In this document: one piece after another, positions 1 to 64,000 of the stretch
Position numbering within the stretch: the stretch's first letter is position 1
Layout: the number at the start of each line of letters is the position of its first letter
Source of the DNA: Anaerolineales bacterium
GTDB taxonomy: Bacteria > Chloroflexota > Anaerolineae > Anaerolineales > Villigracilaceae
DNA: 64,000 bases
Assembly (NCBI GenBank): GCA_030583925.1
Contig: CP129482.1
Span: 1,302,001-1,366,000, forward strand
Direction of reading: 5' to 3'
Translations under genes and position numbers: made by a program
The notes under the pieces: generated by a model
What the model was told of the DNA's origin: nothing
The model's input: only the letters and a program-made list of their open reading frames with translations
Databases searched by the model: none

Positions 1-104
1 TGGGCGCGTTTGAATCCATGCCGAAATCCCTCGCGTGGCAGATGCGCGATAAGGTCGGCACGCGCGTCCGCTGGTATGAGGAGGTGGAGGAGGTGGCGCG
101 CTAA
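1..104 (+). CDS. C-terminal end of an unidentified protein (partial)
   Basis: An open frame enters from the left edge with codons in phase from base 3 and ends at TAA 102-104. It encodes about 34 residues, rich in Arg, Glu and Val and ending EEVAR. I do not recognise the family from this tail. It lies on the same strand as the transport operon, about 100 bases upstream, so it may be an upstream neighbour, but a promoter-like site at 148-153 separates them. The stop codon and coding-like composition are all that support it. Confidence 0.5.
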   Translation, partial: GAFESMPKSLAWQMRDKVGTRVRWYEEVEEVAR

Positions 105-147
105 AGTAGTCTTTACAAATGATTAACCCTGATTGTATTGTCCGGTT

Positions 148-153
148 TATAAT
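148..153 (+). promoter_or_regulatory. -10 box (TATAAT) of the uptake/demethylation cluster
   Basis: A perfect TATAAT lies 59 bases before the ATG of the substrate-binding protein. The -35 is weak; TTAACC at 123-128 would give a 19-base spacer. Downstream, at 164-184, TGAAGGGC and GCCCTTCA form an 8-bp hairpin in the leader. The ribosome site GGAG at 203-206 follows. Confidence 0.5.
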
Positions 154-211
154 CGGCGCTTGATGAAGGGCGCGTTGCCCTTCACGAATATATTAACTGA
201 GAGGAGAGAGA

Positions 212-1372
212 ATGCGTACGAAAATGTTTTCCCGTAATCTGTTGGTTTTGCTCGTGATCGTGGCGACCGCGCTTTCCGCTTGTGGCGGCGGAGGCGGAGG
301 CGCTCCCAGCGGTTTTGATTGGAGCACCGCCAAATCTGCCGCGGATGGCGGCGGTATGGATGCCTTAATTGCCGCAGCAAAGGCGGAGGGCAGTCTCACG
401 ACCATTGCCTTGCCGCATGACTGGTGTAATTACGGCGAAGCGATTGACACGTTCAAAGCCAAGTATGGTCTTCAAGTCAACGAATTGAACCCCGATGGCG
501 GTTCTGCCGATGAGATCGAAGCCATTAAAGCTAATAAAGATAACAAGGGTCCACAGGCTCCAGATGTTATTGACGTAGGTTTTGCGTTCGGCGATTCCTC
601 CAAAGCCGAAGGTTTGACTGCGCCCTATAAGGTAGCCACTTGGGATAGCATTCCCGCCGATGCCAAGGACGCTGACGGCTACTGGTACGGCGACTATTAC
701 GGGGTGTTGGCTTTTCTCGTGAACACCGACGTTCAACCGGATGTTCCTCAGGATTGGGCTGACCTGCTCGACCCGAAATATAACGGTCAAATTGCTCTCT
801 CTGGCGACCCGCGTACCTCTGCTCAAGCGATTCAATCTGTGTTTGCCGCCGGGCTTGCGAATGGCGGTTCATTGGATAATGCTCAGCCTGGATTGGATTT
901 CTTTGCTCAGTTGAACGCGGCTGGCAATCTGGTCCCCTTAATTGCTAATAGCGGCTTGGTTGCTTCGGGAGAAATCCCTGTCCGCATCACGTGGGACTAT
1001 AACGCGCTTTCGGCAATTGACACCTTTGAGGGCAACCCGAACGCGACCGTTGTGATCCCTGCCAGTGGACGTTATGCTGGTGTGTATGTTCAAGCCATCA
1101 GCGCCTATTCTCCACAGCCCGCCGCGGCTCGCTTGTGGCAGGAATTCTTGTACTCTGATGAAGGACAGCTCATTTGGATGAAGGGCTATTGTCACCCGAT
1201 CCGCGAGCAGGATCTGCGCGCCCGCGGTTTGGTTCCTCAGGAACTGTCGGATAAGTTGCCCGATGTATCCGGCGCTGTATTCCCGTCGCTCAGCCAGCTC
1301 ACTGCCGCCAATGAATTGATCACCAAGAATTGGGACTCTGCCGTCGGCGCCGATGTTAAGGCCGCTCCGTAG
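212..1372 (+). CDS. ABC transporter substrate-binding lipoprotein
   Basis: This is the extracellular solute receptor of an ABC importer, of the broad family 1 type that binds iron, polyamines and small organic cations. A lipoprotein signal peptide is clear: basic start, hydrophobic residues 9-21, then lipobox LSAC with the lipidated Cys at residue 24, followed by a Gly run acting as a flexible linker. The mature domain covers about residues 40-386, a normal length. GAGGAG at 201-206 supports this start. Two permeases and an ATPase follow on the same strand, and the demethylation genes downstream suggest the ligand is a methylated amine; that part is inference. A strong hairpin after the stop may protect this highly expressed message. 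Confidence 0.88.
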   Translation: MRTKMFSRNLLVLLVIVATALSACGGGGGGAPSGFDWSTAKSAADGGGMDALIAAAKAEGSLTTIALPHDWCNYGEAIDTFKAKYGLQVNELNPDGGSADEIEAIKANKDNKGPQAPDVIDVGFAFGDSSKAEGLTAPYKVATWDSIPADAKDADGYWYGDYYGVLAFLVNTDVQPDVPQDWADLLDPKYNGQIALSGDPRTSAQAIQSVFAAGLANGGSLDNAQPGLDFFAQLNAAGNLVPLIANSGLVASGEIPVRITWDYNALSAIDTFEGNPNATVVIPASGRYAGVYVQAISAYSPQPAAARLWQEFLYSDEGQLIWMKGYCHPIREQDLRARGLVPQELSDKLPDVSGAVFPSLSQLTAANELITKNWDSAVGADVKAAP

Positions 1373-1394
1373 TTGCAAGAATTGATGCGTGATA

Positions 1395-1425
1395 GTGAGA
1401 CCCTGCCTTAATGGCGGGGTCTCAC
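1395..1425 (+). promoter_or_regulatory. Intercistronic hairpin after the binding-protein gene
   Basis: GTGAGACCCTGCC (1395-1407) and GGCGGGGTCTCAC (1413-1425) form a 13-bp stem with one G-U pair and a five-base loop. No T-run follows, so it is not a typical terminator. Such hairpins between binding-protein and permease genes commonly stabilise the upstream message or lower downstream expression. Confidence 0.6.
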
Positions 1426-1461
1426 TTCAAAATGAAGACCGGTTCAGAGGATATGAAGGCT

Positions 1462-2349
1462 ATGGCGCAAACAGCTCTCCCCTCCAAGAAGATTACCGCT
1501 CCGACCAATTGGAAAACATGGCTTGGCGTTGTTCCATTTTTTCTATTTGCACTTCTTTTTCTTTTCCTACCATCGTTACGTTTAGTTACTGCCAGTCTTT
1601 TTACTTCGGATGGTTCTTTTACGCTTGATAATATCCGTCAATTGTTCACTGAACCGCTCATTGTCAATTCTTACAAATTAAGCATACAGATCAGCGCAAT
1701 TACCGCTTTAGGGGGTGGCCTCCTTGGGTTTTTTCTCGCCTATGCCGTTACCGTTGGCGGCTTGCCGAAATCGCTTCGACCTATTTTGATGACCTTCTCC
1801 GGCGTTGCTTCTAATTTTGCTGGCGTCCCTTTAGCTTTTGCATTTGTTGCCACCTTGGGGCGTCAGGGTTTTATCACTCATATATTAAAAGATTATCTCA
1901 ACATTGATTTATATACCGCTGGTTTTAACTTATATAGTTTTGCCGGGTTAAGCCTCGTGTATATGTACTTTCAATTTCCTTTGATGGTATTAATCATGGC
2001 GCCCGCGTTGGACGGGCTAAAGCGCGAATGGCGTGAGGCGGCGGAAAACCTTGGGGCGACCTCCGCGCAATATTGGTTGCGCGTGGCGTTCCCGGTACTG
2101 TTGCCATCCATTTTGGGAGCGATGATTCTCTTGTTCGGGAACGCGTTCGGTGCGTACGCCACCGCCTATGCGTTGACCGGCGGAAGGATTGGCATCGTCA
2201 CGATTCAGATCGGCGCGCAAATCCGCGGCGACGTTTTATACAACCCCGGGCTTGGGTATGCCATGGCGGTCGGGATGGTCGCCATCATGGGGATTTCACT
2301 TGCAGGCTATTCATGGCTACAGTCAAAAACAGAAAGGTGGCTGAGATGA
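1462..2349 (+). CDS. ABC transporter permease (first)
   Basis: This is an inner-membrane permease of the binding-protein-dependent type, about 295 residues with roughly six membrane helices. The cytoplasmic EAA loop that contacts the ATPase is visible near residue 192 (EAAENLGAT, then FPVLLPSI). The frame is open from 1411, but an ATG there falls inside the hairpin at 1395-1425. ATG 1462 has AGAGG about 11 bases upstream and begins a plausible cytoplasmic tail; ATG 1453 is an alternative. It overlaps the next permease by four bases (ATGA), which points to translational coupling. Family and role are secure; the exact start is not. Confidence 0.85.
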   Translation: MAQTALPSKKITAPTNWKTWLGVVPFFLFALLFLFLPSLRLVTASLFTSDGSFTLDNIRQLFTEPLIVNSYKLSIQISAITALGGGLLGFFLAYAVTVGGLPKSLRPILMTFSGVASNFAGVPLAFAFVATLGRQGFITHILKDYLNIDLYTAGFNLYSFAGLSLVYMYFQFPLMVLIMAPALDGLKREWREAAENLGATSAQYWLRVAFPVLLPSILGAMILLFGNAFGAYATAYALTGGRIGIVTIQIGAQIRGDVLYNPGLGYAMAVGMVAIMGISLAGYSWLQSKTERWLR

Positions 2350-3176
2350 GTTTCTTGGCTCGCCTGAGAAAATTCCCATTTTGGGCTTGGCTGTGGTTTA
2401 TTATCGGCGGCTTATATTTTATATTGCCCCTGCTCGCCACAGTTGAATTTTCGTTGAGTTGGGATCCGGAAGCTCCATTTAAAGCCTATCAACGTGCGTT
2501 TGAAGATAATCGCTTCTGGAGCAGTTTCATTGCTTCCAACGTGTTTGCGGTCATTACAATTATAGCCAGTATTATTCTGGTGGTCCCCACCGCGTATTGG
2601 ATCCGGTTACGTTTGCCGCAAGCGCGCCGCATTGTCGAGTTTATCACTTTGATGCCGTTCGTTGTGCCGGCGATTATTTTGGTATTCGGCATGATACGTG
2701 TGTATAGCACGCCGTTCACCATCCCGTTCACGGACGTTGTTTTCATGCGCCCGTTCACGCAATCCAGGCTGGGTACGGATATTCTTATCGTTGCTGGTTA
2801 CATGGTGCTGTCCATGCCGTATATGTATCGCTCGGTGGATACGGGTATGCGGACCGTGGATATCCTCACCTTGACTGAAGCGGCTCAGAGTCTCGGGGCG
2901 AATTGGTTCGCAATCATTACGCGGATCATCCTCCCGAACATTCGCTCGGCGTTGTTGAGCGGCGCTTTGCTCACGTTCGCCATTGTGGTGGGGGAGGTGA
3001 TCCTGGCTTCCTACCTTGGGGTTACGGCGTTCGGTCCTTATTTGTTCCTGCTGGGTCAGCATCGTGCATACGAACCCGCCGCGCTTTCGTTTGTCAGCTT
3101 CCTGTTGACGTGGCTGGCGATGGGGCTGATCCAATTATTCACCGGTGGGCAGGGACAAGCCGCAGGCGCGCATTGA
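2346..3176 (+). CDS. ABC transporter permease (second)
   Basis: This is the second permease of the importer, 276 residues with about six membrane helices and an EAA loop near residue 177 (EAAQSLGAN followed by ILPNIRSA). The start ATG overlaps the stop of the first permease in an ATGA arrangement; the frame is open further upstream but that part overlaps the first permease and has no family features. The sequence resembles PotC/ThiP-like permeases. With its partner it forms the heterodimeric channel. Substrate cannot be read from sequence; context suggests an amine. Confidence 0.88.
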   Translation: MSFLARLRKFPFWAWLWFIIGGLYFILPLLATVEFSLSWDPEAPFKAYQRAFEDNRFWSSFIASNVFAVITIIASIILVVPTAYWIRLRLPQARRIVEFITLMPFVVPAIILVFGMIRVYSTPFTIPFTDVVFMRPFTQSRLGTDILIVAGYMVLSMPYMYRSVDTGMRTVDILTLTEAAQSLGANWFAIITRIILPNIRSALLSGALLTFAIVVGEVILASYLGVTAFGPYLFLLGQHRAYEPAALSFVSFLLTWLAMGLIQLFTGGQGQAAGAH

Positions 3177-3199
3177 TGGATTGTTGATTGGAGAATCGA

Positions 3200-4258
3200 A
3201 TGTCGTATTTATCCCTTACCAATATAACGAAACAATTTGGCGATACGGTTGTGGTGGACAACTTCAACCTCGAAATAGAAAAGGGAGAGTTTGTTTCTTT
3301 CCTGGGTCCGTCTGGGTGCGGTAAAACCACCACGTTAAGGATGATCGCAGGGTTTGAAACGCCCACCTCCGGCAGTATTTCACTGGATGGAGAGGATATT
3401 ACTAACAACCCGCCGAATCAGCGTAATGTGGGAATGATCTTTCAGTCTTATGCTTTATTTCCTAACATGACGGTTGCTCAAAATATCGGCTTTGGTCTCA
3501 CCGTGCGGAAGTTGGAAAAACAGCTTATTCAGGAACGTGTTGACGAAATGATTGGCTTGATCCATCTCAAAGAACACGCTCACAAATTTCCGTACCAGCT
3601 CTCTGGCGGACAGCAACAACGCGTCTCACTGGCGCGTGCGCTTGCCATACGTCCGGATGTTTTGTTGCTCGACGAACCTCTCTCGGCGTTGGACGCGAAG
3701 ATCCGCGTCTCATTACGCGCTGAAATACGCGCCATTCAAAAACGTCTTGGCATCACAGCTATCTTCGTTACGCACGATCAGGAAGAGGCGCTTTCCATCT
3801 CGGACCGCATCGTTGTGATGAACGTTGGCGAGATGGAGCAAGTCGGTACGCCGTTTGAGATCTACAACTTCCCCAAGACTCAATTCGTGGCGAACTTTGT
3901 CGGTTCGTTGAACAACGCCGACGCCGAAGTGGTCGACCCTGCGAACGGAATTCTTGCCATGGACGGCGTTCACTTCAAGACCGCCGACGAGGGGATGAAG
4001 AATCGAAGGAAAGGCGACAAGGTAAAAATATCCGTTCGACCCGAGCGTTTCAGTTTCGCCGTCGAACCGCTGAAAGAAAACGTCGTCGAATCCACAATCG
4101 AGAATATCACCTTCCTCGGCTCCGTTGTCCGCATCCAGATTTCCATCGGCGGCACGAAATTCAACATGGATACGTTCAACAATCCGTTTCTCGAACTTCC
4201 CGCCATCGGCGCAAAAGAAAAAGTGATGTGTTCGAAAGAAGCGGTGCTGGTGCTGTAA
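3200..4258 (+). CDS. ABC transporter ATP-binding protein (PotA-like)
   Basis: This is the cytoplasmic ATPase that powers the importer, 352 residues. It has Walker A GPSGCGKTT at residues 36-44, a Q-loop (MIFQSYALF), signature LSGGQQQR near residue 134, Walker B VLLLDEP near 154 and the switch His in THDQEEA. The C-terminal third, beyond about residue 235, is a TOBE-type domain as in polyamine, iron and sugar importers. A TTG at 3188 could begin translation, but ATG 3200 has GGAG six bases upstream and gives the normal N-terminus. A terminator-like hairpin follows the gene. Confidence 0.9.
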   Translation: MSYLSLTNITKQFGDTVVVDNFNLEIEKGEFVSFLGPSGCGKTTTLRMIAGFETPTSGSISLDGEDITNNPPNQRNVGMIFQSYALFPNMTVAQNIGFGLTVRKLEKQLIQERVDEMIGLIHLKEHAHKFPYQLSGGQQQRVSLARALAIRPDVLLLDEPLSALDAKIRVSLRAEIRAIQKRLGITAIFVTHDQEEALSISDRIVVMNVGEMEQVGTPFEIYNFPKTQFVANFVGSLNNADAEVVDPANGILAMDGVHFKTADEGMKNRRKGDKVKISVRPERFSFAVEPLKENVVESTIENITFLGSVVRIQISIGGTKFNMDTFNNPFLELPAIGAKEKVMCSKEAVLVL

Positions 4259-4282
4259 AAGATCGTAAACACGCGCACAAGT

Positions 4283-4326
4283 AAACAGGTAAACGAGCGG
4301 GCGTGTTTACCTGTTTCCATTTTTTG
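4283..4326 (+). terminator. Intrinsic terminator or attenuator after the ATPase gene
   Basis: AAACAGGTAAAC (4283-4294) pairs perfectly with GTTTACCTGTTT (4305-4316) over 12 bp, with a ten-base loop. A run of six T follows after CCA. The next gene starts only 11 bases later, so this may partly uncouple transporter genes from the catabolic genes. Confidence 0.6.
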
Positions 4327-4336
4327 AGGCAGACAC

Positions 4337-5236
4337 ATGGCGATCATTGATGAAGTAGTAACCAAAATCCCCGATTGGAAAGATAAACAAATTTCGATCA
4401 CTCCGTTATCGGGCGGATTGACCAACTCCAACTTCAAAGTGGAAGTGGATGGCGTGCCGTATTTTGTCCGCGTGCCTGGAGCAAGCACGGACCTTCTCGC
4501 CATTGATCGCGCGAACGAATATCACAACACGAAAGCCGCATCCGAGGCGGGCGTCGCACCGAAGATTTTTTATCACCTGCCTGAATACAACGTGATGGTT
4601 TTGGAATTCCTTGACGGGATAACCATGTCGAAGGATTCGCTCAACGCGCCTGGGATGCCGACGCGCATGGCTCACGCCATTAAGCGACTCCACGCTGGTC
4701 CACGCTTCTTGCTCGACTTCAACATGTTCCGCCTCACGGAGTATTATCTCAGCCTCTGCCGCGACCGCCTCATCAAAATCCCAGATGGCTACCTCGACCG
4801 CGTACCAACTTTTCAACGCATCGAACAGGCGATGAACGTCAAACCGCTGGCGACTGTCCCTTGCAACAATGACCTGCTCGCCGAAAATTATATTGACGAC
4901 GGCAATCAACTCTGGTTGATTGACTACGAATACAGCGGCAATAACGACCCGACATTTGAACTTGGCAACACTTGTCAAGAAATGCAATTCTCCAATTCTC
5001 AAATCGAAGAAGTCTGCGCGGCATATTTCGGAGAAGCATCTCAATCCATGGTCGCCCGCATGAAACTAAACATGATCATGTCCGATGTGGGCTGGGGTCT
5101 TTGGGCGGCGATCCAGGCGAAAATATCCACGATTGACTTCGACTTCTGGGGCTGGGCAATCGAGCGCTGGGGTCGCGCGGTGGAGAAGATGGATTCGGAG
5201 GAGTTTGAGGGATGGATGAGGGATGTGCAGAGTTAA
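4337..5236 (+). CDS. Choline-kinase/APH-like phosphotransferase with altered catalytic motif
   Basis: This 299-residue protein belongs to the choline/ethanolamine kinase and aminoglycoside phosphotransferase fold. A glycine-rich N-lobe loop (LSGGLTNSNFKV, near residues 23-34) and the metal-binding Asp of IDYEYSGNNDP (D196) are present. The catalytic loop, normally H-x-D-x4-N, reads CNNDLLAEN at 176-184: the catalytic Asp (D179) remains but the usual His is Asn. Members of this family sit beside MttB-type and dimethylglycine dehydrogenase genes in other bacteria, so a choline-like or aminoalcohol substrate is plausible. Activity on any given substrate is unproven. Confidence 0.8.
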   Translation: MAIIDEVVTKIPDWKDKQISITPLSGGLTNSNFKVEVDGVPYFVRVPGASTDLLAIDRANEYHNTKAASEAGVAPKIFYHLPEYNVMVLEFLDGITMSKDSLNAPGMPTRMAHAIKRLHAGPRFLLDFNMFRLTEYYLSLCRDRLIKIPDGYLDRVPTFQRIEQAMNVKPLATVPCNNDLLAENYIDDGNQLWLIDYEYSGNNDPTFELGNTCQEMQFSNSQIEEVCAAYFGEASQSMVARMKLNMIMSDVGWGLWAAIQAKISTIDFDFWGWAIERWGRAVEKMDSEEFEGWMRDVQS

Positions 5237-5247
5237 CAAGTTGCCTC

Positions 5248-5392
5248 GGTGGTTGAGTAGTCCTGAGCGAAGCGTAGCGAAGACGAAGGGCATATCGAAA
5301 CCACAGGTGTTCAAAAGAAATCTTATAACAAGTGTGTTAATGAACAGCGTTGGTTTCGATACGCTCGCAACGAACGCTCGCTACTCAACCAA
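5248..5392. repeat. Palindromic repeat family A, inverted pair with spacer
   Basis: Two inverted copies, 5248-5304 (GGTGGTTGAGTAG to CGAAACCAC) and 5351-5392 (TGGTTTCGATACGC to CTACTCAACC), flank a spacer containing AATCTTATAACAAG. The same architecture recurs at 10361-10505, where the spacer has TATCTTGTAACAAG, and at 40756-40886. It fills the gap between the phosphotransferase and the FAD oxidoreductase. Confidence 0.8.
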
Positions 5393-5411
5393 CGTGGTAT
5401 AGAGGTTAGGA

Positions 5412-7835
5412 ATGAAATCACAAGCAGAGATCGTAATCATCGGCGGCGGAATATATGGAGCGAGCGTCGCCTATCATTTGCATAAACTGGGCAAGAAAGA
5501 TATTGTCCTGCTCGAAAAAGGCGATATCGCCAGCGGAGAGTCGTCTCACGCCGCGGGGGTGGTGACGCAGTTCGCCACATCCAAGACGATGATGTCGTTC
5601 CGCAAATATTCTATCGAGTTGTGGAGCGAACTCGGTTTTTTCAACCACGTTGGGAGTTTGAGAGTCGCGTCTAGCGCGGAACAGCTCAAAGAGTTGGAAA
5701 GAAGCGTGAGTCGGGCGAAGGCGATCGGCATGGAGGTGGAGATCATCTCCCCAGCCGAAGCAATCCGCATCATGCCGCAGATCACGGACAAAGATCTCTA
5801 TGGAGCGATCTATCTGCCGCGCGACGGTCATCTTTCGCCGTACGACACAACGACGGGCTTGGCGCGCATCGTCAAAGAGATGGGCGTGGAGGTGAACACG
5901 CACACGCGCGTCACGGGGATCGAACTGTCGCCGCGCGGCGAAATTCAGGCGGTCGTCACCGATAAAGGAAAAATCAAAACGAATCTCGTCGTCAACGCGG
6001 CAGGGATGTGGGCGCCGCGCATCGCCGCGATGGTCGGCGTGCCGTTGCCGACGACGCCCGTTGATCATCAACATATTACTTTGAAGGCGGTCGAGGGACA
6101 CGAGTTCCCGAAGAACACGCCGTGTTTGCGCGATCCCGATAATTTGGTGTACATGCGTGAAGAGCAGGGTGGACTCGTGATCGGCGGCTATGAACCCAAC
6201 CCACCTGCAAGGTGGGTTGACGGCGTGCCATGGGAACATGGCAACGCGACGGTGCCGCATTCGTATCAGCGTTTTGAAATGCTGTTGGAGGGCGCCATCC
6301 GCCGCATCCCATTTTTGAAAGACGCGGGCATCATTGACATCACCTGCCACCCTGGCGCGTACACGCCCGATTGCCAGCCCATGCTCGGACCTATCCCCAG
6401 CGCGCGCGGCATGTGGATGTTGGCGGGCATGTCGCTTAACGGCTATGGCGGCGCGGGCGGCATGGGCAAACTGCTCGCTGAATGGATCGTCGAAGGCGAA
6501 GCGCCGATGGACGTCAACGCGTTCCGCGCCACGCGCTTCGGAAATTATTTCACCGATCCGCAATATGCCGCCGAGCGAACCGTCGAGAGCGTGAAATATT
6601 ATTACGCCATTCGATTCCCCAACGACGAAAATGAAGCGGCGCGTCCGCATCGAGTGAGTCCTGTTTATCATCGCACGCAGGAACTCGGCGCGGTATTTGG
6701 CGAAAAGTTCGGATGGGAGCGCGTGTTGTATTACTCGCCCGATAAAAAATGGCGGCGTGCGGGCGCGGATCAAAAAAGTTGGGGCTGGAACAAGCCGCCC
6801 TATTTCGAGCGCGTCGGCGAGGAGCACAAAGCCACGCGTGAACGCGCCACGCTGTTCGATCTCACATCATTCGGCAAGATCGAAGTGACGGGTCGCGACG
6901 CCTTGCAGTTGTTGCAACGCGTCACCGACACGAACATGGACAAGCCCATCGGCTCTGCGACGTACACGCAATTTCTCAACACACGCGGCGGCGTCGAGGC
7001 GGACGTCACCGTGACGCGCTTCGAGCAAAATAAATTTTGGGTGGTCACGGGTTCGGGTTTCATCGCAAACGATTTGGCATGGCTTCAAATGCACATCGAG
7101 CAGGATGAAGACGTGACTCTGCGCGACATCACAACGGATTACGCCTGCCTCGCGTTGTGGGGACCGCTGTCGCGCTCGGTTCTTTCCACGGTGACGCCTG
7201 ACTCAGTTTCCAACGAGGCTTTTCCCCACCTTTCGGCGCGCTTCGTCACGATCAACGGAGTCAAAGTTTGGGCGCAGAGAGTCAGTTATGTGGGCGAACT
7301 CGGCTGGGAGTTGTACATCCCGAACAACCGCGCCTCGATGGTCTGGGATTTGCTGATGCAAGCAGGCAAAGAGGTGAACATGGAAGTCGGCGGTTACAAA
7401 TGTTTGGATTCCCTCCGCCTCGAAAAAGCATATCGCTACTACACAACGGATGTGACCCCGCTCGAAACTCCGTATGAAGCGGGCTTGGGTTTTTGTGTGA
7501 ATCTCGACAAGGGCGATTTCATCGGCAAGTCCGCGTTGATCGAAAAGAAGCAAAAAGGATTCGCCACAAAATTATGCACGCTGGTTTTAGACGGCGAAGA
7601 CTTCACCCAAATCTACGGCGGCGAAGCGATCTACCACGAAGGCAAAGTCCTCACCCGCGTCCGCAGTGGCGGATACGGCTACACCGTGAAGAAAAACATC
7701 CTACTCGCCTATCTGCCGCTTGAATTGGCAAAAGCAGGCTCGCGCGTGGATGTGGAATTGATCGAAGGGATGCGCGTCGCAGAAGTGACCGCGCCTGTGT
7801 TGTATGATCCGAAAGGGGAGAGGTTGAAGGTATAA
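5412..7835 (+). CDS. FAD oxidoreductase-GcvT fusion, dimethylglycine/sarcosine dehydrogenase-like
   Basis: This 807-residue enzyme oxidatively demethylates N-methyl amino acids and passes the one-carbon unit to tetrahydrofolate. The dinucleotide motif GGGIYG is at residues 11-16; SSHAAG carries His46, which aligns with the flavin-linking His of dimethylglycine and sarcosine dehydrogenases. The DAO domain spans about 5-360, an FAD-dependent central domain about 370-425, and the GcvT folate-binding domains about 430-800. GAGG six bases before the ATG supports the start. Length and domain order match the dimethylglycine dehydrogenase family. Neighbouring MttB and transport genes suggest a betaine-to-glycine route. 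Dimethylglycine versus sarcosine specificity is not resolved. Confidence 0.87.
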   Translation: MKSQAEIVIIGGGIYGASVAYHLHKLGKKDIVLLEKGDIASGESSHAAGVVTQFATSKTMMSFRKYSIELWSELGFFNHVGSLRVASSAEQLKELERSVSRAKAIGMEVEIISPAEAIRIMPQITDKDLYGAIYLPRDGHLSPYDTTTGLARIVKEMGVEVNTHTRVTGIELSPRGEIQAVVTDKGKIKTNLVVNAAGMWAPRIAAMVGVPLPTTPVDHQHITLKAVEGHEFPKNTPCLRDPDNLVYMREEQGGLVIGGYEPNPPARWVDGVPWEHGNATVPHSYQRFEMLLEGAIRRIPFLKDAGIIDITCHPGAYTPDCQPMLGPIPSARGMWMLAGMSLNGYGGAGGMGKLLAEWIVEGEAPMDVNAFRATRFGNYFTDPQYAAERTVESVKYYYAIRFPNDENEAARPHRVSPVYHRTQELGAVFGEKFGWERVLYYSPDKKWRRAGADQKSWGWNKPPYFERVGEEHKATRERATLFDLTSFGKIEVTGRDALQLLQRVTDTNMDKPIGSATYTQFLNTRGGVEADVTVTRFEQNKFWVVTGSGFIANDLAWLQMHIEQDEDVTLRDITTDYACLALWGPLSRSVLSTVTPDSVSNEAFPHLSARFVTINGVKVWAQRVSYVGELGWELYIPNNRASMVWDLLMQAGKEVNMEVGGYKCLDSLRLEKAYRYYTTDVTPLETPYEAGLGFCVNLDKGDFIGKSALIEKKQKGFATKLCTLVLDGEDFTQIYGGEAIYHEGKVLTRVRSGGYGYTVKKNILLAYLPLELAKAGSRVDVELIEGMRVAEVTAPVLYDPKGERLKV

Positions 7836-7932
7836 TTTCAACATTGTTTTCGTGAACAATAGGATTTTGTCTACTTCAAGTTTACAAAAACAGAACATTG
7901 GGTGCTGACTGGCTGCATCGCAAGTGTGAATT

Positions 7933-9036
7933 ATGACAGTGAGTTTAACCTCCTCATCAGTTTTCGATATTTTGGGAATTTTGTTGTTTATCGTTGGTGT
8001 ATTTCTCCTAGCGGTTGGCTTTAATGTTGTGCAAGTTGATAAGAAAAAGAAGGGAGTTGGAGTCTCAGGAGGACAAAGAACCACTATTTTTGGCTTGCTA
8101 TTGCTTTTTGTTGGGATTGTATTTTTATTTTTTGTTCCTCAACAAAGGGATGACAGGCCTGATTCTGTCTCGACATCAACACTGTCCTCTGCGGTAAATA
8201 ACGGATCGCCTAACTTTGCTCCCGAACCCTTTCCTACAAATTCACCGAGCGTTACAGCACTAATAGGCGACTCGACTGCTACTATCACTTTGACGCCACC
8301 AATTACCAATGAGTCGCCTACCATACCAGTCAATGAATTGCGAATATCACCAATCGATGGCATGACATTGTTGTTTGTTCCAGCAGGCGAGTTTATTATG
8401 GGTAGCTTAATCTCAAATGCTGATGCTGACGAATTTCCCAAACATATAGTGTATTTACACCCTTATTATATCGACCAAACAGAAGTTACGAACGCGATGT
8501 TTCAATTGTGCATTGACGCAAGGGTGTGTAAAGTGCCTACAATGACGCACTTGCTTCAAGATCCAAGATTTGCAAATCATCCAGTAGTTTTTGTCTCTTG
8601 GAGCGATGCTGATACTTATTGTAAATGGGCTGGAAGAATGTTGCCAACTGAGGCTCAATGGGAAAAGGCAGCTCGTGGTATTGATGGTCGCACATATCCA
8701 TGGGGAGATGGGATAGACGTGAGTTTTGCAAATTATGGAGGTTACGCCGACTCCATAACTGCAGTGGGAAGTTATCCGAAAGGGGCTAGTACTTACGGAG
8801 CAATGGATATGGTTGGCAATGTGTGGGAATGGGTTTTTGATTGGTATGATCCAAATTATTATCAAAAGTCTCGATACGAGAATCCTCCTGGACCTGAAAC
8901 TGGAGATAATCGAGTGTTTCGGGGCGGATCATGGGCATCTGAATCATACAAAGTTCGATCATCATACCGAAGCCATCGAGAGCCAAATTATTTTGACGAG
9001 AATTTAGGTTTTCGATGTGCTTTACCTGGACCTTAA
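7933..9036 (+). CDS. Membrane-anchored SUMF1-like (formylglycine-generating-enzyme fold) protein
   Basis: This 367-residue protein has two hydrophobic N-terminal segments (about 12-32 and 49-66), a Ser/Thr/Pro-rich linker to about residue 130, and a SUMF1/FGE-type domain from about 138 to the end. Fold marks include FVPAGEFIMGS, LPTEAQWEKAARG, MVGNVWEWVFDWY, VFRGGSWAS and GFRC. The Cys pair that bona fide formylglycine-generating enzymes have just after GGSF/W is missing (GGSWASESYKVRSS), so sulfatase activation is unlikely; a structural, binding or protein-modifying role is open. The gene is visibly richer in A+T than its neighbours and interrupts the amine cluster, which suggests acquisition by transfer. 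Confidence 0.8.
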   Translation: MTVSLTSSSVFDILGILLFIVGVFLLAVGFNVVQVDKKKKGVGVSGGQRTTIFGLLLLFVGIVFLFFVPQQRDDRPDSVSTSTLSSAVNNGSPNFAPEPFPTNSPSVTALIGDSTATITLTPPITNESPTIPVNELRISPIDGMTLLFVPAGEFIMGSLISNADADEFPKHIVYLHPYYIDQTEVTNAMFQLCIDARVCKVPTMTHLLQDPRFANHPVVFVSWSDADTYCKWAGRMLPTEAQWEKAARGIDGRTYPWGDGIDVSFANYGGYADSITAVGSYPKGASTYGAMDMVGNVWEWVFDWYDPNYYQKSRYENPPGPETGDNRVFRGGSWASESYKVRSSYRSHREPNYFDENLGFRCALPGP

Positions 9037-9068
9037 TTGGCAAGAGAGAACAGCGAATTATACCCTCC

Positions 9069-9146
9069 ATGCCAAAATCCCCTCCCGAAAACGTCGGCTT
9101 TGGGATGCTGACGCCTGTAGTAATCATGGCAAGAAGGAGAGATTGA
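9069..9146 (+). pseudogene. Duplicated, truncated 5' end of the pfkB-like gene
   Basis: Bases 9069-9128 repeat the first 60 bases of the gene starting at 9256 with a handful of mismatches; both read MPKSPPE, then VGFGMLTP. After about 20 codons the frame leaves the homology and stops at TGA 9144-9146. It lies just after the AT-rich SUMF1-like gene, so it looks like a scar of the rearrangement that placed that gene here. Confidence 0.75.
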
Positions 9147-9176
9147 AAGCGCAGCTCAGAGCCTATTACACGCAGG

Positions 9177-9235
9177 ACACAAAGTACACGAAGGAATTAA
9201 TCTCTAAACCTTTGTGACCTTCGTGTCCTTTGTGT
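9177..9235. repeat. Palindromic repeat between pfkB fragment and pfkB-like gene
   Basis: ACACAAAGTACACGAAGG (9177-9194) pairs with CCTTCGTGTCCTTTGTGT (9218-9235) at 17 of 18 positions around a 23-base loop. It lies in the leader of the pfkB-like gene, just before its ATG at 9256. Confidence 0.7.
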
Positions 9236-9255
9236 TTAAAAGATATAATACATCT

Positions 9256-10350
9256 ATGCCAAAATCCCCTCCTGAATACGTCGGCTTTGGGATGCTGACG
9301 CCAGTTGAAATCATGGTGCTGGAGAAACTCCCTCGGCACAATACGGGCGCGATCGTGACCGAGGTCAACGAGTTTGTGTTCGATGACGCTGCGATCGTGG
9401 CGTGTTTGTTGCGCCAGTGGGATGTATCCGCAGGGATGATCGGAACGGCTGTCGGGGACGACTCGCGCGGTCACGCGCTGGCGAAACGGTTGAAGGACTG
9501 GGGAGTGCAAGGGAAAGTGAGATTCACGAAGGAGTATAAAACTCCGCTCGAAGTCAACGTGTCGGATCGCAAAGGCGCGCGGACGTATTTCTGGCAGCGC
9601 ACGCCGCAAATCCTTTCCACGCTCGACACGGCGGATCTGTCGTTGATTCGCGGAGCAAAAGTCTTGTATGTGGATTGGTACGACGGCAGTCACGTTCTCC
9701 GCGCGATGGATGAGGCGAAGCGACTCAAAGTCCCTGTGTTTGTGAATCTCGAACACGGTCATCGCTATCCTGACATTCTCAAAAAGTATGCCGAGCGCGC
9801 TACGTTCTGTCAAGCAGTGACCGACGCCGCGCAACTCGGCGGCAAGCGCGCCTTGATCGGAACCGCGCGCAAATTATTGAAATCAGGAATCGAAACTGCG
9901 ATCATCACGCTTGCCAAAGGCGGATGTCTCGTCGCTCACGGGGATGAAATCGTTCGGGTGTTCGCGCCAAAAGTAAGGGCGGTTGACGCGTGCGGCGCAG
10001 GCGCGACGTTCTCGGCGGGATTCATTCACGGCTACCTCAAAGGCTGGGATTTGGAAAAGTCCGCGCGGTTTGCCACCGCTGCCGCGACGTTGAAGGTCAC
10101 GCGTGCGGGATTGCAGATGTTTTCGACCCATGAAATACAAGAATTGGCGCAAACGCTAAAAGTAGAACATTGGGCATTCAGAAATGATCGCTTCGAGATC
10201 ATTGATCGGATTCTGGATATTCCTCGTCAAGTTGCCATACAAAGTCAACGCGCGCAGAGGAAACTTTTACGAGAGTTAAAATTGCGCCCCAAGCATGAAT
10301 CGAGGAGCGCGGAGCATCATCAAGTGAAGGCGAAGAGAAAGACAATCTAG
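9256..10350 (+). CDS. PfkB-family protein lacking the catalytic aspartate
   Basis: This 364-residue protein has the ribokinase/PfkB fold and the family C-terminal signature region, but the anion-hole motif normally read GAGD is GAGA (D244-A-C-G-A-G-A250-T-F-S-A-G-F). The Asp that acts as catalytic base in PfkB kinases is therefore Ala, checked at codon 10003-10005 (GCG). The N-terminal substrate-binding Gly-Gly motif is also poorly conserved. The last 25 residues form a basic tail. ATG 9256 is preferred to an upstream GTG at 9214 that lies inside a palindrome. Neighbours suggest a role in the amine cluster, perhaps non-catalytic or regulatory; substrate unknown. Confidence 0.75.
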   Translation: MPKSPPEYVGFGMLTPVEIMVLEKLPRHNTGAIVTEVNEFVFDDAAIVACLLRQWDVSAGMIGTAVGDDSRGHALAKRLKDWGVQGKVRFTKEYKTPLEVNVSDRKGARTYFWQRTPQILSTLDTADLSLIRGAKVLYVDWYDGSHVLRAMDEAKRLKVPVFVNLEHGHRYPDILKKYAERATFCQAVTDAAQLGGKRALIGTARKLLKSGIETAIITLAKGGCLVAHGDEIVRVFAPKVRAVDACGAGATFSAGFIHGYLKGWDLEKSARFATAAATLKVTRAGLQMFSTHEIQELAQTLKVEHWAFRNDRFEIIDRILDIPRQVAIQSQRAQRKLLRELKLRPKHESRSAEHHQVKAKRKTI

Positions 10351-10360
10351 AAGAAATCTG

Positions 10361-10505
10361 TTGGTCGAGTAGGGGCGGCGATCTTCCGCCTCGTATCGAG
10401 ACCAACTGGTACGCGCACAATATCTTGTAACAAGAATTACTATATAGCACGGTGGTTTCGATACGCCCGCAATGGCGCCTCAGCGCCACTCGCTACTCAA
10501 CCACC
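10361..10505. repeat. Palindromic repeat family A, inverted pair with spacer
   Basis: Copies at 10361-10406 (TTGGTCGAGTAGG to ATCGAGACCAA) and 10451-10505 (GGTGGTTTCGATACGC to CTACTCAACCACC) are inverted around a 44-base spacer containing TATCTTGTAACAAG, close to the spacer at 5305-5350. It fills most of the gap before the mttB-like gene. Confidence 0.8.
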
Positions 10506-10530
10506 GATGATTTTATGTAAAGGATAATCC

Positions 10531-11967
10531 ATGTCATTCGCAGAACTTCTCACGCAAGAACAAATCGAAAAAATTCACGAAGCGTCGCTGGAGATTCTTC
10601 AGGAGGCGGGAATGAAAGTCCGCTATGAGCCAGCACGTGAGTTGTTTGCCAACCATGGCTGTTCGGTGGACGGCGAGCGCGTGAAGTTCCCGCGCGAGGT
10701 TGTGGAAAAATATCGCAAGATGGCGCCGCCGTCGTTCACGTTCCATGCCCGCGATCCGAAATTCGAAAAAACGATTCCACGCGATAGCCCTGTCGTTGTC
10801 ACAGCGAGTTCGGCGCCCGACATCATTGACCCAGTTACGGGGAAGGAACGACGCGCCGAGTCGGCTGACATTGCGCGCATCGCGCATCTCATCAACGAAT
10901 TGCCAGGGTACGATATGTTCTCCATCTCCACGCTGGCGGATGACGCACCGAAGGATCAATTCACCATCTCACGCTTGTATCCTGCGCTCAAATACTGTCT
11001 CAAACCTATCCGCGCCACAACGACCGATCACAAAGATACGCTGACTATGATGGAAATGGCGTATATCGTCGCAGGCGGAGAGGAAGCGTACAAAGAGCAT
11101 CCTTTCCTCACGCATCATTATTGCCCAACTGTTTCGCCGCTCACGATGGATGTTCTCTCAACTCAAAATGTGATGTTCTTCGCGGGTGAAGGACTTCCGG
11201 TTTATCCGACCATCGTGCCGAACGCAGGGTTGACCTCGCCGATGTCTATGGCGGGGACGCTGGTGCAGGGCAACGCGGAATATCTCGCGACTTGCACGTT
11301 GATGCAAATGGTGAAGGAAGGCACGCCGACGATCTACGCGACCCTCGCGACTGTCGCGGACATGCGGACTGGCGCGTACACTTCGGGCGCCATCGAGTGC
11401 GGGATGTTGCACATGACTTTCGCTCAGCTGGCGCGGTTTTATCACGTGCCATGCGGCAGTTACATCGGCTTGACCAATTCCAAGCTCAACGACGCGCAGG
11501 CTGGTTACGAGACGGGCATGTCCAGCATGGGCGGACTTGTCGGCGGCTTGGACATGTTCAACATCGGCGGACTGATCGACGCGTTGAAGACGTTCGATTT
11601 TGCCAAAGCCGTGATTGACGATGAAGTGGCGCAGATGTTGAAGCGTGTTAAGCGCGGCATTTCGTTCAACGACGACGATCTCGCAGTTGACCTCATCAAG
11701 GAGATTGGTCCTGGTGGTTCGTACATCGTTGCCAAGCACACGATCAACCGCATGAAGACGGAAGCCGTGATGACCAAGATCGCCGACCGCGACGCGCGTA
11801 CCATCTGGGAAAAGAAAGGCGCGCTGGATATTAACGCCCGCGCGTTGAACAAAGCTAAAGAGATCATGTCGAAGAATACCGAGCCGTTGATCTCGCCTGA
11901 GGTTGACGCAAAACTCCGCGCCGCGTTCCCTGGTTTGGTGGCAGGCGAGTTAGTGCCGATTGAATGA
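10531..11967 (+). CDS. MttB-superfamily methyltransferase, non-pyrrolysine type
   Basis: This 478-residue protein belongs to the trimethylamine methyltransferase (MttB, COG5598) superfamily. True MttB reads an in-frame UAG as pyrrolysine; here the frame is uninterrupted and ends at TGA, so it falls with the non-pyrrolysine members. Characterised members of that group, such as glycine betaine methyltransferase MtgB, move a methyl group from a quaternary amine to a corrinoid protein. Length is normal. AAGGA six bases before the ATG supports the start. No corrinoid protein or corrinoid:folate methyltransferase lies in this window. With the FAD/GcvT enzyme upstream, betaine to dimethylglycine to sarcosine is a reasonable route, by inference. 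Confidence 0.83.
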   Translation: MSFAELLTQEQIEKIHEASLEILQEAGMKVRYEPARELFANHGCSVDGERVKFPREVVEKYRKMAPPSFTFHARDPKFEKTIPRDSPVVVTASSAPDIIDPVTGKERRAESADIARIAHLINELPGYDMFSISTLADDAPKDQFTISRLYPALKYCLKPIRATTTDHKDTLTMMEMAYIVAGGEEAYKEHPFLTHHYCPTVSPLTMDVLSTQNVMFFAGEGLPVYPTIVPNAGLTSPMSMAGTLVQGNAEYLATCTLMQMVKEGTPTIYATLATVADMRTGAYTSGAIECGMLHMTFAQLARFYHVPCGSYIGLTNSKLNDAQAGYETGMSSMGGLVGGLDMFNIGGLIDALKTFDFAKAVIDDEVAQMLKRVKRGISFNDDDLAVDLIKEIGPGGSYIVAKHTINRMKTEAVMTKIADRDARTIWEKKGALDINARALNKAKEIMSKNTEPLISPEVDAKLRAAFPGLVAGELVPIE

Positions 11968-11973
11968 AGTGTC

Positions 11974-11989
11974 GCCGACTTAAGTCGGC
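11974..11989. repeat. Short perfect palindrome after the mttB-like gene
   Basis: GCCGACTTAAGTCGGC is a perfect 16-base palindrome seven bases after the stop. The same 16 bases recur at 14738-14753 at the end of nuoH. Confidence 0.7.
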
Positions 11990-12003
11990 GGTACGGAGAT
12001 GGT

Positions 12004-12180
12004 ATGTCGCGCAGAATACGAATATTTCTCGGCATCGTAATTTTGGTTATCTCCATCTCGCTTCTGATTTGGGGATTTGCCCCTACGCGCCGCGAGATTC
12101 GCACTCAGCCGATCGCGCCGTCGGAACTTCAGTTGCCTACTCCTGAATCGTTCCTACATCCGCTTGAGGTTTTCGCATGA
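12004..12180 (+). CDS. Small single-span membrane protein
   Basis: A 58-residue protein with a basic start (MSRRIR), one hydrophobic helix at about residues 7-27 and a short polar, Pro-containing C-terminal tail. I do not recognise a family. GGAG at 11995-11998 is five bases before the ATG, and the stop overlaps the next gene's start by four bases (ATGA), which supports it as a real, translationally coupled gene. It is probably a membrane partner of the following lipoprotein. Confidence 0.65.
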   Translation: MSRRIRIFLGIVILVISISLLIWGFAPTRREIRTQPIAPSELQLPTPESFLHPLEVFA

Positions 12181-12947
12181 CGCGGATCTCTCCGTTTCTG
12201 CGGCTCTTTTTATTTCTGCTATTGATTCTGTTCACGCTTGCGTGCGGCGGGTTGTCTTCCGCAGAGCCTCAACCGCCCGCAGAAGAACCGCCAGCTGCAG
12301 AGGCTATTCCAACACAACCTGTCGCGGCGCTCGCGACGGCGACCGCTTTGCCGAACACTGGCGGTGGACCAGGATCAGCCAGCCCAACTTCGTTGCCTGC
12401 GATTCCCGAGCGGCGAAGGCTCACGTTGGAGTTTCCGCCTCAGATTCGCGCGGGCGATTCGGATATCGTCCGCTTGACGCTGGAGGTGGACGATCTCGGC
12501 AACCTCACGCCAACGGCTGAGATAGGCGGTAATGTTGTCACGGGCGAGGTGATCGAAATTCCGAATCTTTATGAAACGCACAACGTGATCGCCGAAGCGC
12601 GGTTCGACATCGCTGGGATGCAGGTCTCGCCACCGGGACTCACCAGCCAGCCTCTCGCGCAGGGGCAAGCTGTTTCATTTTATTGGAGCATTCTCCCTGA
12701 CGGAGTTGGCGTCTATCGTGGGACGGTGTGGTTTTATTTGCGCTTTGTAGAACGCGCAAGCGGCGAGGAAAGTCAAAAAACGATATCAGCCCAACCCGTC
12801 GAGATCGAAGCGGTGAATTTCCTCGGCTTGTCCGCAGATCTGGCGCGGTCGTTCGGCGTGGTCGGTTCCATCGCGGGGACGATCATCGGCTTCCCGTTTT
12901 TGGAAGATATCGTCAAATTTCTCTTTCGGCGCCGCAGACTCAAATAG
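12177..12947 (+). CDS. Lipoprotein with C-terminal membrane helix, unknown function
   Basis: A 256-residue protein with a lipoprotein signal peptide (hydrophobic residues 8-20, lipobox LACG with Cys23), then a Pro/Ala/Glu-rich linker to about residue 60. The middle, about residues 75-210, looks like a beta-rich extracellular domain. The last 35 residues contain a hydrophobic stretch (VVGSIAGTIIGFPFL) and a basic end, RRRRLK, so the protein may be anchored at both ends. It is coupled to the small membrane protein upstream. I do not recognise the family. Confidence 0.65.
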   Translation: MTRISPFLRLFLFLLLILFTLACGGLSSAEPQPPAEEPPAAEAIPTQPVAALATATALPNTGGGPGSASPTSLPAIPERRRLTLEFPPQIRAGDSDIVRLTLEVDDLGNLTPTAEIGGNVVTGEVIEIPNLYETHNVIAEARFDIAGMQVSPPGLTSQPLAQGQAVSFYWSILPDGVGVYRGTVWFYLRFVERASGEESQKTISAQPVEIEAVNFLGLSADLARSFGVVGSIAGTIIGFPFLEDIVKFLFRRRRLK

Positions 12948-12982
12948 GACGAAAATCACCAAAAAATAAATACTCTGTCAGT

Positions 12983-13010
12983 TTGGGGCGATTTTTCTTT
13001 ATGGTACAAT
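12983..13010 (+). promoter_or_regulatory. Probable promoter for nuoA
   Basis: The -10 box TACAAT is at 13005-13010. TTGGGG at 12983-12988 is a weak -35 with a 16-base spacer. The ATG of nuoA follows at 13044 behind CAGGAG. Confidence 0.5.
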
Positions 13011-13043
13011 TTTGCCGCTTACAGAATAATTTCAGGAGTCGCG

Positions 13044-13397
13044 ATGAATTCTTGGGTGTATGTTGGTTTGTTCTTGATCGTGGGCATGATCATTCCAGTT
13101 GGCGCGATTGTAGCGGCATGGGTGCTGAACCCGAAAAAGCCGAACCCCATTAAGCAGACCACGTACGAATGCGGCATCGAAACGGTGGGCGACACGTGGG
13201 TGCAATTCAAAGCGCAGTATTACATTTTCGCTCTCGTGTTTTTGATCTTCGATGTGGAGACCGTTTTTCTCTTTCCGTGGGCGGTGAAACTGGGTCAACT
13301 CGGTATGTTCGCCGTGATCGAAGGCATCATCTTCATTCTCATCCTTGTCGTCGGCTTGGTGTACACATGGCGAAAGGGAATGCTGGAATGGGTGTAA
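13044..13397 (+). CDS. nuoA: NADH-quinone oxidoreductase subunit A
   Basis: NuoA is a small membrane subunit of complex I that closes the quinone-binding region. The 117-residue protein has three membrane helices, the conserved YECG loop after helix 1 and the acidic helix motif [19 protein letters not shown] site lies upstream of the ATG. In most nuo operons nuoBCD follow; here the next gene is nuoH, after a terminator-like hairpin and a palindromic repeat. Identification is secure; its isolation from nuoBCD is unusual. Confidence 0.93.
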
Positions 13398-13415
13398 TCT
13401 TTATGCGCGAAATCG

Positions 13416-13455
13416 GAAAAGGCTGAATTGGTTTAACCCGTTCAGCCTTTTCTTT
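13416..13455 (+). terminator. Terminator-like hairpin after nuoA
   Basis: GAAAAGGCTGAA (13416-13427) pairs with TTCAGCCTTTTC (13441-13452) over 12 bp, with a 13-base loop, and TTTG follows. It could end or weaken transcription between nuoA and nuoH. Confidence 0.55.
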
Positions 13456-13469
13456 GTGTAGAAGAACGA

Positions 13470-13536
13470 ACCGCTAAAGGCGCGAAGTTCGCCAAGAAAA
13501 AACCAAAAGCTTTGCGCTCTTGGCGGGCTTAGCGGT
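13470..13536. repeat. Imperfect palindromic repeat between nuoA and nuoH
   Basis: ACCGCTAAAGGCGCGAAG at the left and a matching GCGCTCTTGGCGGGCTTAGCGGT at the right form an imperfect long stem. It occupies the place where nuoBCD are found in complete operons. Confidence 0.55.
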
Positions 13537-13559
13537 AAAAAATCCTCGTAGGAGCAGTG

Positions 13560-14747
13560 ATGGATTTTCTCAAAGACCCTCTGAAAGTCGCGGCTGATTG
13601 GCTGTTGGGAATTTTTGCGGGATGGGGCATGGCTGAACTGTGGGCGGATATTCTGGTCGCCTTCCTCGGCATCTTTGTATTGATCGCCCTGCTCATGCTG
13701 TTGGATATTTTGCTCGTGTGGATCGAACGCAAGGTGGTCTCGCGCTTTCAATCCCGCATCGGACCGAATCGCCTCGGACCGTTCGGGCTGATCCAGCCAT
13801 TCGCCGACATCATCAAACTTTTAATTAAAGAAGACACCACTCCCGAAGGCGCGGATAGGGCGCTGTACAACCTCGCGCCGATTCTCTCGATGATGTCTGT
13901 GTTGATTTTGTGGGCGGTGGTGCCGCTCGCGCCGACCATCCTTGGCGTGGATTTGAACGTTGGTGTGCTATATATCATCGCCGCCGGAGCGATCGGCACG
14001 CTTTCGATCATCATGGCGGGCTGGTCGTCGAACAATAAATATTCGCTCATCGGCGGCTTCCGTGAAGTGGCGGTGATGCTCTCGTTTGAAATCCCGATGC
14101 TGACCGTGATGCTCATCCCGACGATCTTTACCGGTTCGATGGGCATCGGCGCGATCACGCAGGCGCAGGATGTGTGGTTCTTCTTCCTCGCTCCGCTTGC
14201 GGCGGTCATTTTCCTCATTGCCGCGATCGCCGAACTGGGGCGCTCTCCGTTCGACATGGGCGAAGCGGAATCGGAGTTGATCTCTGGCTACAACATCGAA
14301 TATTCGGGTATGAAGTTCGGAATGTTCTACGCGGGCGAACTCTTGCACGCGTTCACCTTTGGCGGTTTTTGGGCGATTCTGTTCTTCGGCGGCTATCGCT
14401 TCTTTGGGCTGGAGCAGGTCAGCGCGTTCCTTGCGATTGCGGTTTTATTCTTCAAAGCCTTCATCGGCTATTGGATCATCATGTGGGTGAAATACACCCT
14501 GCTCCGCATCCGCATTGATCACATGCTCGCCTTCAATTGGAAATTCCTCACGCCTGTCGCTTTCACGCTGTTGATGACGACTGCCTTCATGAATGCGCTT
14601 CTCGCGGACGTTTCAACCTGGCTCCGCATAGGCGGCATGTTCCTCTCGAACGTTTTGGTCGCGTGGGCGGCGCTCGAAACGGCGCGGTATTACAGCCGCA
14701 AAGAACGTGAGAAAGTGGATGGTACGCAGAAAGTAGCGCCGACTTAA
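13560..14747 (+). CDS. nuoH: NADH-quinone oxidoreductase subunit H
   Basis: NuoH is the membrane subunit that links the quinone site to the antiporter-like subunits. The 395-residue protein has about eight to nine helices and the conserved cytoplasmic loop ERKVVSRFQSRIGPNR then GPFGLIQPFADIIKLL, which lines the quinone cavity. ATG 13560 has GGAG five bases upstream; a GTG directly before it is possible but less likely. The last codons and the TAA stop fall inside a GTAG-headed palindrome (14733-14753), so the final residues were probably set by insertion of that repeat. nuoI, usual next neighbour, is missing; nuoJ follows. Confidence 0.94.
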   Translation: MDFLKDPLKVAADWLLGIFAGWGMAELWADILVAFLGIFVLIALLMLLDILLVWIERKVVSRFQSRIGPNRLGPFGLIQPFADIIKLLIKEDTTPEGADRALYNLAPILSMMSVLILWAVVPLAPTILGVDLNVGVLYIIAAGAIGTLSIIMAGWSSNNKYSLIGGFREVAVMLSFEIPMLTVMLIPTIFTGSMGIGAITQAQDVWFFFLAPLAAVIFLIAAIAELGRSPFDMGEAESELISGYNIEYSGMKFGMFYAGELLHAFTFGGFWAILFFGGYRFFGLEQVSAFLAIAVLFFKAFIGYWIIMWVKYTLLRIRIDHMLAFNWKFLTPVAFTLLMTTAFMNALLADVSTWLRIGGMFLSNVLVAWAALETARYYSRKEREKVDGTQKVAPT

Positions 14748-14753
14748 GTCGGC
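14733..14753. repeat. GTAG-headed REP hairpin supplying the nuoH stop codon
   Basis: GTAG (14733-14736) is followed by the perfect palindrome GCCGACTTAAGTCGGC (14738-14753), the same as at 11974-11989. The TAA at its centre (14745-14747) is the stop codon of nuoH. Confidence 0.65.
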
Positions 14754-14771
14754 ATTCCGTTTGGAGAATTT

Positions 14772-15281
14772 ATGACCGTTGACCAGATTGTTTTCCTTGC
14801 AGTTGCTTTGCTCACGTTGTTTGCCGCGCTGCGCGTAGTGACGACAGGCAACATCGTCCATGCCGCGTTTTGGTTGATCGCCGCGCTGTTCGGCGTGGCG
14901 GTGATCTTCGCTTTGCTCAATGCAAGTTTTCTCGCCGTTGTTCAGGTTGTGGTGTACATCGGAGCGATTGCGATGCTGTTCATCTTCGCGGTGATGCTCA
15001 CCCGCAAAGAAATGCGTGACCGTGGTCCGCAGTTGAATCCCAATTGGCGATTCGGCGCATTGCTGGCGGCGGTCGCGTTTGGCGGACTGCTCCTGATCGT
15101 CAACGGTTGGAGCGGCGTCACGAAGACTGCGTCAGCCGTCCCGTCGGATTTTGACGCGGTGTCGGCGTTGGGCAATGCCCTTGTCTCACCCGACGCGTAC
15201 GTCCTGCCGTTTGAAGTGGCGTCGGTGCTACTCGTCGCCGCGTTGATCGGCGCGGTGTATGTGGCGTTCAATCAAAAATAG
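14772..15281 (+). CDS. nuoJ: NADH-quinone oxidoreductase subunit J
   Basis: NuoJ is a five-helix membrane subunit that packs between NuoH/A and NuoK in complex I. The 169-residue protein has the expected length and the conserved third-helix region VQVVVYIGAIAMLFIFAVML, whose helix switches between alpha and pi forms during turnover in characterised complexes. TTGGAG lies upstream of the ATG. It is followed by a palindromic repeat and then nuoK. Confidence 0.93.
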   Translation: MTVDQIVFLAVALLTLFAALRVVTTGNIVHAAFWLIAALFGVAVIFALLNASFLAVVQVVVYIGAIAMLFIFAVMLTRKEMRDRGPQLNPNWRFGALLAAVAFGGLLLIVNGWSGVTKTASAVPSDFDAVSALGNALVSPDAYVLPFEVASVLLVAALIGAVYVAFNQK

Positions 15282-15288
15282 AAACCTC

Positions 15289-15340
15289 GCCACAGAGATC
15301 GCAGAGTTCTTTGAGAAAAATTCTCAGTGCGCTCTGTGGC
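15289..15340. repeat. Palindromic repeat family C (nuoJ-nuoK gap)
   Basis: GCCACAGAGATCGCAGAG at the left pairs with GCGCTCTGTGGC at the right around an A-rich centre. Related copies lie inside murE (32910-32973) and at 34839-34896. Confidence 0.75.
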
Positions 15341-15358
15341 TAAGAAACTGGAGACCTC

Positions 15359-15667
15359 ATGGTGCCTCTCTCATGGTATCTCATTTTTTCGGCGGCGTTG
15401 TTCAGCGTCGGCTTGTTCGGCGTGTTGACGCGGCGCAACGCGGTTGCGATTCTGCTCGGCGTCGAGTTGATGTTGAACTCGGTCAACGTGAACCTCGCCG
15501 CGTTCTGGCGTTACGGCAACGTGACCGACATCGCAGGGCAGGTCTTTGCCATCATCGTCTTCGCCGTTGCCGCGGCAGAAGTGTCCGTCGGTCTTGCGTT
15601 GGTGATTTCCATTTACCGCAAACGCAACACGGTGATTGCGGATGATCTTGATATGTTGAAATTCTAG
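15359..15667 (+). CDS. nuoK: NADH-quinone oxidoreductase subunit K
   Basis: NuoK is the small three-helix proton-translocating subunit of complex I. The 102-residue protein has both membrane Glu residues used in proton transfer, E36 (LLGVELMLNSVN) and E74 (AAAEVSVGLAL). CTGGAG lies just upstream of the ATG. It stands between a family C palindrome and a terminator-like hairpin in front of nuoL. Confidence 0.94.
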   Translation: MVPLSWYLIFSAALFSVGLFGVLTRRNAVAILLGVELMLNSVNVNLAAFWRYGNVTDIAGQVFAIIVFAVAAAEVSVGLALVISIYRKRNTVIADDLDMLKF

Positions 15668-15673
15668 AGATTT

Positions 15674-15719
15674 GAGACTAGAGACTGGCATAGTCTCCAA
15701 TCTCTAGTCTCCAGTTTTT
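15674..15719 (+). terminator. Terminator-like hairpin between nuoK and nuoL
   Basis: GAGACTAGAGA (15674-15684) pairs with TCTCTAGTCTC (15701-15711), with a 16-base loop, and CAGTTTTT follows. It could act as a partial terminator or simply be another palindromic repeat. Confidence 0.5.
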
Positions 15720-15728
15720 GGAGGCTTT

Positions 15729-17867
15729 GTGACAACCGAAACCCTCATCTGGCTAATTCCTCTCCCTCCTGCGCTGGCGTTCTTTTTGATCGTGCTGTTC
15801 ACGAATCGGAACAAGGCGCTCAGTCACACGATTGCCGTCGGCGCGGCGTTCCTTTCGTGGCTCGGAAGCATGATTGTGTTTGTGCGCGCGCTGCGTGTCG
15901 AGAGTCTGGGCGAGAATCCGTTTGAGTCTTCGGTCAATTGGCTACCGACGGGCGATACGTGGTTTCGGGCTGGCGTTCTCGTTGACCCGCTCACTGCGGT
16001 GACGTTGTTCTTCGTCGCGTGGACTGTGTTGATGATTTTCATTTACAGCGTTGGCTATCACAACTTCGGTCAGCCCGCAGGCGACCACGACCACAAGGGT
16101 TTGCCTCCGCACGGAGCGACTATCGAAGAACATGGGCACAAGCATGTTGTTCCGTCCGTTGAGCCGCTTTACTCGCGCTTCTTCGCCTTCATTGGATTGT
16201 TCGCTTTCGGCATGTTCACCCTCGTGATTTCGGACAACCTGCTGACATTGTTCGTCGGCTGGGAGATCATGGGCTTGTGTTCGTACCTGCTGATCGGTTT
16301 TTGGTATGGGAAAAAATCCGCCCGCGACGCGGCAGTCAAAGCGTTCATGACCACCCGCATCGGCGATGTGTTCATGCTCCTCGGCATCGCCTATTTGTAT
16401 TCCGTCACTGGCACACTTTCATTCCGAGAAATTTTCACTGAAACAACTCTGCGCACGCTTGCAAGCATACCGTCCATGGTCAATGGTCTATCGTCCGCGG
16501 GTTTGATCGGCTTGCTCCTCTTCATCGGCGCGATCGGCAAATCGGCGCAATTTCCGCTCCACGTGTGGCTTCCCGATGCGATGGAAGGACCGACTCCCGT
16601 CAGCGCGATGATTCACGCCGCGACGATGGTGTCGGGCGGCGTATACACTGCCATCCGCATGTTCCCGCTCCTCAGCCTCGACTCGACCACGATGAGCATT
16701 GTCGCGTTCATCGGCGCGTTTACCGCGTTGTTTGCCGCCACCATCGCCCTCGCGCAAAACGACATCAAACGTGTGCTGGCGTATTCGACAATCTCGCAAC
16801 TCGGTTTCATGATCGCCGCGCTCGGCATCGGCGCGTACGTCGCGGCGGTGTTCCATCTCATCACGCACGCGTTCTTCAAAGCCTTACTCTTCCTCGGCTC
16901 AGGCTCGGTCATTCACGGCATGGAGCACGGCGTCCTTCACACGGGGAATCACAAAACCGATCCGCAGGACATGTTCAACATGGGCGGCTTGAAAAACAAA
17001 ATGCCGATCACATTTTGGACGTTCCTCATCGGCGGCTTCGCGCTTTCAGGTTTTCCCATTGTCACGGCTGGATTTTGGTCGAAAGACGAAATCCTCGCCG
17101 ACGCGTTCGCGCACAACTTGCCCGTGTTCGTGACTCTCGCCGTCGCCGCGTTCCTCACCGCGTTCTACACGATGCGCCAGATCACGTTGACTTTCCTCGG
17201 CGAGCCGCGCACGAAGGAAGCCACGCACGCGCACGAGACTCCCTGGACGATGACGTCTCCGCTCGTCGTCCTCTCGGTTCTTGCCATCGGGTATGGCTGG
17301 ATCGGCATCCCCGAGCATTTCCCCCTCCTCGGCGGACTCGTCCCGAACTGGTTGCATGATTTCGTCGGCGGGACTCTCGCCGAACACCCCGAAGCGCTCG
17401 AGTTCAACGTCGTGCCGCTGCTTACCTCGTTGGTCGTCGCCCTCGGCGGATTGGGTCTCGGCTACTTGATGTATCGCAACGTCAACTCACCCGCCGAGGA
17501 CAGATTGCAACTCGGCTTTCTCAAAAACAAATATTACTTCGACGAAATTTACGATGTTGTCTTCATCAAACCCATCACGTGGTTTGCCGATAAAGTCGTT
17601 TACCAGATCATGGACAAAGGCTTCATTGACGGCATCCTGCATCTCTTCGGTCCTGGCACGCAAGGTATCGGCGACGGCATCCGCAATTACTTCGATTTAC
17701 CCGTCATCAACAAATTCTTCGGCGACGGCTCGGCAAACGCAACCTATTTCTCTGGTGAAAAACTTCGCCTCGCGCAAACGGGACGCATCCAGCAATATCT
17801 CATGCTTGCGCTGATTCTCTTCCTCGCTATCGGCGCGGCGTTGTATTTTTTCGTGATTGCCGCGTAG
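15729..17867 (+). CDS. nuoL: NADH-quinone oxidoreductase subunit L with His-rich insert
   Basis: NuoL is the distal antiporter-like proton pump of complex I with the long lateral helix. The 712-residue protein starts at GTG behind GGAGG and carries the core motifs FVGWEIMGLCSYLLIGFW and GAIGKSAQFPLHVWLPDAMEGPTPVSA, with the key Glu and Lys. The C-terminal 120 residues form the lateral helix and final membrane anchor. Between two early helices, residues 111-146, there is an extra hydrophilic loop with seven His (H111, H120, H122, H128, H135, H137, H139), absent from the typical protein. The TAG stop lies in a GTAG repeat. Confidence 0.94.
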   Translation: MTTETLIWLIPLPPALAFFLIVLFTNRNKALSHTIAVGAAFLSWLGSMIVFVRALRVESLGENPFESSVNWLPTGDTWFRAGVLVDPLTAVTLFFVAWTVLMIFIYSVGYHNFGQPAGDHDHKGLPPHGATIEEHGHKHVVPSVEPLYSRFFAFIGLFAFGMFTLVISDNLLTLFVGWEIMGLCSYLLIGFWYGKKSARDAAVKAFMTTRIGDVFMLLGIAYLYSVTGTLSFREIFTETTLRTLASIPSMVNGLSSAGLIGLLLFIGAIGKSAQFPLHVWLPDAMEGPTPVSAMIHAATMVSGGVYTAIRMFPLLSLDSTTMSIVAFIGAFTALFAATIALAQNDIKRVLAYSTISQLGFMIAALGIGAYVAAVFHLITHAFFKALLFLGSGSVIHGMEHGVLHTGNHKTDPQDMFNMGGLKNKMPITFWTFLIGGFALSGFPIVTAGFWSKDEILADAFAHNLPVFVTLAVAAFLTAFYTMRQITLTFLGEPRTKEATHAHETPWTMTSPLVVLSVLAIGYGWIGIPEHFPLLGGLVPNWLHDFVGGTLAEHPEALEFNVVPLLTSLVVALGGLGLGYLMYRNVNSPAEDRLQLGFLKNKYYFDEIYDVVFIKPITWFADKVVYQIMDKGFIDGILHLFGPGTQGIGDGIRNYFDLPVINKFFGDGSANATYFSGEKLRLAQTGRIQQYLMLALILFLAIGAALYFFVIAA

Positions 17868-17909
17868 GTTGCGCTCTCTAGCGCAACGACGTTAGAGAAC
17901 GCCTGCTAC
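17864..17909. repeat. GTAG-ended paired hairpins between nuoL and nuoM
   Basis: GTAG at 17864-17867 (holding the nuoL stop) is followed by GTTGCGCT-CTCT-AGCGCAAC (17868-17887), a weaker second hairpin and CTAC at 17906-17909. This is the same GTAG/CTAC-bounded layout as the repeat next to the transposase at 56208. Confidence 0.6.
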
Positions 17910-17924
17910 ACAAGGAATTTTCTA

Positions 17925-19448
17925 ATGGATTTCATCTCCGCTCATTTCCTCTCGCTTATCCTCTTCGTTCCGTCCCTCGCGGCTGTGGTCATGCTCTTCC
18001 TGCCGAAAGATGAAACAAAACTCTTGCGCTGGTTCGCTTTCGGCGCCAGCCTGATTCCGCTTTTGTTGTCGCTTTCGGTTTGGTTCCAGTTCAAGTCGTT
18101 CGTCCCCGGATTCCAGTTTCAAGAACGATACGAATGGTACGATGCCATCGGCTCCTCCGTCCACCTCGGTGTAGACGGTCTCTCGCTCACGATGGTTCTG
18201 CTGACCACGCTCCTCACGCCGCTCGCCATCCTCGCCTCGTTCAACATCGCCGAAAAAGTCAAAGCCTACATGATGCTCTTCCTCTTTTTGGAAACAGGCA
18301 TGTTGGGCGTGTTCATGTCGCTGGATCTGCTCGTCTTCTTCGTCTTTTGGGAAGTGGGTCTTATCCCGATGTACTTCCTCATCAGCCAGTGGGGGAGCGC
18401 CAACCGCAACTACGCCTCGATGAAGTTCTTGATCTACACCATGGGCGGATCGCTCGGACTCCTCCTCGCCATTCAACTCCTCGGCGTTCTTTTCGGGACG
18501 TTCGACCTGCTCGTTCTCACTCAGCGCTGGACATCCCTTGATCCTGATTCGACGTTGCTCGGCATGTCCGTTTCACAAGTGAAGACCATTGCCTTTTGGG
18601 CGTTTACCGTCGCGTTTGCGGTCAAAGTTCCGATCTGGCCCTTCCACACCTGGCTTCCCGACGCGCACACCGAAGCGCCGACCGCTGGCTCGATGATTCT
18701 GGCAGGCGTGCTGCTCAAACTTGGCGCGTACGGATTCCTGCGGCTGATTCTTCCGCTCTATCCGTTTGAAGCGAAGATTTTCGCAGGCGCGTTGGCATTT
18801 CTCGCGACAGCGGCAATCGTCTTCGGCGCGTTCGCCTCGTTCGCGCAGACAGATTTCAAGCGACTCGTCGCGTACTCGTCCGTGAATCACATGGGGTTTG
18901 TCGTCCTCGGAATTGCCGCGGCAGGCTTGGCGTCGGGAACGAAGGAAGCGACCATCGCGTTGAACGGCGCGGTCTTGCAGATGTTCAACCACGGGCTGTC
19001 CGCGGCGGGCATGTTCTTCCTCGTCGGCGTCATCTACGAACGGACGCACACGCGCAACCTCGAAGAGTACGGCGGCTTATTCCCGCTTGTCCCGGTTTAT
19101 GGCGGTATCCTGATCTTTACGAGTTTCGCGTCGCTCGGCTTGCCTGGGCTCAACGGATTCATTTCTGAATTTCTCGTCGTGCGCGGCGTGTGGCCCATCT
19201 TCACGGTGTACACCGCAATTTCCATGCTTGGCTTGCTTTTCACTGGCGCGTACGTTTTGAAAGCGCTCAAAAACGTGTTGCACGGACCGTTGAATGAACA
19301 CTGGGTGCACGGTGAACACAAATTGACCGAGATCAACACGCGTGAAATCCTTGTGATGGCTCCGCTCATGGTTTTGATTTTGTGGATCGGCGTCTACCCC
19401 GCCTGGATTTTGGATGTGATCAACAAAGCAATGATGATGCTTTACTAA
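17925..19448 (+). CDS. nuoM: NADH-quinone oxidoreductase subunit M (first copy, canonical residues)
   Basis: NuoM is an antiporter-like proton pump of complex I. The 507-residue protein has about 14 helices and both essential residues of the proton channel: E143 (FFVFWEVGLIPMYFL) and K234 (FAVKVPIWPFHTWLPDAH), which match E. coli Glu144 and Lys234. The TM8 Lys (LLKLGAYG) is also present. A second nuoM-like gene follows in tandem after a composite palindromic repeat. Identification as a functional NuoM is secure. Confidence 0.94.
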   Translation: MDFISAHFLSLILFVPSLAAVVMLFLPKDETKLLRWFAFGASLIPLLLSLSVWFQFKSFVPGFQFQERYEWYDAIGSSVHLGVDGLSLTMVLLTTLLTPLAILASFNIAEKVKAYMMLFLFLETGMLGVFMSLDLLVFFVFWEVGLIPMYFLISQWGSANRNYASMKFLIYTMGGSLGLLLAIQLLGVLFGTFDLLVLTQRWTSLDPDSTLLGMSVSQVKTIAFWAFTVAFAVKVPIWPFHTWLPDAHTEAPTAGSMILAGVLLKLGAYGFLRLILPLYPFEAKIFAGALAFLATAAIVFGAFASFAQTDFKRLVAYSSVNHMGFVVLGIAAAGLASGTKEATIALNGAVLQMFNHGLSAAGMFFLVGVIYERTHTRNLEEYGGLFPLVPVYGGILIFTSFASLGLPGLNGFISEFLVVRGVWPIFTVYTAISMLGLLFTGAYVLKALKNVLHGPLNEHWVHGEHKLTEINTREILVMAPLMVLILWIGVYPAWILDVINKAMMMLY

Positions 19449-19453
19449 ACCAA

Positions 19454-19580
19454 ATGTCATTGCGAGGAGGGCGGTGGTTGAGTAGGCAGCGTTCGTCTGC
19501 CGTATCGAAACCACCAACCCGACGAAGCAATCTCCCGTCTAACCAGAGGATTGCTTTGCAAAAAACGCTCGCAATGACAT
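19454..19580. repeat. Family B palindrome carrying a nested family A palindrome
   Basis: Outer ends ATGTCATTGCGAGG (19454 onward) and CTCGCAATGACAT (to 19580) with GACGAAGCAATCTCC and GAGGATTGCTT inside define family B, as at 54369-54462. Inserted near its left arm is a complete family A unit, 19473-19515 (GGTGGTTGAGTAGG to ATCGAAACCACC). This shows one repeat inserted into another. Confidence 0.8.
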
Positions 19581-19593
19581 ATTTGAGGCTTTC

Positions 19594-21105
19594 ATGAACT
19601 TTCCTGTACTAAGCGTAATTACCTTCACACCCCTCGTCGCCGCGCTGGTGATGTTGGTCATCCCCGCACACCGCAAGAACGAAGCCCGCGCGGTGGCGTT
19701 GGCTTCGGCAACGTTTGCCCTGATCCTTTCGTTGTGGGTGTATTTCAACTACGATCAGACAGCCGCAGGTTATCAGTTCATCGAACGATATAACTGGCTT
19801 CCCGCGCTCGGCATCAGCCTCCACTTCGGCGTGGACGGCATCAGCGCGCCGCTCGTTTTACTGACCGGCGTGGTGATGTTCACCGGCGTCTTGATCTCGT
19901 GGGGCGACGATCGTCCGCACGTGATGGCTGGCATCCAAGACCGCCCGCGCGAATTCTTCGCTTTCCTGTTTATTTTGGCGACCGGCGTACTCGGCGTGTT
20001 TGTCTCACTCGACCTGTTCATGCTGATCTTCTTCTACGACATTGCCGTATTTCCGATGTACTTGCTCATCGTGATCTGGGGTTGGAAGGTGACGCGCGAA
20101 TACGCCGCCATGAAGTTGACTCTCTACTTGTTGATCGGCTCCATCGTTTCGCTCGCCGGCATCCTCGTGATGGTGTTTGCCCAATACCAGAATACCGGCT
20201 TGCTCTCCTTCGACATGCTGAAGATGGAAAACGCCGGCTTCTCGCAATCCTTTCAAAACATTTGGTTCCTGCCTGTCTTTCTCGGCTTTGCCGTCTTGGG
20301 CGGCATCTGGCCCCTCCACAACTGGTCGCCGGATGGTCACGTCGCCGCGCCGACCGCCGTTTCGATGTTCCATGCGGGCGTGTTGATGAAACTTGGCGCG
20401 TTCGCCGCCCTGCGAGTTGGAATTATGTTGTTGCCCGACGGCGCGAAATATTGGCAGTGGCTCATTATGGCGTTCGCCGCGATCGCCGTCGTCTACGGCG
20501 CGTACATCGCTTTCGTGCAAATGGACTTCAAATACATGGTTGGCTTCTCGTCCGTTTCGCACATGGGACTCGTCATGCTCGGATTTTCCACGCTCAACCG
20601 CGACGGGTTGCTTGGCTCGGGCTTGCAAATGTTTTCGCACGGGGCGATGACCGCCCTCTTCTTCGCTGTCGTCGGCATGATCTACGACCGGGCGCACACG
20701 CGTCAGATTCCCGAATTGGGAGGCATCGGCAAGGTTATGCCGTTCGCCACGGTAGGCTTCATCATCGGCGGCTTGGTCTCGATGGGTATGCCGATGTTCT
20801 CCGGCTTTGTCGCCGAGTTTCCCATCTTCATGGGAGTCTGGCAGGCGCAATGGCTGGTGGCGGTTGTGTGCAGTATCTCGATCGTCATCACCGCCGCGTA
20901 CATCATGCGGAATATCCGCCAGGTCTTCTTTGGTAATCTGCCCAAAAAACTCGAAGGTCAGATCACTGACATCACCATTCTGGACAAAGTGGCAATCGCC
21001 ACTCTATGCCTTTTCATGGTGGTGATCGGATTACATCCCAAATTCATGGCGCCGATGGTGCAGACTGGCGTTGACTATGTTTTGCGCTTGCTGGGAGGCT
21101 CATAA
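19594..21105 (+). CDS. nuoM: NADH-quinone oxidoreductase subunit M (second copy, divergent proton channel)
   Basis: A second NuoM-like subunit, 503 residues, about 14 helices. It aligns with the first copy but differs at the sites that move protons: the TM5 Glu is Asp149 (IFFYDIAVFPMYLL) and the TM7 Lys is Leu235 (FAVLGGIWPLHNWSPDGH). The TM8 Lys (LMKLGAFA) is kept. Tandem NuoM pairs are known in some complex I variants that carry an extra antiporter-like subunit. Here the substitutions suggest a pump with altered coupling or a mainly structural extra subunit. It overlaps nuoN by one base. Confidence 0.88.
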   Translation: MNFPVLSVITFTPLVAALVMLVIPAHRKNEARAVALASATFALILSLWVYFNYDQTAAGYQFIERYNWLPALGISLHFGVDGISAPLVLLTGVVMFTGVLISWGDDRPHVMAGIQDRPREFFAFLFILATGVLGVFVSLDLFMLIFFYDIAVFPMYLLIVIWGWKVTREYAAMKLTLYLLIGSIVSLAGILVMVFAQYQNTGLLSFDMLKMENAGFSQSFQNIWFLPVFLGFAVLGGIWPLHNWSPDGHVAAPTAVSMFHAGVLMKLGAFAALRVGIMLLPDGAKYWQWLIMAFAAIAVVYGAYIAFVQMDFKYMVGFSSVSHMGLVMLGFSTLNRDGLLGSGLQMFSHGAMTALFFAVVGMIYDRAHTRQIPELGGIGKVMPFATVGFIIGGLVSMGMPMFSGFVAEFPIFMGVWQAQWLVAVVCSISIVITAAYIMRNIRQVFFGNLPKKLEGQITDITILDKVAIATLCLFMVVIGLHPKFMAPMVQTGVDYVLRLLGGS

Positions 21106-22559
21106 TGTTCACGGCGACGACTTTCGTATCCATCCTCCCTGAAATTCTGATTCTCGTTTTGGGCATGCTTGTCCTCATCATCGAGCCGTTCTGGAAAGCG
21201 GAAAAACGCCGCAACGTGGGCTGGCTCACCGCTGGCGGGTTACTCGCCGCCGTGGCGATCAGTTTTCTCGTCGGTCAGCCCGGCGAACCGACCTCCGCTC
21301 TCGGCGGCATGATCCGCTTCGATTGGCTGGGGTTCTTCCTCAAAATGTTGTTCATGTTCGCGGGCGCGGCAACGGCGTTGTTGATGATGGATCACGAACG
21401 TCTCGGCGCGCGCGGCGAGGCGTATCTGCTTCTGCTTGCCTCGCTCATCGGGATGAACTTGATGGCGGTCTCTGCGGACCTCATCATGCTCTTCCTCTCC
21501 ATTGAGACCGCCTCGATTCCTCTCTACGTGTTGGCTGGGTTCAGCCTAGGCGACGATCGCTCCACCGAAGCCGGATTCAAATACCTGATCTTCGGCATTT
21601 TAACCACGACGCTCATGTTGTACGGCTTTAGCCTCGTCTTCGGCTTCTCCGGCACAACGGACATGTACCGGCTAGCGGAGATGTTCCAAGTGGGGGAGAT
21701 CTCTCCGCTCGCGGCGTTTGGGATCCTCGCGTTGATCCTTGTCGGTATCGGTTTCAAGGTCGCGTTCGTGCCGTTCCATTTCTGGTCGCCGGACGTGTAC
21801 GAAGGCGCGCCGACGCCGGTCTCCGGGTTTTTATCCACTGCCTCAAAAGCGGCGGGATATGCCGTGTTACTGCGTTTGTTCTTCATCGCTTTCCCCGACC
21901 CCGAACTTTCCAAGTTTTGGACGATCACCCTTGCGATCCTTTCCGCTGTGACGATGACTCTGGGCAATTTACTTGCGCTTCCGCAAAGGAACATCAAGCG
22001 ATTGCTTGCCTATTCGTCCATTTCACACACGGGATACACCTTGATCGGCGTGGTCGCGCTCACGCAACTCGGCGCGGCGAGCGTTGTGCTTTATCTTGCC
22101 GCATACGTTCTTACCAACCTGCTTGCTTTCGGCATCGCGATGGCGTTCAGCAAAGTGACCGGCTTGGAAGACATCCACGATTACGCCGGGTTGAGCCGCC
22201 GCTCCCCCTGGCTGGGATGGATGATGTTGACCGCGTTCCTCTCGCTGACGGGGATGCCTCCATTCGGCGGGTTTATCGCGAAGGTGGTGGTCTTTGCGGC
22301 GGGCATTCAGGCCGGTTACGTTTGGCTGGTTATCATCGGCGTTATCAACTCGGTGATCGGCGCGTACTACTATTTGAACGCGCTCAAGTTCGTTTACCTC
22401 TATCGTATGCCCAATGAGGATGAGGAGAATCACCCCATTCCGTTGACGCGTCCATACGCGATCGCGCTTGTAGCGCTCACCGTTGGCGTGATCCTGATTG
22501 GGACGATCTTTGCCCCATGGTTCAACTGGTCTGGTATGGGCGCGTTGAATTTGTTTTGA
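21105..22559 (+). CDS. nuoN: NADH-quinone oxidoreductase subunit N
   Basis: NuoN is the third antiporter-like pump, next to NuoK in the membrane arm. The 484-residue protein has the TM5 Glu (SIETASIPLYVLAGF) and TM7 Lys (GIGFKVAFVPFHFWSPDVY), so its proton channel looks intact. Its ATG overlaps the stop of the second nuoM by one base, showing tight coupling of the last two genes. It ends the nuo cluster; a hairpin and the ATPase promoter follow. Confidence 0.94.
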   Translation: MFTATTFVSILPEILILVLGMLVLIIEPFWKAEKRRNVGWLTAGGLLAAVAISFLVGQPGEPTSALGGMIRFDWLGFFLKMLFMFAGAATALLMMDHERLGARGEAYLLLLASLIGMNLMAVSADLIMLFLSIETASIPLYVLAGFSLGDDRSTEAGFKYLIFGILTTTLMLYGFSLVFGFSGTTDMYRLAEMFQVGEISPLAAFGILALILVGIGFKVAFVPFHFWSPDVYEGAPTPVSGFLSTASKAAGYAVLLRLFFIAFPDPELSKFWTITLAILSAVTMTLGNLLALPQRNIKRLLAYSSISHTGYTLIGVVALTQLGAASVVLYLAAYVLTNLLAFGIAMAFSKVTGLEDIHDYAGLSRRSPWLGWMMLTAFLSLTGMPPFGGFIAKVVVFAAGIQAGYVWLVIIGVINSVIGAYYYLNALKFVYLYRMPNEDEENHPIPLTRPYAIALVALTVGVILIGTIFAPWFNWSGMGALNLF

Positions 22560-22565
22560 GTTCTT

Positions 22566-22596
22566 GGTTGCTCTGCAGTTCAACTGCGGAGCAACC
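22566..22596 (+). terminator. Hairpin after nuoN
   Basis: GGTTGCTCTGCAG and CTGCGGAGCAACC form a near-perfect stem with a very short loop just after the nuoN stop. There is no clear T-run, so it may be a transcript-end stabilising hairpin or a weak terminator. Confidence 0.5.
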
Positions 22597-22670
22597 ATCT
22601 GCCCTGAGTTTCGCTTGAGGATGGGGGAGCAGGCTGAACGTCGGGAAAGAAGCGAATTTTCCAAATTTGA

Positions 22671-22700
22671 TTGACAATTTCCCGGTCATCCCGTTATAAT
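22671..22700 (+). promoter_or_regulatory. Near-consensus housekeeping promoter of the V/A-ATPase operon
   Basis: TTGACA at 22671-22676 and TATAAT at 22695-22700 are both perfect sigma-70-type hexamers with an 18-base spacer. The first gene starts at 22818, so the leader is about 110 bases. It is the strongest promoter seen in the window. The rest of 22597-22817 holds no gene. Confidence 0.8.
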
Positions 22701-22817
22701 TGTGCAGAATTACACAATTGAAGTCCGAGTTGCCTGATTTGCGTAAGCCTTGATGACAGTGGTTTTATCCTTTACAATTGCGTGGCTAAGCAAGAATTCC
22801 AGTGAGGTGATATTCTA

Positions 22818-23129
22818 ATGAACGAGAAGAACATTCGACAGGTCCTTGAAATCGAAAAGCAGGCGCAGGAACTTCAAGATAAGGCGAAGCGCGACGCGCA
22901 GGAAATTCCGGTGAGGGCGGAGCAAGAGGCGCAGGCATTGTTGGTGCGCGCCCGATCGGAGGCTCAAGATGAGGCGCGCAAAATCGTTTCCGCTGTGCAG
23001 TCGGAGGATAGATCGAAGGAAGTGCTGGCGGACGTGGGTGTAAAGAATAACGAGTTCGATGCGCTTGCCAAGAAGAATTTTGATAAGGCTGTCGCGTACG
23101 TTCTGGACCGCGTTCTCGGTAAGGCGTAG
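22818..23129 (+). CDS. atpH: V/A-type ATPase stalk subunit G/H
   Basis: This is a short peripheral-stalk subunit of the V/A-type rotary ATPase. The 103-residue protein is highly charged and almost wholly predicted alpha-helical coiled coil in residues 1-65 (repeating Ala/Gln/Glu/Arg), then a small C-terminal segment ending VLDRVLGKA. Position at the head of the ATPase operon and composition make the assignment; sequence conservation in this subunit is naturally weak. GTGAGG lies about ten bases before the ATG. It pairs with subunit E to form the stator. Confidence 0.8.
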   Translation: MNEKNIRQVLEIEKQAQELQDKAKRDAQEIPVRAEQEAQALLVRARSEAQDEARKIVSAVQSEDRSKEVLADVGVKNNEFDALAKKNFDKAVAYVLDRVLGKA

Positions 23130-23131
23130 TT

Positions 23132-24220
23132 ATGGCGAGCGGCGTTTCAGGGTACGCGGCGATCAGCACGAAAGTGCGGGCGATGTATTCCAATCTGCTG
23201 ACCCCGCAGGACATTTCTCGTTTAAGCGATTCTCCCGATTTCCCATCGTTAATCAGCTCACTCAAAAATACTCAATATGGACCGTATCTTTCGGCGTTGA
23301 AAGATAATGAACTCACGCCGCGCCGGGCGGTCCAGCAGATCAAACTGCGGCTGGCGGATTCCTATTCAAGTGTCGTGCAAATGTCGCCGGAGCAGACGCG
23401 CCCGTTGATCAAGCAGTTATATCGTTATTTCGAGTTGGGGAATTTGAAAGCGGTTTTGCGAAGCATCGTCACGGTCTCTTCGGCGTGGAATGCGGATATG
23501 GCTCCATGGGATCGTGTGCGCGAAGTTCTTTTCCCGTTCGGTTCTTTTTCCACGCTACCGGCTCAGGCAATGGTCGAGACGGGGAACGTGCCTGCGGCAG
23601 TGGAGTTGTTGAAGGGCACGCCGTATGAATCGGCGATGTCGTTCGCGATGAAGCGTTTTTCCGCCGAGCAGAATCTGTTTCCGATCGAAGTGGCGCTGGA
23701 TTTGGATTACTGGCGCCGCTTGTGGGCGGAAGCGAAAAAACTGAGCGGGTTAGACCGCGAAGCCGCGACCAAGATTGTCGGCTCGCTCCTCGATATGAAC
23801 AACTTGATGTGGGCTATCCGTTATAAGGTGTATCACAAACTTTCCGAAGAGGAACTGATCAACTATACGCTGCCGTTCGGGTTCCGCGTGCGCGACGAAG
23901 ACGTGCGCGCGATCGCGGCGGGCGCGGATGTCGCCGCGATCGTTTCGCGTATTTTTCCTTCCATTTCGGATGTGAACACGCTTCTGGAGAACCCTCAAAC
24001 TGGTTTGCCCAAACTGGAGGTTCAACTCAAGCGTCAGGTGATGAAGCAATGTACCGCCGCGTTTGTCGGCAACCCGTTCCACATTGGGCTTCCGCTCGCG
24101 TTCCTGATCTTGAGCGACCTCGAAATACAGGATTTGATCGCGTTGATCGAAGGTAAATCTTCGGATATTTCCGACGAAGACCTGCGTTCCGTTTTGTTGA
24201 AGACAAGTTTACAGAATTAG
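23132..24220 (+). CDS. atpC: V/A-type ATPase subunit C (central-stalk socket)
   Basis: Subunit C/d sits on the proteolipid ring and joins it to the central stalk D/F. The 362-residue protein is the expected size and mostly helical, with no membrane segment. Features of the family include the start YAAISTKVRAMYSNLLT and the middle ELGNLKAVLR. It begins two bases after the stop of the stalk subunit. A short family B palindrome separates it from subunit I. Confidence 0.88.
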   Translation: MASGVSGYAAISTKVRAMYSNLLTPQDISRLSDSPDFPSLISSLKNTQYGPYLSALKDNELTPRRAVQQIKLRLADSYSSVVQMSPEQTRPLIKQLYRYFELGNLKAVLRSIVTVSSAWNADMAPWDRVREVLFPFGSFSTLPAQAMVETGNVPAAVELLKGTPYESAMSFAMKRFSAEQNLFPIEVALDLDYWRRLWAEAKKLSGLDREAATKIVGSLLDMNNLMWAIRYKVYHKLSEEELINYTLPFGFRVRDEDVRAIAAGADVAAIVSRIFPSISDVNTLLENPQTGLPKLEVQLKRQVMKQCTAAFVGNPFHIGLPLAFLILSDLEIQDLIALIEGKSSDISDEDLRSVLLKTSLQN

Positions 24221-24226
24221 AAACTG

Positions 24227-24281
24227 ATGTCATTGCGAGGGCGTGTTTTTCGTCGGGCTAAAGCCTTCCTCGCGATGACAT
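24227..24281. repeat. Short family B palindrome
   Basis: ATGTCATTGCGAGG (24227-24240) pairs with CCTCGCGATGACAT (24268-24281), with a shortened core. It lies between subunits C and I and ends just before the ribosome site of subunit I. Confidence 0.7.
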
Positions 24282-24297
24282 GATAAATGGAGATGAT

Positions 24298-26292
24298 ATG
24301 TTTTTTCCAAGAGAGATGACCGAAGTTGAAGTGATCGTCCCTTCCAAGGATTTGGTCGCGGTGGCGAAGGTGTTAAGCGGCCGCGGCGTTTTTCATCAGG
24401 TGGACAGCACCTACCTTGGGCTGGAGAGTCTGGGTCCGAGCACGTGGCAGGAAAAAGCCGCGTATTATTCCACGCTCGAGCGTCGGATTCAAAACACCAT
24501 GCAGACGCTGAATCTTGAGGAAGAGCCGCGCGGCTCGGCGGATTTTGAAACTATCGCTGACTTGGATGCAGTTCGACCCGCCGTTGACCGGATCGAAGAA
24601 GACGTCAAAAAGACCGGCGATCAGCTGTCCAGCGAAAAGAAGCGGCTCGAATTACTTGAGAGTCAACTGCGTCAGATCGAACCGATCGCCGATGTGAAGG
24701 TCGAGGTCGGCGCGCTCAACAAATCATCCCATGTCCACTCCATTCTTGGCGTGATGCCTGCGGCGCAATTCAGTCGTCTTGAAACAAGTTTGGCGCGGGT
24801 GCCGCACGTCCTTTTTACATTGAAGGAAGATAGCCAGAAACCGGTCGTCTGGTTGCTCGGACCGCGTAGTAATTTCGATGTGCTCGAACGCGCGGCGAAG
24901 AGCGCTTACCTTAATCCGCTGACTTTGCCTGAGGAATTTAGCGGCACGCCGGAGCAAATCTCGGCGAAGACGCGCAAGGCTATCGAAGAATCGAAGCAGA
25001 AGATCTACGAGTTGGAAAACCAACTCAAGAAACTTTCCGGTGTACATAAAACGGAACTTCAAAAATTATGGTGGGACGTGCACGTAAGCCGCATGATGGC
25101 GGACGCCATCGTGCGCTTCGGTCAACTCCGCCACACATACGTTGTGGTCGGCTGGGTCCCCAGCGGCGACTTGCCGCAGCTCATGGAGAGACTCAAGCAA
25201 GCCTCCAAAGAAATCCTCATCGAAACCATTCCCGCAGAACGCTCCGGTCATCACTCGAATGTTCCCGTCGCGTTGACGAATAATAAGTGGCTACGTCCCA
25301 TCCAGAATTTAGTCACCACGTATGGGCGCCCGGGGTACGGCGAACTCGACCCGACTCTTCTTGTTGCGTTGACCTTCCCGCTCTTGTACGGCGCGATGTT
25401 CGGCGATCTGGGGCAGGGACTCGTCATGATGCTGATCGGCTATCTCGCGCACAAAAAGATATTCATGAAGAGCCTGTCGAGCCTCGGCTTGCTTCTCGTG
25501 TATTGCGGTTTCTTTGCCTCGATCTTTGGCGCGCTGTATGGCAGTATTTTCGGCTTTGAAGGTCACTTGATCGAAGAATATCTCCATTTCCACTTTGAAC
25601 CGCTTTGGATCAGCCCCCTTGAGAATATCCTCACCATTCTGGGCTTTGCCATTGACGCCGGTATCGTGATCTTGCTGTTCAGTTACCTGCTGAGCTTGTT
25701 CAACATGGTCCGCGCGCGCGATTGGGCGCATTTCTGGTTCGGTCACACGGGCGTGGTCGCGATTTGTTTTTACTTCTGCTTCCTGACCATTCTAAACGGA
25801 CTTCTCGGCACAACTCCCATCGCCCCGAAAATTGCCGCGCTGATCAGCCAGTTGCCGCTGCCGTTCAACATCCTGACGCCGATTTTTGCCTTTGGCGTGA
25901 TGTTCAACAGCCTGTTCCGCAATATTGCGGAAGGGCATCGCCCGTTGATCGAGGGTAGCGTTATCATGTACCTCGTTACGGCGTTCATGGACTTGTTCGA
26001 GTCTGTGATCAGCATGTTATCGAATACGCTGTCGTTCGTCCGCGTGGGCGCGTTCGCGGTGGCGCACGGCGGTCTGAGTCTTGCTTTCTTCTCGCTGGCA
26101 GGCGAAGAGCCGACTATCGGATTCTGGATTACCCTGCTGATCGGCAACATCTTTATCATCGGCTTTGAAGGTCTCATCGTATATATCCAAACGATGCGTC
26201 TGCACTATTATGAAATTTTGGGCAAGTTCTTCCACGGCGGAGGCATGCGCTTCGAGCCGTTGCGGCTGAACCCCTCACAAGAGGAGGCGTAA
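24298..26292 (+). CDS. atpI: V/A-type ATPase subunit I (membrane stator, a-subunit)
   Basis: Subunit I forms the ion half-channels and holds the stator. The 664-residue protein has a cytoplasmic N-terminal half with coiled coils (about residues 75-130 and 220-250) and a membrane half starting near TFPLLYGAMFGDLGQG, with about eight helices. The Arg needed for ion release is present in LSFVRVGAFAVAHGG. GGAG at 24289-24292 is five bases before ATG 24298; an earlier ATG at 24280 lies in the repeat and is less likely. Length and layout match the family. Confidence 0.92.
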   Translation: MFFPREMTEVEVIVPSKDLVAVAKVLSGRGVFHQVDSTYLGLESLGPSTWQEKAAYYSTLERRIQNTMQTLNLEEEPRGSADFETIADLDAVRPAVDRIEEDVKKTGDQLSSEKKRLELLESQLRQIEPIADVKVEVGALNKSSHVHSILGVMPAAQFSRLETSLARVPHVLFTLKEDSQKPVVWLLGPRSNFDVLERAAKSAYLNPLTLPEEFSGTPEQISAKTRKAIEESKQKIYELENQLKKLSGVHKTELQKLWWDVHVSRMMADAIVRFGQLRHTYVVVGWVPSGDLPQLMERLKQASKEILIETIPAERSGHHSNVPVALTNNKWLRPIQNLVTTYGRPGYGELDPTLLVALTFPLLYGAMFGDLGQGLVMMLIGYLAHKKIFMKSLSSLGLLLVYCGFFASIFGALYGSIFGFEGHLIEEYLHFHFEPLWISPLENILTILGFAIDAGIVILLFSYLLSLFNMVRARDWAHFWFGHTGVVAICFYFCFLTILNGLLGTTPIAPKIAALISQLPLPFNILTPIFAFGVMFNSLFRNIAEGHRPLIEGSVIMYLVTAFMDLFESVISMLSNTLSFVRVGAFAVAHGGLSLAFFSLAGEEPTIGFWITLLIGNIFIIGFEGLIVYIQTMRLHYYEILGKFFHGGGMRFEPLRLNPSQEEA

Positions 26293-26380
26293 GCCCTTAG
26301 ATTGACAAATCACGATCTATGAAAGAAATAGTTACACAAACGTCCGATAAAAATTTTCTACATCAACAAGGAGATAAACA

Positions 26381-26812
26381 ATGTTCTTAGTTTTTGCTGT
26401 ATTGGTCGGTTTGATCCCGGTCATCCCTGCGGTGATCTACGTGATCCAAAACGGAAAGACCAGCCCCTCGCTGGCGGTTTCTCGCATGATCACGGGCTTT
26501 AACGCCTTCAACTTCATTGTTGGATTGATGGCGGGCGGTCTTGCCCTCATTTGGCTTGCTTCTCCCTCGTCGGCGTTCGCGGCTGGCGCGGCGCAGGAAG
26601 GCGTAGTGGATCAGTACGCGACCCTCGCGGCGGCTCTTTCCACGGGTCTCGCTTGTATCGGCGCAGGCATCGCGGTCGGCGGCTCCGGCGCGGCGGCGGT
26701 TGGCGCAACGGCTGAAAAGCCCGAATCATTCGGTCGCGCGCTCATCTTCGTGGGTCTCTCCGAAGGTATCGCGATCTACGGCTTGATCATTTCCTTCCTT
26801 GTCCTCCCGTAG
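26381..26812 (+). CDS. atpK: V/A-type ATPase proteolipid subunit K
   Basis: Subunit K makes the rotating ion-carrying ring. The 143-residue protein starts behind a perfect AAGGAG and has four hydrophobic segments; the first pair (to about residue 65, ending SPSSAFA) resembles a signal-anchor and may be cleaved, the second pair is the conserved hairpin. The ion-binding carboxylate is E128 in GLSEGIAIYGLIIS, and no second membrane carboxylate is seen. The Gln residues typical of sodium-binding rings are not obvious, which leans to protons, but this is uncertain. Confidence 0.9.
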   Translation: MFLVFAVLVGLIPVIPAVIYVIQNGKTSPSLAVSRMITGFNAFNFIVGLMAGGLALIWLASPSSAFAAGAAQEGVVDQYATLAAALSTGLACIGAGIAVGGSGAAAVGATAEKPESFGRALIFVGLSEGIAIYGLIISFLVLP

Positions 26813-26830
26813 GGCTCAAAGGGAATTTGC

Positions 26831-27136
26831 ATGAAGGTTCTGGTCATCGGTCATCCTGACGCGGTGCTTGGGTTTTCCCTCGCGGGTGTAGGGGGCAGGG
26901 TCGCCTCCACCGCCGAAGAGGTCAATCAGGCGCTCGATGATGTCCAATCCGCTAAGGACGTGGGCATCGTCCTCGTTACGCAGGATGTGGCTGAATTGAT
27001 CCCGACGCGCATGGAGCATCTCAAACTGCGGAGCACGATCCCGCTGGTGGTTGAGATCCCCTCGCGCGGCGGCGTTCCAGAGGGCCAGGCGTCGCTTGGC
27101 GATATCGTACTTCGTGCGATCGGCATCAAGTTATGA
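26831..27136 (+). CDS. atpF: V/A-type ATPase subunit F
   Basis: Subunit F is a central-stalk component that binds subunit D and can regulate ATP hydrolysis. The 101-residue protein has the normal start MKVLVIGHPDAVLGFSLAG and a Rossmann-like alternating pattern, then a C-terminal helix. The end region has the usual VEIPSRGG turn. It lies between K and E. The assignment rests on the conserved N-terminal strand, length and operon place. Confidence 0.9.
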   Translation: MKVLVIGHPDAVLGFSLAGVGGRVASTAEEVNQALDDVQSAKDVGIVLVTQDVAELIPTRMEHLKLRSTIPLVVEIPSRGGVPEGQASLGDIVLRAIGIKL

Positions 27137-27186
27137 CCTCATCCTGTCGTAGTTCGCGCAGGAGGAAGAGATTGGATATTTGAGAC

Positions 27187-27807
27187 ATGAAATCTGAAGC
27201 AGAAGATATTGAGATGCTTGAGCGGGCGATCCTCATGGAAGCCCGTGAAGAAGCCGAGCAGATGCAGGCGGAAGCCAAAGAGAAGGCGGATGCCATCCAT
27301 AAGCGCGCGCAGGAACAGGCGATCGCAGAGCGTCGAGTTATCCTTGACCGCGCCACGCAAGACGCCGAACGTCTTCGCAGTCAGGCGATGGCGACCGCTC
27401 AACTGAAGGCGCGCTCCTCACAACTGGAACATCGCGAGAAATTACTGGATAGCGTGTTCGCGGAAGTGAAGAAACAACTGGGCGGCGTCGCGCAGCGATC
27501 CGACTACGGCGCAATTGCGGCATTGTTGGCGCGCGAAGCCTTATCCCAACTGCGTGTGGATAAGGCAGAAATTCGAGCGGATGAATCAACACAGAACGCC
27601 CTCAAAAAGGGCGCGTTGGATGAGATCGCGAAAGAAATGAAGGGTGAATTCACCCTCGCCGGCGCGCTGAACGAAGGCACGGGCGTGGTGGTGGATGCCG
27701 CAGGCGGCAAACTCCACTATGACAATACGCTCGAGACGCGCTTGAGCCGCTTGCAAGGCACGCTCCGTTCCGCGGTGTATAAAGTGTTGATGGGAGAATC
27801 GGTATGA
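27187..27807 (+). CDS. atpE: V/A-type ATPase subunit E
   Basis: Subunit E is the second peripheral-stalk component. The 206-residue protein has an Ala/Glu/Arg-rich coiled coil over about residues 1-90 and a globular C-terminal domain containing GGVVVDAAGGKLHYDN-like sequence (seen as GTGVVVDAAGGKLHYDN) near residues 168-184. Its stop overlaps the start of subunit A by four bases. Length and domain order fit the family. Confidence 0.9.
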   Translation: MKSEAEDIEMLERAILMEAREEAEQMQAEAKEKADAIHKRAQEQAIAERRVILDRATQDAERLRSQAMATAQLKARSSQLEHREKLLDSVFAEVKKQLGGVAQRSDYGAIAALLAREALSQLRVDKAEIRADESTQNALKKGALDEIAKEMKGEFTLAGALNEGTGVVVDAAGGKLHYDNTLETRLSRLQGTLRSAVYKVLMGESV

Positions 27808-29570
27808 GCAATGAAGTAGGAAAAATCACCTGGATCAGCGGACCTGTCGTCCGCGCCCGCGGCTCACGCTTCGTCGGCATGTTGGAATTGGTCGAAGTTG
27901 GCGAGGAACGGCTGGTGGGCGAGGTTATCGGTCTCAAGGGAGATCAGATGACCGTGCAGGTTTACGAAGAGACCGCCGGTATGCAGCCCGGCGCGCCGAT
28001 CTTCGGCACCGGCTTGCCTCTCTCCGTCGAATTGGGACCCGGCTTACTGCAATCTATCTACGACGGCGTCCAGCGACCGCTTCCGTTGATCGAACAAGCC
28101 GTAGGTTCGTTCATCAACCGCGGCGCGCGTTTCGATTCGATCAGCCGTGAGAAAAAATGGATGTTCACTCCGAAGGTCAACGTCGGCGACGAAGTCAAAG
28201 GCGGATCGGTACTCGGCGTAGTGAAAGAGACCGACACCTTTGAACACCGTGTGATGGTTCACCCCGATGACGCCGGCACGATCACATGGGTCGCTTCGGC
28301 AGGCGAATACACGATTAACGACACGATCGCCAAGTTGAAAACCGGCAAAGAAGAAAAAGATGTCACCATGATGCAGCGCTGGCCTGTTCGCCGGGCGCGC
28401 CCGTTCGTTCAGCGGCGCGGCGCCAACGTCCCGCTCATTACCGGTCAGCGTATTTTGGATACGTTCTTCCCGGTCGCGAAGGGCGGCGCGGCGGGCATCC
28501 CCGGTCCGTTCGGTTCCGGCAAAACGGTGACACAGCATAGCATCGCCAAATGGGCGGATGCCGACATCATCGTCTACATCGGATGCGGCGAACGCGGCAA
28601 CGAAATGACCGAAGTGTTGCAGGAATTCCCGCATCTCGTGGACCCTCGGTCTGGTCGCCCGTTGATGGAGCGTACCGTCCTCATCGCCAACACTTCGAAC
28701 ATGCCGGTGGCGGCGCGCGAAGCGAGCATCTACACGGGCATCACCATCGCGGAATACTATCGCGACATGGGTTATCACGTCGCGTTGATGGCTGATTCAA
28801 CCTCTCGTTGGGCAGAAGCGTTGCGCGAAGTTTCCGGGCGTCTCGAAGAAATGCCCGCCGAGGAAGGGTATCCCGCTTATCTCGCCGGTCGCCTTGCGGA
28901 ATTTTACGAGCGCGCCGGTTACGTGGACAACTTGAACGGCACGAACGGATCCGTCAGCATCGTCGGCGCGGTCTCGCCTCCGGGCGGCGACTTCTCCGAA
29001 CCGGTCACCCAGCACACCAAGCGTTTCATCCGCTGTTTCTGGGCGCTGGATAAATCGCTGGCTTCCGCTCGTCACTTCCCAGCCATCAACTGGCTGGACT
29101 CGTACAGCGAATACATCGAAGATGTGGCAAATTGGTGGCGCGAAAAAGTCGGCAAAGATTGGCTGGAGATGCGCAACAAAGCCATGGAATTGTTGAGCGA
29201 AGAAGCGCGTCTTTCGCAGATCGTTAAACTCGTCGGACCCGACGCGTTGCCCTATGCGGAACGCATGGTGTTGGAAACGACCCGTCTCATCCGCGAGGGC
29301 ATCCTGCAACAGAACGCCACAGACTCAGTGGACGCGTACTCCTCCGTGGAGAAGCAGATCCGCCTCTTGGAATTGGTGCTGTATTTCCACGAGCGCGGCA
29401 TGGCGATCGTCAAGCGCGGCGCGCCGATCAACCTCATTCACGATCTTCCCGTTGTGGATACCATCATCCGCGCCAAATCATCGGTCACCAACGAAGAACT
29501 GCACAAGTTGGACGATATACAAAAAATGATTGACGAGCAGATGGGTCAATTAGATGCGGAGTATAGATAA
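27804..29570 (+). CDS. atpA: V/A-type ATPase catalytic subunit A
   Basis: Subunit A holds the catalytic nucleotide sites of the rotary ATPase. The 588-residue protein carries Walker [10 protein letters not shown] near residue 233, the bulge domain typical of A-type catalytic subunits before it (about 110-190), and [18 protein letters not shown], a hallmark of the family. Walker B lies in HVALMADS. It overlaps subunit E by four bases and subunit B by one base. Identification is unambiguous. Confidence 0.96.
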
Positions 29571-30997
29571 TGAGCCAAGCAACAGTTTTAGGCGGTCAGG
29601 AAGTCATCGGCGTCGGTCGCATCGAAGGACCGATCATGGTCGTGGAAGGCGCCTCGAACGTCAGCTATGACGAAGTGGTTGACGTAGAGGATGCGCGCGG
29701 GCAACACCGCCGCGGACGCGTCCTCGAAGTGGGCGAAGGCTTTGCCGTAATTCAAGTGTTCGCCGGTTCTACCGGACTTTCGATTGACGGCACCCGCGTC
29801 CGCTTTTTGGGCAATACCCTCCACATGCCAGTGGCGGAGGAAATGCTCGGACGCATCTTCGACGGTTTGGGCAACCCGATTGACGGCGGACCCGAACCGC
29901 TCACCGACGTGTACCGCGACGTCAACGGTCAACCGATCAACCCGACCGCGCGTATTTATCCGCGCGATTACATCCAGACCGGCATCTCCACCATTGACGG
30001 CGTAAACACCCTCCTACGCGGGCAGAAACTTCCGTTGTTCTCCGGTGCCGGTATGCCGCACGACCAACTCGCGGCGCAGATCGTGCGCCAGGCGACGCTG
30101 GGTCGCGTGGCAGGCGCGCCGCATACCGAAGGCGAAGAGTTCGCCATTGTGTTCGCGGCAATGGGCGTCAAGAACGACGTGGCGGATTACTTCCGTAAGT
30201 CGTTCACCGAAAGCGGAGCGCTCACTCGTGTGGCAATGTTCCTCAACCTCGCGGACGATCCCCCGGTCGAGCGTATCGTCACCCCGCGCGCGGCGCTGAC
30301 CCTCGCGGAATATCTCGCGTATGAACTCGAGAAGCACGTGCTGGTGGTGTTGACCGATATGACCAACTACGGCGAAGCGTTGCGCCAGATCTCGAACGTG
30401 CGCGGCGAAGTGCCAAGCCGAAAGGGTTACCCAGGCTACCTATATAGCGATCTGGCGTCCCTGTACGAAAGAACCGGTCGCATCCGCACGAGCAAAGGCT
30501 CCATCACGCAGATCCCGATCCTAACCATGCCGAACGACGACATGACCCATCCGATGCCTGACCTTACCGGCTACATCACTGAAGGTCAGATCGTGTTGGG
30601 ACGTGAGTTGTATTACGCGGGCGTCTATCCCCCGGTTACGGTTCTGCCGAGCCTTTCGCGTTTGATGAAAGACGGCATCGGCAAGGGACGCACGCGCGAC
30701 GACCACCCGCGCTGGGGCGCGCAGTTGTACGCCGCCTACGCCAAGACGCAGGACATCCGCGCGCTGGCATCCGTGATCGGCGAGGAAGAACTCTCCGAAG
30801 TGGACCAGAAGTACCTGAAGTTCGGACGCGCGTTCGAGCGTGAGTTCGTCAATCAGGCGTTTACCGAAAACCGCACCATCGAACGCACGCTGGAGATCGG
30901 CTGGAATTTGCTGTCCATGCTGCCGAAGAAAGAACTCACCCGCGTCACGCTCGACGAGATCGCGCAATACTACAAGGGCGACGATGCCTCAAGTTAG
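29570..30997 (+). CDS. atpB: V/A-type ATPase regulatory subunit B
   Basis: Subunit B alternates with A in the head and contributes the arginine finger side of each site. The 475-residue protein lacks a functional Walker A ([18 protein letters not shown] instead), as expected for B. Other marks are [14 protein letters not shown] and [19 protein letters not shown]. Its ATG overlaps the stop of A by one base, and its 3' end overlaps subunit D by 14 bases. Confidence 0.96.
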
Positions 30998-31619
30998 CAT
31001 AGCCCCGACTCGCACGAACCTCATCCGCCTCAAGAAGGAATTACGCTTCGCGAAGGAAGGCTATGAGATCCTCGACCGCAAGCGCGAAGCGTTGACGGGC
31101 GAACTCGTGCGCGTGGCAAAAGAAGCGGATACGCTTCAAAAGGAAGTGTGGGCGCTTCTGCAAACCGCGTACGACGCGATGGAAAAAGCGCGTCTCGTGA
31201 TGGGTTCCGACCACGTGGAATGGGCGTCGCTTGCCGTGAACAAAACGGTTGACGTGCGTTTACGGTTACGCGGCATCATGGGCGTCGCCATCCCACAGAT
31301 CGACGCGCGCGGCGAACCGCCGAAACTTTTATATAGCCCCGGCGATACCGCCGCCGTGTTAGACGAAGCCAGCAACGCCTTCCGCGAAGTGCTGGTGCGC
31401 ATCCCTCAACTCTCGATGCTCACCGCCGCAGTGTGGCGGCTTGCCAACGAGTTGAAGAAGACACAGCGGCGTGTGAACGCGTTGCAGCATATCTTCATCC
31501 CGCAATACCAGCATCAGATCGAGTTCATTGTCAGTTCGCTGGAAGAGCGCGAGCGCGAAGAAACCTTCCGCCTCAAGTGGTTGAAGACCAAGATGACGAA
31601 GCCGGCGCAAGCGGCTTAA
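30984..31619 (+). CDS. atpD: V/A-type ATPase central-stalk subunit D
   Basis: Subunit D is the rotating shaft between head and ring. The 211-residue protein starts [20 protein letters not shown], the conserved N-terminus, and forms two long helices (about 10-75 and 125-205) that make the coiled coil. The open frame extends further upstream, but that stretch overlaps subunit B in another frame and has no family features, so ATG 30984 is chosen. It ends the operon; the gene order is H-C-I-K-F-E-A-B-D. Confidence 0.93.
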
Positions 31620-31623
31620 TCAT

Positions 31624-31710
31624 ATCGTTGCGAGGCGCCTGAAAGGCGACGAAGCAACCTTTTCGTTCGAGGAGATTGCTTCGTCGCAACGAACGCTCCT
31701 CGCAATGACA
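31624..31710. repeat. Family B palindrome after the ATPase operon
   Basis: ATCGTTGCGAGG at the left and CCTCGCAATGACA at the right enclose GACGAAGCAACC and GGAGATTGCTTCGTCG. It sits between atpD and the terminator before murE. Confidence 0.75.
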
Positions 31711-31719
31711 GTAGCATCG

Positions 31720-31760
31720 AATGGGTTTTGGCGATATACTCGCCAAAACCCATTTTGTTT
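31720..31760 (+). terminator. Strong intrinsic terminator directly before murE
   Basis: AATGGGTTTTGGCGA (31720-31734) and TCGCCAAAACCCATT (31740-31754) form a perfect 15-bp stem with a five-base loop, followed by TTGTTT. The ATG of murE is two bases later, so murE must be read from its own start site within or just after the hairpin, or by read-through. Confidence 0.75.
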
Positions 31761-31761
31761 C

Positions 31762-33423
31762 ATGAACACGAACCCATCGCTCCGAAAAATTTTTACCGAA
31801 ATCCCCTTGCCGTTCTGCATGTCCGACGTTCCCGATGTGCAGATCAGCGGCATTTCGATTAACAGCCGCGCGGTCAAGCCCGGTCACCTGTTCGTCGCGA
31901 TGAAAGGCGGCACAGTTGACGGGCATACCTATATTCAACAAGCGATTGATAACGGGGCGGTCGCGGTCGTGGGGGAGCGGGATGTGGAGCAAATCGGCGA
32001 CTTGCCCTACGTTCGACTCACAAACACGCGTCAGGCTCTGACGTGGCTGGCTGGTTCATTTTACCTTTGGCCCTCGCGCAAACTAACAGTGATCGGCGTG
32101 ACCGGCACCGACGGCAAAACGACCACCTCCAACCTCATCTACAACATCCTGCTCGCGGCGGGACTCAAAGCCGGGATGATCTCCACGGTCAACGCGATGA
32201 TCGGCGGCGAAACGCTGGACACCGGCTTCCACGTCACTACCCCGGACGCGCACGATGTTCAGTTTTACCTTGCGAAAATGGTCGAGGCGGGTTTGACCCA
32301 CGTTATCCTTGAAACCACCTCCCACGCGTGGGAGCAACATCGCGTGGACGCGTGCGACTTTGACATCGGCGTTGTAACGAACATCACGCACGAACATTTG
32401 GACCAGCACGGTTCGTACGAAAACTATCGCGCCGCAAAAGCGAGGCTTTTTGAATCTTTGGCAAAAACAGCAGGAAAGCCGCAAGGCAACCCGCGCCTCG
32501 CTGTCCTCAACCGCGACGACAGTTCGTTCGAGTTTTTGGCGAACATTGCAGGCGCGAACAAAGCGGATTACGGCTTGAGCGCGGATGCGAAAGTCCGCGC
32601 AGTAGAGGTTGGAAACGTGCCATCGGGAATTCATTTTGTTGCAAAGAGCAAAGATTTTTCCGTTCCCGTCCAATCCAAACTTATCGGTACATACAACGTG
32701 TCCAATTGCCTCGCCGCGTTGACCGCCACAGTTTATGGCTTAGGCATCCAACCCGAAATTGCCGCGCAAGGTATCGCTTCGCTGGAGAAAATCTCCGGTC
32801 GCATGGAACGGATCGACATGGGGCAGAACTTCACCGTCATCGTTGATTTCGCTCACACGCCGAACGCGTTGAAGTCCGCGTTGGGGGCAGGGCGGGCGTT
32901 GCAACACCCAGCCACAGAGATCACAGAGAACATCGAGAAAAAAAACTCAGAAAACTCTGTGATCTCTGTGGCTAAAAGCTCGCGCGTGATTGCGGTTTTT
33001 GGGTCGGCGGGGTTGCGCGATAAAGCCAAGCGGAGGATGATGGCGGAGATCGGCGCGGAACTCGCGGATTTGTGCATCTTTACCGCTGAGGACCCGCGCG
33101 TCGAATCACTGGCGAAAATCCTTGACGAGATGGCGGCAGGCGCAACGTCGAGGGGAAGAAGCGAGGGCGAATCCTTTTGGCGAATCCCAGACCGGGGGGA
33201 GGCGATCCGCTTTGCGATGAGTCAAGCGCGACGGGGGGATGTCGTGCTGGTGTGCGGCAAAGGGCACGAACAGTCGTTGTGCTTCGGCGCGAAGGAATTT
33301 TTATGGGACGACCGCGTCGCTGTCCGGGCGGCGCTGAGCGAATTACTCGGCATCGAAGGACCGCAGATGCCGTACCTGCCTACTCAAGACATGGAGGAAG
33401 AAGAATGGCTGGTTTTGAAGTAA
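31762..33423 (+). CDS. murE: UDP-N-acetylmuramyl-tripeptide synthetase-type Mur ligase (MurE) with in-frame repeat insert
   Basis: MurE adds the third amino acid to the peptidoglycan stem peptide. The 553-residue protein has the N-terminal UDP-sugar domain (SGISINSRAVKPGHLFVA), the P-loop GTDGKTT near residue 114, and the C-terminal ligase domain with VDFAHTPNALKSAL and GKGHEQ. The amino-acid-selecting motif reads EDPR rather than DNPR, so whether it adds diaminopimelate, ornithine or another residue is open. Residues 384-404 are encoded by a 19-bp perfect inverted repeat (32910-32973) of family C, inserted in frame between AHTP and the next strand. An upstream ATG at 31705 lies before the terminator and is rejected. 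Confidence 0.85.
   Translation: MNTNPSLRKIFTEIPLPFCMSDVPDVQISGISINSRAVKPGHLFVAMKGGTVDGHTYIQQAIDNGAVAVVGERDVEQIGDLPYVRLTNTRQALTWLAGSFYLWPSRKLTVIGVTGTDGKTTTSNLIYNILLAAGLKAGMISTVNAMIGGETLDTGFHVTTPDAHDVQFYLAKMVEAGLTHVILETTSHAWEQHRVDACDFDIGVVTNITHEHLDQHGSYENYRAAKARLFESLAKTAGKPQGNPRLAVLNRDDSSFEFLANIAGANKADYGLSADAKVRAVEVGNVPSGIHFVAKSKDFSVPVQSKLIGTYNVSNCLAALTATVYGLGIQPEIAAQGIASLEKISGRMERIDMGQNFTVIVDFAHTPNALKSALGAGRALQHPATEITENIEKKNSENSVISVAKSSRVIAVFGSAGLRDKAKRRMMAEIGAELADLCIFTAEDPRVESLAKILDEMAAGATSRGRSEGESFWRIPDRGEAIRFAMSQARRGDVVLVCGKGHEQSLCFGAKEFLWDDRVAVRAALSELLGIEGPQMPYLPTQDMEEEEWLVLK
32910..32973. repeat. Family C palindrome inside the murE coding sequence
   Basis: AGCCACAGAGATCACAGAG (32910-32928) and CTCTGTGATCTCTGTGGCT (32955-32973) are perfectly complementary over 19 bases around a 26-base A-rich loop. 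The unit is in frame with murE and adds 21 residues rich in Glu, Asn, Ile and Ser. Relatives are intergenic at 15289-15340 and 34839-34896. Confidence 0.85.
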
Positions 33424-34007
33424 AACCTGTGGTGTTGACCGGCAAACACGTCCGGCTCGAACCGATGACGCTCGATCACGTCGAGCCGCTGGCGGAGATA
33501 GGGGCGGGGCACGATTTTTGGGATTTCATGGTGTACGGCAAAATAGAGGATGTGGAGGCTATGCGCGGCTGGGTGATGGATATTCTCGCACGCGCCGAGC
33601 GCGGAACCGACCTGCCGTTCGTCGCGATCCATCTCGCTTCGGGGCGCGTGGCGGGCGCGACGCGTTATTTGAACATTATGCCCAACGACCGCGGACTCGA
33701 AGTCGGCGGCACGTGGTATGGTGTCGAATTTCAGCGTACGGCGGTCAACACCGAATGCAAATACCTGCTGTTCGAGCATGCGTTCGAGACTCTGGGCGCG
33801 ATCCGCGTGCAGTTGAAAACCGACTCGCGTAACGAACGTTCGCAACGCGCCATCGAACGAATCGGCGGGGTGAAGGAAGGGACGCTTCGCAATCACATGA
33901 TCCTGCCGGATGGAGTTATCCGCGATTCGGTGTATTACTCTATTTTGGATTCGGAGTGGGCGGCAGTGAAGAAGCGTTTGGAAGAAATGATGGAGAAGAG
34001 ATCATAA
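33405..34007 (+). CDS. GNAT-family N-acetyltransferase (RimJ/RimL type)
   Basis: A 200-residue acetyltransferase of the RimJ/RimL-like GNAT subgroup. Marks include LTGKHVRLEPMTLDHVEPL at the start, VGGTWYGVEFQRTAVN in the acetyl-CoA binding region and VQLKTDSRNERSQRAIERIG, the typical C-terminal helix-turn. It overlaps the end of murE by 19 bases, with GGAGG in the murE 3' end acting as ribosome site. The acceptor, protein or small molecule, cannot be told from sequence. Its coupling to murE may be positional only. Confidence 0.85.
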   Translation: MAGFEVKPVVLTGKHVRLEPMTLDHVEPLAEIGAGHDFWDFMVYGKIEDVEAMRGWVMDILARAERGTDLPFVAIHLASGRVAGATRYLNIMPNDRGLEVGGTWYGVEFQRTAVNTECKYLLFEHAFETLGAIRVQLKTDSRNERSQRAIERIGGVKEGTLRNHMILPDGVIRDSVYYSILDSEWAAVKKRLEEMMEKRS

Positions 34008-34092
34008 GATAATTGAAGTCTGCCAAGGGCTGATGTTTCGTACTGTGGAATTTTATCTCTGCCTATAATGCAGAATGTGATGATCTTTTACT

Positions 34093-34739
34093 TGTAGATT
34101 CAACTCACAAGTGCAACTTTGAAGGTTGCTGAGAGGTAAGCTGGAGTAGGATAGTACTTCTTAGACGACCAAGTCAAAGGAGCGCTATGAGAACCTACCA
34201 CCAGTTTACCCAGACTCAATGATACCAGCTTTCCGCGTTGCGGAAAGCCAAACATTCACTCCAGGAGATAGCGGAGTTAGTTGGCGTACATAAATCAAGT
34301 GTCAGTCGTGAACTGAGACGCAATCGAGGTCAACGCAGCTACCATCCACAACAAGCCCATGAATTAGCAACCGAACGCAAACAGAAAGCTGTTCCGAGGC
34401 TCACAGCCAAGGTTTGGAAACTGGTAGAAAACCTGCTGAAACAAGATTGGAGCCCAGAACAAATTTCTGGCAGGCTGAAAAAGGAGCAGAGGATACGGAT
34501 CAGTCATGTCCAGGATAAGGTCACACCCTCACCTCGGATCATGGTAAGGAGTTTGCAGACCACGAATGGTTTGCTGCGGCAATATTTTCCCAAAAAGTCA
34601 GATTTCAAAAACATCTCCAAGAGAAAGATCAAACAGACCATCTCAAAGTTAAATCTCAGACCGCGCAAAACTCTTCGTTTCAAAACACCCTTTGATGTGT
34701 TCTATCATACAACTGTTGCACTTACTACTTGAATCTACA
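34093..34739 (+). mobile_element. Degraded IS30-family element
   Basis: Imperfect terminal inverted repeats bound the element: TGTAGATTCAACTCACAAGT at 34093 and the complement of TACTTGAATCTACA ending at 34739, matching at 21 of 25 positions. The span of 647 bases is well short of the roughly 1 kb of intact IS30 elements. It holds a broken transposase gene. Composition is more AT-rich than neighbouring genes. No clear target-site duplication could be read. Confidence 0.8.
34187..34732 (+). pseudogene. IS30 transposase remnant: nonsense codon plus internal deletions
   Basis: From ATG 34187 (behind AAAGGAG) the frame reads MRTYHQFTQTQ, then TGA at 34220-34222 where an Arg codon (CGA) is expected, then continues YQLSALRKAKHSL with the IS30 helix-turn-helix EIAELVGVHKSSVSREL. 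Homology runs to WSPEQISGRL and then most of the DDE core is gone. A fragment around 34529-34566 in another frame reads TSDHGKEFADHE, the second catalytic-Asp motif, and then NGLLRQYFPKK and the C-terminal LNLRPRKTLRFKTP resume. So at least two deletions and one stop have inactivated it. Confidence 0.85.
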
Positions 34740-35049
34740 CCCGCAAGTAATGTCTGTTTTTCTTTTTACCTTGTTGCGCAAGGAAAGGGGAGCTTAACCA
34801 GCGGTTAGACTAGACCTCTTTCAAAAATCCATCTGCCACAGAGAACACAGGGAAAAAGAGAATTTCTCAAAGGCCTCTGTGGACTCTGCGGCAGAGCAAG
34901 AAACACTTATGCAAGAGGTCAACTATATAAGACTCTATTTGGGTAGTTATATAGCCTGTATGTCGTATAACTGCATATGCTAGGCATTATGCGCCTGTTC
35001 AATTCTTGATAAAAGTTATGTTTTTAGGGGATATTCATAACTAGGGCAT
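34740..35049. other. 310-base intergenic region with a small palindromic element
   Basis: No gene is visible. A 108-base unit at 34813-34920 has terminal inverted repeats GACCTCTTTCA and TGCAAGAGGTC and holds a family C-like palindrome at 34839-34896 (GCCACAGAGAACACAGG to CTCTGTGGACTCTGCGGC). It looks like a miniature non-autonomous element. The rest is AT-rich and ends with the promoter of the rocB-like gene. Confidence 0.6.
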
Positions 35050-35063
35050 ATGCAGTTTTTCGG

Positions 35064-35069
35064 TACAAT
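35064..35069 (+). promoter_or_regulatory. -10 box of the rocB-like gene, close to the start codon
   Basis: TACAAT lies only seven bases before ATG 35077, so transcription would begin at or next to the start codon, giving a leaderless message. No good -35 hexamer is seen. The same -10 sequence occurs before nuoA. Confidence 0.4.
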
Positions 35070-35076
35070 TCAGGCG

Positions 35077-36813
35077 ATGGATAAAAAATCTTCCCGCTGG
35101 TTCGATTCGGTTTACGAATTCACAGAAACCTTGCTTGCTATCCCCTCGGCCAGCCCGGGGGCGGAGGGGGAGAACCGTTGTGCGGAAAAGATCGCAGAGT
35201 TATTGGCGGCGGATCGCGATGCGCTCCAGTCGATCTTCTGGGATACTGGCGATGGGCGGAAGAATATCGCTTGTTTGTTGAAGAGTCGAAACCCGAATAA
35301 TTCAGGCAAAACGACCGTTTTGATGAGTCACTTCGACACCGTCGGCGTGGATGCCTTCGGTCGCTTCGGCGATGCGAATCTTGCCTTCCGCCCGGCGGAG
35401 TTGGCTGAGGCGATGCGGACCAGCCTGAAGGGGAAACGACGCGACGCGTCCGAGGAGTCCTCGTTTCGGGTGTTGGAATCCGATGAATGGATGTTCGGAC
35501 GCGGCTCGGTGGATATGAAATCGGGTGTTGCAGTTAACATTGCATTGATGCGCGAGTTTGCGCGCCCGCGCGATGACGGGACGAGATTGATTGACGAACT
35601 TGCCGGCAATTTGCTGTTTCTTTCTTGTCCCGACGAAGAGACCGAATCGGCTGGCATCCTTTCGGCTGTTCCCGAATTGTTGAAACTGCGCGAACGGGAA
35701 GGTTTGGTCTATCTCGGCGTCGTCAACACGGATTACACCGCGCCGCGTGATGAAGACGAATCCGCGCGCTTCATTTACTCCGGCACGATCGGCAAACTGC
35801 TTCCGTCGTTTTACATCCTCGGTGTGCGGACTCACGTGGGCGAAGTGTTTCGCGGGGTGGACGCGGCGCACATCGCGGCGGAGTTGGTCAGCCGCATCAA
35901 CCTCAACGCCGAATGGATTGACGCGTGGCGAGGTTCGCTCGGTGGGGAGGAAATTACCGAAGTCGCGCCTCCGCCAGTCGCTTTGCAGATGCGCGATCTA
36001 AAACCGTCCTACAACGTGGAGACGGCGGGCGACGCGTTCGTTTACGTCAACTGGTTGACGTTGACAATGACGCCCGAACAAGCCATGCAAAAGATGAAAG
36101 ATACGGCGCGCGCTGCGCTCGAATCGGTACGCGAGGCAGTTGATGAGGCGTATAGGAAATTCGAGTCGCTTGGAGGGCAGGCACAGCCTCCGCCTGCGAC
36201 GACGGGACAGGTTCTCGACTATGAAACGCTACTCCGCGAGGCGGAAGTCCGTTGGCGCGCGGCGAATCAAGCCGGGGATTTTTCAGGGTGGGTAAGCGCA
36301 AAAGCCGACGAGTTTGCCAAAACAGCCAAAGACACTCGCGACTTGAGCCGCATGTTGATCGCGGAACTTGTCAGCGTCGCGCAGATCGGCGGTCCCGCCG
36401 TAGTGGTCTTTTTCTCGCCGCCGTATTATCCATCGGTGATGCCGCAAGAGAATGAGTTGACGCGCGCGGTCAGGTCGGCGCTGAAAGAACAAGACCAGCC
36501 GATCCAGTTGCGCGGGTTTTACCCGTATATTTCCGATCTGAGTTGTGTGCGGCTGGATGACGGTATCGAAGTTACCTCGGTGAAGAAGAACATGCCGTTA
36601 TTCGACTTGCGTGACGCGGCGCACGCGCTTTTCTACGCGTTGGATTCGGCGAAGTTGAACGACATCCGCGCGCTGGGTTGCCCGGTCGTCAACATCGGTC
36701 CCTTCGGGAGCGACGCGCATGGGTTGTACGAACGCGTGCACATGCCGTATTCGTTCGAGACCGTTCCACAACTTATTTTCGATACGATTTGTAACACGCT
36801 TACCGCGGCATGA
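35077..36813 (+). CDS. rocB: M20-family peptidase, RocB-like
   Basis: A zinc-dependent M20 amidohydrolase/peptidase resembling RocB, an arginine-utilisation protein of Bacillus whose exact reaction is unclear. The 578-residue protein shows the metal-site motifs HFDTVG, GRGSVDMKSG (Asp ligand), DEETES (catalytic and ligand Glu) and a late HGLYERVHMP. RocB-type proteins are longer than ordinary M20 peptidases, as here. ATG 35050 is also in frame, but a TACAAT box between the two favours 35077. Alanine dehydrogenase follows closely, so the pair may serve amino-acid catabolism. Confidence 0.8.
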   Translation: MDKKSSRWFDSVYEFTETLLAIPSASPGAEGENRCAEKIAELLAADRDALQSIFWDTGDGRKNIACLLKSRNPNNSGKTTVLMSHFDTVGVDAFGRFGDANLAFRPAELAEAMRTSLKGKRRDASEESSFRVLESDEWMFGRGSVDMKSGVAVNIALMREFARPRDDGTRLIDELAGNLLFLSCPDEETESAGILSAVPELLKLREREGLVYLGVVNTDYTAPRDEDESARFIYSGTIGKLLPSFYILGVRTHVGEVFRGVDAAHIAAELVSRINLNAEWIDAWRGSLGGEEITEVAPPPVALQMRDLKPSYNVETAGDAFVYVNWLTLTMTPEQAMQKMKDTARAALESVREAVDEAYRKFESLGGQAQPPPATTGQVLDYETLLREAEVRWRAANQAGDFSGWVSAKADEFAKTAKDTRDLSRMLIAELVSVAQIGGPAVVVFFSPPYYPSVMPQENELTRAVRSALKEQDQPIQLRGFYPYISDLSCVRLDDGIEVTSVKKNMPLFDLRDAAHALFYALDSAKLNDIRALGCPVVNIGPFGSDAHGLYERVHMPYSFETVPQLIFDTICNTLTAA

Positions 36814-36832
36814 AAGGATATGGAGAAATACT

Positions 36833-37912
36833 ATGATCATCGGCATTCCAAAAGAGACTCGTCCGTTCGAGTATCGCGTGGGGCTTTCGCCTGCCGGGGC
36901 TGAGATCCTCGTCCAAAACGGGCATCAGGTATACGTCGAAAAAGACGCGGGCAGTGAGGCTGGATTCAAAGATAGCGAGTACGAATCCGCCGGGGCGCGC
37001 ATCGTCTATTCGGGAGAGGAAGTCTTCGCCCGCGCCGATCTGGTGTTGAAAGTGGCGCGTCCGTTGAAATCTGAGTTGGACTGGGTCAAGCCTGGCGCGG
37101 CGATCACTGGCTTACTGCATCTTTCCGCCGCGCGGCGCGATAAAGTGGAAACCCTGCTTGAAAAAAAGATCACCTCCATCGCGTATGAGCAAATTCAACT
37201 GCCCGATGGAACGCTTCCGCTACTGCGGCCGTTCAGCCAGATCGGCGGGAGCATGGCGGCGCAGGTGGCGGCGCGGCTATTGCAAAATAATTGGGGCGGC
37301 AAGGGAATTTTGCTCAGCGGCGTGCCGAGTGTCCCGCCCGCCGAAGTTTTGATCCTGGGTTCGGGCATTGTTGGCACGTATGCCGCGCAGGCGTTTATCG
37401 GCTTGGGCGCGCACGTAACCGTCATCGGCGACGACATCGTGAGTTTGCAAAAAATTTCCGACCGTTTTCCCGGCATCGTCACGATGATGTCCACTAAGCG
37501 TAACATCGAACGCGCAACCATGTATGCGGATGTGGTCGTCGGCGCGGTGCTGGTGATCGGCGAACGCGCTCCGATTCTGGTAACGCGTGACATGCTCCGC
37601 GCGATGAAGCCGCGCTCTGTGTTGATAGATGTGAGCATTGACCAAGGCGGCTGTTTTGAAACCTCGCGCCCGACCACGCATGATCAACCCACCTTCGTGG
37701 ATGAAGGCATCGTTCACTATTGTGTGCCGAATATGCCCGGCGTGGTGGCGCGCACCGCGACGCACGCGTTCGTCAACACTGCCATGCCGTATCTCGTCCG
37801 TTTGGCGAACGAAGGCGTTGACGCCGCGCTTGCCAGCGACCCCGCGCTCGAAAAAGGCGTCAACACGCATCAGGGCCGGCTCGTTCATTTGACATTGCTG
37901 AAGGAGCGCTAA
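36833..37912 (+). CDS. ald: Alanine dehydrogenase
   Basis: This enzyme interconverts L-alanine with pyruvate and ammonia using NAD. The 359-residue protein starts IIGIPKETRPFEYRVGLSP, typical of the family, carries KVARP with the substrate-binding Lys, LLHLSA with the catalytic His, and the NAD-binding LGSGIVGTYAAQAF. The C-terminal VPNMPGVVARTATHAFVN is also typical. GGAG seven bases before ATG 36833 fixes the start. It is two bases from the next gene and lies in a run of genes around pyruvate and acyl-CoA (CoA-transferase, pyruvate kinase), so the product pyruvate fits its neighbours. Confidence 0.9.
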   Translation: MIIGIPKETRPFEYRVGLSPAGAEILVQNGHQVYVEKDAGSEAGFKDSEYESAGARIVYSGEEVFARADLVLKVARPLKSELDWVKPGAAITGLLHLSAARRDKVETLLEKKITSIAYEQIQLPDGTLPLLRPFSQIGGSMAAQVAARLLQNNWGGKGILLSGVPSVPPAEVLILGSGIVGTYAAQAFIGLGAHVTVIGDDIVSLQKISDRFPGIVTMMSTKRNIERATMYADVVVGAVLVIGERAPILVTRDMLRAMKPRSVLIDVSIDQGGCFETSRPTTHDQPTFVDEGIVHYCVPNMPGVVARTATHAFVNTAMPYLVRLANEGVDAALASDPALEKGVNTHQGRLVHLTLLKER

Positions 37913-37913
37913 G

Positions 37914-39224
37914 ATGGATTGGACAAAAATTTACGAGTCACGCGTCACGTCCGCCCAAGAAGCGGTGAAAGCGGTCAAGTCTGGCGCCCGCGTCTTTCTG
38001 ACGGGCAACGTGTCTGTCCCGCGAAAATTGCTCGATGCGTTGGTGGACTACGCCCCGCATCTTTCCGACGTGGAGGTCTGCCAGGCGCTGACGATCGGTC
38101 CCGCCGATTACGTCAAACCCGAACTCGATGGACACTTACGCGTGAACACGATGTTCATCAGCGCCAACGTCCGCCGAGCGGTGCAAGCCGGTCAAGCGGA
38201 TTTCACCCCGGTTCTTCTTTCGGAATTTCCTCTGCTCTTCAAGCGCGGCATTCTCCCGCTGGAAGTCGCGCTGATCCATGTTTCGCCGCCGGACGAACAC
38301 GGCTTTTGCAGTTTAGGTGTGGAAGTCGGTCTGACCAAGTCTGCCGCTGAAACCGCGAAGATCATTATCGCCGAAGTGAATCAACAGATGCCGCGCACGC
38401 TGGGCGACGCGTTCATTCACGTGAGCCGTTTGAATTACATCGTTCCCGTAGACTATCCCATCGTGGAAATGGCGATGGGAGAAGAAGGCAACCCGGAGAT
38501 CGTCGAGAAGATCGCGGGCTACATCGCGGAACTCATCCCCGACGGCGCGACTATGCAAATGGGAATCGGCGCCATCCCCGACGCGGTCTTGAAATATCTA
38601 CGCAACAAGAAAGACCTTGGCGTGCACAGCGAGTTATTTTCGGACGGCGTGATCGAACTCGTCAACGAAGGCGTGTTGACCGGCGCGCGCAAATCCTTGC
38701 ATCCGGGCAAGATCATCGCGGGCTTCATCCTCGGCACGAAAAAACTGTACGATTGGGTGGACGACAATCCGCTTATCGAGTTGCACCGCACGGAATACAT
38801 TAACGATCCGTTTATCATCGCGCAGAACGAGCGCATGGTAGCGATCAATTCCGCTATCGAGATAGACCTCACCGGTCAGGTCTGTGCCGACAGCATCGGA
38901 CCCAAGTTGTACAGCGGCGTAGGCGGGCAGTTGGATTTTATCTACGGCGCGTCGCGGTCGAAGGGCGGAGTCCCCATCATTGCCCTGCCAAGCACGACCA
39001 CATTGAAAGATGGTACACTCGTGACGCGCATCGCGTCCATGTTGAAGCAAGGCGCGGGTGTGGTGACCAGCCGCAATCACGTCCGATTCGTGGTGACCGA
39101 GTACGGCATCGCCGATTTGTACGGCAAATCCATCCGCGAGCGCGCCAAACAGTTGATCGGTATCGCGCATCCCGATTTCCGCGCGGAGTTGGAGAAGCAG
39201 GCACAGGAATTGCATTATCTATAA
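37914..39224 (+). CDS. Acetyl-CoA hydrolase/transferase-family CoA-transferase
   Basis: A 436-residue enzyme of the family that includes 4-hydroxybutyrate CoA-transferase and acetyl-CoA hydrolase/succinyl-CoA transferases. The catalytic Glu is in GVHSELFSDG near residue 242; GIGAIPDAVLKYL precedes it and the CoA-binding loop near GGQLDFIYGASRSKGG follows. ATG comes one base after the stop of ald, so the genes are co-transcribed. It could interconvert acetyl-CoA with acetate by CoA exchange during fermentation. Exact acyl substrates are not readable. Confidence 0.88.
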   Translation: MDWTKIYESRVTSAQEAVKAVKSGARVFLTGNVSVPRKLLDALVDYAPHLSDVEVCQALTIGPADYVKPELDGHLRVNTMFISANVRRAVQAGQADFTPVLLSEFPLLFKRGILPLEVALIHVSPPDEHGFCSLGVEVGLTKSAAETAKIIIAEVNQQMPRTLGDAFIHVSRLNYIVPVDYPIVEMAMGEEGNPEIVEKIAGYIAELIPDGATMQMGIGAIPDAVLKYLRNKKDLGVHSELFSDGVIELVNEGVLTGARKSLHPGKIIAGFILGTKKLYDWVDDNPLIELHRTEYINDPFIIAQNERMVAINSAIEIDLTGQVCADSIGPKLYSGVGGQLDFIYGASRSKGGVPIIALPSTTTLKDGTLVTRIASMLKQGAGVVTSRNHVRFVVTEYGIADLYGKSIRERAKQLIGIAHPDFRAELEKQAQELHYL

Positions 39225-39250
39225 ACGACGGACGATAATCAACCGCAGTA

Positions 39251-39297
39251 ACTCACCGCAGAATGTGGTATTCTTCTCTGCGGTGAGTTTATTTTTA
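39251..39297 (+). terminator. Intrinsic terminator after the CoA-transferase gene
   Basis: ACTCACCGCAGA (39251-39262) pairs with TCTGCGGTGAGT (39277-39288) over 12 bp and is followed by TTATTTTTATT. It ends the rocB-ald-CoA-transferase run; pyruvate kinase starts at 39309. Confidence 0.75.
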
Positions 39298-39308
39298 TTG
39301 AGGATGAT

Positions 39309-40748
39309 ATGACGAGGAATGTAAAGATCGTAGCCACAGTGGGACCTGCCAGCCAGAGCGAAGACGTTCTTGAACAACTGATCCGAGCGGGTGTGAATGT
39401 GGCGCGCTTGAATTTTTCGCATGGCACACATGAGCAACACGCCGAGAGTGTCGCGTTGATTCGTAAAGTTTCGGAGCGTCTCGGAGTCCCGGTTGGCATT
39501 TTGCAGGACTTGCAAGGACCGAAGATTCGCGTTGGCGAATTGGGCTCTGTAATGCAACTTGCCGAAAATGAGCAAGTATTTTTGTACGCAACGGGGACAA
39601 CTCCTCCAAACGGTGATGGACAAAAAATCCCTGTGGATTTTCGACAACTTTTCGATTCCGCCCGACCTTCGGATCGGCTCTTGCTCGATGACGGTCGTCT
39701 CGCACTTGAAGTGGTTTCCGTCAAGGATCGCAACGCGCTGGCGGCGAAGGTGATCGTCGGCGGTTCGCTGTCGTCGCATAAGGGGATCAATTTACCCGGC
39801 ATTCACTTGCGAATTGCGGGCTTCACCGAAAAGGATGAAGCCGATCTCGCGTTCGGCATCTCGCAAAACGTGGACGCGGTCGCCGTTTCGTTTGTGCGCA
39901 GCGCGGATGACGTGAAGAAAGTCCGCTATGCGATGGAGAGATTGTCGAACGGCAAACGCCTGCCGATGTTGATCGCCAAACTCGAAAAACCTGAAGCGAT
40001 GGATAACCTCGACACAATTCTCGACAATGTGGACGGCGTGATGGTGGCGCGCGGCGACCTCGGCGTGGAACTTCCGCCGGAGCGCGTGCCGGCTTTGCAA
40101 AAACATATCATCCGCGCGGCGAACGCACGCGCCAAATTAGTGATTACCGCGACCCAAATGCTGGAATCTATGATCACGAATCCGCTTCCCACGCGGGCAG
40201 AGGCGTCGGATGTCGCGAACGCCGTCTTTGACGGGACTGACGCGGTGATGTTGTCCGCTGAATCCGCTTCGGGGAAATATCCCGTTGAGTCGGTCCAAAT
40301 GATGGATCGAATCGTGCGCGAAGCCGAGTCGCATTTTAGGGAATGGGGGATGGAGCAAACTGTGAGCGGCTTCGAGCAGAGCGACGCGGCTTCGATGGCG
40401 CGCGCCGCGCAAGCGCTGGCGAACGATAAGAACGTCACGGCAGTGGCGTGTTTCACTACGCAAGGGCGAACCGCCTGGCTGATGTCTAAAATTCGGCCGC
40501 GTGTGCCTGTGCTGGCTTTCACGCCGGACGATGAGACGTATCATCGGTTGGCGTTTCTATGGGGCGTGCAACCCCAACTTGTCCCGTTTGCGAATTCGCT
40601 CGAAGAAATGCTCGATTTCGTGGACGCGGAATTGATCCGTTCAGACGTTGTGCGTTCCGGCGACCAGGTTGTGTTGGTGTGCGGCTATCCCGTTGGTTCT
40701 GTGCGTCCGCCGAACATGGCGTTGTTGCATACGGTAGGGGAGCATTAG
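39309..40748 (+). CDS. pyk: Pyruvate kinase
   Basis: Pyruvate kinase makes ATP and pyruvate from phosphoenolpyruvate in lower glycolysis. The 479-residue protein has the N-terminal KIVATVGPAS, ARLNFSHGTHEQH, the catalytic Lys in IAKLEKPEAM, the metal-binding ARGDLGVELPPERV and the QMLESM and AEASDVANAVFDGTDAVMLS motifs. The C-terminal regulatory domain is about residues 350-479. GAGGATGAT before the ATG gives the ribosome site. It is complete and conventional. Confidence 0.96.
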   Translation: MTRNVKIVATVGPASQSEDVLEQLIRAGVNVARLNFSHGTHEQHAESVALIRKVSERLGVPVGILQDLQGPKIRVGELGSVMQLAENEQVFLYATGTTPPNGDGQKIPVDFRQLFDSARPSDRLLLDDGRLALEVVSVKDRNALAAKVIVGGSLSSHKGINLPGIHLRIAGFTEKDEADLAFGISQNVDAVAVSFVRSADDVKKVRYAMERLSNGKRLPMLIAKLEKPEAMDNLDTILDNVDGVMVARGDLGVELPPERVPALQKHIIRAANARAKLVITATQMLESMITNPLPTRAEASDVANAVFDGTDAVMLSAESASGKYPVESVQMMDRIVREAESHFREWGMEQTVSGFEQSDAASMARAAQALANDKNVTAVACFTTQGRTAWLMSKIRPRVPVLAFTPDDETYHRLAFLWGVQPQLVPFANSLEEMLDFVDAELIRSDVVRSGDQVVLVCGYPVGSVRPPNMALLHTVGEH

Positions 40749-40755
40749 ATGATTC

Positions 40756-40886
40756 GTTGGTCGAGCAGTCCCGCGAAACGTGTCGCGGAACTACTTGACC
40801 AAGAGGTTGCGTAAAAGCGAAAAGCAACTTGAACAGCGGCGGTTTCGATACGCCCTTCGCTAGCGCTTCGGGCTACTCAACTGCCG
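40756..40886. repeat. Palindromic repeat family A, inverted pair
   Basis: Copies at 40756-40803 (GTTGGTCGAGCAG to CTACTTGACCAAG) and 40836-40886 (CAGCGGCGGTTTCGATACGC to CTACTCAACTGCCG) flank a short spacer. The right copy overlaps the last codons of the DMT transporter on the minus strand. Confidence 0.75.
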
Positions 40887-41758
40887 TACTCTCTTGTTGA
40901 AATCAAAATCCCAATCCCGATCAACACGCCGCCGAACAAGAACAGCGGCGTGATCGTTTCGCTCAAGAATAACCAGCCGAGCAGGGTCCCGACGACGGGT
41001 TGCGCGAAGAACGTCAACGAGGCGACCGTGGCGGGCAGTTCTTTGAACGCGTAATTCCACAAGAACATGGCAATGGCGGTCGAGATGATGCCGAGGAAGA
41101 GAATCCCGCCGATGATGCCGACAGTGATCTCGCCGATTCCGTGCGTCGAGATTTCTCTAAATCCCAATATTGCCGATGAGGGAATCCCTCCCAACAACAT
41201 GACCGCACTGGTTGTGAGCAAGTCCATGTTCGATGCGGTCTTTCGTACAAGCACGGAATACAACGCCCAAGTGAGACCCGCGAAGAACAAAAGCAGGTTT
41301 CCTGAAAATAAGGAAGGGGATAATTGCGCCGTGCGCGGATCAATGACCGCTAGCACGCCGAGGGTTGAAATTGCCAACGCGAGAATTTGACGTCCCGTTA
41401 TTTTCTCTCGAAGCAAGACAAACGCGAACAAAAGAACAAAAGCGGGCGTAGCGGAGGTGATCAACGCGCCGTTCGACGCTGACGATAATTTTGTCCCTGT
41501 GAATTGGAAGCCGAGCGAAACCCCATATCCCACCACGCCGACGAGGAAACACTGAAGAATCTGTTTGCGCGTGAGCGGCGCGTTCGGCTTACGGAGCCAG
41601 ATCACAACCGCGAGGGAAAGGAATCCCAGCGCGAGGCGGAGAGTCAACAACGCGAATGGGGGGATGACTTCTAGCACGACTTTGCTGACCACGTACATGC
41701 CGCCCCAAATAGACGCCGCGCCAAGTCCGCATAGGAGGGCGATTACTTTTTTGTTCAT
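40877..41758 (-). CDS. DMT-superfamily (EamA) transporter
   Basis: A membrane exporter of the drug/metabolite transporter family with ten predicted helices arranged as two EamA repeats. The 293-residue protein has the family start ALLCGLGAASIWGGMYVVSK and, in repeat two, FFAGLTWALYSVLVRK. Members export amino acids, metabolites or drugs; the substrate cannot be predicted. The stop lies within a family A repeat. It is convergent with pyruvate kinase and is followed upstream on the same strand by arfB. Confidence 0.87.
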   Translation of the reverse strand: MNKKVIALLCGLGAASIWGGMYVVSKVVLEVIPPFALLTLRLALGFLSLAVVIWLRKPNAPLTRKQILQCFLVGVVGYGVSLGFQFTGTKLSSASNGALITSATPAFVLLFAFVLLREKITGRQILALAISTLGVLAVIDPRTAQLSPSLFSGNLLLFFAGLTWALYSVLVRKTASNMDLLTTSAVMLLGGIPSSAILGFREISTHGIGEITVGIIGGILFLGIISTAIAMFLWNYAFKELPATVASLTFFAQPVVGTLLGWLFLSETITPLFLFGGVLIGIGILISTREYGS

Positions 41759-41788
41759 GAAGCGGGGATTATAACTGGCGCAAGCGGA

Positions 41789-42205
41789 TCATTCGAACGA
41801 TTTGCTCTGCCTGCTCCTTTTGATCTCCCCTCGTTGCTTTTTAGATTGCAGTCGTTTTTCTTTCGACGCTTTTGACGGTTTTGTCTTTTTGCGCGCCCTA
41901 GGCTTGACTGCCGCTTTGCGAAGCAGCCCGACGAGCCGTTGGATCGCATCTTCCCGGTTCTGCTCCTGCGTGCGGAAATGTTTCGCCTCGATCAGCACAA
42001 TCCCTTCGCTGGTCGCGCGTTTCCCCGCGATGTGAAGCAGTCGAGTTTTCACGTCTTCGGGCAGCGACGAAGCGCGCACATCAAATCGCAACTGCACCGC
42101 GGTCGCGACCTTATTGACATTCTGCCCGCCCGGTCCCGAGGCGCGGACGTAGTCGAAACGCAGTTCGTTTTCACTGATTTTTATTGAGGGAGAAATTTCG
42201 AGCAT
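41789..42205 (-). CDS. arfB: Peptidyl-tRNA hydrolase ArfB (ribosome rescue)
   Basis: ArfB releases nascent chains from ribosomes stalled without a stop codon. The 138-residue protein has the RF-1-type catalytic motif SGPGGQNVNKV with GGQ at residues 26-28, and a long Lys/Arg-rich C-terminal tail (from about 98) that in this family enters the empty mRNA channel. It lacks the codon-recognition domains of full release factors. Start at 42205 gives the normal N-terminus. A large palindrome lies between it and korB. Confidence 0.9.
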   Translation of the reverse strand: MLEISPSIKISENELRFDYVRASGPGGQNVNKVATAVQLRFDVRASSLPEDVKTRLLHIAGKRATSEGIVLIEAKHFRTQEQNREDAIQRLVGLLRKAAVKPRARKKTKPSKASKEKRLQSKKQRGEIKRSRQSKSFE

Positions 42206-42216
42206 GGCAGAAGTAT

Positions 42217-42293
42217 AACCCCCACGCGCCTTTAGCGTCCTCCCTCAATCCAACGAACTTCAGTCGGAATGAGGGAGGAGGAAGGCTGGGGGT
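42217..42293. repeat. Long imperfect palindrome between korB and arfB
   Basis: AACCCCCACGC at the left pairs with GCTGGGGGT at the right, and CCTCCCTCA pairs with TGAGGGAGG nearer the centre. It could terminate the korB transcript on the minus strand, though no long T-run is present. It resembles, in style, the palindrome inside the gene at 52907-54358. Confidence 0.55.
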
Positions 42294-43345
42294 CAAAACA
42301 TCAACGAATTGACTTTATCTATCATCTCAGGAGCGGGTCTGAGGTCCGCTTCGGTAAGGCGGTTGAGAGGCGTGTCTACGAGGCGGTAGGTGTCCGAAAG
42401 AGTGGGTACATCCTTCGCGAGGTAGATCAATCCTGTAGTCAGCCAGTTGTTCCGTTGAGCCTCTTCCAACACGCGGATGGCTTCGAAGCGGTTGAAAGGA
42501 TCGTGACTCTTCTCAAGGTTCTTGAGGATGACCACCGAGCCGTCATGCATGGATATTTCCCGCACCTCGCCCGCTTCCAATTCCTTTTCGAGCATGATCT
42601 CCTCGCGCGGCGGGATGTAGGTGATGTCGTGAAGCGGCTCTTCGTGATCTTTGCCCCACGCGTACGAATGATGGGCGTTGTCCGCGTCGTTGAACGTCAC
42701 GCACGGGCTGATAATGTCCAACACAGCGATGCCGCGATGGGCGAATGCCGCTTTGAGCAACTCTTTCACTTGCTTGGCGTTGCCTGCGAACGACCGTGCC
42801 ACAAACGTCGCGTTGGAGATCATCGCTTCCATGCAAATGTCAATAGGCATGTAGGGGTTCGTGCCTTGTTTCTTTAGTTCGAGTCCGAGTTCGGCAGTGG
42901 CGGAGAATTGACCTTTTGTGAGTCCGTACACGCCGTTATTCTCGACGATGTACACCATATTCAAATTGCGGCGCATGACGTGTTTGAACTGACCCATGCC
43001 GATGCTCGCCGTGTCGCCATCGCCGGAAACGCCGACGCCTTTCAGCGTGTGGTCGCCGAAGAGACCGCCTGTTGCGATGGATGGCATGCGTCCATGCAAG
43101 CTGTTAAATCCGAACGAACGGTTCATAAAATAAGTGGGACTTTTACTCGAACAGCCGATGCCGCTAAATTTCAAAACATTTTCGGGCAATACGTTCATTT
43201 CATACATCGCGGCGATGATCTGATTCGAGATCGAGTTGTGACCGCATCCCGCGCACAACGTTGTGGGCGCGCCGCGGTAATCGTTCTTCGTGAGACCCAC
43301 CGTATTGACGTTAGCGGGTACGCCTGCCATAGGAAGCGCTGACAT
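42293..43345 (-). CDS. korB: 2-oxoacid:ferredoxin oxidoreductase, beta subunit
   Basis: This is the thiamine-diphosphate-binding subunit of a 2-oxoacid:ferredoxin oxidoreductase, probably the 2-oxoglutarate type. The 350-residue protein has CAGCGHNSI near the start, the iron-sulfur/TPP region FSGIGCSSKSPTYF, and the TPP motif SGDGDTASIGMGQF followed by VENNGVYGLTKGQ. It overlaps korA by one base. No ferredoxin-like delta subunit is present, so electrons go to a separate ferredoxin. 2-oxoglutarate versus pyruvate or other 2-oxoacids is inferred from the two-subunit layout. Confidence 0.9.
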   Translation of the reverse strand: MSALPMAGVPANVNTVGLTKNDYRGAPTTLCAGCGHNSISNQIIAAMYEMNVLPENVLKFSGIGCSSKSPTYFMNRSFGFNSLHGRMPSIATGGLFGDHTLKGVGVSGDGDTASIGMGQFKHVMRRNLNMVYIVENNGVYGLTKGQFSATAELGLELKKQGTNPYMPIDICMEAMISNATFVARSFAGNAKQVKELLKAAFAHRGIAVLDIISPCVTFNDADNAHHSYAWGKDHEEPLHDITYIPPREEIMLEKELEAGEVREISMHDGSVVILKNLEKSHDPFNRFEAIRVLEEAQRNNWLTTGLIYLAKDVPTLSDTYRLVDTPLNRLTEADLRPAPEMIDKVNSLMF

Positions 43346-45216
43346 TATTTAGCTCCTTTCTTGCCGTTCTTTGAAACGGTTTTCTTCTTGCTCGTTGGTT
43401 TCTTTGCCGATTTACTCTTTGGCTCTTTCACCGCTTTGGCTAGGATGCCCTCGCGCACCCATGTAGCGGATGCGGGCATACCGTCGCCATGCGCAACCGA
43501 GATCAATTTCGTCGCGGAGTCGGGATTCGCCAAACTCAGCAACTGATGCAACTGCCCGTCCCGGTTCATTTCCACGACGTACAACTGGTCATGCTGCGCG
43601 ACGAATTCATCCACCTCGGCGGTCAACGGCACAGCGCGCACCCGCAGGAAGTTTGTCTTCATGCCGTGATCCCGCTCCAATTGGACGCGCGCTTCATTGA
43701 TCGCGGCTTCTGTCGAACCGTAAGCGATAATTCCGATCTTCGCGCCTTTGGTCTCCTGTACGATTGGCTTGGGCAAATATTGTTTTGCCGTCTCATACTT
43801 CTTCTTCAGCCGTTCCATATTGCGTTGAAATGTCGCCGCATCTTCGGTATATTTAGCATATTCATCGTGACCCGTTCCGCGTGTAAAGTACGCGCTCATC
43901 GGGTGTTTGTTGCCGGGCACTGTGCGATAGGGAATCCCGTCTGTATCTTTATCGAGGTAGCGTCCCCAGTTGCCTTTGATCTCTTCCAGATCTTTCTCCC
44001 AGAGAATCTTGCCCCGATCCATCGGCGTTTTTGGATATTCAAACGGCTTGCTCATCCACTGATTCATGCCCATATCCAGATCAGACAGGACGAACACTGG
44101 CGCTTGGATGCGTTCTGCGATATCGAATGACTGCCAGCCAAAATCGAAACATTCATTGATGTTGCCCGGAAGTAGAACGATGCTATCGCTGTCGCCATGG
44201 CCCATATTCACTACAAACGAAAGATCCGCTTGCGACGTGCGCGTCGGCAAACCTGTGCTGGGACCGATGCGCTGCACGTCCCAAATCACGACCGGCACCT
44301 CCGCGTAATATGCCAAGCCTGCGAACTCGGTCATCAAACTCAAGCCGGGACCCGAAGTCGAAGTCATCGAGCGGAGTCCGCTCCAGCCTGCGCCGATGGT
44401 CATGCCGATCGCGGCGAGCTCGTCCTCCGCCTGCACGACTGCGTAGGTGTGTTTTCCGTCTTCGCGTTTGCGGAGCATGGGCATATAATCGTTGATCGCC
44501 TCCGCCACCGACGATGCCGGCGTGATCGGGTACCACGCTACAAATTGCGCGCCGCCGAAGATCGTGCCGATTGCCGCGGCGGTGTTGCCGTCTGCCATGA
44601 TCAAGCCGTCGGTTTTGTTCATCGGTTCAAGGTAATAGGGGTCTTGCTTTACGAGATTCGCTTTCGCCCATTCGGCGCCGGCTTTGACAGCGTTGAAGTT
44701 CATGTCAATCGGTTTTTGCTTGCCCTTGAAGTGGAATGTCAATGCGGCATGGACCGCGTTGATATCCAACCCGATCATGTGTACCAATACGCCGACGTAG
44801 ATCATGTTGCCGACTAGGTCGCGGAAATCGCCGGGGACATTGGGATCGTCCTTAACTAGTTTTTTCACGGGCATGGCGTGGATAGCGATGTCCGTGCGGT
44901 TAATGGGGAGGCGGATATCGTCGGCGTAGAAAAATACTCCACCCGGCGCGACAGACGCAAGGTCGCGAATGAACGAGTCGGGGTTCATCGCCACGACGAT
45001 CTCTTGTTGTTCGCGTCTTGCCAGAAATCCATCTTTACTGGCGCGGATCGTGTACCACGTCGGCAATCCTTGAATGTTCGATGGGAAGAGATTCTTGCCT
45101 GAAACGGGAATACCCATCTTGAAGATCGCGCGCAGGATGGTGTTGTTGGCGGTGGAACTGCCGGAGCCGTTCTTTGTGCCGACAATGATCGAGAAATCGT
45201 TGACTACTTTATCCAT
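43345..45216 (-). CDS. korA: 2-oxoacid:ferredoxin oxidoreductase, fused gamma-alpha subunit
   Basis: The partner of korB, 623 residues. Residues 1-190 form the gamma domain (VGTKNGSGSSTANN), and about 205-590 the alpha domain with the pyrimidine-binding region (GGAQFVAWYPITPASSVAEAI) and TSTSGPGLSLMTEF. A Lys-rich tail of about 25 residues (SKSAKKPTSKKK) ends the protein, an addition not needed for catalysis. The gene lies 12 bases after the FCD-type regulator on the same strand, so the three genes probably form one operon. The enzyme links 2-oxoacid oxidation to reduced ferredoxin, as expected for an anaerobe. Confidence 0.9.
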   Translation of the reverse strand: MDKVVNDFSIIVGTKNGSGSSTANNTILRAIFKMGIPVSGKNLFPSNIQGLPTWYTIRASKDGFLARREQQEIVVAMNPDSFIRDLASVAPGGVFFYADDIRLPINRTDIAIHAMPVKKLVKDDPNVPGDFRDLVGNMIYVGVLVHMIGLDINAVHAALTFHFKGKQKPIDMNFNAVKAGAEWAKANLVKQDPYYLEPMNKTDGLIMADGNTAAAIGTIFGGAQFVAWYPITPASSVAEAINDYMPMLRKREDGKHTYAVVQAEDELAAIGMTIGAGWSGLRSMTSTSGPGLSLMTEFAGLAYYAEVPVVIWDVQRIGPSTGLPTRTSQADLSFVVNMGHGDSDSIVLLPGNINECFDFGWQSFDIAERIQAPVFVLSDLDMGMNQWMSKPFEYPKTPMDRGKILWEKDLEEIKGNWGRYLDKDTDGIPYRTVPGNKHPMSAYFTRGTGHDEYAKYTEDAATFQRNMERLKKKYETAKQYLPKPIVQETKGAKIGIIAYGSTEAAINEARVQLERDHGMKTNFLRVRAVPLTAEVDEFVAQHDQLYVVEMNRDGQLHQLLSLANPDSATKLISVAHGDGMPASATWVREGILAKAVKEPKSKSAKKPTSKKKTVSKNGKKGAK

Positions 45217-45228
45217 GTGCTCCTCGTG

Positions 45229-45906
45229 TTACGGTCTGTGATACAAAAGGTCGGCGTGCGCCACCAGGGCTTCATAGCCAGCCTCATAGTTTTTGTTGCA
45301 AATCGCTTCAACCATTGCTCGGTGATAGCGCCAAACTTCCTGCAAATAGTCGTACCCGCCGGTGAACATGTTCAAGCCGACAGTTTCGTATGCGTCCCAG
45401 TACGCTTCAAGGATCCCGGTGACGAACGGATTTCCTAACCGACTGTAGATCAATAAGTGCAAACTTCGATGTTCTTCGTGTGGAACTTGAACCGGTGTGT
45501 GGGTTAGTTTTTCCTGCGCTCGAACGATCAGCGTTTGCAATTCCTCTTTATCTTCATTGGTTAGTTGCTGGACGGCTTCATACCAGTACGCGGCTTCAAC
45601 ATGATTTCGCAATTCGGCATATTTTCTGAACGATTCGTCGTCCAGCGCAAGGGCATATTGTAGGCTCTGACGGATCGCGGGCGCAAACGAGAAGACGCGA
45701 CGCCGCGTCTTTCCGGGACCTGGCTTGACTTCGACCAACCCCAGCGCGCGCGCCACCGCCAGCTGTTCGCGCAACGACGCGACGCTTACACCCAACTCTT
45801 GACTCAGTTCAGTGAGCGTGGGGAGCCCATCTTCCGCTTCTTCGTGCGCGGCAAGATAGCGAAGAAATTCTGAAATATCGGGCGCGATGCGATCTCGAAT
45901 TATCAT
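45229..45906 (-). CDS. FCD-domain (GntR/FadR-type) transcriptional regulator
   Basis: A 225-residue regulator with an N-terminal helix-turn-helix (about residues 25-58, LTELSQELGVSVASLREQL) and a helical C-terminal FCD domain (about 75-220) with His residues in HRSLHLLIYSRLGNPF, YHRAMVEAI and HADLLYHRP that usually bind a metal and a small carboxylate. It lies upstream of korA and korB. A promoter and a perfect palindrome directly before its start codon suggest it binds its own promoter and so controls the whole operon. The ligand is probably an organic acid, by family. Confidence 0.85.
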   Translation of the reverse strand: MIIRDRIAPDISEFLRYLAAHEEAEDGLPTLTELSQELGVSVASLREQLAVARALGLVEVKPGPGKTRRRVFSFAPAIRQSLQYALALDDESFRKYAELRNHVEAAYWYEAVQQLTNEDKEELQTLIVRAQEKLTHTPVQVPHEEHRSLHLLIYSRLGNPFVTGILEAYWDAYETVGLNMFTGGYDYLQEVWRYHRAMVEAICNKNYEAGYEALVAHADLLYHRP

Positions 45907-45908
45907 AC

Positions 45909-45956
45909 AATTAATCTGATTAATTCGAGTATATAGTCGTTTTCTCTCTCCGTCAA
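45909..45956 (-). promoter_or_regulatory. Promoter with overlapping palindromic operator for the regulator-korA-korB operon
   Basis: Read on the minus strand, TTGACG (45956-45951) and TATACT (45933-45928) are spaced by 17 bases. The perfect palindrome AATTAATC-A-GATTAATT (45925-45909) covers the expected start of transcription and lies three bases from the start codon of the regulator. No ribosome site fits in the short leader. Confidence 0.75.
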
Positions 45957-45978
45957 GAAAAATGTCTCAACGCAATTG

Positions 45979-46575
45979 CTATGGTGTTGGAGTAGATGGT
46001 GGGATTGTAGGTGGTGGGATGGTAGGCGGCGGTAACGGCGTGCTGGTAGGCGGTGGGATTGGAGTACTCGAAGGCTCCGGCACCGGGGTTTCTGTTGGGG
46101 GGTCCGCTACAGTGGCTGTGCCAGTGATTGGAACAATAATAATTGGAGTATTTGTAGGCTTTTGTGTGCGTGTGGCTGTCGGTAGCACGATCGTAGCTCT
46201 CGGCGGAGGTTGTTCTTGCTTGGTCGGCGTTCTTGATGGAATAAAGGGTGTCCGAGTCCGAGTCGGTGACGCGGTTGGCGACGCTGTTTGACTAGCAGTC
46301 GGCGTGAATGTTGCTGACGACGTTGAAGTTGCTACAAGGTCTTGAAACGATTCAGCCGTCAGTGCGGCGGCTGTGTTGAGGTTGGAGAATGCAAGGTTGG
46401 CGATGTTCCCCGGTTCGATCACGATGGGAGTGGGCAAGGTCGGGTCAGAAAGCGCGATCGCCGAGGTGGCGCAAAACAAAGTGAACCCAAGCGCGCCCGC
46501 AAGGAAGATCCATAAAAGCCCGGCGTAATCTTTGGGCTTGTCGGCAATCGCAATTGGTTCCTGTGTTTCGTTCAC
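45979..46575 (-). CDS. Membrane-anchored Thr/Pro-rich protein
   Basis: A 198-residue protein with a polar N-terminus, one membrane helix at about residues 18-41 and, from about residue 80 on, a low-complexity stretch rich in Thr, Pro and Ser (for example TPTASQTASPTASPT). The long tail is probably extracellular and may be glycosylated or act as a wall-spanning spacer. I do not recognise a domain. Its 5' end is 42 bases from the stop of the YqeB-like gene on the same strand, so it may be the last gene of that operon. Confidence 0.6.
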   Translation of the reverse strand: MNETQEPIAIADKPKDYAGLLWIFLAGALGFTLFCATSAIALSDPTLPTPIVIEPGNIANLAFSNLNTAAALTAESFQDLVATSTSSATFTPTASQTASPTASPTRTRTPFIPSRTPTKQEQPPPRATIVLPTATRTQKPTNTPIIIVPITGTATVADPPTETPVPEPSSTPIPPPTSTPLPPPTIPPPTIPPSTPTP

Positions 46576-46617
46576 AATGAAATTATCTCACACATCGTCA
46601 AAAAAATCACAGAGCGA

Positions 46618-47436
46618 TTACACATACAATTTTGCGCGGATCGCCGGCAGAGTCAGAATCGCTTCAAGCGCTCCGCCTGCAATGGCGAGCGATTTATCTG
46701 AAACGAGAAAGCACGCGCTGACATCGCCGCGCGCGTCCACGTCGCCGATCTTCAATCCCTTTGTTACTTGCGCGCCACTCCGAATGATTCCACGCAACAC
46801 CCCGGCAAACGGGCTGACAATTTCAGATGTGCGATTTTCAATTCCAGATCGTATTTCCGCGATACGTTGTCCCGCTTCGAGAGGATCGCCGATCTTTACA
46901 TATGAATGAAAAGTTCCATCGTTCGATGCGCGGAGCACACGGCGCGGGTCGCCTTCGGGTTCGCCGGAATCAACTTGCGTCGCGCCATTCCAGTAGACGC
47001 GCCCCAGCGTGTGACTGCGGCGGGTTTCGATAGCGGCGCGGCAATTCTGTCCAGCGTGGAATCCAGGTCCCAGTCCGATATGAAGCGGAACAGGCGTCGG
47101 AAGCGGAGGCGGGGGAGTCTTCAACAGGCGCGCGTCAATAACAACGGGAAAGTCGAACGCGGCAAGGATGGACGCTTCGGGGTCAATGATGACGGGGATT
47201 TCATCCGCTTCTTTCCACCCTTCGAGTTGATTCGCTTCGGTCAGCCTTGCCGTCACCCCTTCGACCGTGTGACTGCCCTCGTACACCGCCTCGGAAAACG
47301 ATACCGCTCTTCGGACCGCAAGCGGCTGGTCGAGCTCGGTGATCAAAATTTTGATTCCCGCGCGATGCAATCGAAGCGCGACGCCGGTTGCGAGGTCTCC
47401 GCCTCCGCGAATCAAAACACAGTTATCGAAGCGCAT
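46618..47436 (-). CDS. yqeB: YqeB/EF2563-type molybdenum hydroxylase maturation protein
   Basis: A 272-residue protein of the EF2563/YqeB family linked to selenium-dependent molybdenum hydroxylases. It starts VLIRGGGDLATGVALRLHRAG, a Rossmann-like dinucleotide motif, and ends with a biotinyl-lipoyl-like segment (EIVSPFAGVLRGIIRSGAQVTKGLKIGDVD). The frame is open further upstream, but that stretch overlaps the DUF1361 gene in another frame; ATG 47436 gives the family start. It is part of the operon that encodes a molybdenum hydroxylase, which supports a role in its cofactor maturation. The precise chemistry is not established for the family. Confidence 0.85.
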   Translation of the reverse strand: MRFDNCVLIRGGGDLATGVALRLHRAGIKILITELDQPLAVRRAVSFSEAVYEGSHTVEGVTARLTEANQLEGWKEADEIPVIIDPEASILAAFDFPVVIDARLLKTPPPPLPTPVPLHIGLGPGFHAGQNCRAAIETRRSHTLGRVYWNGATQVDSGEPEGDPRRVLRASNDGTFHSYVKIGDPLEAGQRIAEIRSGIENRTSEIVSPFAGVLRGIIRSGAQVTKGLKIGDVDARGDVSACFLVSDKSLAIAGGALEAILTLPAIRAKLYV

Positions 47437-48175
47437 CGCTGGGACGTGTCGCTGCCAATTGCTCGGGAGTTTGACTTGCTTTGAGGTTGTACTCGGCGTG
47501 CATGTGGCTGAACGAATAGAGGAGGAGATAAACGAACAGGAAGAAGATCGTGTAAAGCAATGTAAATGCGGCGAGACGTTCGCTTGGGTCAATGACCAGA
47601 CCGAGGACGGAGATGGCGGTTTCCGCCGGGTCTTGCAAAATGTCCCACGAGTTCAAGCGCACGAAGCGACCGATGTAAATTCCGAAACTGCTCAGCGGTG
47701 TGATGGTGAACACGAACAGCCATGCGATCACGCGGCCAAATGTGCGTAAGACAATATCCTGCATCAAGTAGAGTGAGATGACGCCAAGCAACATCCCCGT
47801 CCACGAGCACCAGACGACGATGATCACATCGTACCAAAGCGGAGCGCCGAAGGAGCCGCGCGCGAGGTCTTGCAGGTCGGTAAGCATATACGGCGCGTTC
47901 GGGAAGAAGATCAGCCAAAGTATGGAAATGAACGGCAGGATGAAATACAGCGTGATGCGCCTCCATGATATGGCGTGGGCGAGGTAGGCAAGGATGAACG
48001 GAATCCAGGCGAGGAAGAGATTCCAGATCAAGCCGAGATGCCTTCCCGATTCACTGTATGCCACCCGTGCCAGCACCAGCCCGATGCACATGGCGCAAGC
48101 GACATTGAGCAAGACAAAGACGGTGAGGTTATGCCGATTGCGAAGAACGAAATTGCGAAATTTATTGAGTAGCAT
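47423..48175 (-). CDS. DUF1361 membrane protein (downstream copy)
   Basis: A 250-residue membrane protein of family DUF1361 with about seven helices. Family marks are IWNLFLAWIPFILAYL, FFPNAPYMLTDLQDL and a WYDV motif followed by SLYLMQD. Function is unknown. It is one of two DUF1361 genes that flank a DinB gene, and its stop overlaps the YqeB-like gene by 14 bases. A C-terminal hydrophilic tail of about 30 residues (from HMHAEYN) is not shared with the other copy. Confidence 0.83.
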   Translation of the reverse strand: MLLNKFRNFVLRNRHNLTVFVLLNVACAMCIGLVLARVAYSESGRHLGLIWNLFLAWIPFILAYLAHAISWRRITLYFILPFISILWLIFFPNAPYMLTDLQDLARGSFGAPLWYDVIIVVWCSWTGMLLGVISLYLMQDIVLRTFGRVIAWLFVFTITPLSSFGIYIGRFVRLNSWDILQDPAETAISVLGLVIDPSERLAAFTLLYTIFFLFVYLLLYSFSHMHAEYNLKASQTPEQLAATRPSDALR

Positions 48176-48178
48176 CGG

Positions 48179-48673
48179 TCAATGACTCTCGATCAAATAC
48201 CAGATCAAATCTATATCGCCGGGAGAGCGACCATAGCCGGTGAGGATCGCCGCCGCTTCGGTTTTGTGTTGCGTGCCGTGATTGACAACGTGCGCCATCG
48301 TCTGCCAGAGTACGCGGCGGTGAGGCGTCCCTTCGGTGGAGGTGTAGTCGAATGTGGAAGTTAATTTTTCATCGGTCAAACTGTCCACGAAGGTCATGAG
48401 GAGCTTTTCCTCTTCCATCCAGCGGGCGCGGAGAGACTCGAAAGTGGGGAAATCCTCCGGCTTGAAGCGTTGGGTCGGCGAGACGCCTTCCCAGCGGTTG
48501 CGCCAGATCCATTCAGCGAAAAGAGCGTGTGTGAGCGTGCCGTGCAGTCCTCCATGCGGAAATGGAGCCGGCGCGAGGAATTGTTCCTCGTTTACGCCAG
48601 ATGCGGCGTTGAGAATCTTCGCCGTTGACCATTGATTGTATTTGTAGAGAAGGGTGATATCCTGTTTGTTCAT
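48179..48673 (-). CDS. DinB-family protein
   Basis: A 164-residue four-helix-bundle protein of the DinB/YfiT-like superfamily. Conserved His that would form the metal triad are seen in LTHALFAEWIW and in AHVVNHGTQHKTE near residue 130-140. Many members are thiol-dependent transferases or metal-dependent hydrolases; which applies here is unknown. The open frame continues upstream, but ATG 48673 follows the stop of the upstream DUF1361 gene by one base and gives the usual MNKQDITLLYKYNQW start. It sits between two DUF1361 genes. Confidence 0.82.
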   Translation of the reverse strand: MNKQDITLLYKYNQWSTAKILNAASGVNEEQFLAPAPFPHGGLHGTLTHALFAEWIWRNRWEGVSPTQRFKPEDFPTFESLRARWMEEEKLLMTFVDSLTDEKLTSTFDYTSTEGTPHRRVLWQTMAHVVNHGTQHKTEAAAILTGYGRSPGDIDLIWYLIESH

Positions 48674-48674
48674 T

Positions 48675-49394
48675 TTACTTTTTCTCCGTATCGGCTGAAT
48701 GCGATTGTCTTTCCAGCAGCAGGTGACCGAACGTGTAGAGTGTAACGTAAAGGAAGAGAAAGAACGCCGCGAACAGGATTGTGAATCCAACAGATCGAAG
48801 GCTTGGGTCTTGGGCGCGTTCAATTGTGTATAGCGCTATGCCGGTTGGGTTGTGGAAGATGTCCCAAGAGTTCCAATCGAGAAAACGACCCACGTAAACT
48901 CCGACGCCGCTAAGCCCGGCGACGACGGCGACAAACATCCAACCGATCCAACGCCCGAACTCGCGGCGAATGACTTCCTGCATGAGGAAGAGCGAAACTA
49001 CGCCGAGCAACAATCCTGTGAAGGAAAACCAAATGAGCAGGAGTACGTCGTACCAAACCGGGGCGCCGCTCCACCAGTCGGTGGCTAGATGCTGGAAATC
49101 AGTGAGCATATACGGCGCGTTGGGAAAGAAGATCAACCAGAAGAACGCCGCGACGGGGACGATCAGGTATACCCAGCGGCGAGAAAGCGTTGCAGTGTAG
49201 GTGAAGTAGGAGATGAGGAAGGGAATCCACGCGAGGAACAGGTTCCAGATCATAAAACCGTAATTGAAGGAACCGCTGTACTCTGCGCGGACGCGCCAAA
49301 TAGCGACCGACATGACGCTCGCGCCAGCCAGCAGGGCGAACATGGTCAACCGATATTTGTTGTGGGAGAAGTACTCGAGAAATTTGCGGATCAT
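48675..49394 (-). CDS. DUF1361 membrane protein (upstream copy)
   Basis: A 239-residue paralogue of the DUF1361 protein at 47423-48175, again with about seven helices and the marks MIWNLFLAWIPFLISYF, FFPNAPYMLTDFQHL and WYDVLLL. Loops after DFQHLATD and VYVGRFLDWNSWDI align with the other copy. Start ATG overlaps the stop of the alpha/beta hydrolase by four bases. The pair probably arose by duplication before or after the DinB gene came to lie between them. Function unknown. Confidence 0.83.
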   Translation of the reverse strand: MIRKFLEYFSHNKYRLTMFALLAGASVMSVAIWRVRAEYSGSFNYGFMIWNLFLAWIPFLISYFTYTATLSRRWVYLIVPVAAFFWLIFFPNAPYMLTDFQHLATDWWSGAPVWYDVLLLIWFSFTGLLLGVVSLFLMQEVIRREFGRWIGWMFVAVVAGLSGVGVYVGRFLDWNSWDIFHNPTGIALYTIERAQDPSLRSVGFTILFAAFFLFLYVTLYTFGHLLLERQSHSADTEKK

Positions 49395-50275
49395 GATTGT
49401 CTCAGAAAATTCAAAAGGATAGGGTTGACCTCGTCGGGCTTTTCGTAGTGTGGGATGTGCCCGCAGTCTTCAATGATGTGGAACTCCGCGTTCGGCAGCG
49501 CTTCGCGCAACAGAGCGCTTTGCTCGAACGGGATGGTTTTATCGTTTCTGCCCCAGAGCAGGAGGATTGATTTATCTAATTTTCCGAGCGCGCGGTAGAT
49601 TTCAAGATGCGAGGCGAGCATGTTCTCTCGAACCGTCGAAATAATGGCGCGCATGAAGCCTTTGGATTGCATCTGAATTTTATAGCGTTTCTGGAACCGT
49701 TCCACTAACGCTGGATCGAAGAAATCTTTTGCGACACCGTTGACCAAATTACCGCTTCCGAGTTGACCGTAAGCCAGCTCGGCAAGGATGGGAACGCGGG
49801 CAAGCCGAACCGCGGGCGCTGTGTCAATGGGTTTTGCGCCGGAGGGATCGATCAACACGAGTTTGCGAATCCGCTCGGGGTGGCGGAGCGTGAACGCGGA
49901 GGCGATGGGTCCGCCCATAGAGAGGCCCGCCAAGTTGACCCGTCGAGAGAGCCGGAGCGCGTCCAGTAGATCCGCGAGTTGACGGACGAAGAAGTCTAAA
50001 TTGTAACGCGCGCGCGGGCGATCCGAAAATCCGCGCCCGAAGAGATCGTATCGCAACACTCGAAAGCCTGAGCGAGCGAGAAATTCGAAAGTTGGATCAT
50101 AGATGAAGTAGGGAACTGAGAACCCATGCACCAAAACGACCGCTTCAGCCGATTCGTTCCCGCTGAGTTCGTAATGGGTAACGCCGTTTGGAAGTTGAAC
50201 GAACGCGCCGTTTTCGGCGCGCTTGCGCGTTTCGTCGTTCAGTTCTTCGGTTTCGTCGCGATAAGGGAATAACAT
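49391..50275 (-). CDS. Alpha/beta-fold hydrolase
   Basis: A 294-residue hydrolase with nucleophile elbow GLSMGG (Ser119), an Asp in LLLWGRNDKTIPF and a His in DCGHIPHYE, giving a complete triad. The oxyanion region is VLVHGFSVPYFIYD. Substrate is unknown; the fold covers esterases, C-C hydrolases and dehalogenases. The frame extends upstream for 465 bases, but that part lies over the molybdenum hydroxylase gene in another frame and shows no family features. The chosen ATG lies 19 bases after the stop of that gene. Confidence 0.85.
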   Translation of the reverse strand: MLFPYRDETEELNDETRKRAENGAFVQLPNGVTHYELSGNESAEAVVLVHGFSVPYFIYDPTFEFLARSGFRVLRYDLFGRGFSDRPRARYNLDFFVRQLADLLDALRLSRRVNLAGLSMGGPIASAFTLRHPERIRKLVLIDPSGAKPIDTAPAVRLARVPILAELAYGQLGSGNLVNGVAKDFFDPALVERFQKRYKIQMQSKGFMRAIISTVRENMLASHLEIYRALGKLDKSILLLWGRNDKTIPFEQSALLREALPNAEFHIIEDCGHIPHYEKPDEVNPILLNFLRQS

Positions 50276-50294
50276 GGGACGCGCTGCGCGCGGT

Positions 50295-52484
50295 TTATAT
50301 TTTTCCCAACGCGCGCAGGACGCGTTCGGGGGTGAACGGGAATTCGTCAATCCACACGCCGGTGGCGTCGTGAATCGCGGAGGCGATGGCGGGCGCCGTC
50401 GGAAGATACGGAAGTTCGCCCACGCCGCGCGCGCCCCACGGTCCAGCCGGGTCGGGAATTTCAAGGATGACCGATTCCACTTTTTCGGGAATATCCCAAA
50501 TGGTTGGGATGAGATAGGTGCTGAGTTGATCGGATAGCACGCGCCCGTCTTTGGTTTTGAAATCTTCGAGGAGGGTGTAGCCTTGCGCTTGCACGACCGC
50601 GCCTTCGATCTGCCCTTCGACGAGCGCCGGGTTGATCGGTTTGCCGAGATCGTCTGCCGAGACGACGCGTACCACGCGCACGTGACCGGTCTCGATATCC
50701 ACTTCCACTTCGATGGCTTGCGCCACCCACGCGTAGGCAAAGTTTGGGGTGGAGTAGCCGGTTTCCTTGTCGAATTGATTCGTGCGCGGCGCGAGGTATT
50801 TGAACTCGGCGACCGCCGGGCGTTCCTCCGCTTTCCATTTCTTGAGGGCGAGTTCCGCCGCGCCTTTGATGGCGTTGCCAGCCATGAACGTCATGCGCGA
50901 GGCAGAGACCGAGCCGGAACTGCCCATCGCGGCTGTGTCAGACGAGATCAATTTCACTTTCTCGAACGGGACGCCGACCGCTTCCGCCGCCATTTGCATC
51001 ATCACCGTGTGCGTGCCTTGACCGACCTCCGCGCTGGCATGATGCAGCGTCACTTGTTCGATCTGAGCCTTGCCGTGCAGTTCGATCTTCGCCCAGCAGT
51101 TTTCTTGATAGCCAAATGAAAAACCAATGTTCTTGAAACCGGCTGCGAATCCATAGCCGCGTTTGAGGTGGCTCGCGCCGTTTTCGTCTTTCTTCTTTCC
51201 TTTTTCCCAACCAAACCTATCCCGCGCCGCCTCGATGCACTCCACCACCGTAACCGGACTCGGCGAAGGCGTGCCAACGTTCAAGGTTTCTCCGTCGTGT
51301 AGGGCGTTCTTCAAACGGAACTCAACCGGGTCCATGCCTAGTTTTTCCGCGAGTTTATCCATTTGCATTTCAGCCATGAACAGCGCTTGCGGCGCGCCGA
51401 ATCCACGGAACGCCGCGCCGGGGACGTTGTTGGTGTACACGCCATAGACATCGGTCTTCACGTTCGGGATGAAATACGGTCCCGCCGACGTGATGGTTGT
51501 ATTGCCCAATACTTTGTTCGACGTATACATGTACGCGCCGCCGTCGCCGATGATCTCGTTTTCGATGGCGATAACTTTTCCATCTTTGGTCGCGCCCCAT
51601 TTGGCGCGCAGTAAAACCGCGTGACGTTTTCCATGGCTGATAATCGATTCTTGCCGCGACCAGACGATCTTCACTGGGCGTTGCAGTTTCCACGCCGCGA
51701 GGGCAAGGACGATCTGCACAGACATATCTTCACGCCCGCCGAACGCGCCGCCGATCGCGGGGTACACCACGCGGATACTTTCATTCGGCATGTTCAACGC
51801 GTGCGCCACTTGATGCTGATCTTCGTGTGTCCATTGCCCGCCGCAGACGACGGTGATTCGCCCGGCTTCGTCAATATAAGCAAGCCCGGCTTCGGGCTGC
51901 AAATAAGCGTGTTCCTGCACCGGCGTGCGATACTCGCCTTCGACGATCACATCCGCTTTGGCGAATCCCTCGTCCACGTTTCCTTTGCGGATCTTGTAAT
52001 GCACGCAGACGTTCGAATCGCCGATATGTTCATGGATGCGCGGAGCGCCGGGCTTCATCGCCTCTTCCGCGTCGGTCAGGACGGGGAGGTCTGCGTACTC
52101 CACTTCGATCAACTTCACCGCCGCGGCGGCTTCGGCTTCGGTACGCGCCACCACAGCCGCGACGCGGTCGCCTACGAAGCGGACCACGTCTGCGCCCGGT
52201 TTTGCAGATCCAGGTCCGCACAGAACCGGTTGATCCTGCCATTGCAAGCCAAACTCGTTGACCGGCACATCCTTCGCGGTGTACACCGCCACCACGCCGG
52301 GCGCGGCTTCCGCTTTGCTAGTCCTGATGCTAACAACGCGCGCATGAGGTCTCCCCGCGAAGAGCAACTTCATGTGCAACATGCCCTTCATGGAGAGGTC
52401 GCCGGAATAAGGCGCCTCCCCGGTGACTTTGCCGCGCGCATCCACGCGCGGGAACGATTTTCCAATGGTTTCGTAAACAGTCAT
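50295..52484 (-). CDS. Xanthine dehydrogenase-family molybdopterin-binding subunit
   Basis: The large subunit of a molybdenum hydroxylase, 729 residues. Motifs seen are GGAFGGREDMSVQ, AFRGFGAPQALFMAEMQMD and SGSVSASRMTFMAG, and near residue 689 GARGVGELP, whose Glu is the catalytic base of the family. The VAYRSFR-type Cys of CO dehydrogenase is not seen, so xanthine or another N-heterocycle or aldehyde is more likely than CO. It follows the fused FAD/2Fe-2S subunit and a small membrane protein. The YqeB-like gene in the same operon suggests a selenium-dependent hydroxylase. Substrate remains open. Confidence 0.88.
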   Translation of the reverse strand: MTVYETIGKSFPRVDARGKVTGEAPYSGDLSMKGMLHMKLLFAGRPHARVVSIRTSKAEAAPGVVAVYTAKDVPVNEFGLQWQDQPVLCGPGSAKPGADVVRFVGDRVAAVVARTEAEAAAAVKLIEVEYADLPVLTDAEEAMKPGAPRIHEHIGDSNVCVHYKIRKGNVDEGFAKADVIVEGEYRTPVQEHAYLQPEAGLAYIDEAGRITVVCGGQWTHEDQHQVAHALNMPNESIRVVYPAIGGAFGGREDMSVQIVLALAAWKLQRPVKIVWSRQESIISHGKRHAVLLRAKWGATKDGKVIAIENEIIGDGGAYMYTSNKVLGNTTITSAGPYFIPNVKTDVYGVYTNNVPGAAFRGFGAPQALFMAEMQMDKLAEKLGMDPVEFRLKNALHDGETLNVGTPSPSPVTVVECIEAARDRFGWEKGKKKDENGASHLKRGYGFAAGFKNIGFSFGYQENCWAKIELHGKAQIEQVTLHHASAEVGQGTHTVMMQMAAEAVGVPFEKVKLISSDTAAMGSSGSVSASRMTFMAGNAIKGAAELALKKWKAEERPAVAEFKYLAPRTNQFDKETGYSTPNFAYAWVAQAIEVEVDIETGHVRVVRVVSADDLGKPINPALVEGQIEGAVVQAQGYTLLEDFKTKDGRVLSDQLSTYLIPTIWDIPEKVESVILEIPDPAGPWGARGVGELPYLPTAPAIASAIHDATGVWIDEFPFTPERVLRALGKI

Positions 52485-52491
52485 GCTTTGG

Positions 52492-52914
52492 TTATCTCTT
52501 ATAGCGTTTTACTTTGACGCGAATCGGCGGCGCATCGGTCGGTCCGTAAGGCGAAGGACCGAAAAATTTGTACAAATAGCCAAAGAAGATCGCCATAATT
52601 CCGCCGATGACGACCATTACGCCGAAGGCGAAGACAAGATTGGCGATGAGGTTAGCTTGCGATTCGATCAAAGTGAGGATAGGCGCAAGCCCTTCCAGCC
52701 GCCAAACCACCGGATGAATGTTCACGTAGCCAAGCCATTGGGGCGGCAGGGGCCAGCCTTGCCGAACTCCGATTTGAACTAGCAAGGCGGCGATCCCGTA
52801 GGATAAAGGCGGCACCAAAAGGATCATGAAGCACCCCAGTCCCTTCATGATCGGGTTTACCCCGGTCACGCGCGGCGTCTCCTTTTGCTTGGACATGCTT
52901 GTATATTTACCCAT
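52492..52914 (-). CDS. Small membrane protein between the two hydroxylase subunits
   Basis: A 140-residue protein with two clear hydrophobic segments (about residues 29-50 and 88-115) and a basic, Pro-containing C-terminus. I do not recognise a family. Its ATG overlaps the stop of the FAD/2Fe-2S subunit by eight bases with GAGG upstream, and seven bases separate it from the large subunit, so it is firmly in the operon. It might anchor the hydroxylase to the membrane; that is inference. Confidence 0.65.
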   Translation of the reverse strand: MGKYTSMSKQKETPRVTGVNPIMKGLGCFMILLVPPLSYGIAALLVQIGVRQGWPLPPQWLGYVNIHPVVWRLEGLAPILTLIESQANLIANLVFAFGVMVVIGGIMAIFFGYLYKFFGPSPYGPTDAPPIRVKVKRYKR

Positions 52915-54358
52915 GGTTCACCTCCGCCATTTTGTTGGCACCTTCAATGGCTTGAACGATTTTGTAATAACCTGTGCACCTGCACAAGTTGCCGGTGATC
53001 GCTTGTTCGATCTCATCGCGTGTGGGATTCTCTTTTTCCTCCAACAACATCGCGGCAGACATGATGAAACCCGGCGTACAATATCCGCACTGCACTGCGC
53101 CGTGTTTGATGAACGCTTCTTGAACGGGGTGGAGCGCGCCCCCCTCTCCTTTAGGAGAGGGGTTGGGGGTGAGGTCAGCGAGCCCCTCGATCGTCACCAC
53201 CTCCGCCTCATGCGCGCGCGGCGCAGGGACGAGACATGCCATTACCGCTTTGCCGTCGAGGAAGACGGTGCACGCGCCGCATTCACCCTCGGCGCAGCCT
53301 TCTTTTGTGCCGGTCAAGCCGACATCTTCGCGCAAGAATCGCAACAGCGTTTTTTCGTGTCCGCTTTTTAGCGAATATTTTTGTCCGTTGATCGTTGTTT
53401 CAATTAAATTCGACGGGGACGCGTGATGCGACTGCATTCCGCCTTCCGCTTTTTGTTTCCCCCACAACAAAACCGCATCGGACGGCATTCCTTCTTTTTC
53501 CTGTCCGTCGCGGATGGATTTCAGTCCGCGTGACGTGCAGACGCGTACCATCTCACTGCGGTATGCCGCGCTGCCGCGAATGTCGTCAATCGGCTTGGAC
53601 GCGTCCATGGTGAGGCGCGCGGCTTCGGCGATGACCTCGTCCGTGAGCGATTTGCCCACGAGATATTTTTCCGCTTCGAGCGCGTGGATGATCGTCGGCG
53701 CGACGGCTCCGAGGGTGATGGATGCTGAGGAAACTGAACCAGATTGAAGGTCGAGAAGAATCGCTACGTCCACGAGCGAGATGGCTTGGGCGCGGCGCAA
53801 CGCCAACTTGATGAAAGTCCCGCGTTGTGTCATCTTCATGGCGGGGAAGGAAATGTCCACGAGCATTTCGTTTGGTTGCATCACGGTTTTGCGGACGCCG
53901 GTGTAAAAATCTTTGAGCGCGATTGTTCGTGTGTTATTTACCGATTGCAGAGTCACCGACGCGCCGAGCGCCATGAGCGGGGTGATGGTGTCGTTGGCGG
54001 GCGAGGCAGTGATGAGGTTGCCCGCGACCGTGCCGCGATTGCGAATCTGCGGCGCGCCGACCTCCCATGCCGCGCGCGCGAGCGGATAGGCGCGTTCGCG
54101 AATGAGCGGCGATGCGACGCAATGATTGTGCGTCACGAGCGGACCGAGATGGATGACGTCGTCTTCGTCTAATGTGATGTTGTCGAGGTCGGGAATGCGC
54201 GTCACGTCTACGACGGTTTCGATGTTTTTGCGGACGTCGCGTTCGAGTTCGAGAATGAGATCGGTGCCGCCCGCGACGAGGCGAGCGCGTTCCCCCTGTT
54301 GGTTGAGGATTTGTAAAACTTCGTCAATGGTGGTTGCGTTGATGTAGGTGTGCCACAT
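52907..54358 (-). CDS. Molybdenum hydroxylase FAD-2Fe-2S fusion subunit with in-frame repeat
   Basis: A 483-residue subunit that passes electrons from the molybdenum site. Residues 1-about 285 form the FAD domain (VAGGTDLILELE, GAPQIRNRGTVAGNL). From about 318 on comes the 2Fe-2S domain with CAEGECGACTVFLDG and, later, CGYCTPGF and CRCTGY, so all eight cluster Cys are present. The order FAD then 2Fe-2S is the reverse of eukaryotic xanthine dehydrogenase. Near residue 395 the segment LTPNPSPKGEGG is encoded by a palindrome (53141-53162 core) inserted in frame. ATG 54358 is used; the upstream open stretch is a repeat. Confidence 0.85.
   Translation of the reverse strand: MWHTYINATTIDEVLQILNQQGERARLVAGGTDLILELERDVRKNIETVVDVTRIPDLDNITLDEDDVIHLGPLVTHNHCVASPLIRERAYPLARAAWEVGAPQIRNRGTVAGNLITASPANDTITPLMALGASVTLQSVNNTRTIALKDFYTGVRKTVMQPNEMLVDISFPAMKMTQRGTFIKLALRRAQAISLVDVAILLDLQSGSVSSASITLGAVAPTIIHALEAEKYLVGKSLTDEVIAEAARLTMDASKPIDDIRGSAAYRSEMVRVCTSRGLKSIRDGQEKEGMPSDAVLLWGKQKAEGGMQSHHASPSNLIETTINGQKYSLKSGHEKTLLRFLREDVGLTGTKEGCAEGECGACTVFLDGKAVMACLVPAPRAHEAEVVTIEGLADLTPNPSPKGEGGALHPVQEAFIKHGAVQCGYCTPGFIMSAAMLLEEKENPTRDEIEQAITGNLCRCTGYYKIVQAIEGANKMAEVNHG
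53141..53175. repeat. Palindromic repeat inside the FAD-2Fe-2S subunit gene
   Basis: CCCCTCTCC (53141-53149) and GGAGAGGGG (53154-53162) form a perfect stem, extended by GGGGGTGAGG. On the minus strand it codes LTPNPSPKGEG, a peptide known as a frequent by-product of a widespread palindromic repeat. It is in frame and lies between two conserved parts of the 2Fe-2S domain. Confidence 0.75.
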
Positions 54359-54368
54359 GATAACCATC

Positions 54369-54462
54369 ATGTCGTTGCGAGGAGGGCGAAGCCCGACGAA
54401 GCAATCTCCTCGATCTGGTGGGAGATTGCTTCGGGCGAAAAGCATCGCCCTCGCAACGACAT
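54369..54462. repeat. Family B palindrome upstream of the molybdenum hydroxylase operon
   Basis: ATGTCGTTGCGAGGAGGGCG (54369 onward) pairs with the end CGCCCTCGCAACGACAT (to 54462), with GAAGCAATCTCC and GGAGATTGCTTC inside. This is the least disturbed copy of the family in the window. It occupies most of the gap before the next gene. Confidence 0.8.
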
Positions 54463-54469
54463 TTATTCG

Positions 54470-54991
54470 CTAGTTCGATCCAGTCACAACTTCGCCGCGT
54501 TTCTCGTACGTTTCCACCGCCAGCCTCGCAAGCGTGGCGAGGTTGCGGATCGCGGCAGGGAGGGCGGCATCGTCGCCGAGCGATTGCTCCACGTTATCGA
54601 GCGCGCGCCCAACTTGTTCGGCGAGATCGAAGAACGCGGCGTCGAATTGATAGATCGCTCCGAGTTCTTTTTCGTTCACCTTGACCGCATCGAAGAAGCC
54701 AGCATAGCCTCGCGGCGCGCGGCTGATCTTATCAATGAACGTTTGCAGTTTGATCGTCGCCTTTTCCATGTCGTCCACGTATTCGATCTTGCCCGCGCTG
54801 ACGAGTTCGGTCTGCAACTGCGAGGCGCGCTTGTGTTGCTCCTCGAAGCGCTGTGCCACGGTGTCGCGCAGGAGTTTGTCCGCGTCGCGGCGGTTCTGCC
54901 GCTCCACGTATCCGCCGAAACCGGGGATGAACGACAGCAATTTCTTGAACGGGTCTTGCATACTGGTTACTTTTTGAAAAAAATCATCCAT
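54470..54991 (-). CDS. Helical protein of unknown function
   Basis: A 173-residue soluble protein with long amphipathic helices and high charge; residues 25-80 (RRDADKLLRDTVAQRFEEQ and on) look like a coiled coil. No signal peptide, membrane segment or catalytic motif is seen. A GGAGG site lies five bases before ATG 54991; a TTG twelve bases upstream is less likely. It is transcribed away from the aldolase gene and separated from the hydroxylase operon by a family B repeat. I do not recognise the family. Confidence 0.65.
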   Translation of the reverse strand: MDDFFQKVTSMQDPFKKLLSFIPGFGGYVERQNRRDADKLLRDTVAQRFEEQHKRASQLQTELVSAGKIEYVDDMEKATIKLQTFIDKISRAPRGYAGFFDAVKVNEKELGAIYQFDAAFFDLAEQVGRALDNVEQSLGDDAALPAAIRNLATLARLAVETYEKRGEVVTGSN

Positions 54992-55046
54992 GTGAGCCTC
55001 CAAGAAGATTATACGAGTCCGGGCGTGGTAAGTCGCATAAACCCAT

Positions 55047-55052
55047 TATAAT
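55047..55052 (+). promoter_or_regulatory. -10 box (TATAAT) of the aldolase gene
   Basis: A perfect TATAAT lies 27 bases before the ATG. The -35 region is weak. GGAG at 55069-55072 gives a normal ribosome site seven bases before the start. Confidence 0.5.
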
Positions 55053-55079
55053 CAAGAAAAAATAAACTGGAGAATTGCC

Positions 55080-56144
55080 ATGACCACAGACATCCAATCC
55101 CTGCTCGGCGAAAAGGCTGACTCGCTCCTCGGTTTCAACTCCCCAAAAATTTCAAAGGATAGACTGCACCTCCCAAGTTCGGATTCGCTGGATCGCGTCT
55201 TCGCCCATTCGGATCGGAACAACCGCGTCCTTCGCAATTTGGGCTGGATACACAACTCGGGCCGACTCGCCGGGACGGGGTACGTGTCCATCCTGCCTGT
55301 GGACCAGGGCATCGAACATTCGGGCGGCGCAAGTTTCGCCAAGAACCCCGATTACTTCGACCCCGAGAACATCGTGAAGCTCGCCATCGAAGGCGGATGC
55401 AACGCGGTCGCTTCGACGTTCGGCGTGTTGGGCATCGTCTCGCGCAAGTACGCGCACAAAATCCCGTTCATCGTCAAGATCAATCACAACGAATTGTTGA
55501 CCTATCCAAATAACTTCGAGCAGATTCTGTTCGGCACAGTGAAGCAGGCTTACGACATGGGCGCGGCGGCGGTCGGCGCGACGATCTACTTCGGCTCGGA
55601 CGATTCACACCGTGAATTGATCGAGATCGCGCAGGCGTTCGCGCTCGCGCACGAACTCGGCATGGCGACCGTGTTATGGTGCTACCTCCGCAACAAAGCC
55701 TTCAAAACGGACAAGGACTATCACGTGTCGTCCGATCTCACGGGTCAGGCGAACCATCTCGGCGTCACCATCGAAGCGGATATCATCAAGCAGAAACTCG
55801 CCGAGAACAATGGCGGCTATCTTGCCCTCAACAAGGACGGCGTCTCGTTCGGCAAATTCGACAAGCGCATGTACACCGACCTGATAAGCGACCATCCCAT
55901 TGATTTGTGCCGCTACCAGGTGGCGAACTGCTACATGGGCCGCATCGGACTCATCAACAGCGGCGGCGCCTCAGGCGAGAACGATTTCGCCGAAGCCGCG
56001 GCGACCGCCGTCATCAACAAACGCGCGGGTGGCATGGGTCTCATCTCCGGGCGCAAAGCCTTCCAGCGTCCCATGGCGGATGGCGTGAAGTTGTTGAACA
56101 CGATTCAGGATGTGTATTTGGATAAAGGGATTACGGTGGCGTAG
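55080..56144 (+). CDS. fbaB: Class I fructose-bisphosphate aldolase (FbaB/DhnA type)
   Basis: This enzyme splits fructose 1,6-bisphosphate in glycolysis through a Lys Schiff base, without metal. The 354-residue protein shows the DhnA-family marks [55 protein letters not shown] and the C-terminal phosphate-binding [12 protein letters not shown] and [15 protein letters not shown]. Length is normal. The TAG stop is the first part of a GTAG repeat, 56141-56194. Pyruvate kinase elsewhere in the window serves the same pathway. Confidence 0.92.
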
Positions 56145-56194
56145 GGACAACCCTAGCGGTTGTCCCATTGGATAGGGGCAAGCCCTATCCCTAC
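56141..56194. repeat. REP pair (BIME-like) directly upstream of the RAYT gene
   Basis: GTAG is followed by the hairpin GGACAACC-CTAGC-GGTTGTCC, and a second hairpin GGATAGGG-GCAAG-CCCTATCC is followed by CTAC. Two inverted units with outward GTAG tetranucleotides is the classic arrangement recognised by REP-associated tyrosine transposases. It ends 13 bases before the transposase start and provides the stop codon of fbaB. Confidence 0.8.
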
Positions 56195-56207
56195 GAGGTG
56201 AAATTGG

Positions 56208-56909
56208 ATGAAATACGATCCAGCCAAACACCATCGTCGTTCAATTCGATTGAAAGGATATGATTACCATAATGCTGGCGCGTATTTTGTAACCATTTGC
56301 ACGAAGAATCGTGAATGTGTTTTGAATGATCCAATCGTAAACGCCATCGTCCACGATGTCTGGTATGCGTTGCCCTCGTGGTTTCCGACGATTGAATTGG
56401 ACGAATTTATCGTCATGCCAAACCATACCCATTTTGTTGTATGGAATAATGTAGGGACACCCCTTGCGGGCGTCCCGAATTCACCACACACCGAAGGGAT
56501 ACCTCTTGCGGGTATCCCGTCTGGCGAGAATACGGACGGGGGCAAGCCCCGTCCCTACGTGATACCGCAACCTCAAAAAATAAACCTCGCGCCTACATTA
56601 GGAGATATTGTTGGCGCGTTTAAATCGCTGGTTTTCAAGGTGTATTTGGATTGGATCGAGGTAAACGACTCTTCGCGCCGGGCGAAATTTTGGCAAGCCA
56701 ATTATTATGAGCACGTCATCCGTAATGACCGCGAATTGAATGCGATTCGACAATACATCAGGGATAATCCGTTGAATTGGAAGATGGACAGAGATAACCT
56801 TGGGAACCTGCTCAAGGAGAAGCCGCCCGAAAAAGCAGAAGATTATCTCAGTGATATCGAAGAACTACTCAAGATCAAATTGAACTTCTCCGATCATTTA
56901 TCATCATAG
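56208..56909 (+). CDS. REP-associated tyrosine transposase (RAYT) with in-frame REP array
   Basis: A 233-residue Y1/HUH transposase-like protein (IS200 relative). The metal-binding HUH motif is MPNHTHFVVW with His73 and His75, and the catalytic Tyr is in NYYEHVIRND (Y167 most likely). TLGDIVGAFKSL and RQYIRDNPLNW are typical of the family. RAYTs act on GTAG-headed hairpins and are thought to spread REPs. Residues 82-117 are not part of the fold: they are encoded by 56451-56558, a 36-codon array of three hairpins bounded by GTAG and CTAC, like the one upstream of the gene. The frame is intact, so the protein may still work. No IS termini are seen. Confidence 0.88.
   Translation: MKYDPAKHHRRSIRLKGYDYHNAGAYFVTICTKNRECVLNDPIVNAIVHDVWYALPSWFPTIELDEFIVMPNHTHFVVWNNVGTPLAGVPNSPHTEGIPLAGIPSGENTDGGKPRPYVIPQPQKINLAPTLGDIVGAFKSLVFKVYLDWIEVNDSSRRAKFWQANYYEHVIRNDRELNAIRQYIRDNPLNWKMDRDNLGNLLKEKPPEKAEDYLSDIEELLKIKLNFSDHLSS
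56451..56558. repeat. GTAG/CTAC-bounded hairpin array inside the RAYT gene
   Basis: Three hairpins are seen: around 56455-56475 (GGACACCCC-TTGCGG-GCGTCC type), 56496-56518 (GGGATACCTC to GGTATCCC) and 56534-56554 (GGACGGGG-GCAAG-CCCCGTCC). The ends are GTAGGGA and TCCCTAC, as in the copy at 56141-56194. The array is 108 bases, an exact multiple of three. Confidence 0.82.
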
Positions 56910-56917
56910 CAATTTCC

Positions 56918-57412
56918 ATGCCCCTCTCCGACCAAGGCATAACCCAAAACCGCTACACCCTCATCCCGCGCACGGCGATTCTGTTGCGGCGCGGCGATTC
57001 ATATCTGCTGCTCAAAGGCGCGCCGACGAAACGTCTGTGGGCGAATAAGTACAACGGGCTGGGCGGTCACGTGGAACGCGGGGAGGATGTCTTGTCCGCG
57101 GCGAAGCGTGAACTGTTCGAGGAGAGCGGTCTCACCGCCGATCTTTGGCTGTGCGGCATGGTCATTGTCGATGCAGGCGAGATCGGGATATGTCTGTTTA
57201 TGTTCAGCGGAGAGGGGGGTGGCGAGCCACAACCATCAAAAGAAGGTTTGGCGGAGTGGGTTGAATATCAGAGAATTGGAGAGCTACCAGTAGTGGAAGA
57301 TTTGCCGGTATTGCTGGAGCGAATTCACAACATGAAACGCGGCGATCCGCTGTTTCATGCGCGGTCGTATTACGATGAAGAGGGGAAGTTGGTTGTAAAG
57401 TTTGGGGAGTGA
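56918..57412 (+). CDS. Nudix hydrolase (MutT-like)
   Basis: A 164-residue Nudix pyrophosphohydrolase. The complete Nudix box covers residues 50-72: G50, E56, R64, E65, E68, E69 and G71 all match the consensus G-x5-E-x7-RE-U-x-EE-x-G-U. Members remove pyrophosphate from nucleoside or sugar nucleotides; the compact size suggests 8-oxo-dGTP or a similar nucleotide but this is not certain. It starts eight bases after the RAYT stop. A weak palindrome follows at about 57420-57484. Confidence 0.9.
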   Translation: MPLSDQGITQNRYTLIPRTAILLRRGDSYLLLKGAPTKRLWANKYNGLGGHVERGEDVLSAAKRELFEESGLTADLWLCGMVIVDAGEIGICLFMFSGEGGGEPQPSKEGLAEWVEYQRIGELPVVEDLPVLLERIHNMKRGDPLFHARSYYDEEGKLVVKFGE

Positions 57413-57493
57413 AAATGTTTTGCCGTCAGGAGCGCGAAGGATCCAAAAAGAATCTTTGCGAGCGTAGCGCGTTTCGCGGTTAACCGCAGAAGA

Positions 57494-58660
57494 TCAATTC
57501 TGCCTTTTCAACACGATCGTAAACGTACTCCCCCTGCCGGGCGCGCTGGTGACGGTGAGGTTACCGTGGTGTTGTTCGATGACCTGTTTCGTGATGGCGA
57601 GTCCCAGCCCGATGCCGCCGAAGAGATCGTTCTCGTGGCGGTCGAGGTGATAGAAACGGTCGAAGACGCGCGTCATGGCGTCTTTTTCCATGCCGATGCC
57701 GTGATCTTCGACGGCAAGTAGCACATCATTGCCGCGCACGCTGAGGCGCACGTTTACCTCTCCACCTTTGGGGCTGAATTTGATGGCGTTGTCTACGAGG
57801 GCGGCGAGCGCGCGCTCGAGGGATTTGGAATCGCCGACGACGTGGGGCAGGCCGACACTGGGAGCGAAGCGCAGGTTTACATTCCGCTCGATGGCTTTGG
57901 GCGCGTAGGTGTCCGTCACGTTTTTCGCGACCGTGTTCAAATCCACCGCTTGAAATTCGGGGAGGACGAGTTCCATTTCCTGCAAGAAGAGGATGTCGTT
58001 GACGAGGGTGACGATCTGCTGGACGTTGCGCGAGACCGTTTCGATCGCAGTGGAAATCTGGTTGCCGCTCATCGCGCCGCTCTGCAGCATTTGGAGGAAT
58101 CCGCTCGCCGCCATCAGCGGGGTTCGCAACTCGTGGGCGATGTTGGTGAGGAACTCGCGGCGGGCGAAGTCTTGCTCGGCAAGTTTTTGGTAGGCGTCGG
58201 CGAGTTCGCTCGCGCGCAAGCGGAGGTCGTCCACCGCCATCTGGTCGTTCGAGCGCAGGCGGCGGCTGATCTCGCTGACCATTGCCATCGCCACGCTACT
58301 GCTGTTGTGCAGGACGCGGTCGAAGCCGGTCTTGTTGAGTTCGAGTGTGGTAAGCGGGGATTTCGCGGTGACGGTGGCGGCGCGCGGCGCGTTGTGGATG
58401 AGCGCCATTTCGCCGAAGAAGTCGCCGGGTCCGAGCGTTTTGAGCAGGCGCACCTCGGCGTTGTTAATGATCTTCGTCACTTCGGCGTCGCCTTCGAGGA
58501 TCATGTAGAAGCGGTCTTCCACCGCGTTTTCGCGGCACAGCACCGCGCCGGGCGCGTACGAATGGACCTGGCTGTTGGCGATGAGTTCTTCGATCTCGTT
58601 CGCTTTGATGCCGGGAAAGGCGCGCGGGATGATCTTCGATGGGGCGCGAAGATTGGTCAT
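57494..58660 (-). CDS. Sensor histidine kinase with N-terminal cyclic-nucleotide-binding domain
   Basis: A 388-residue cytoplasmic histidine kinase with no membrane segment. Residues 15-125 form a cNMP-binding-type domain (YAPGAVLCRENAVEDRFYMI, FGEMALIHNAPRAATV), residues 145-235 the dimerisation domain with phospho-acceptor H176 (NIAHELRTPLMAASG), and about 270-386 the ATPase domain with VDNAIKFSP, DHGIGM and GGIGLGLAI motifs. The PRAATV stretch has the Arg that usually contacts the cyclic phosphate. No response regulator is adjacent, so the partner is elsewhere. It may sense cAMP, cGMP or another ligand. Confidence 0.9.
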   Translation of the reverse strand: MTNLRAPSKIIPRAFPGIKANEIEELIANSQVHSYAPGAVLCRENAVEDRFYMILEGDAEVTKIINNAEVRLLKTLGPGDFFGEMALIHNAPRAATVTAKSPLTTLELNKTGFDRVLHNSSSVAMAMVSEISRRLRSNDQMAVDDLRLRASELADAYQKLAEQDFARREFLTNIAHELRTPLMAASGFLQMLQSGAMSGNQISTAIETVSRNVQQIVTLVNDILFLQEMELVLPEFQAVDLNTVAKNVTDTYAPKAIERNVNLRFAPSVGLPHVVGDSKSLERALAALVDNAIKFSPKGGEVNVRLSVRGNDVLLAVEDHGIGMEKDAMTRVFDRFYHLDRHENDLFGGIGLGLAITKQVIEQHHGNLTVTSAPGRGSTFTIVLKRQN

Positions 58661-58730
58661 GATGCGGTTATTCTAGCACGGTGGGACATTCGTTTTGCAT
58701 AGCCGGTTCGGACTAAAAGGATACTGTAAC

Positions 58731-58756
58731 GTAGGGCGAGATGTTATCTCGCCTAC
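58731..58756. repeat. Single GTAG/CTAC-bounded REP hairpin
   Basis: GTAGGGCGAGAT (58731-58742) pairs with ATCTCGCCTAC (58746-58756) around a three-base loop. Its right end supplies the TAG stop of the DUF1295 gene on the minus strand. Confidence 0.7.
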
Positions 58757-59532
58757 TGTTTCGGCAACCATGGAAAGAACGGGCTTGTCTTGCGTGAATA
58801 CTCTTCAAATCCGGGTTTGAGGCTGAGCGTCCGTTCAAGCAGGGCAACGCCGGAAACGCGGAGTAACAGCCATGTCATCAAGGCGGGGGAGAAGATCATC
58901 CACCATGCGCCTGCCGCGGCGGCGATGAAATAAACGCCCCACCACACCAACGATTCTCCGAAGTAGTTCGGGTGGCGTGAGAATTTCCATAGACCGGTCG
59001 TGAGCAATTTTCCTGTGTTCACTGGGTTGAGTTTGAATAGGCTCAATTGCAAGTCAGCGATTGTTTCGATTGTCAAGCCGACCGCCCAGAGCAACAAGCC
59101 GAGCAAGTCCAACGGCGTGAGAATCGCCGGGTATCCCGAACTTTGCGCGGCAAGGATGGGAGCGCTGAGAACCCACATCAAGAATCCTTGCAGTAGAAAT
59201 ACTTTGAAATAGGAAATCCACCACCAGCGCGGACCGTTTTCCTCGCGCCATTTGGCGTAGCGAAAATCCTCAGGCTTGCCCCAATTGCGGTTGCCAATGT
59301 GAAGCGCGAGACGGAGTCCCCAAACGGTGACCAGAGCCGTCATCCATTGTTTGCGCGGCAGGTAGCCAAATCCGTATGAAAACACCAGCCACGCAACGAC
59401 GATGAAGCCGATTCCCCAGAATATGTCCGCGATGCTGGAATTCTTGAGCGGGAGACTGACCAACCATAGAATTGTCGTCAAGCAAAGGATGACGAATCCG
59501 CTGAAGAGGAACAGCCACACAAACGGCATCAT
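58753..59532 (-). CDS. DUF1295 (steroid 5-alpha-reductase-like) membrane protein
   Basis: A 259-residue membrane protein of the DUF1295 family, related by fold to steroid 5-alpha reductases and isoprenylcysteine methyltransferases. About six to seven helices are visible. Conserved marks are LWKFSRHPNYFGESLVWWG, GVALLERTL and the C-terminal YSRKTSPFFPW. Such proteins are probably NADPH-dependent reductases of lipids; the substrate is unknown. It is the last gene of the ATGA-linked chain and its stop codon lies in a REP hairpin. Confidence 0.87.
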   Translation of the reverse strand: MMPFVWLFLFSGFVILCLTTILWLVSLPLKNSSIADIFWGIGFIVVAWLVFSYGFGYLPRKQWMTALVTVWGLRLALHIGNRNWGKPEDFRYAKWREENGPRWWWISYFKVFLLQGFLMWVLSAPILAAQSSGYPAILTPLDLLGLLLWAVGLTIETIADLQLSLFKLNPVNTGKLLTTGLWKFSRHPNYFGESLVWWGVYFIAAAAGAWWMIFSPALMTWLLLRVSGVALLERTLSLKPGFEEYSRKTSPFFPWLPKQ

Positions 59533-60095
59533 GCCTCTTTCTTTTGATAAAAGACCAGCAATGTCGTTCCGTATTTCCGCTCGTCGAACTGTTCAAGATT
59601 CTCGAGCGAAACCTCGCTGAACTTGAATTCACGCGGCGCGATCTGCACGACGACCCAGCCGTCATCGGTGAGCCATTCGATATTATCATCCACGAGTTCC
59701 AACGCTTTGACCCACATGTCTTTGTATTGCGGGGGAGCGATATAGATGTACTCGAATTTTTTATCGGCAGGCGAGGCGAGATACGCGAACGCGTCCGCGC
59801 GGCGGATTTCCGCCTGCGGCGCGAATCCGCAATGCTCCACGTTGGATTGAATCGTTTCGATGGGGGCGCGGTTCGAATCGGTGAAGCGGACGAACGCCGC
59901 GCCGCGACTGAACGCTTCGATTCCGACCGCGCCCGTGCCTGCGAACAAGTCCCACCAGTTGGAGTCGACCACGTCGCTGGAGATGATGTTGAACAACGCT
60001 TCCTTGACGCGGTCGGTGATGGGGCGTGTGGTATCGCCCGGCACAGATTTCAACTTTCGCCCTTTGGCTTTCCCGGCAATGACGCGTAGACTCAT
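59529..60095 (-). CDS. rsmD: 16S rRNA guanine-966 N2-methyltransferase RsmD-like, altered motif IV
   Basis: RsmD methylates G966 of 16S rRNA during 30S assembly. The 188-residue protein starts VIAGKAKGRKLKSVPG and TRPITDRVKEALFNII, which are diagnostic, and has the SAM-binding motif I DLFAGTGAVGIEAFSRGA near residue 49. Motif IV, normally DPPY or NPPF, reads A120-P-P-Q-Y (IYIAPPQYKDMW). The acidic or amide residue that contacts the target base is thus Ala, with an extra Gln. The ORF is otherwise intact and in an operon, so it is likely still functional or a variant. It overlaps both neighbours by four bases. Confidence 0.85.
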   Translation of the reverse strand: MSLRVIAGKAKGRKLKSVPGDTTRPITDRVKEALFNIISSDVVDSNWWDLFAGTGAVGIEAFSRGAAFVRFTDSNRAPIETIQSNVEHCGFAPQAEIRRADAFAYLASPADKKFEYIYIAPPQYKDMWVKALELVDDNIEWLTDDGWVVVQIAPREFKFSEVSLENLEQFDERKYGTTLLVFYQKKEA

Positions 60096-61654
60096 GGGAG
60101 TTGTTTGACCTCACAAAATATCGCGCCGTCGCGTCCGATCTGCAACACAGGCGGTGCGTCGCGGAAAGTGGAACGGTCGAAGTTCGTGCGTGTGCTAACC
60201 AGAACGTAATCGCCCGATTTCACTTCACTCATTGCGCCGCGCAGATCGCGGACAATCGTATGTTTCCCGGAATAATATTCGGCGACGTATGCCTCGCGCA
60301 AGACAAACACATTGGCTGGTTGCTCTAAACTCGCGTCGAGTTTCTGTATCGCTTCCTTGTAACAGGTGAGCCAGTACTCCGTTTCGTACATGCGGAAGAC
60401 TCCGCCCGTGCCTCTAACGAATGAATTGTAATACGCGTATTCGTACGGATGGAGTCGGATAATCCCGTTGATGCCCGGCAGGAGAATCAATATCACAATC
60501 ACTGCGCGTAGCCAGATTGGTAAACGTATCCTATTTGCTATCCGCTCGAACACAAACCCTGAGAAGATAAACACTGGCGGCAGGATGAAAAGAAAATGGC
60601 GCAAGCCATCATACACGGCGGGCCGAAGAAGCAACACGTAAGCGACCAGAAGTATGAACCAACTGAGTGTCAGAGCCAGCGAGATAAATTCTTTTGTGCT
60701 CCGCTTGAATTTCAAAAATCCGATTACTACGCCAATCCCAAATAACAACCATGTCGGCTCAGTCAGCGTTGACCACAACATGAAGGGAAGGTAGCGCCGC
60801 GGCATATTGTCCGCGCGGAAGATCGCGCCGTTGAACAATACTGCTAGTTGCGTCGGGTTATCAGACATGAATTTGAGCGTTTCAAATAGCCGCCCGATTG
60901 GATTCTCCCAAAGATAGGGCCAGGTGAGGAGCATCACTGCAATGGCGATAAAAAAATAAACGACGAACAGTCGAATGAATTGTTTCAATCCACGGCGGGC
61001 AAAGATGATGAAACCCGCGTACCCAAGCGCTATCACTCCCGCTAGCGGACCCAGCACCCGAATCGAAGTTGCAATGCCTAAGCAGAATCCCGCCGCGATA
61101 ATTTTCCAAATCTTGCTTGCTTGTAATTCGATATCGTCTATCACCTCAAACCCCAAACAGACTGCCCCGAGAAAGAAAACCAAGAAAGGCGGGTCTTTCG
61201 GATTGATGAAGGCATGTCCCCACAACAATGGCTGGAATGAAAAGTACGCGGTCGCCGCGAGCGCGGCGGATGATTTCATCCAACGCGTTGCCAGACGAAA
61301 AAAGAAATAAACGCCAAGTTGGAAAAAAAGGAAGTTGACGAGATGCCATGCCGAGGCGCGGTCTACGCCGAGCGCTTCAAAGCCGTAGACCACATTGCGC
61401 GCCAGAAACAAATACGCGGGACCGCGTGTCTTGTGATCCTCCGCGCTGGGTCCGTAGGAATTTTCGAGATCGAAGTGTCCGCTGAACCATTCACTCGGCG
61501 AATAGGCGTATCCGAGCGCGTCGGCGTAATCGTAAAAGAGCGGCTCATCCCACGATAAGCCGTAATTGCGAAACGTGAACAGACCGATCAAGATGTTGAT
61601 GGCGAGAAGCAGATAGATCGGTTTTCGTTTCGCGCTTGCGAACAGGGATTTCAT
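60092..61654 (-). CDS. GT-C family membrane glycosyltransferase (GT39-like)
   Basis: A 520-residue membrane protein with about 11-13 helices. The first outer loop carries LSWDEPLF with D36-E37, the acidic pair typical of GT-C glycosyltransferases such as ArnT and protein mannosyltransferases. The motif INPKDPPFLV follows about residue 142. The frame extends upstream over the acetyltransferase gene, but ATG 61654 in an ATGA overlap with it gives the normal short cytoplasmic start. It probably uses a polyprenyl-phosphate sugar to decorate protein or lipid outside the cell; targets unknown. Confidence 0.85.
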   Translation of the reverse strand: MKSLFASAKRKPIYLLLAINILIGLFTFRNYGLSWDEPLFYDYADALGYAYSPSEWFSGHFDLENSYGPSAEDHKTRGPAYLFLARNVVYGFEALGVDRASAWHLVNFLFFQLGVYFFFRLATRWMKSSAALAATAYFSFQPLLWGHAFINPKDPPFLVFFLGAVCLGFEVIDDIELQASKIWKIIAAGFCLGIATSIRVLGPLAGVIALGYAGFIIFARRGLKQFIRLFVVYFFIAIAVMLLTWPYLWENPIGRLFETLKFMSDNPTQLAVLFNGAIFRADNMPRRYLPFMLWSTLTEPTWLLFGIGVVIGFLKFKRSTKEFISLALTLSWFILLVAYVLLLRPAVYDGLRHFLFILPPVFIFSGFVFERIANRIRLPIWLRAVIVILILLPGINGIIRLHPYEYAYYNSFVRGTGGVFRMYETEYWLTCYKEAIQKLDASLEQPANVFVLREAYVAEYYSGKHTIVRDLRGAMSEVKSGDYVLVSTRTNFDRSTFRDAPPVLQIGRDGAIFCEVKQLP

Positions 61655-62280
61655 ATCAAGGCGTTGCCAGCCGCGTCGAAGGCTCGAATCTCCGCTTTCG
61701 ACGATGGGCTGTTCGGATATTCGCTTTCGAGCAAGCCCCAGATCATCGTATCCCTCCATTCATCGCGGAATGGCGTTTTCGCGCGGAGCGTGCCTTCGTG
61801 TGTGAAACCCAACTTGCGCGGCACAGCGGCAGAGGCGAGATTGCGCGTGTCGCAGTGAATTTCGATGCGATGCACGTGAATGATCTCGAACGCCACCTTG
61901 ATCAAAGCGGCGGTGGATTCAGTAACTAGTCCCTGATTGATAAAGTCCTTGTGAATCCAATAGCCGATCTCAAGCTCTTTATCCCCGAGACGTGTATGAA
62001 GCCCTGTCCCGCCGAGCAAGCGCGTTTCCTCGCGGTTAAAGATCCCATAAATAAAATCTTGTTGGAGGTCGAATTTTCCGCGAAAGCTCCGCAACAGTTC
62101 CTCCCTTGATTCCAATCTTTGCGGTTCATCGTGCGCCCAGGGCATCCACGGCTTGAGATGCTCCACGCTTTCGCTTACCGAATCTGCCAGCAACTTTGCA
62201 TCCGATGGGTTGTAGCATCGCACGACAAGCCGTTTTGTTTCAATTCGATACGCGGGGTTTGCAATTTTTACGTCGCTCAT
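61651..62280 (-). CDS. GNAT-family N-acetyltransferase (RimJ/RimL type)
   Basis: A 209-residue acetyltransferase. It has IETKRLVVRCYNPSDAKLL at the start, LEIGYWIHKDFINQGLVTES in the acetyl-CoA region and IHCDTRNLASAAVPRKLGF, typical of RimJ/RimL-like enzymes. It differs in sequence from the GNAT at 33405. The substrate, protein N-terminus or small molecule, is unknown. It overlaps both the AAA gene upstream and the glycosyltransferase downstream by four bases. Confidence 0.87.
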   Translation of the reverse strand: MSDVKIANPAYRIETKRLVVRCYNPSDAKLLADSVSESVEHLKPWMPWAHDEPQRLESREELLRSFRGKFDLQQDFIYGIFNREETRLLGGTGLHTRLGDKELEIGYWIHKDFINQGLVTESTAALIKVAFEIIHVHRIEIHCDTRNLASAAVPRKLGFTHEGTLRAKTPFRDEWRDTMIWGLLESEYPNSPSSKAEIRAFDAAGNALI

Positions 62281-63494
62281 TTTGTTTTGCGCGTTTTCTT
62301 TTTCGTGGAAGATTTTCCAAAACCGTTCAGCGCCGCGTTCATTTCTTTTTCCTCCCCCGCCTGCCCTTTGAAATAATCGTTCATGAATACCGATCGTCGC
62401 AACCGCAACGCCATCGGCGCGACAACTTTCAAATCATCGTGCGTGACTTCGCTTCGTCCATCCGCCGCGGCGTAGGCGCGCGCCGACTCGAACCAGGTGA
62501 TCTCGGCGCGCAGTGAATCGATTCCCAACTTTTGGACAAGGGCGATGGCAGGATTCGCAACCGCATCTGGGATGACGACATGCTTGATCTGTTCGCGCGC
62601 GCTGCGGATTTCTGCCGCCGCCGCTTCCATCTCAGGGGAAAACTGGTTCACCAATTGACGCGGATTCGCAAGGTAAGCCTGCACGCGGCGATATGCCTCC
62701 AGCCGTTGCGAGGCGTCGTCCAAGCCGCGCACGATCACCCTGAGTCCGAAGCGGTCTAAAATCTGCGGACGGAGGCGTCCCTCTTCGGGATTCATCGAGC
62801 CGATCAACACGAAGCGCGAACGGTATGTCGCCGCGATGGGACCGCGCCGCACGGTGTACGATCCCTGCGCCGCCGCGTCCAGAATCGAATCTACAACATC
62901 GTCGCTGAGCAAATTGATTTCGTCAATGTACAATAAATTGCGATCTGCCTGCGCGAGGATTCCGCGGCGGATGCGCATCCGCTCGTGGACTGCCGCGCGC
63001 TCGTCAATGCCGCCGACCACATCCTCGATGCGCGCGTTCAACGGCAGTTCGATCAAGCGGACTTTGTCTGGCGCGGTGAGTGGTTTGCCCTCCGCGAATT
63101 TTTTTGCACAGTCTGGGCAGACCGCTTCGACGCCGCCCGCTTCGATATCTTCGGGCAAACAACCGTATGGGCAAGCGCTTCGCTCGACCATCGGGAGCAA
63201 ATCCAACAAACTGCGGACGGCTGTTGTTTTTGCCGTGCCACGTGGACCGATCAACAAAATGCCGCCAACGTTCGGGTTGATCAACGCAAGCAGGAGCGCG
63301 AGTTTCATTTCCTGTTGCCCCACGATAGCGAGGAACGGGAAGGGCAGCGCCTCGGTCACGCGCCCGTCATCGGTTGTGATCGGCGGCAGGTTTTTTCCCG
63401 AGACGAAGTCGACCAGTTCGCGCAGACTCTTGAACGAGTGCGCGACGGGTTCTTTTGCTTCCGCTTCGGTTTGGTTGAGTTCTGGTTCTGTCAT
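62277..63494 (-). CDS. Magnesium-chelatase-like AAA+ ATPase (ChlI/BchI type)
   Basis: A 405-residue AAA+ protein similar to subunit I of magnesium chelatase. Walker A is GPRGTAKTT near residues 83-91, Walker B and sensor regions are LLYIDEINLL and VLIGSMNPEEG, and the ILDRFGLRV motif is conserved. A Cys-rich insert has C108, C112, C126 and C129, which could bind zinc. No ChlD or ChlH subunit is nearby, so a role in chlorophyll synthesis is unlikely; such stand-alone ATPases often pair with von Willebrand-type proteins. It overlaps the thioesterase and GNAT genes by four bases each. Confidence 0.87.
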   Translation of the reverse strand: MTEPELNQTEAEAKEPVAHSFKSLRELVDFVSGKNLPPITTDDGRVTEALPFPFLAIVGQQEMKLALLLALINPNVGGILLIGPRGTAKTTAVRSLLDLLPMVERSACPYGCLPEDIEAGGVEAVCPDCAKKFAEGKPLTAPDKVRLIELPLNARIEDVVGGIDERAAVHERMRIRRGILAQADRNLLYIDEINLLSDDVVDSILDAAAQGSYTVRRGPIAATYRSRFVLIGSMNPEEGRLRPQILDRFGLRVIVRGLDDASQRLEAYRRVQAYLANPRQLVNQFSPEMEAAAAEIRSAREQIKHVVIPDAVANPAIALVQKLGIDSLRAEITWFESARAYAAADGRSEVTHDDLKVVAPMALRLRRSVFMNDYFKGQAGEEKEMNAALNGFGKSSTKKKTRKTK

Positions 63495-63976
63495 TGCGAC
63501 TCGCGCAGTTTCTTTTCCTTCAAGCGGCGTTCTTGTCTTTCCTTCGCTTGGCTCAGTTTGAGTTCTTCTTCCGCTGATTCCGCTTTCAGTTGAGGGATTT
63601 CGGTCGGCTTGCCGTCGTCGTCAAGCGCGACGTAGACGAGGTACGCGGTGTTCGTGTGCGAGCGTTCGCGCGTGACCGGGTTTTCGGCTAGCACATCCAC
63701 TTTCGCTTCCATCGAAGTTCTGCCGGTATATGTGACTTCCGCGCTCAGGATGACCAGGTCGCCGATTCTGATCGGCTCGCGGAAGGTCATCGAGTCAATG
63801 GCGACGGTGACGACTTTCCGCTGGGCGTGTCTCATGCAGGCGAGCGCCCCGGCTTCGTCCACCATTTTCATGATCCAACCGCCGTGCACGTTGCCCAGCA
63901 GGTTGGCGTGTTCGGGGTGCATCAATTGAGAGAGGGTGACGCGCGAAGCGCTGAGAGGTTTGGGTTGAAGTGACAT
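63491..63976 (-). CDS. Acyl-CoA thioesterase (hotdog fold, YciA-like)
   Basis: A 161-residue hotdog-fold acyl-CoA thioesterase. The family motif NLLGNVHGGWIMKMVDEAG contains the conserved Asn, Gly and Asp region, and VAIDSMTFREPIRIGDLV and EVTYTGRTSMEAKVDV follow. The last 35 residues are a Lys/Glu-rich helical tail not needed for the fold. It is the first gene of the ATGA-linked chain and cleaves acyl-CoAs to free acids; chain-length preference cannot be told. Confidence 0.9.
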   Translation of the reverse strand: MSLQPKPLSASRVTLSQLMHPEHANLLGNVHGGWIMKMVDEAGALACMRHAQRKVVTVAIDSMTFREPIRIGDLVILSAEVTYTGRTSMEAKVDVLAENPVTRERSHTNTAYLVYVALDDDGKPTEIPQLKAESAEEELKLSQAKERQERRLKEKKLRESQ

Positions 63977-64000
63977 AAGGTTTTGAGTAAATAGAAGTTT

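Follow-up and report, generated by a model that had tools for sequence, protein, structure and literature searches.

The window, by which we mean the whole 64,000-nucleotide stretch of DNA analysed here, comes from the 3.97-Mb genome of a member of the order Anaerolineales in the phylum Chloroflexota. Its plus strand carries the membrane-arm operon of a complex I at 13044 to 22559, with the gene order nuoA-H-J-K-L-M1-M2-N. The operon is made up of the following genes:

13044..15667, plus strand: nuoA, nuoH, nuoJ and nuoK, in the same operon as nuoL-M1-M2-N
15729..17867, plus strand: nuoL, 712 residues, with the HL-helix segment at about 17514-17753
17925..19448, plus strand: nuoM1, 507 residues, 529.7 bits to TIGR01972, a Lys-type NuoM with Glu143 and Lys234
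19594..21105, plus strand: nuoM2, 503 residues, 440.1 bits to TIGR01972, of the Lys-less (Leu/His) clade
21105..22559, plus strand: nuoN, with its key residues intact

The two NuoM proteins are 37% identical, and both score above the 263.8-bit cut-off of NCBIfam TIGR01972 by which NuoM was called. A second nuoM between nuoL and nuoN (L-M1-M2-N, 15729-22559) identifies a complex I with two NuoM subunits, or 2M complex I, and the window nuoL has the long HL segment of this class, at 80 residues. Published accounts of Chloroflexota 2M complex I describe the same gene order and elongated HL segment, along with nuoBCDI at a separate site with nuoCD fused, and the host genome has a candidate NuoCD-like frame at a distant site. 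This is a second NuoD match (C1:2759947-2761035) in a 585-residue frame, a length sufficient for a NuoCD fusion. It lies apart from both membrane-arm operons of the genome and is a candidate partner of the window's complex; the other operon, at C1:3.44-3.46 Mb, belongs to a second complex I with one NuoM.

Directly after nuoN and on the same strand is a V/A-type ATPase operon (22818-30997), in which a 670-residue ORF matches the V_ATPase_I family and the ORFs at 27804 and 29570 resemble the A and B subunits. Upstream of the nuo operon are an MttB-family (trimethylamine methyltransferase) ORF with no in-frame TAG (10531-11967) and an 807-residue FAD oxidoreductase/GCV_T fusion of the dimethylglycine or sarcosine dehydrogenase type (5412-7835), which together suggest methylamine metabolism.

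The role of the GluTM5-LysTM7 ion pair in complex I is disputed, as it has been regarded as a proton wire, a gate, or a relay between subunits. LysTM7 pairs with GluTM5, and LysTM8 leads on to a TM12 residue (PMC10212512). In the E. coli structure the Glu-Lys pair of NuoM is 5.8 Å apart (PMC13324432), and every reported mutant of E. coli Lys234 lost function (PMC3046159). The corresponding positions in nuoM2, all on the plus strand, are as follows:

20038..20040, plus strand: Asp149 (GAC), equivalent to E. coli NuoM Glu144, the TM5 carboxylate
20056..20058, plus strand: Met155, equivalent to Met150, which is Lys in four Lys-less NuoM without the TM8 His
20296..20298, plus strand: Leu235 (TTG), equivalent to Lys234, at the end of TM7a
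20302..20304, plus strand: Gly237, equivalent to Pro236, at the TM7 break
20371..20373, plus strand: His260 (CAT), equivalent to Leu259, the gained TM8 histidine
20389..20391, plus strand: Lys266, equivalent to Lys265, the central LysTM8, kept
20560..20562, plus strand: His323, equivalent to His322, the bridging His, kept in 139 of 139
20815..20817, plus strand: Glu408, equivalent to Glu407, GluTM12, kept in 139 of 139

Set against the residues typical of antiporter-like subunits, NuoM2 has the TM5 acid (Asp149) and lacks the TM7-break Lys (Leu235). It is nonetheless of the NuoM type, with a Glu in TM12 (Glu408, a Lys in NuoL and NuoN) and the TM8 Lys (Lys266). An earlier note on this DNA had read Glu143 and Lys234 in NuoM1, and Asp149 and Leu235 beside a retained TM8 Lys in NuoM2; these assignments are correct, and those of NuoM2 were checked at the codon level. 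Misalignment was rejected as the source of the missing Lys, as the flanking motif FAV...IWPxHxWxPD places Leu235 unambiguously, so that no realignment gives a Lys at the TM7 site. When the conserved columns of M2 and M1 are compared, His260 is the only titratable residue that M2 has acquired within the membrane core, and the TM7-break Pro236 has become Gly.

The AlphaFold2 model of NuoM2 (pLDDT 89.9, pTM 0.91) has the 14-helix antiporter-like fold and matches solved NuoM structures at Z scores of 52-56, the best being 8e9g_M (Z 56), with 3rko and 4he8 at Z 52-53. In the model, Leu235 lies where TM7a ends, TM8 carries both His260 and Lys266, and Asp149 belongs to TM5. Canonical NuoM/ND4 proteins (E. 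coli NuoM, T. thermophilus Nqo13) have the fold, the TM5 acid, LysTM8, the bridging His, and GluTM12 in common with NuoM2, whereas in NuoM2 LysTM7 is Leu, the TM7-break Pro is Gly, and a TM8 His has been gained. NuoL differs in another way, since it retains LysTM7 and lacks the LysTM8 typical of NuoM, while NuoM2 has both a His and a Lys on TM8 and no LysTM7.

Chloroflexota were surveyed across 301 genomes, from which 60 regions were fetched, with a search tuned to M2, so that counts of Lys-less NuoM are not frequencies for the phylum. The Lys-less set comprises 139 distinct NuoM without the TM7 Lys, NuoM2 included. The TM7 site is Leu in 137 of these, with a single Met and a single Thr, and at the TM5 site 133 sequences have Glu and 6 have Asp, leaving a carboxylate in every sequence. 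Replacement of Lys by Leu is thus a conserved family trait, and replacement of Glu by Asp is local and minor. The loss of both the canonical Glu and the canonical Lys, as first proposed from NuoM2, therefore stands for the Lys and falls for the Glu, which is retained too widely for its loss to be a general trait. Lys173, Asp310, Lys312, His322, and Glu407 (E. coli numbers here and below) are invariant across the set, and LysTM8 is in place in 133/139 and moved by one residue in the other six. Four M2 proteins (L161, L162, L163, L168) combine this shift (VLKAT) with Gly at His348, and two sequences (L144, L170) have the shift alone. A pseudogene was considered and rejected on the open reading frame of all 139 sequences and on low dN/dS. 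NG86 values for NuoM2 are about 0.05-0.16 (about 0.05-0.13 for most pairs, the window's included), with several dS near saturation, and nuoM2 is under strong purifying selection.

A histidine at TM8 position 259 is found in 133 of the 139 Lys-less NuoM and in none of the 138 Lys-type rows. Four of the six sequences without it (L043, L046, L141, L143) have a Lys at TM5 position 150, six residues past the TM5 Glu; the remaining sister pair (L174, L175), both with Asp144, has neither. A replacement basic residue is therefore present in 137/139, none of the 138 Lys234-type rows (some sequences repeated) has a basic residue at 150 or 259, and Lys234, His259, and Lys150 are mutually exclusive across the compared NuoM. 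With a TM8 His gained in nearly all Lys-less NuoM, the channel site looks rebuilt, not broken. Whether a neighbouring Lys and Glu might fill the same sites in space had been raised at the outset; realignment supplies none, and what is found is a basic residue on a neighbouring helix, the TM8 His or TM5 Lys. The M2 proteins L043, L046, and L141, which carry Lys150, also have a new TM8 Glu (AGVEMK) at position 263, preceding LysTM8 by two residues.

In a tree built without the TM7 and TM8 columns, every Lys-less NuoM falls in one clade (SH-aLRT 99), beside Lys-type proteins of one-NuoM complexes, and NuoM1 clusters with Lys-type NuoM. The Lys-to-Leu/His swap has one origin, so most of the 139 rows are not independent. 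On a tree from which the replacement columns were omitted, two changes are required to account for the Lys150 rows, though one common origin for them is compatible with the AU test (p 0.096).

Lys-less NuoM occurs in two settings. In operons ordered L-M1-M2-N it is the M2; in 17 operons ordered L-M-N, which belong to other Chloroflexota families, it has no second NuoM beside it. These 17 are the one-NuoM loci with a complete adjacent nuoL; loci cut before M1 were left out. In two of the genomes (G298 and G256, 89% and 87% complete) no NuoM was found besides the Lys-less one, and each of the other 15 has one or more additional NuoM matches, the ones fetched being Lys-type. The key NuoL and NuoN residues are intact in all 17 operons, and trees of NuoL and of NuoN gather the 2M complexes into a single group and the one-NuoM Lys-less complexes into another. 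The HL segment of NuoL spans 77-91 residues in 2M operons, 57 in 17/17 one-NuoM Lys-less operons, and 55 in E. coli; the NuoL of the host's own one-NuoM complex (L007, G000:C1:3445813-3449886) has 87 by the same columns, so a long HL segment alone is no marker of a two-NuoM complex. Alignment with the NuoM2 of other two-NuoM complexes confirms that the absence of the Lys is shared, and its occurrence in one-NuoM operons removes the notion that it is special to an extra subunit. Redundancy of an added copy was accordingly rejected as the cause, and the Lys loss is not the mark of a decayed extra subunit.

The same Leu/Ala/His pattern was found outside the phylum by a protein search of plasmid records, in NuoM of Bacteroides finegoldii, Phocaeicola massiliensis, and Prevotella nigrescens. 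These three join the Lys-less clade in a smaller tree, and in the two operons with annotation no other NuoM accompanies the protein; a rhizobial plasmid NuoM, used as a control, retains Lys234. The small Bacteroides and Phocaeicola records are labelled plasmid and may be chromosome fragments. The Bacteroidales nuo operon, whose 11 genes encode a complex that lacks NuoEFG, as does that of Bacteroides fragilis, thus shares the Leu234/His259 type and clade with NuoM2, but has one NuoM where the window operon has two. Deletion of nuo in B. fragilis did not lower NADH activity (PMC7002350).

We infer that NuoM2 is a working NuoM of a type in which the TM5 carboxylate has had its basic partner, or its gate, moved from TM7 to TM8, and rarely to TM5, a reading to which we give a probability of about one half. 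The old NuoM clade to which it belongs has exchanged the TM7-break Lys for Leu and the nearby Pro for Gly and has gained a His on the adjacent TM8, with a small side branch having a TM5 Lys in its place. Close to where protons enter from the cytoplasm, the new residue would serve the TM5 carboxylate as a mobile basic partner or as a gate, and in NuoM2 His260, near both the input and the TM7 break, may be the partner or switch for Asp149. With the wire from LysTM8 through His (TM11) to GluTM12 unchanged, the subunit would still pass a proton under changed gating, in one-NuoM and two-NuoM complexes alike. This reading draws on the conserved swap, the kept wire, the single clade, the 17 operons with no other NuoM, the Bacteroidales proteins, and the low dN/dS.

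Published work on the channel is consistent with a kept wire and a changed gate in NuoM2. In isolated Nqo13, conduction is blocked by LysTM8 to Met or GluTM12 to Gln and becomes faster when the ion pair is broken by Glu to Gln (PMC11496545). Helix VIII has the half-helix and the Glu of TM5 as its neighbours (PMC4938563), and in NuoM the half of TM8 on the cytoplasmic side is mobile as well as buried (PMC8357420). The TM7 Lys is truly absent, and consistently so across the clade, which makes a change in gating chemistry likely, and the part of the earlier note's proposal that foresaw altered pumping is plausible as altered gating.

The faster conduction of Nqo13 with a broken pair also suits an alternative, that the ion pair was given up, leaving the TM5 acid without a basic partner and conduction to LysTM8 and GluTM12, with His260 only widening the cytoplasmic input. 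His260 aligns within one residue of the TM8 histidine of NuoL/ND5, His254, which links input to the central axis (PMC10212512), and the adjacent Asp258 forms part of the input path in E. coli NuoM (PMC13324432), so that His259 may serve the input and not an ion pair. L174 and L175, which have no replacement whatever, count in the same direction and against relocation. The strict exclusion among Lys234, His259, and Lys150 suggests instead one shared role, and Lys150 in TM5 is no obvious input residue; loss of the pair without replacement is in our view unlikely, if worth serious attention.

The second half of the earlier proposal, that NuoM2 might not pump, corresponds to a subunit that either conducts no protons or is uncoupled, and that has been retained for a structural or relay role. 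The Lys is missing from every M2, and the loss of function in the E. coli Lys234 mutants speaks for it and against relocation; those mutants, however, had no TM8 His. The same NuoM type is the only one in 17 operons and in Bacteroidales, and the invariant wire residues, the replacement in 137/139, and purifying selection also go against it, making it improbable. It is very improbable that this subunit transports a different ion (Na+ or K+) in the clade, with the missing Lys and the changed TM8 shifting its ion selectivity. Helix VIII has been suggested to determine ion specificity in NuoL/MrpA (PMC4938563), but there is no sign of a cation site here: LysTM8 is retained, and the His and Glu of the proton wire never vary.

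To our knowledge, no exchange of the TM7 Lys for a TM8 His has been described in a NuoM clade. Literature searches that covered openly readable papers, among them ones citing the founding 2M study, gave no mention of it. Papers citing that study (Chadwick et al. 2018) regard the second NuoM as one more pump (PMC7117926, PMC6606698, PMC9040806), and they mention neither the missing Lys, nor its replacement, nor the occurrence of the M2 type alone.

Returning to relocation, it is quite possible that the TM7 Lys, which is regarded as essential to antiporter-like subunits, is dispensable in a fully coupled complex I, its role having moved to the TM8 His in the Chloroflexota and Bacteroidales clade and to the TM5 Lys in the side branch. 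A natural Lys-less clade with three alternative sites for one basic residue offers ready-made variants for the ion-pair dispute, and it gives a direct prediction, that K234L would be rescued by L259H. Two-NuoM complexes can also be read anew, as the Lys-less copy is of a type that makes up one-NuoM complexes by itself, so that M1, and not M2, may be the added subunit.
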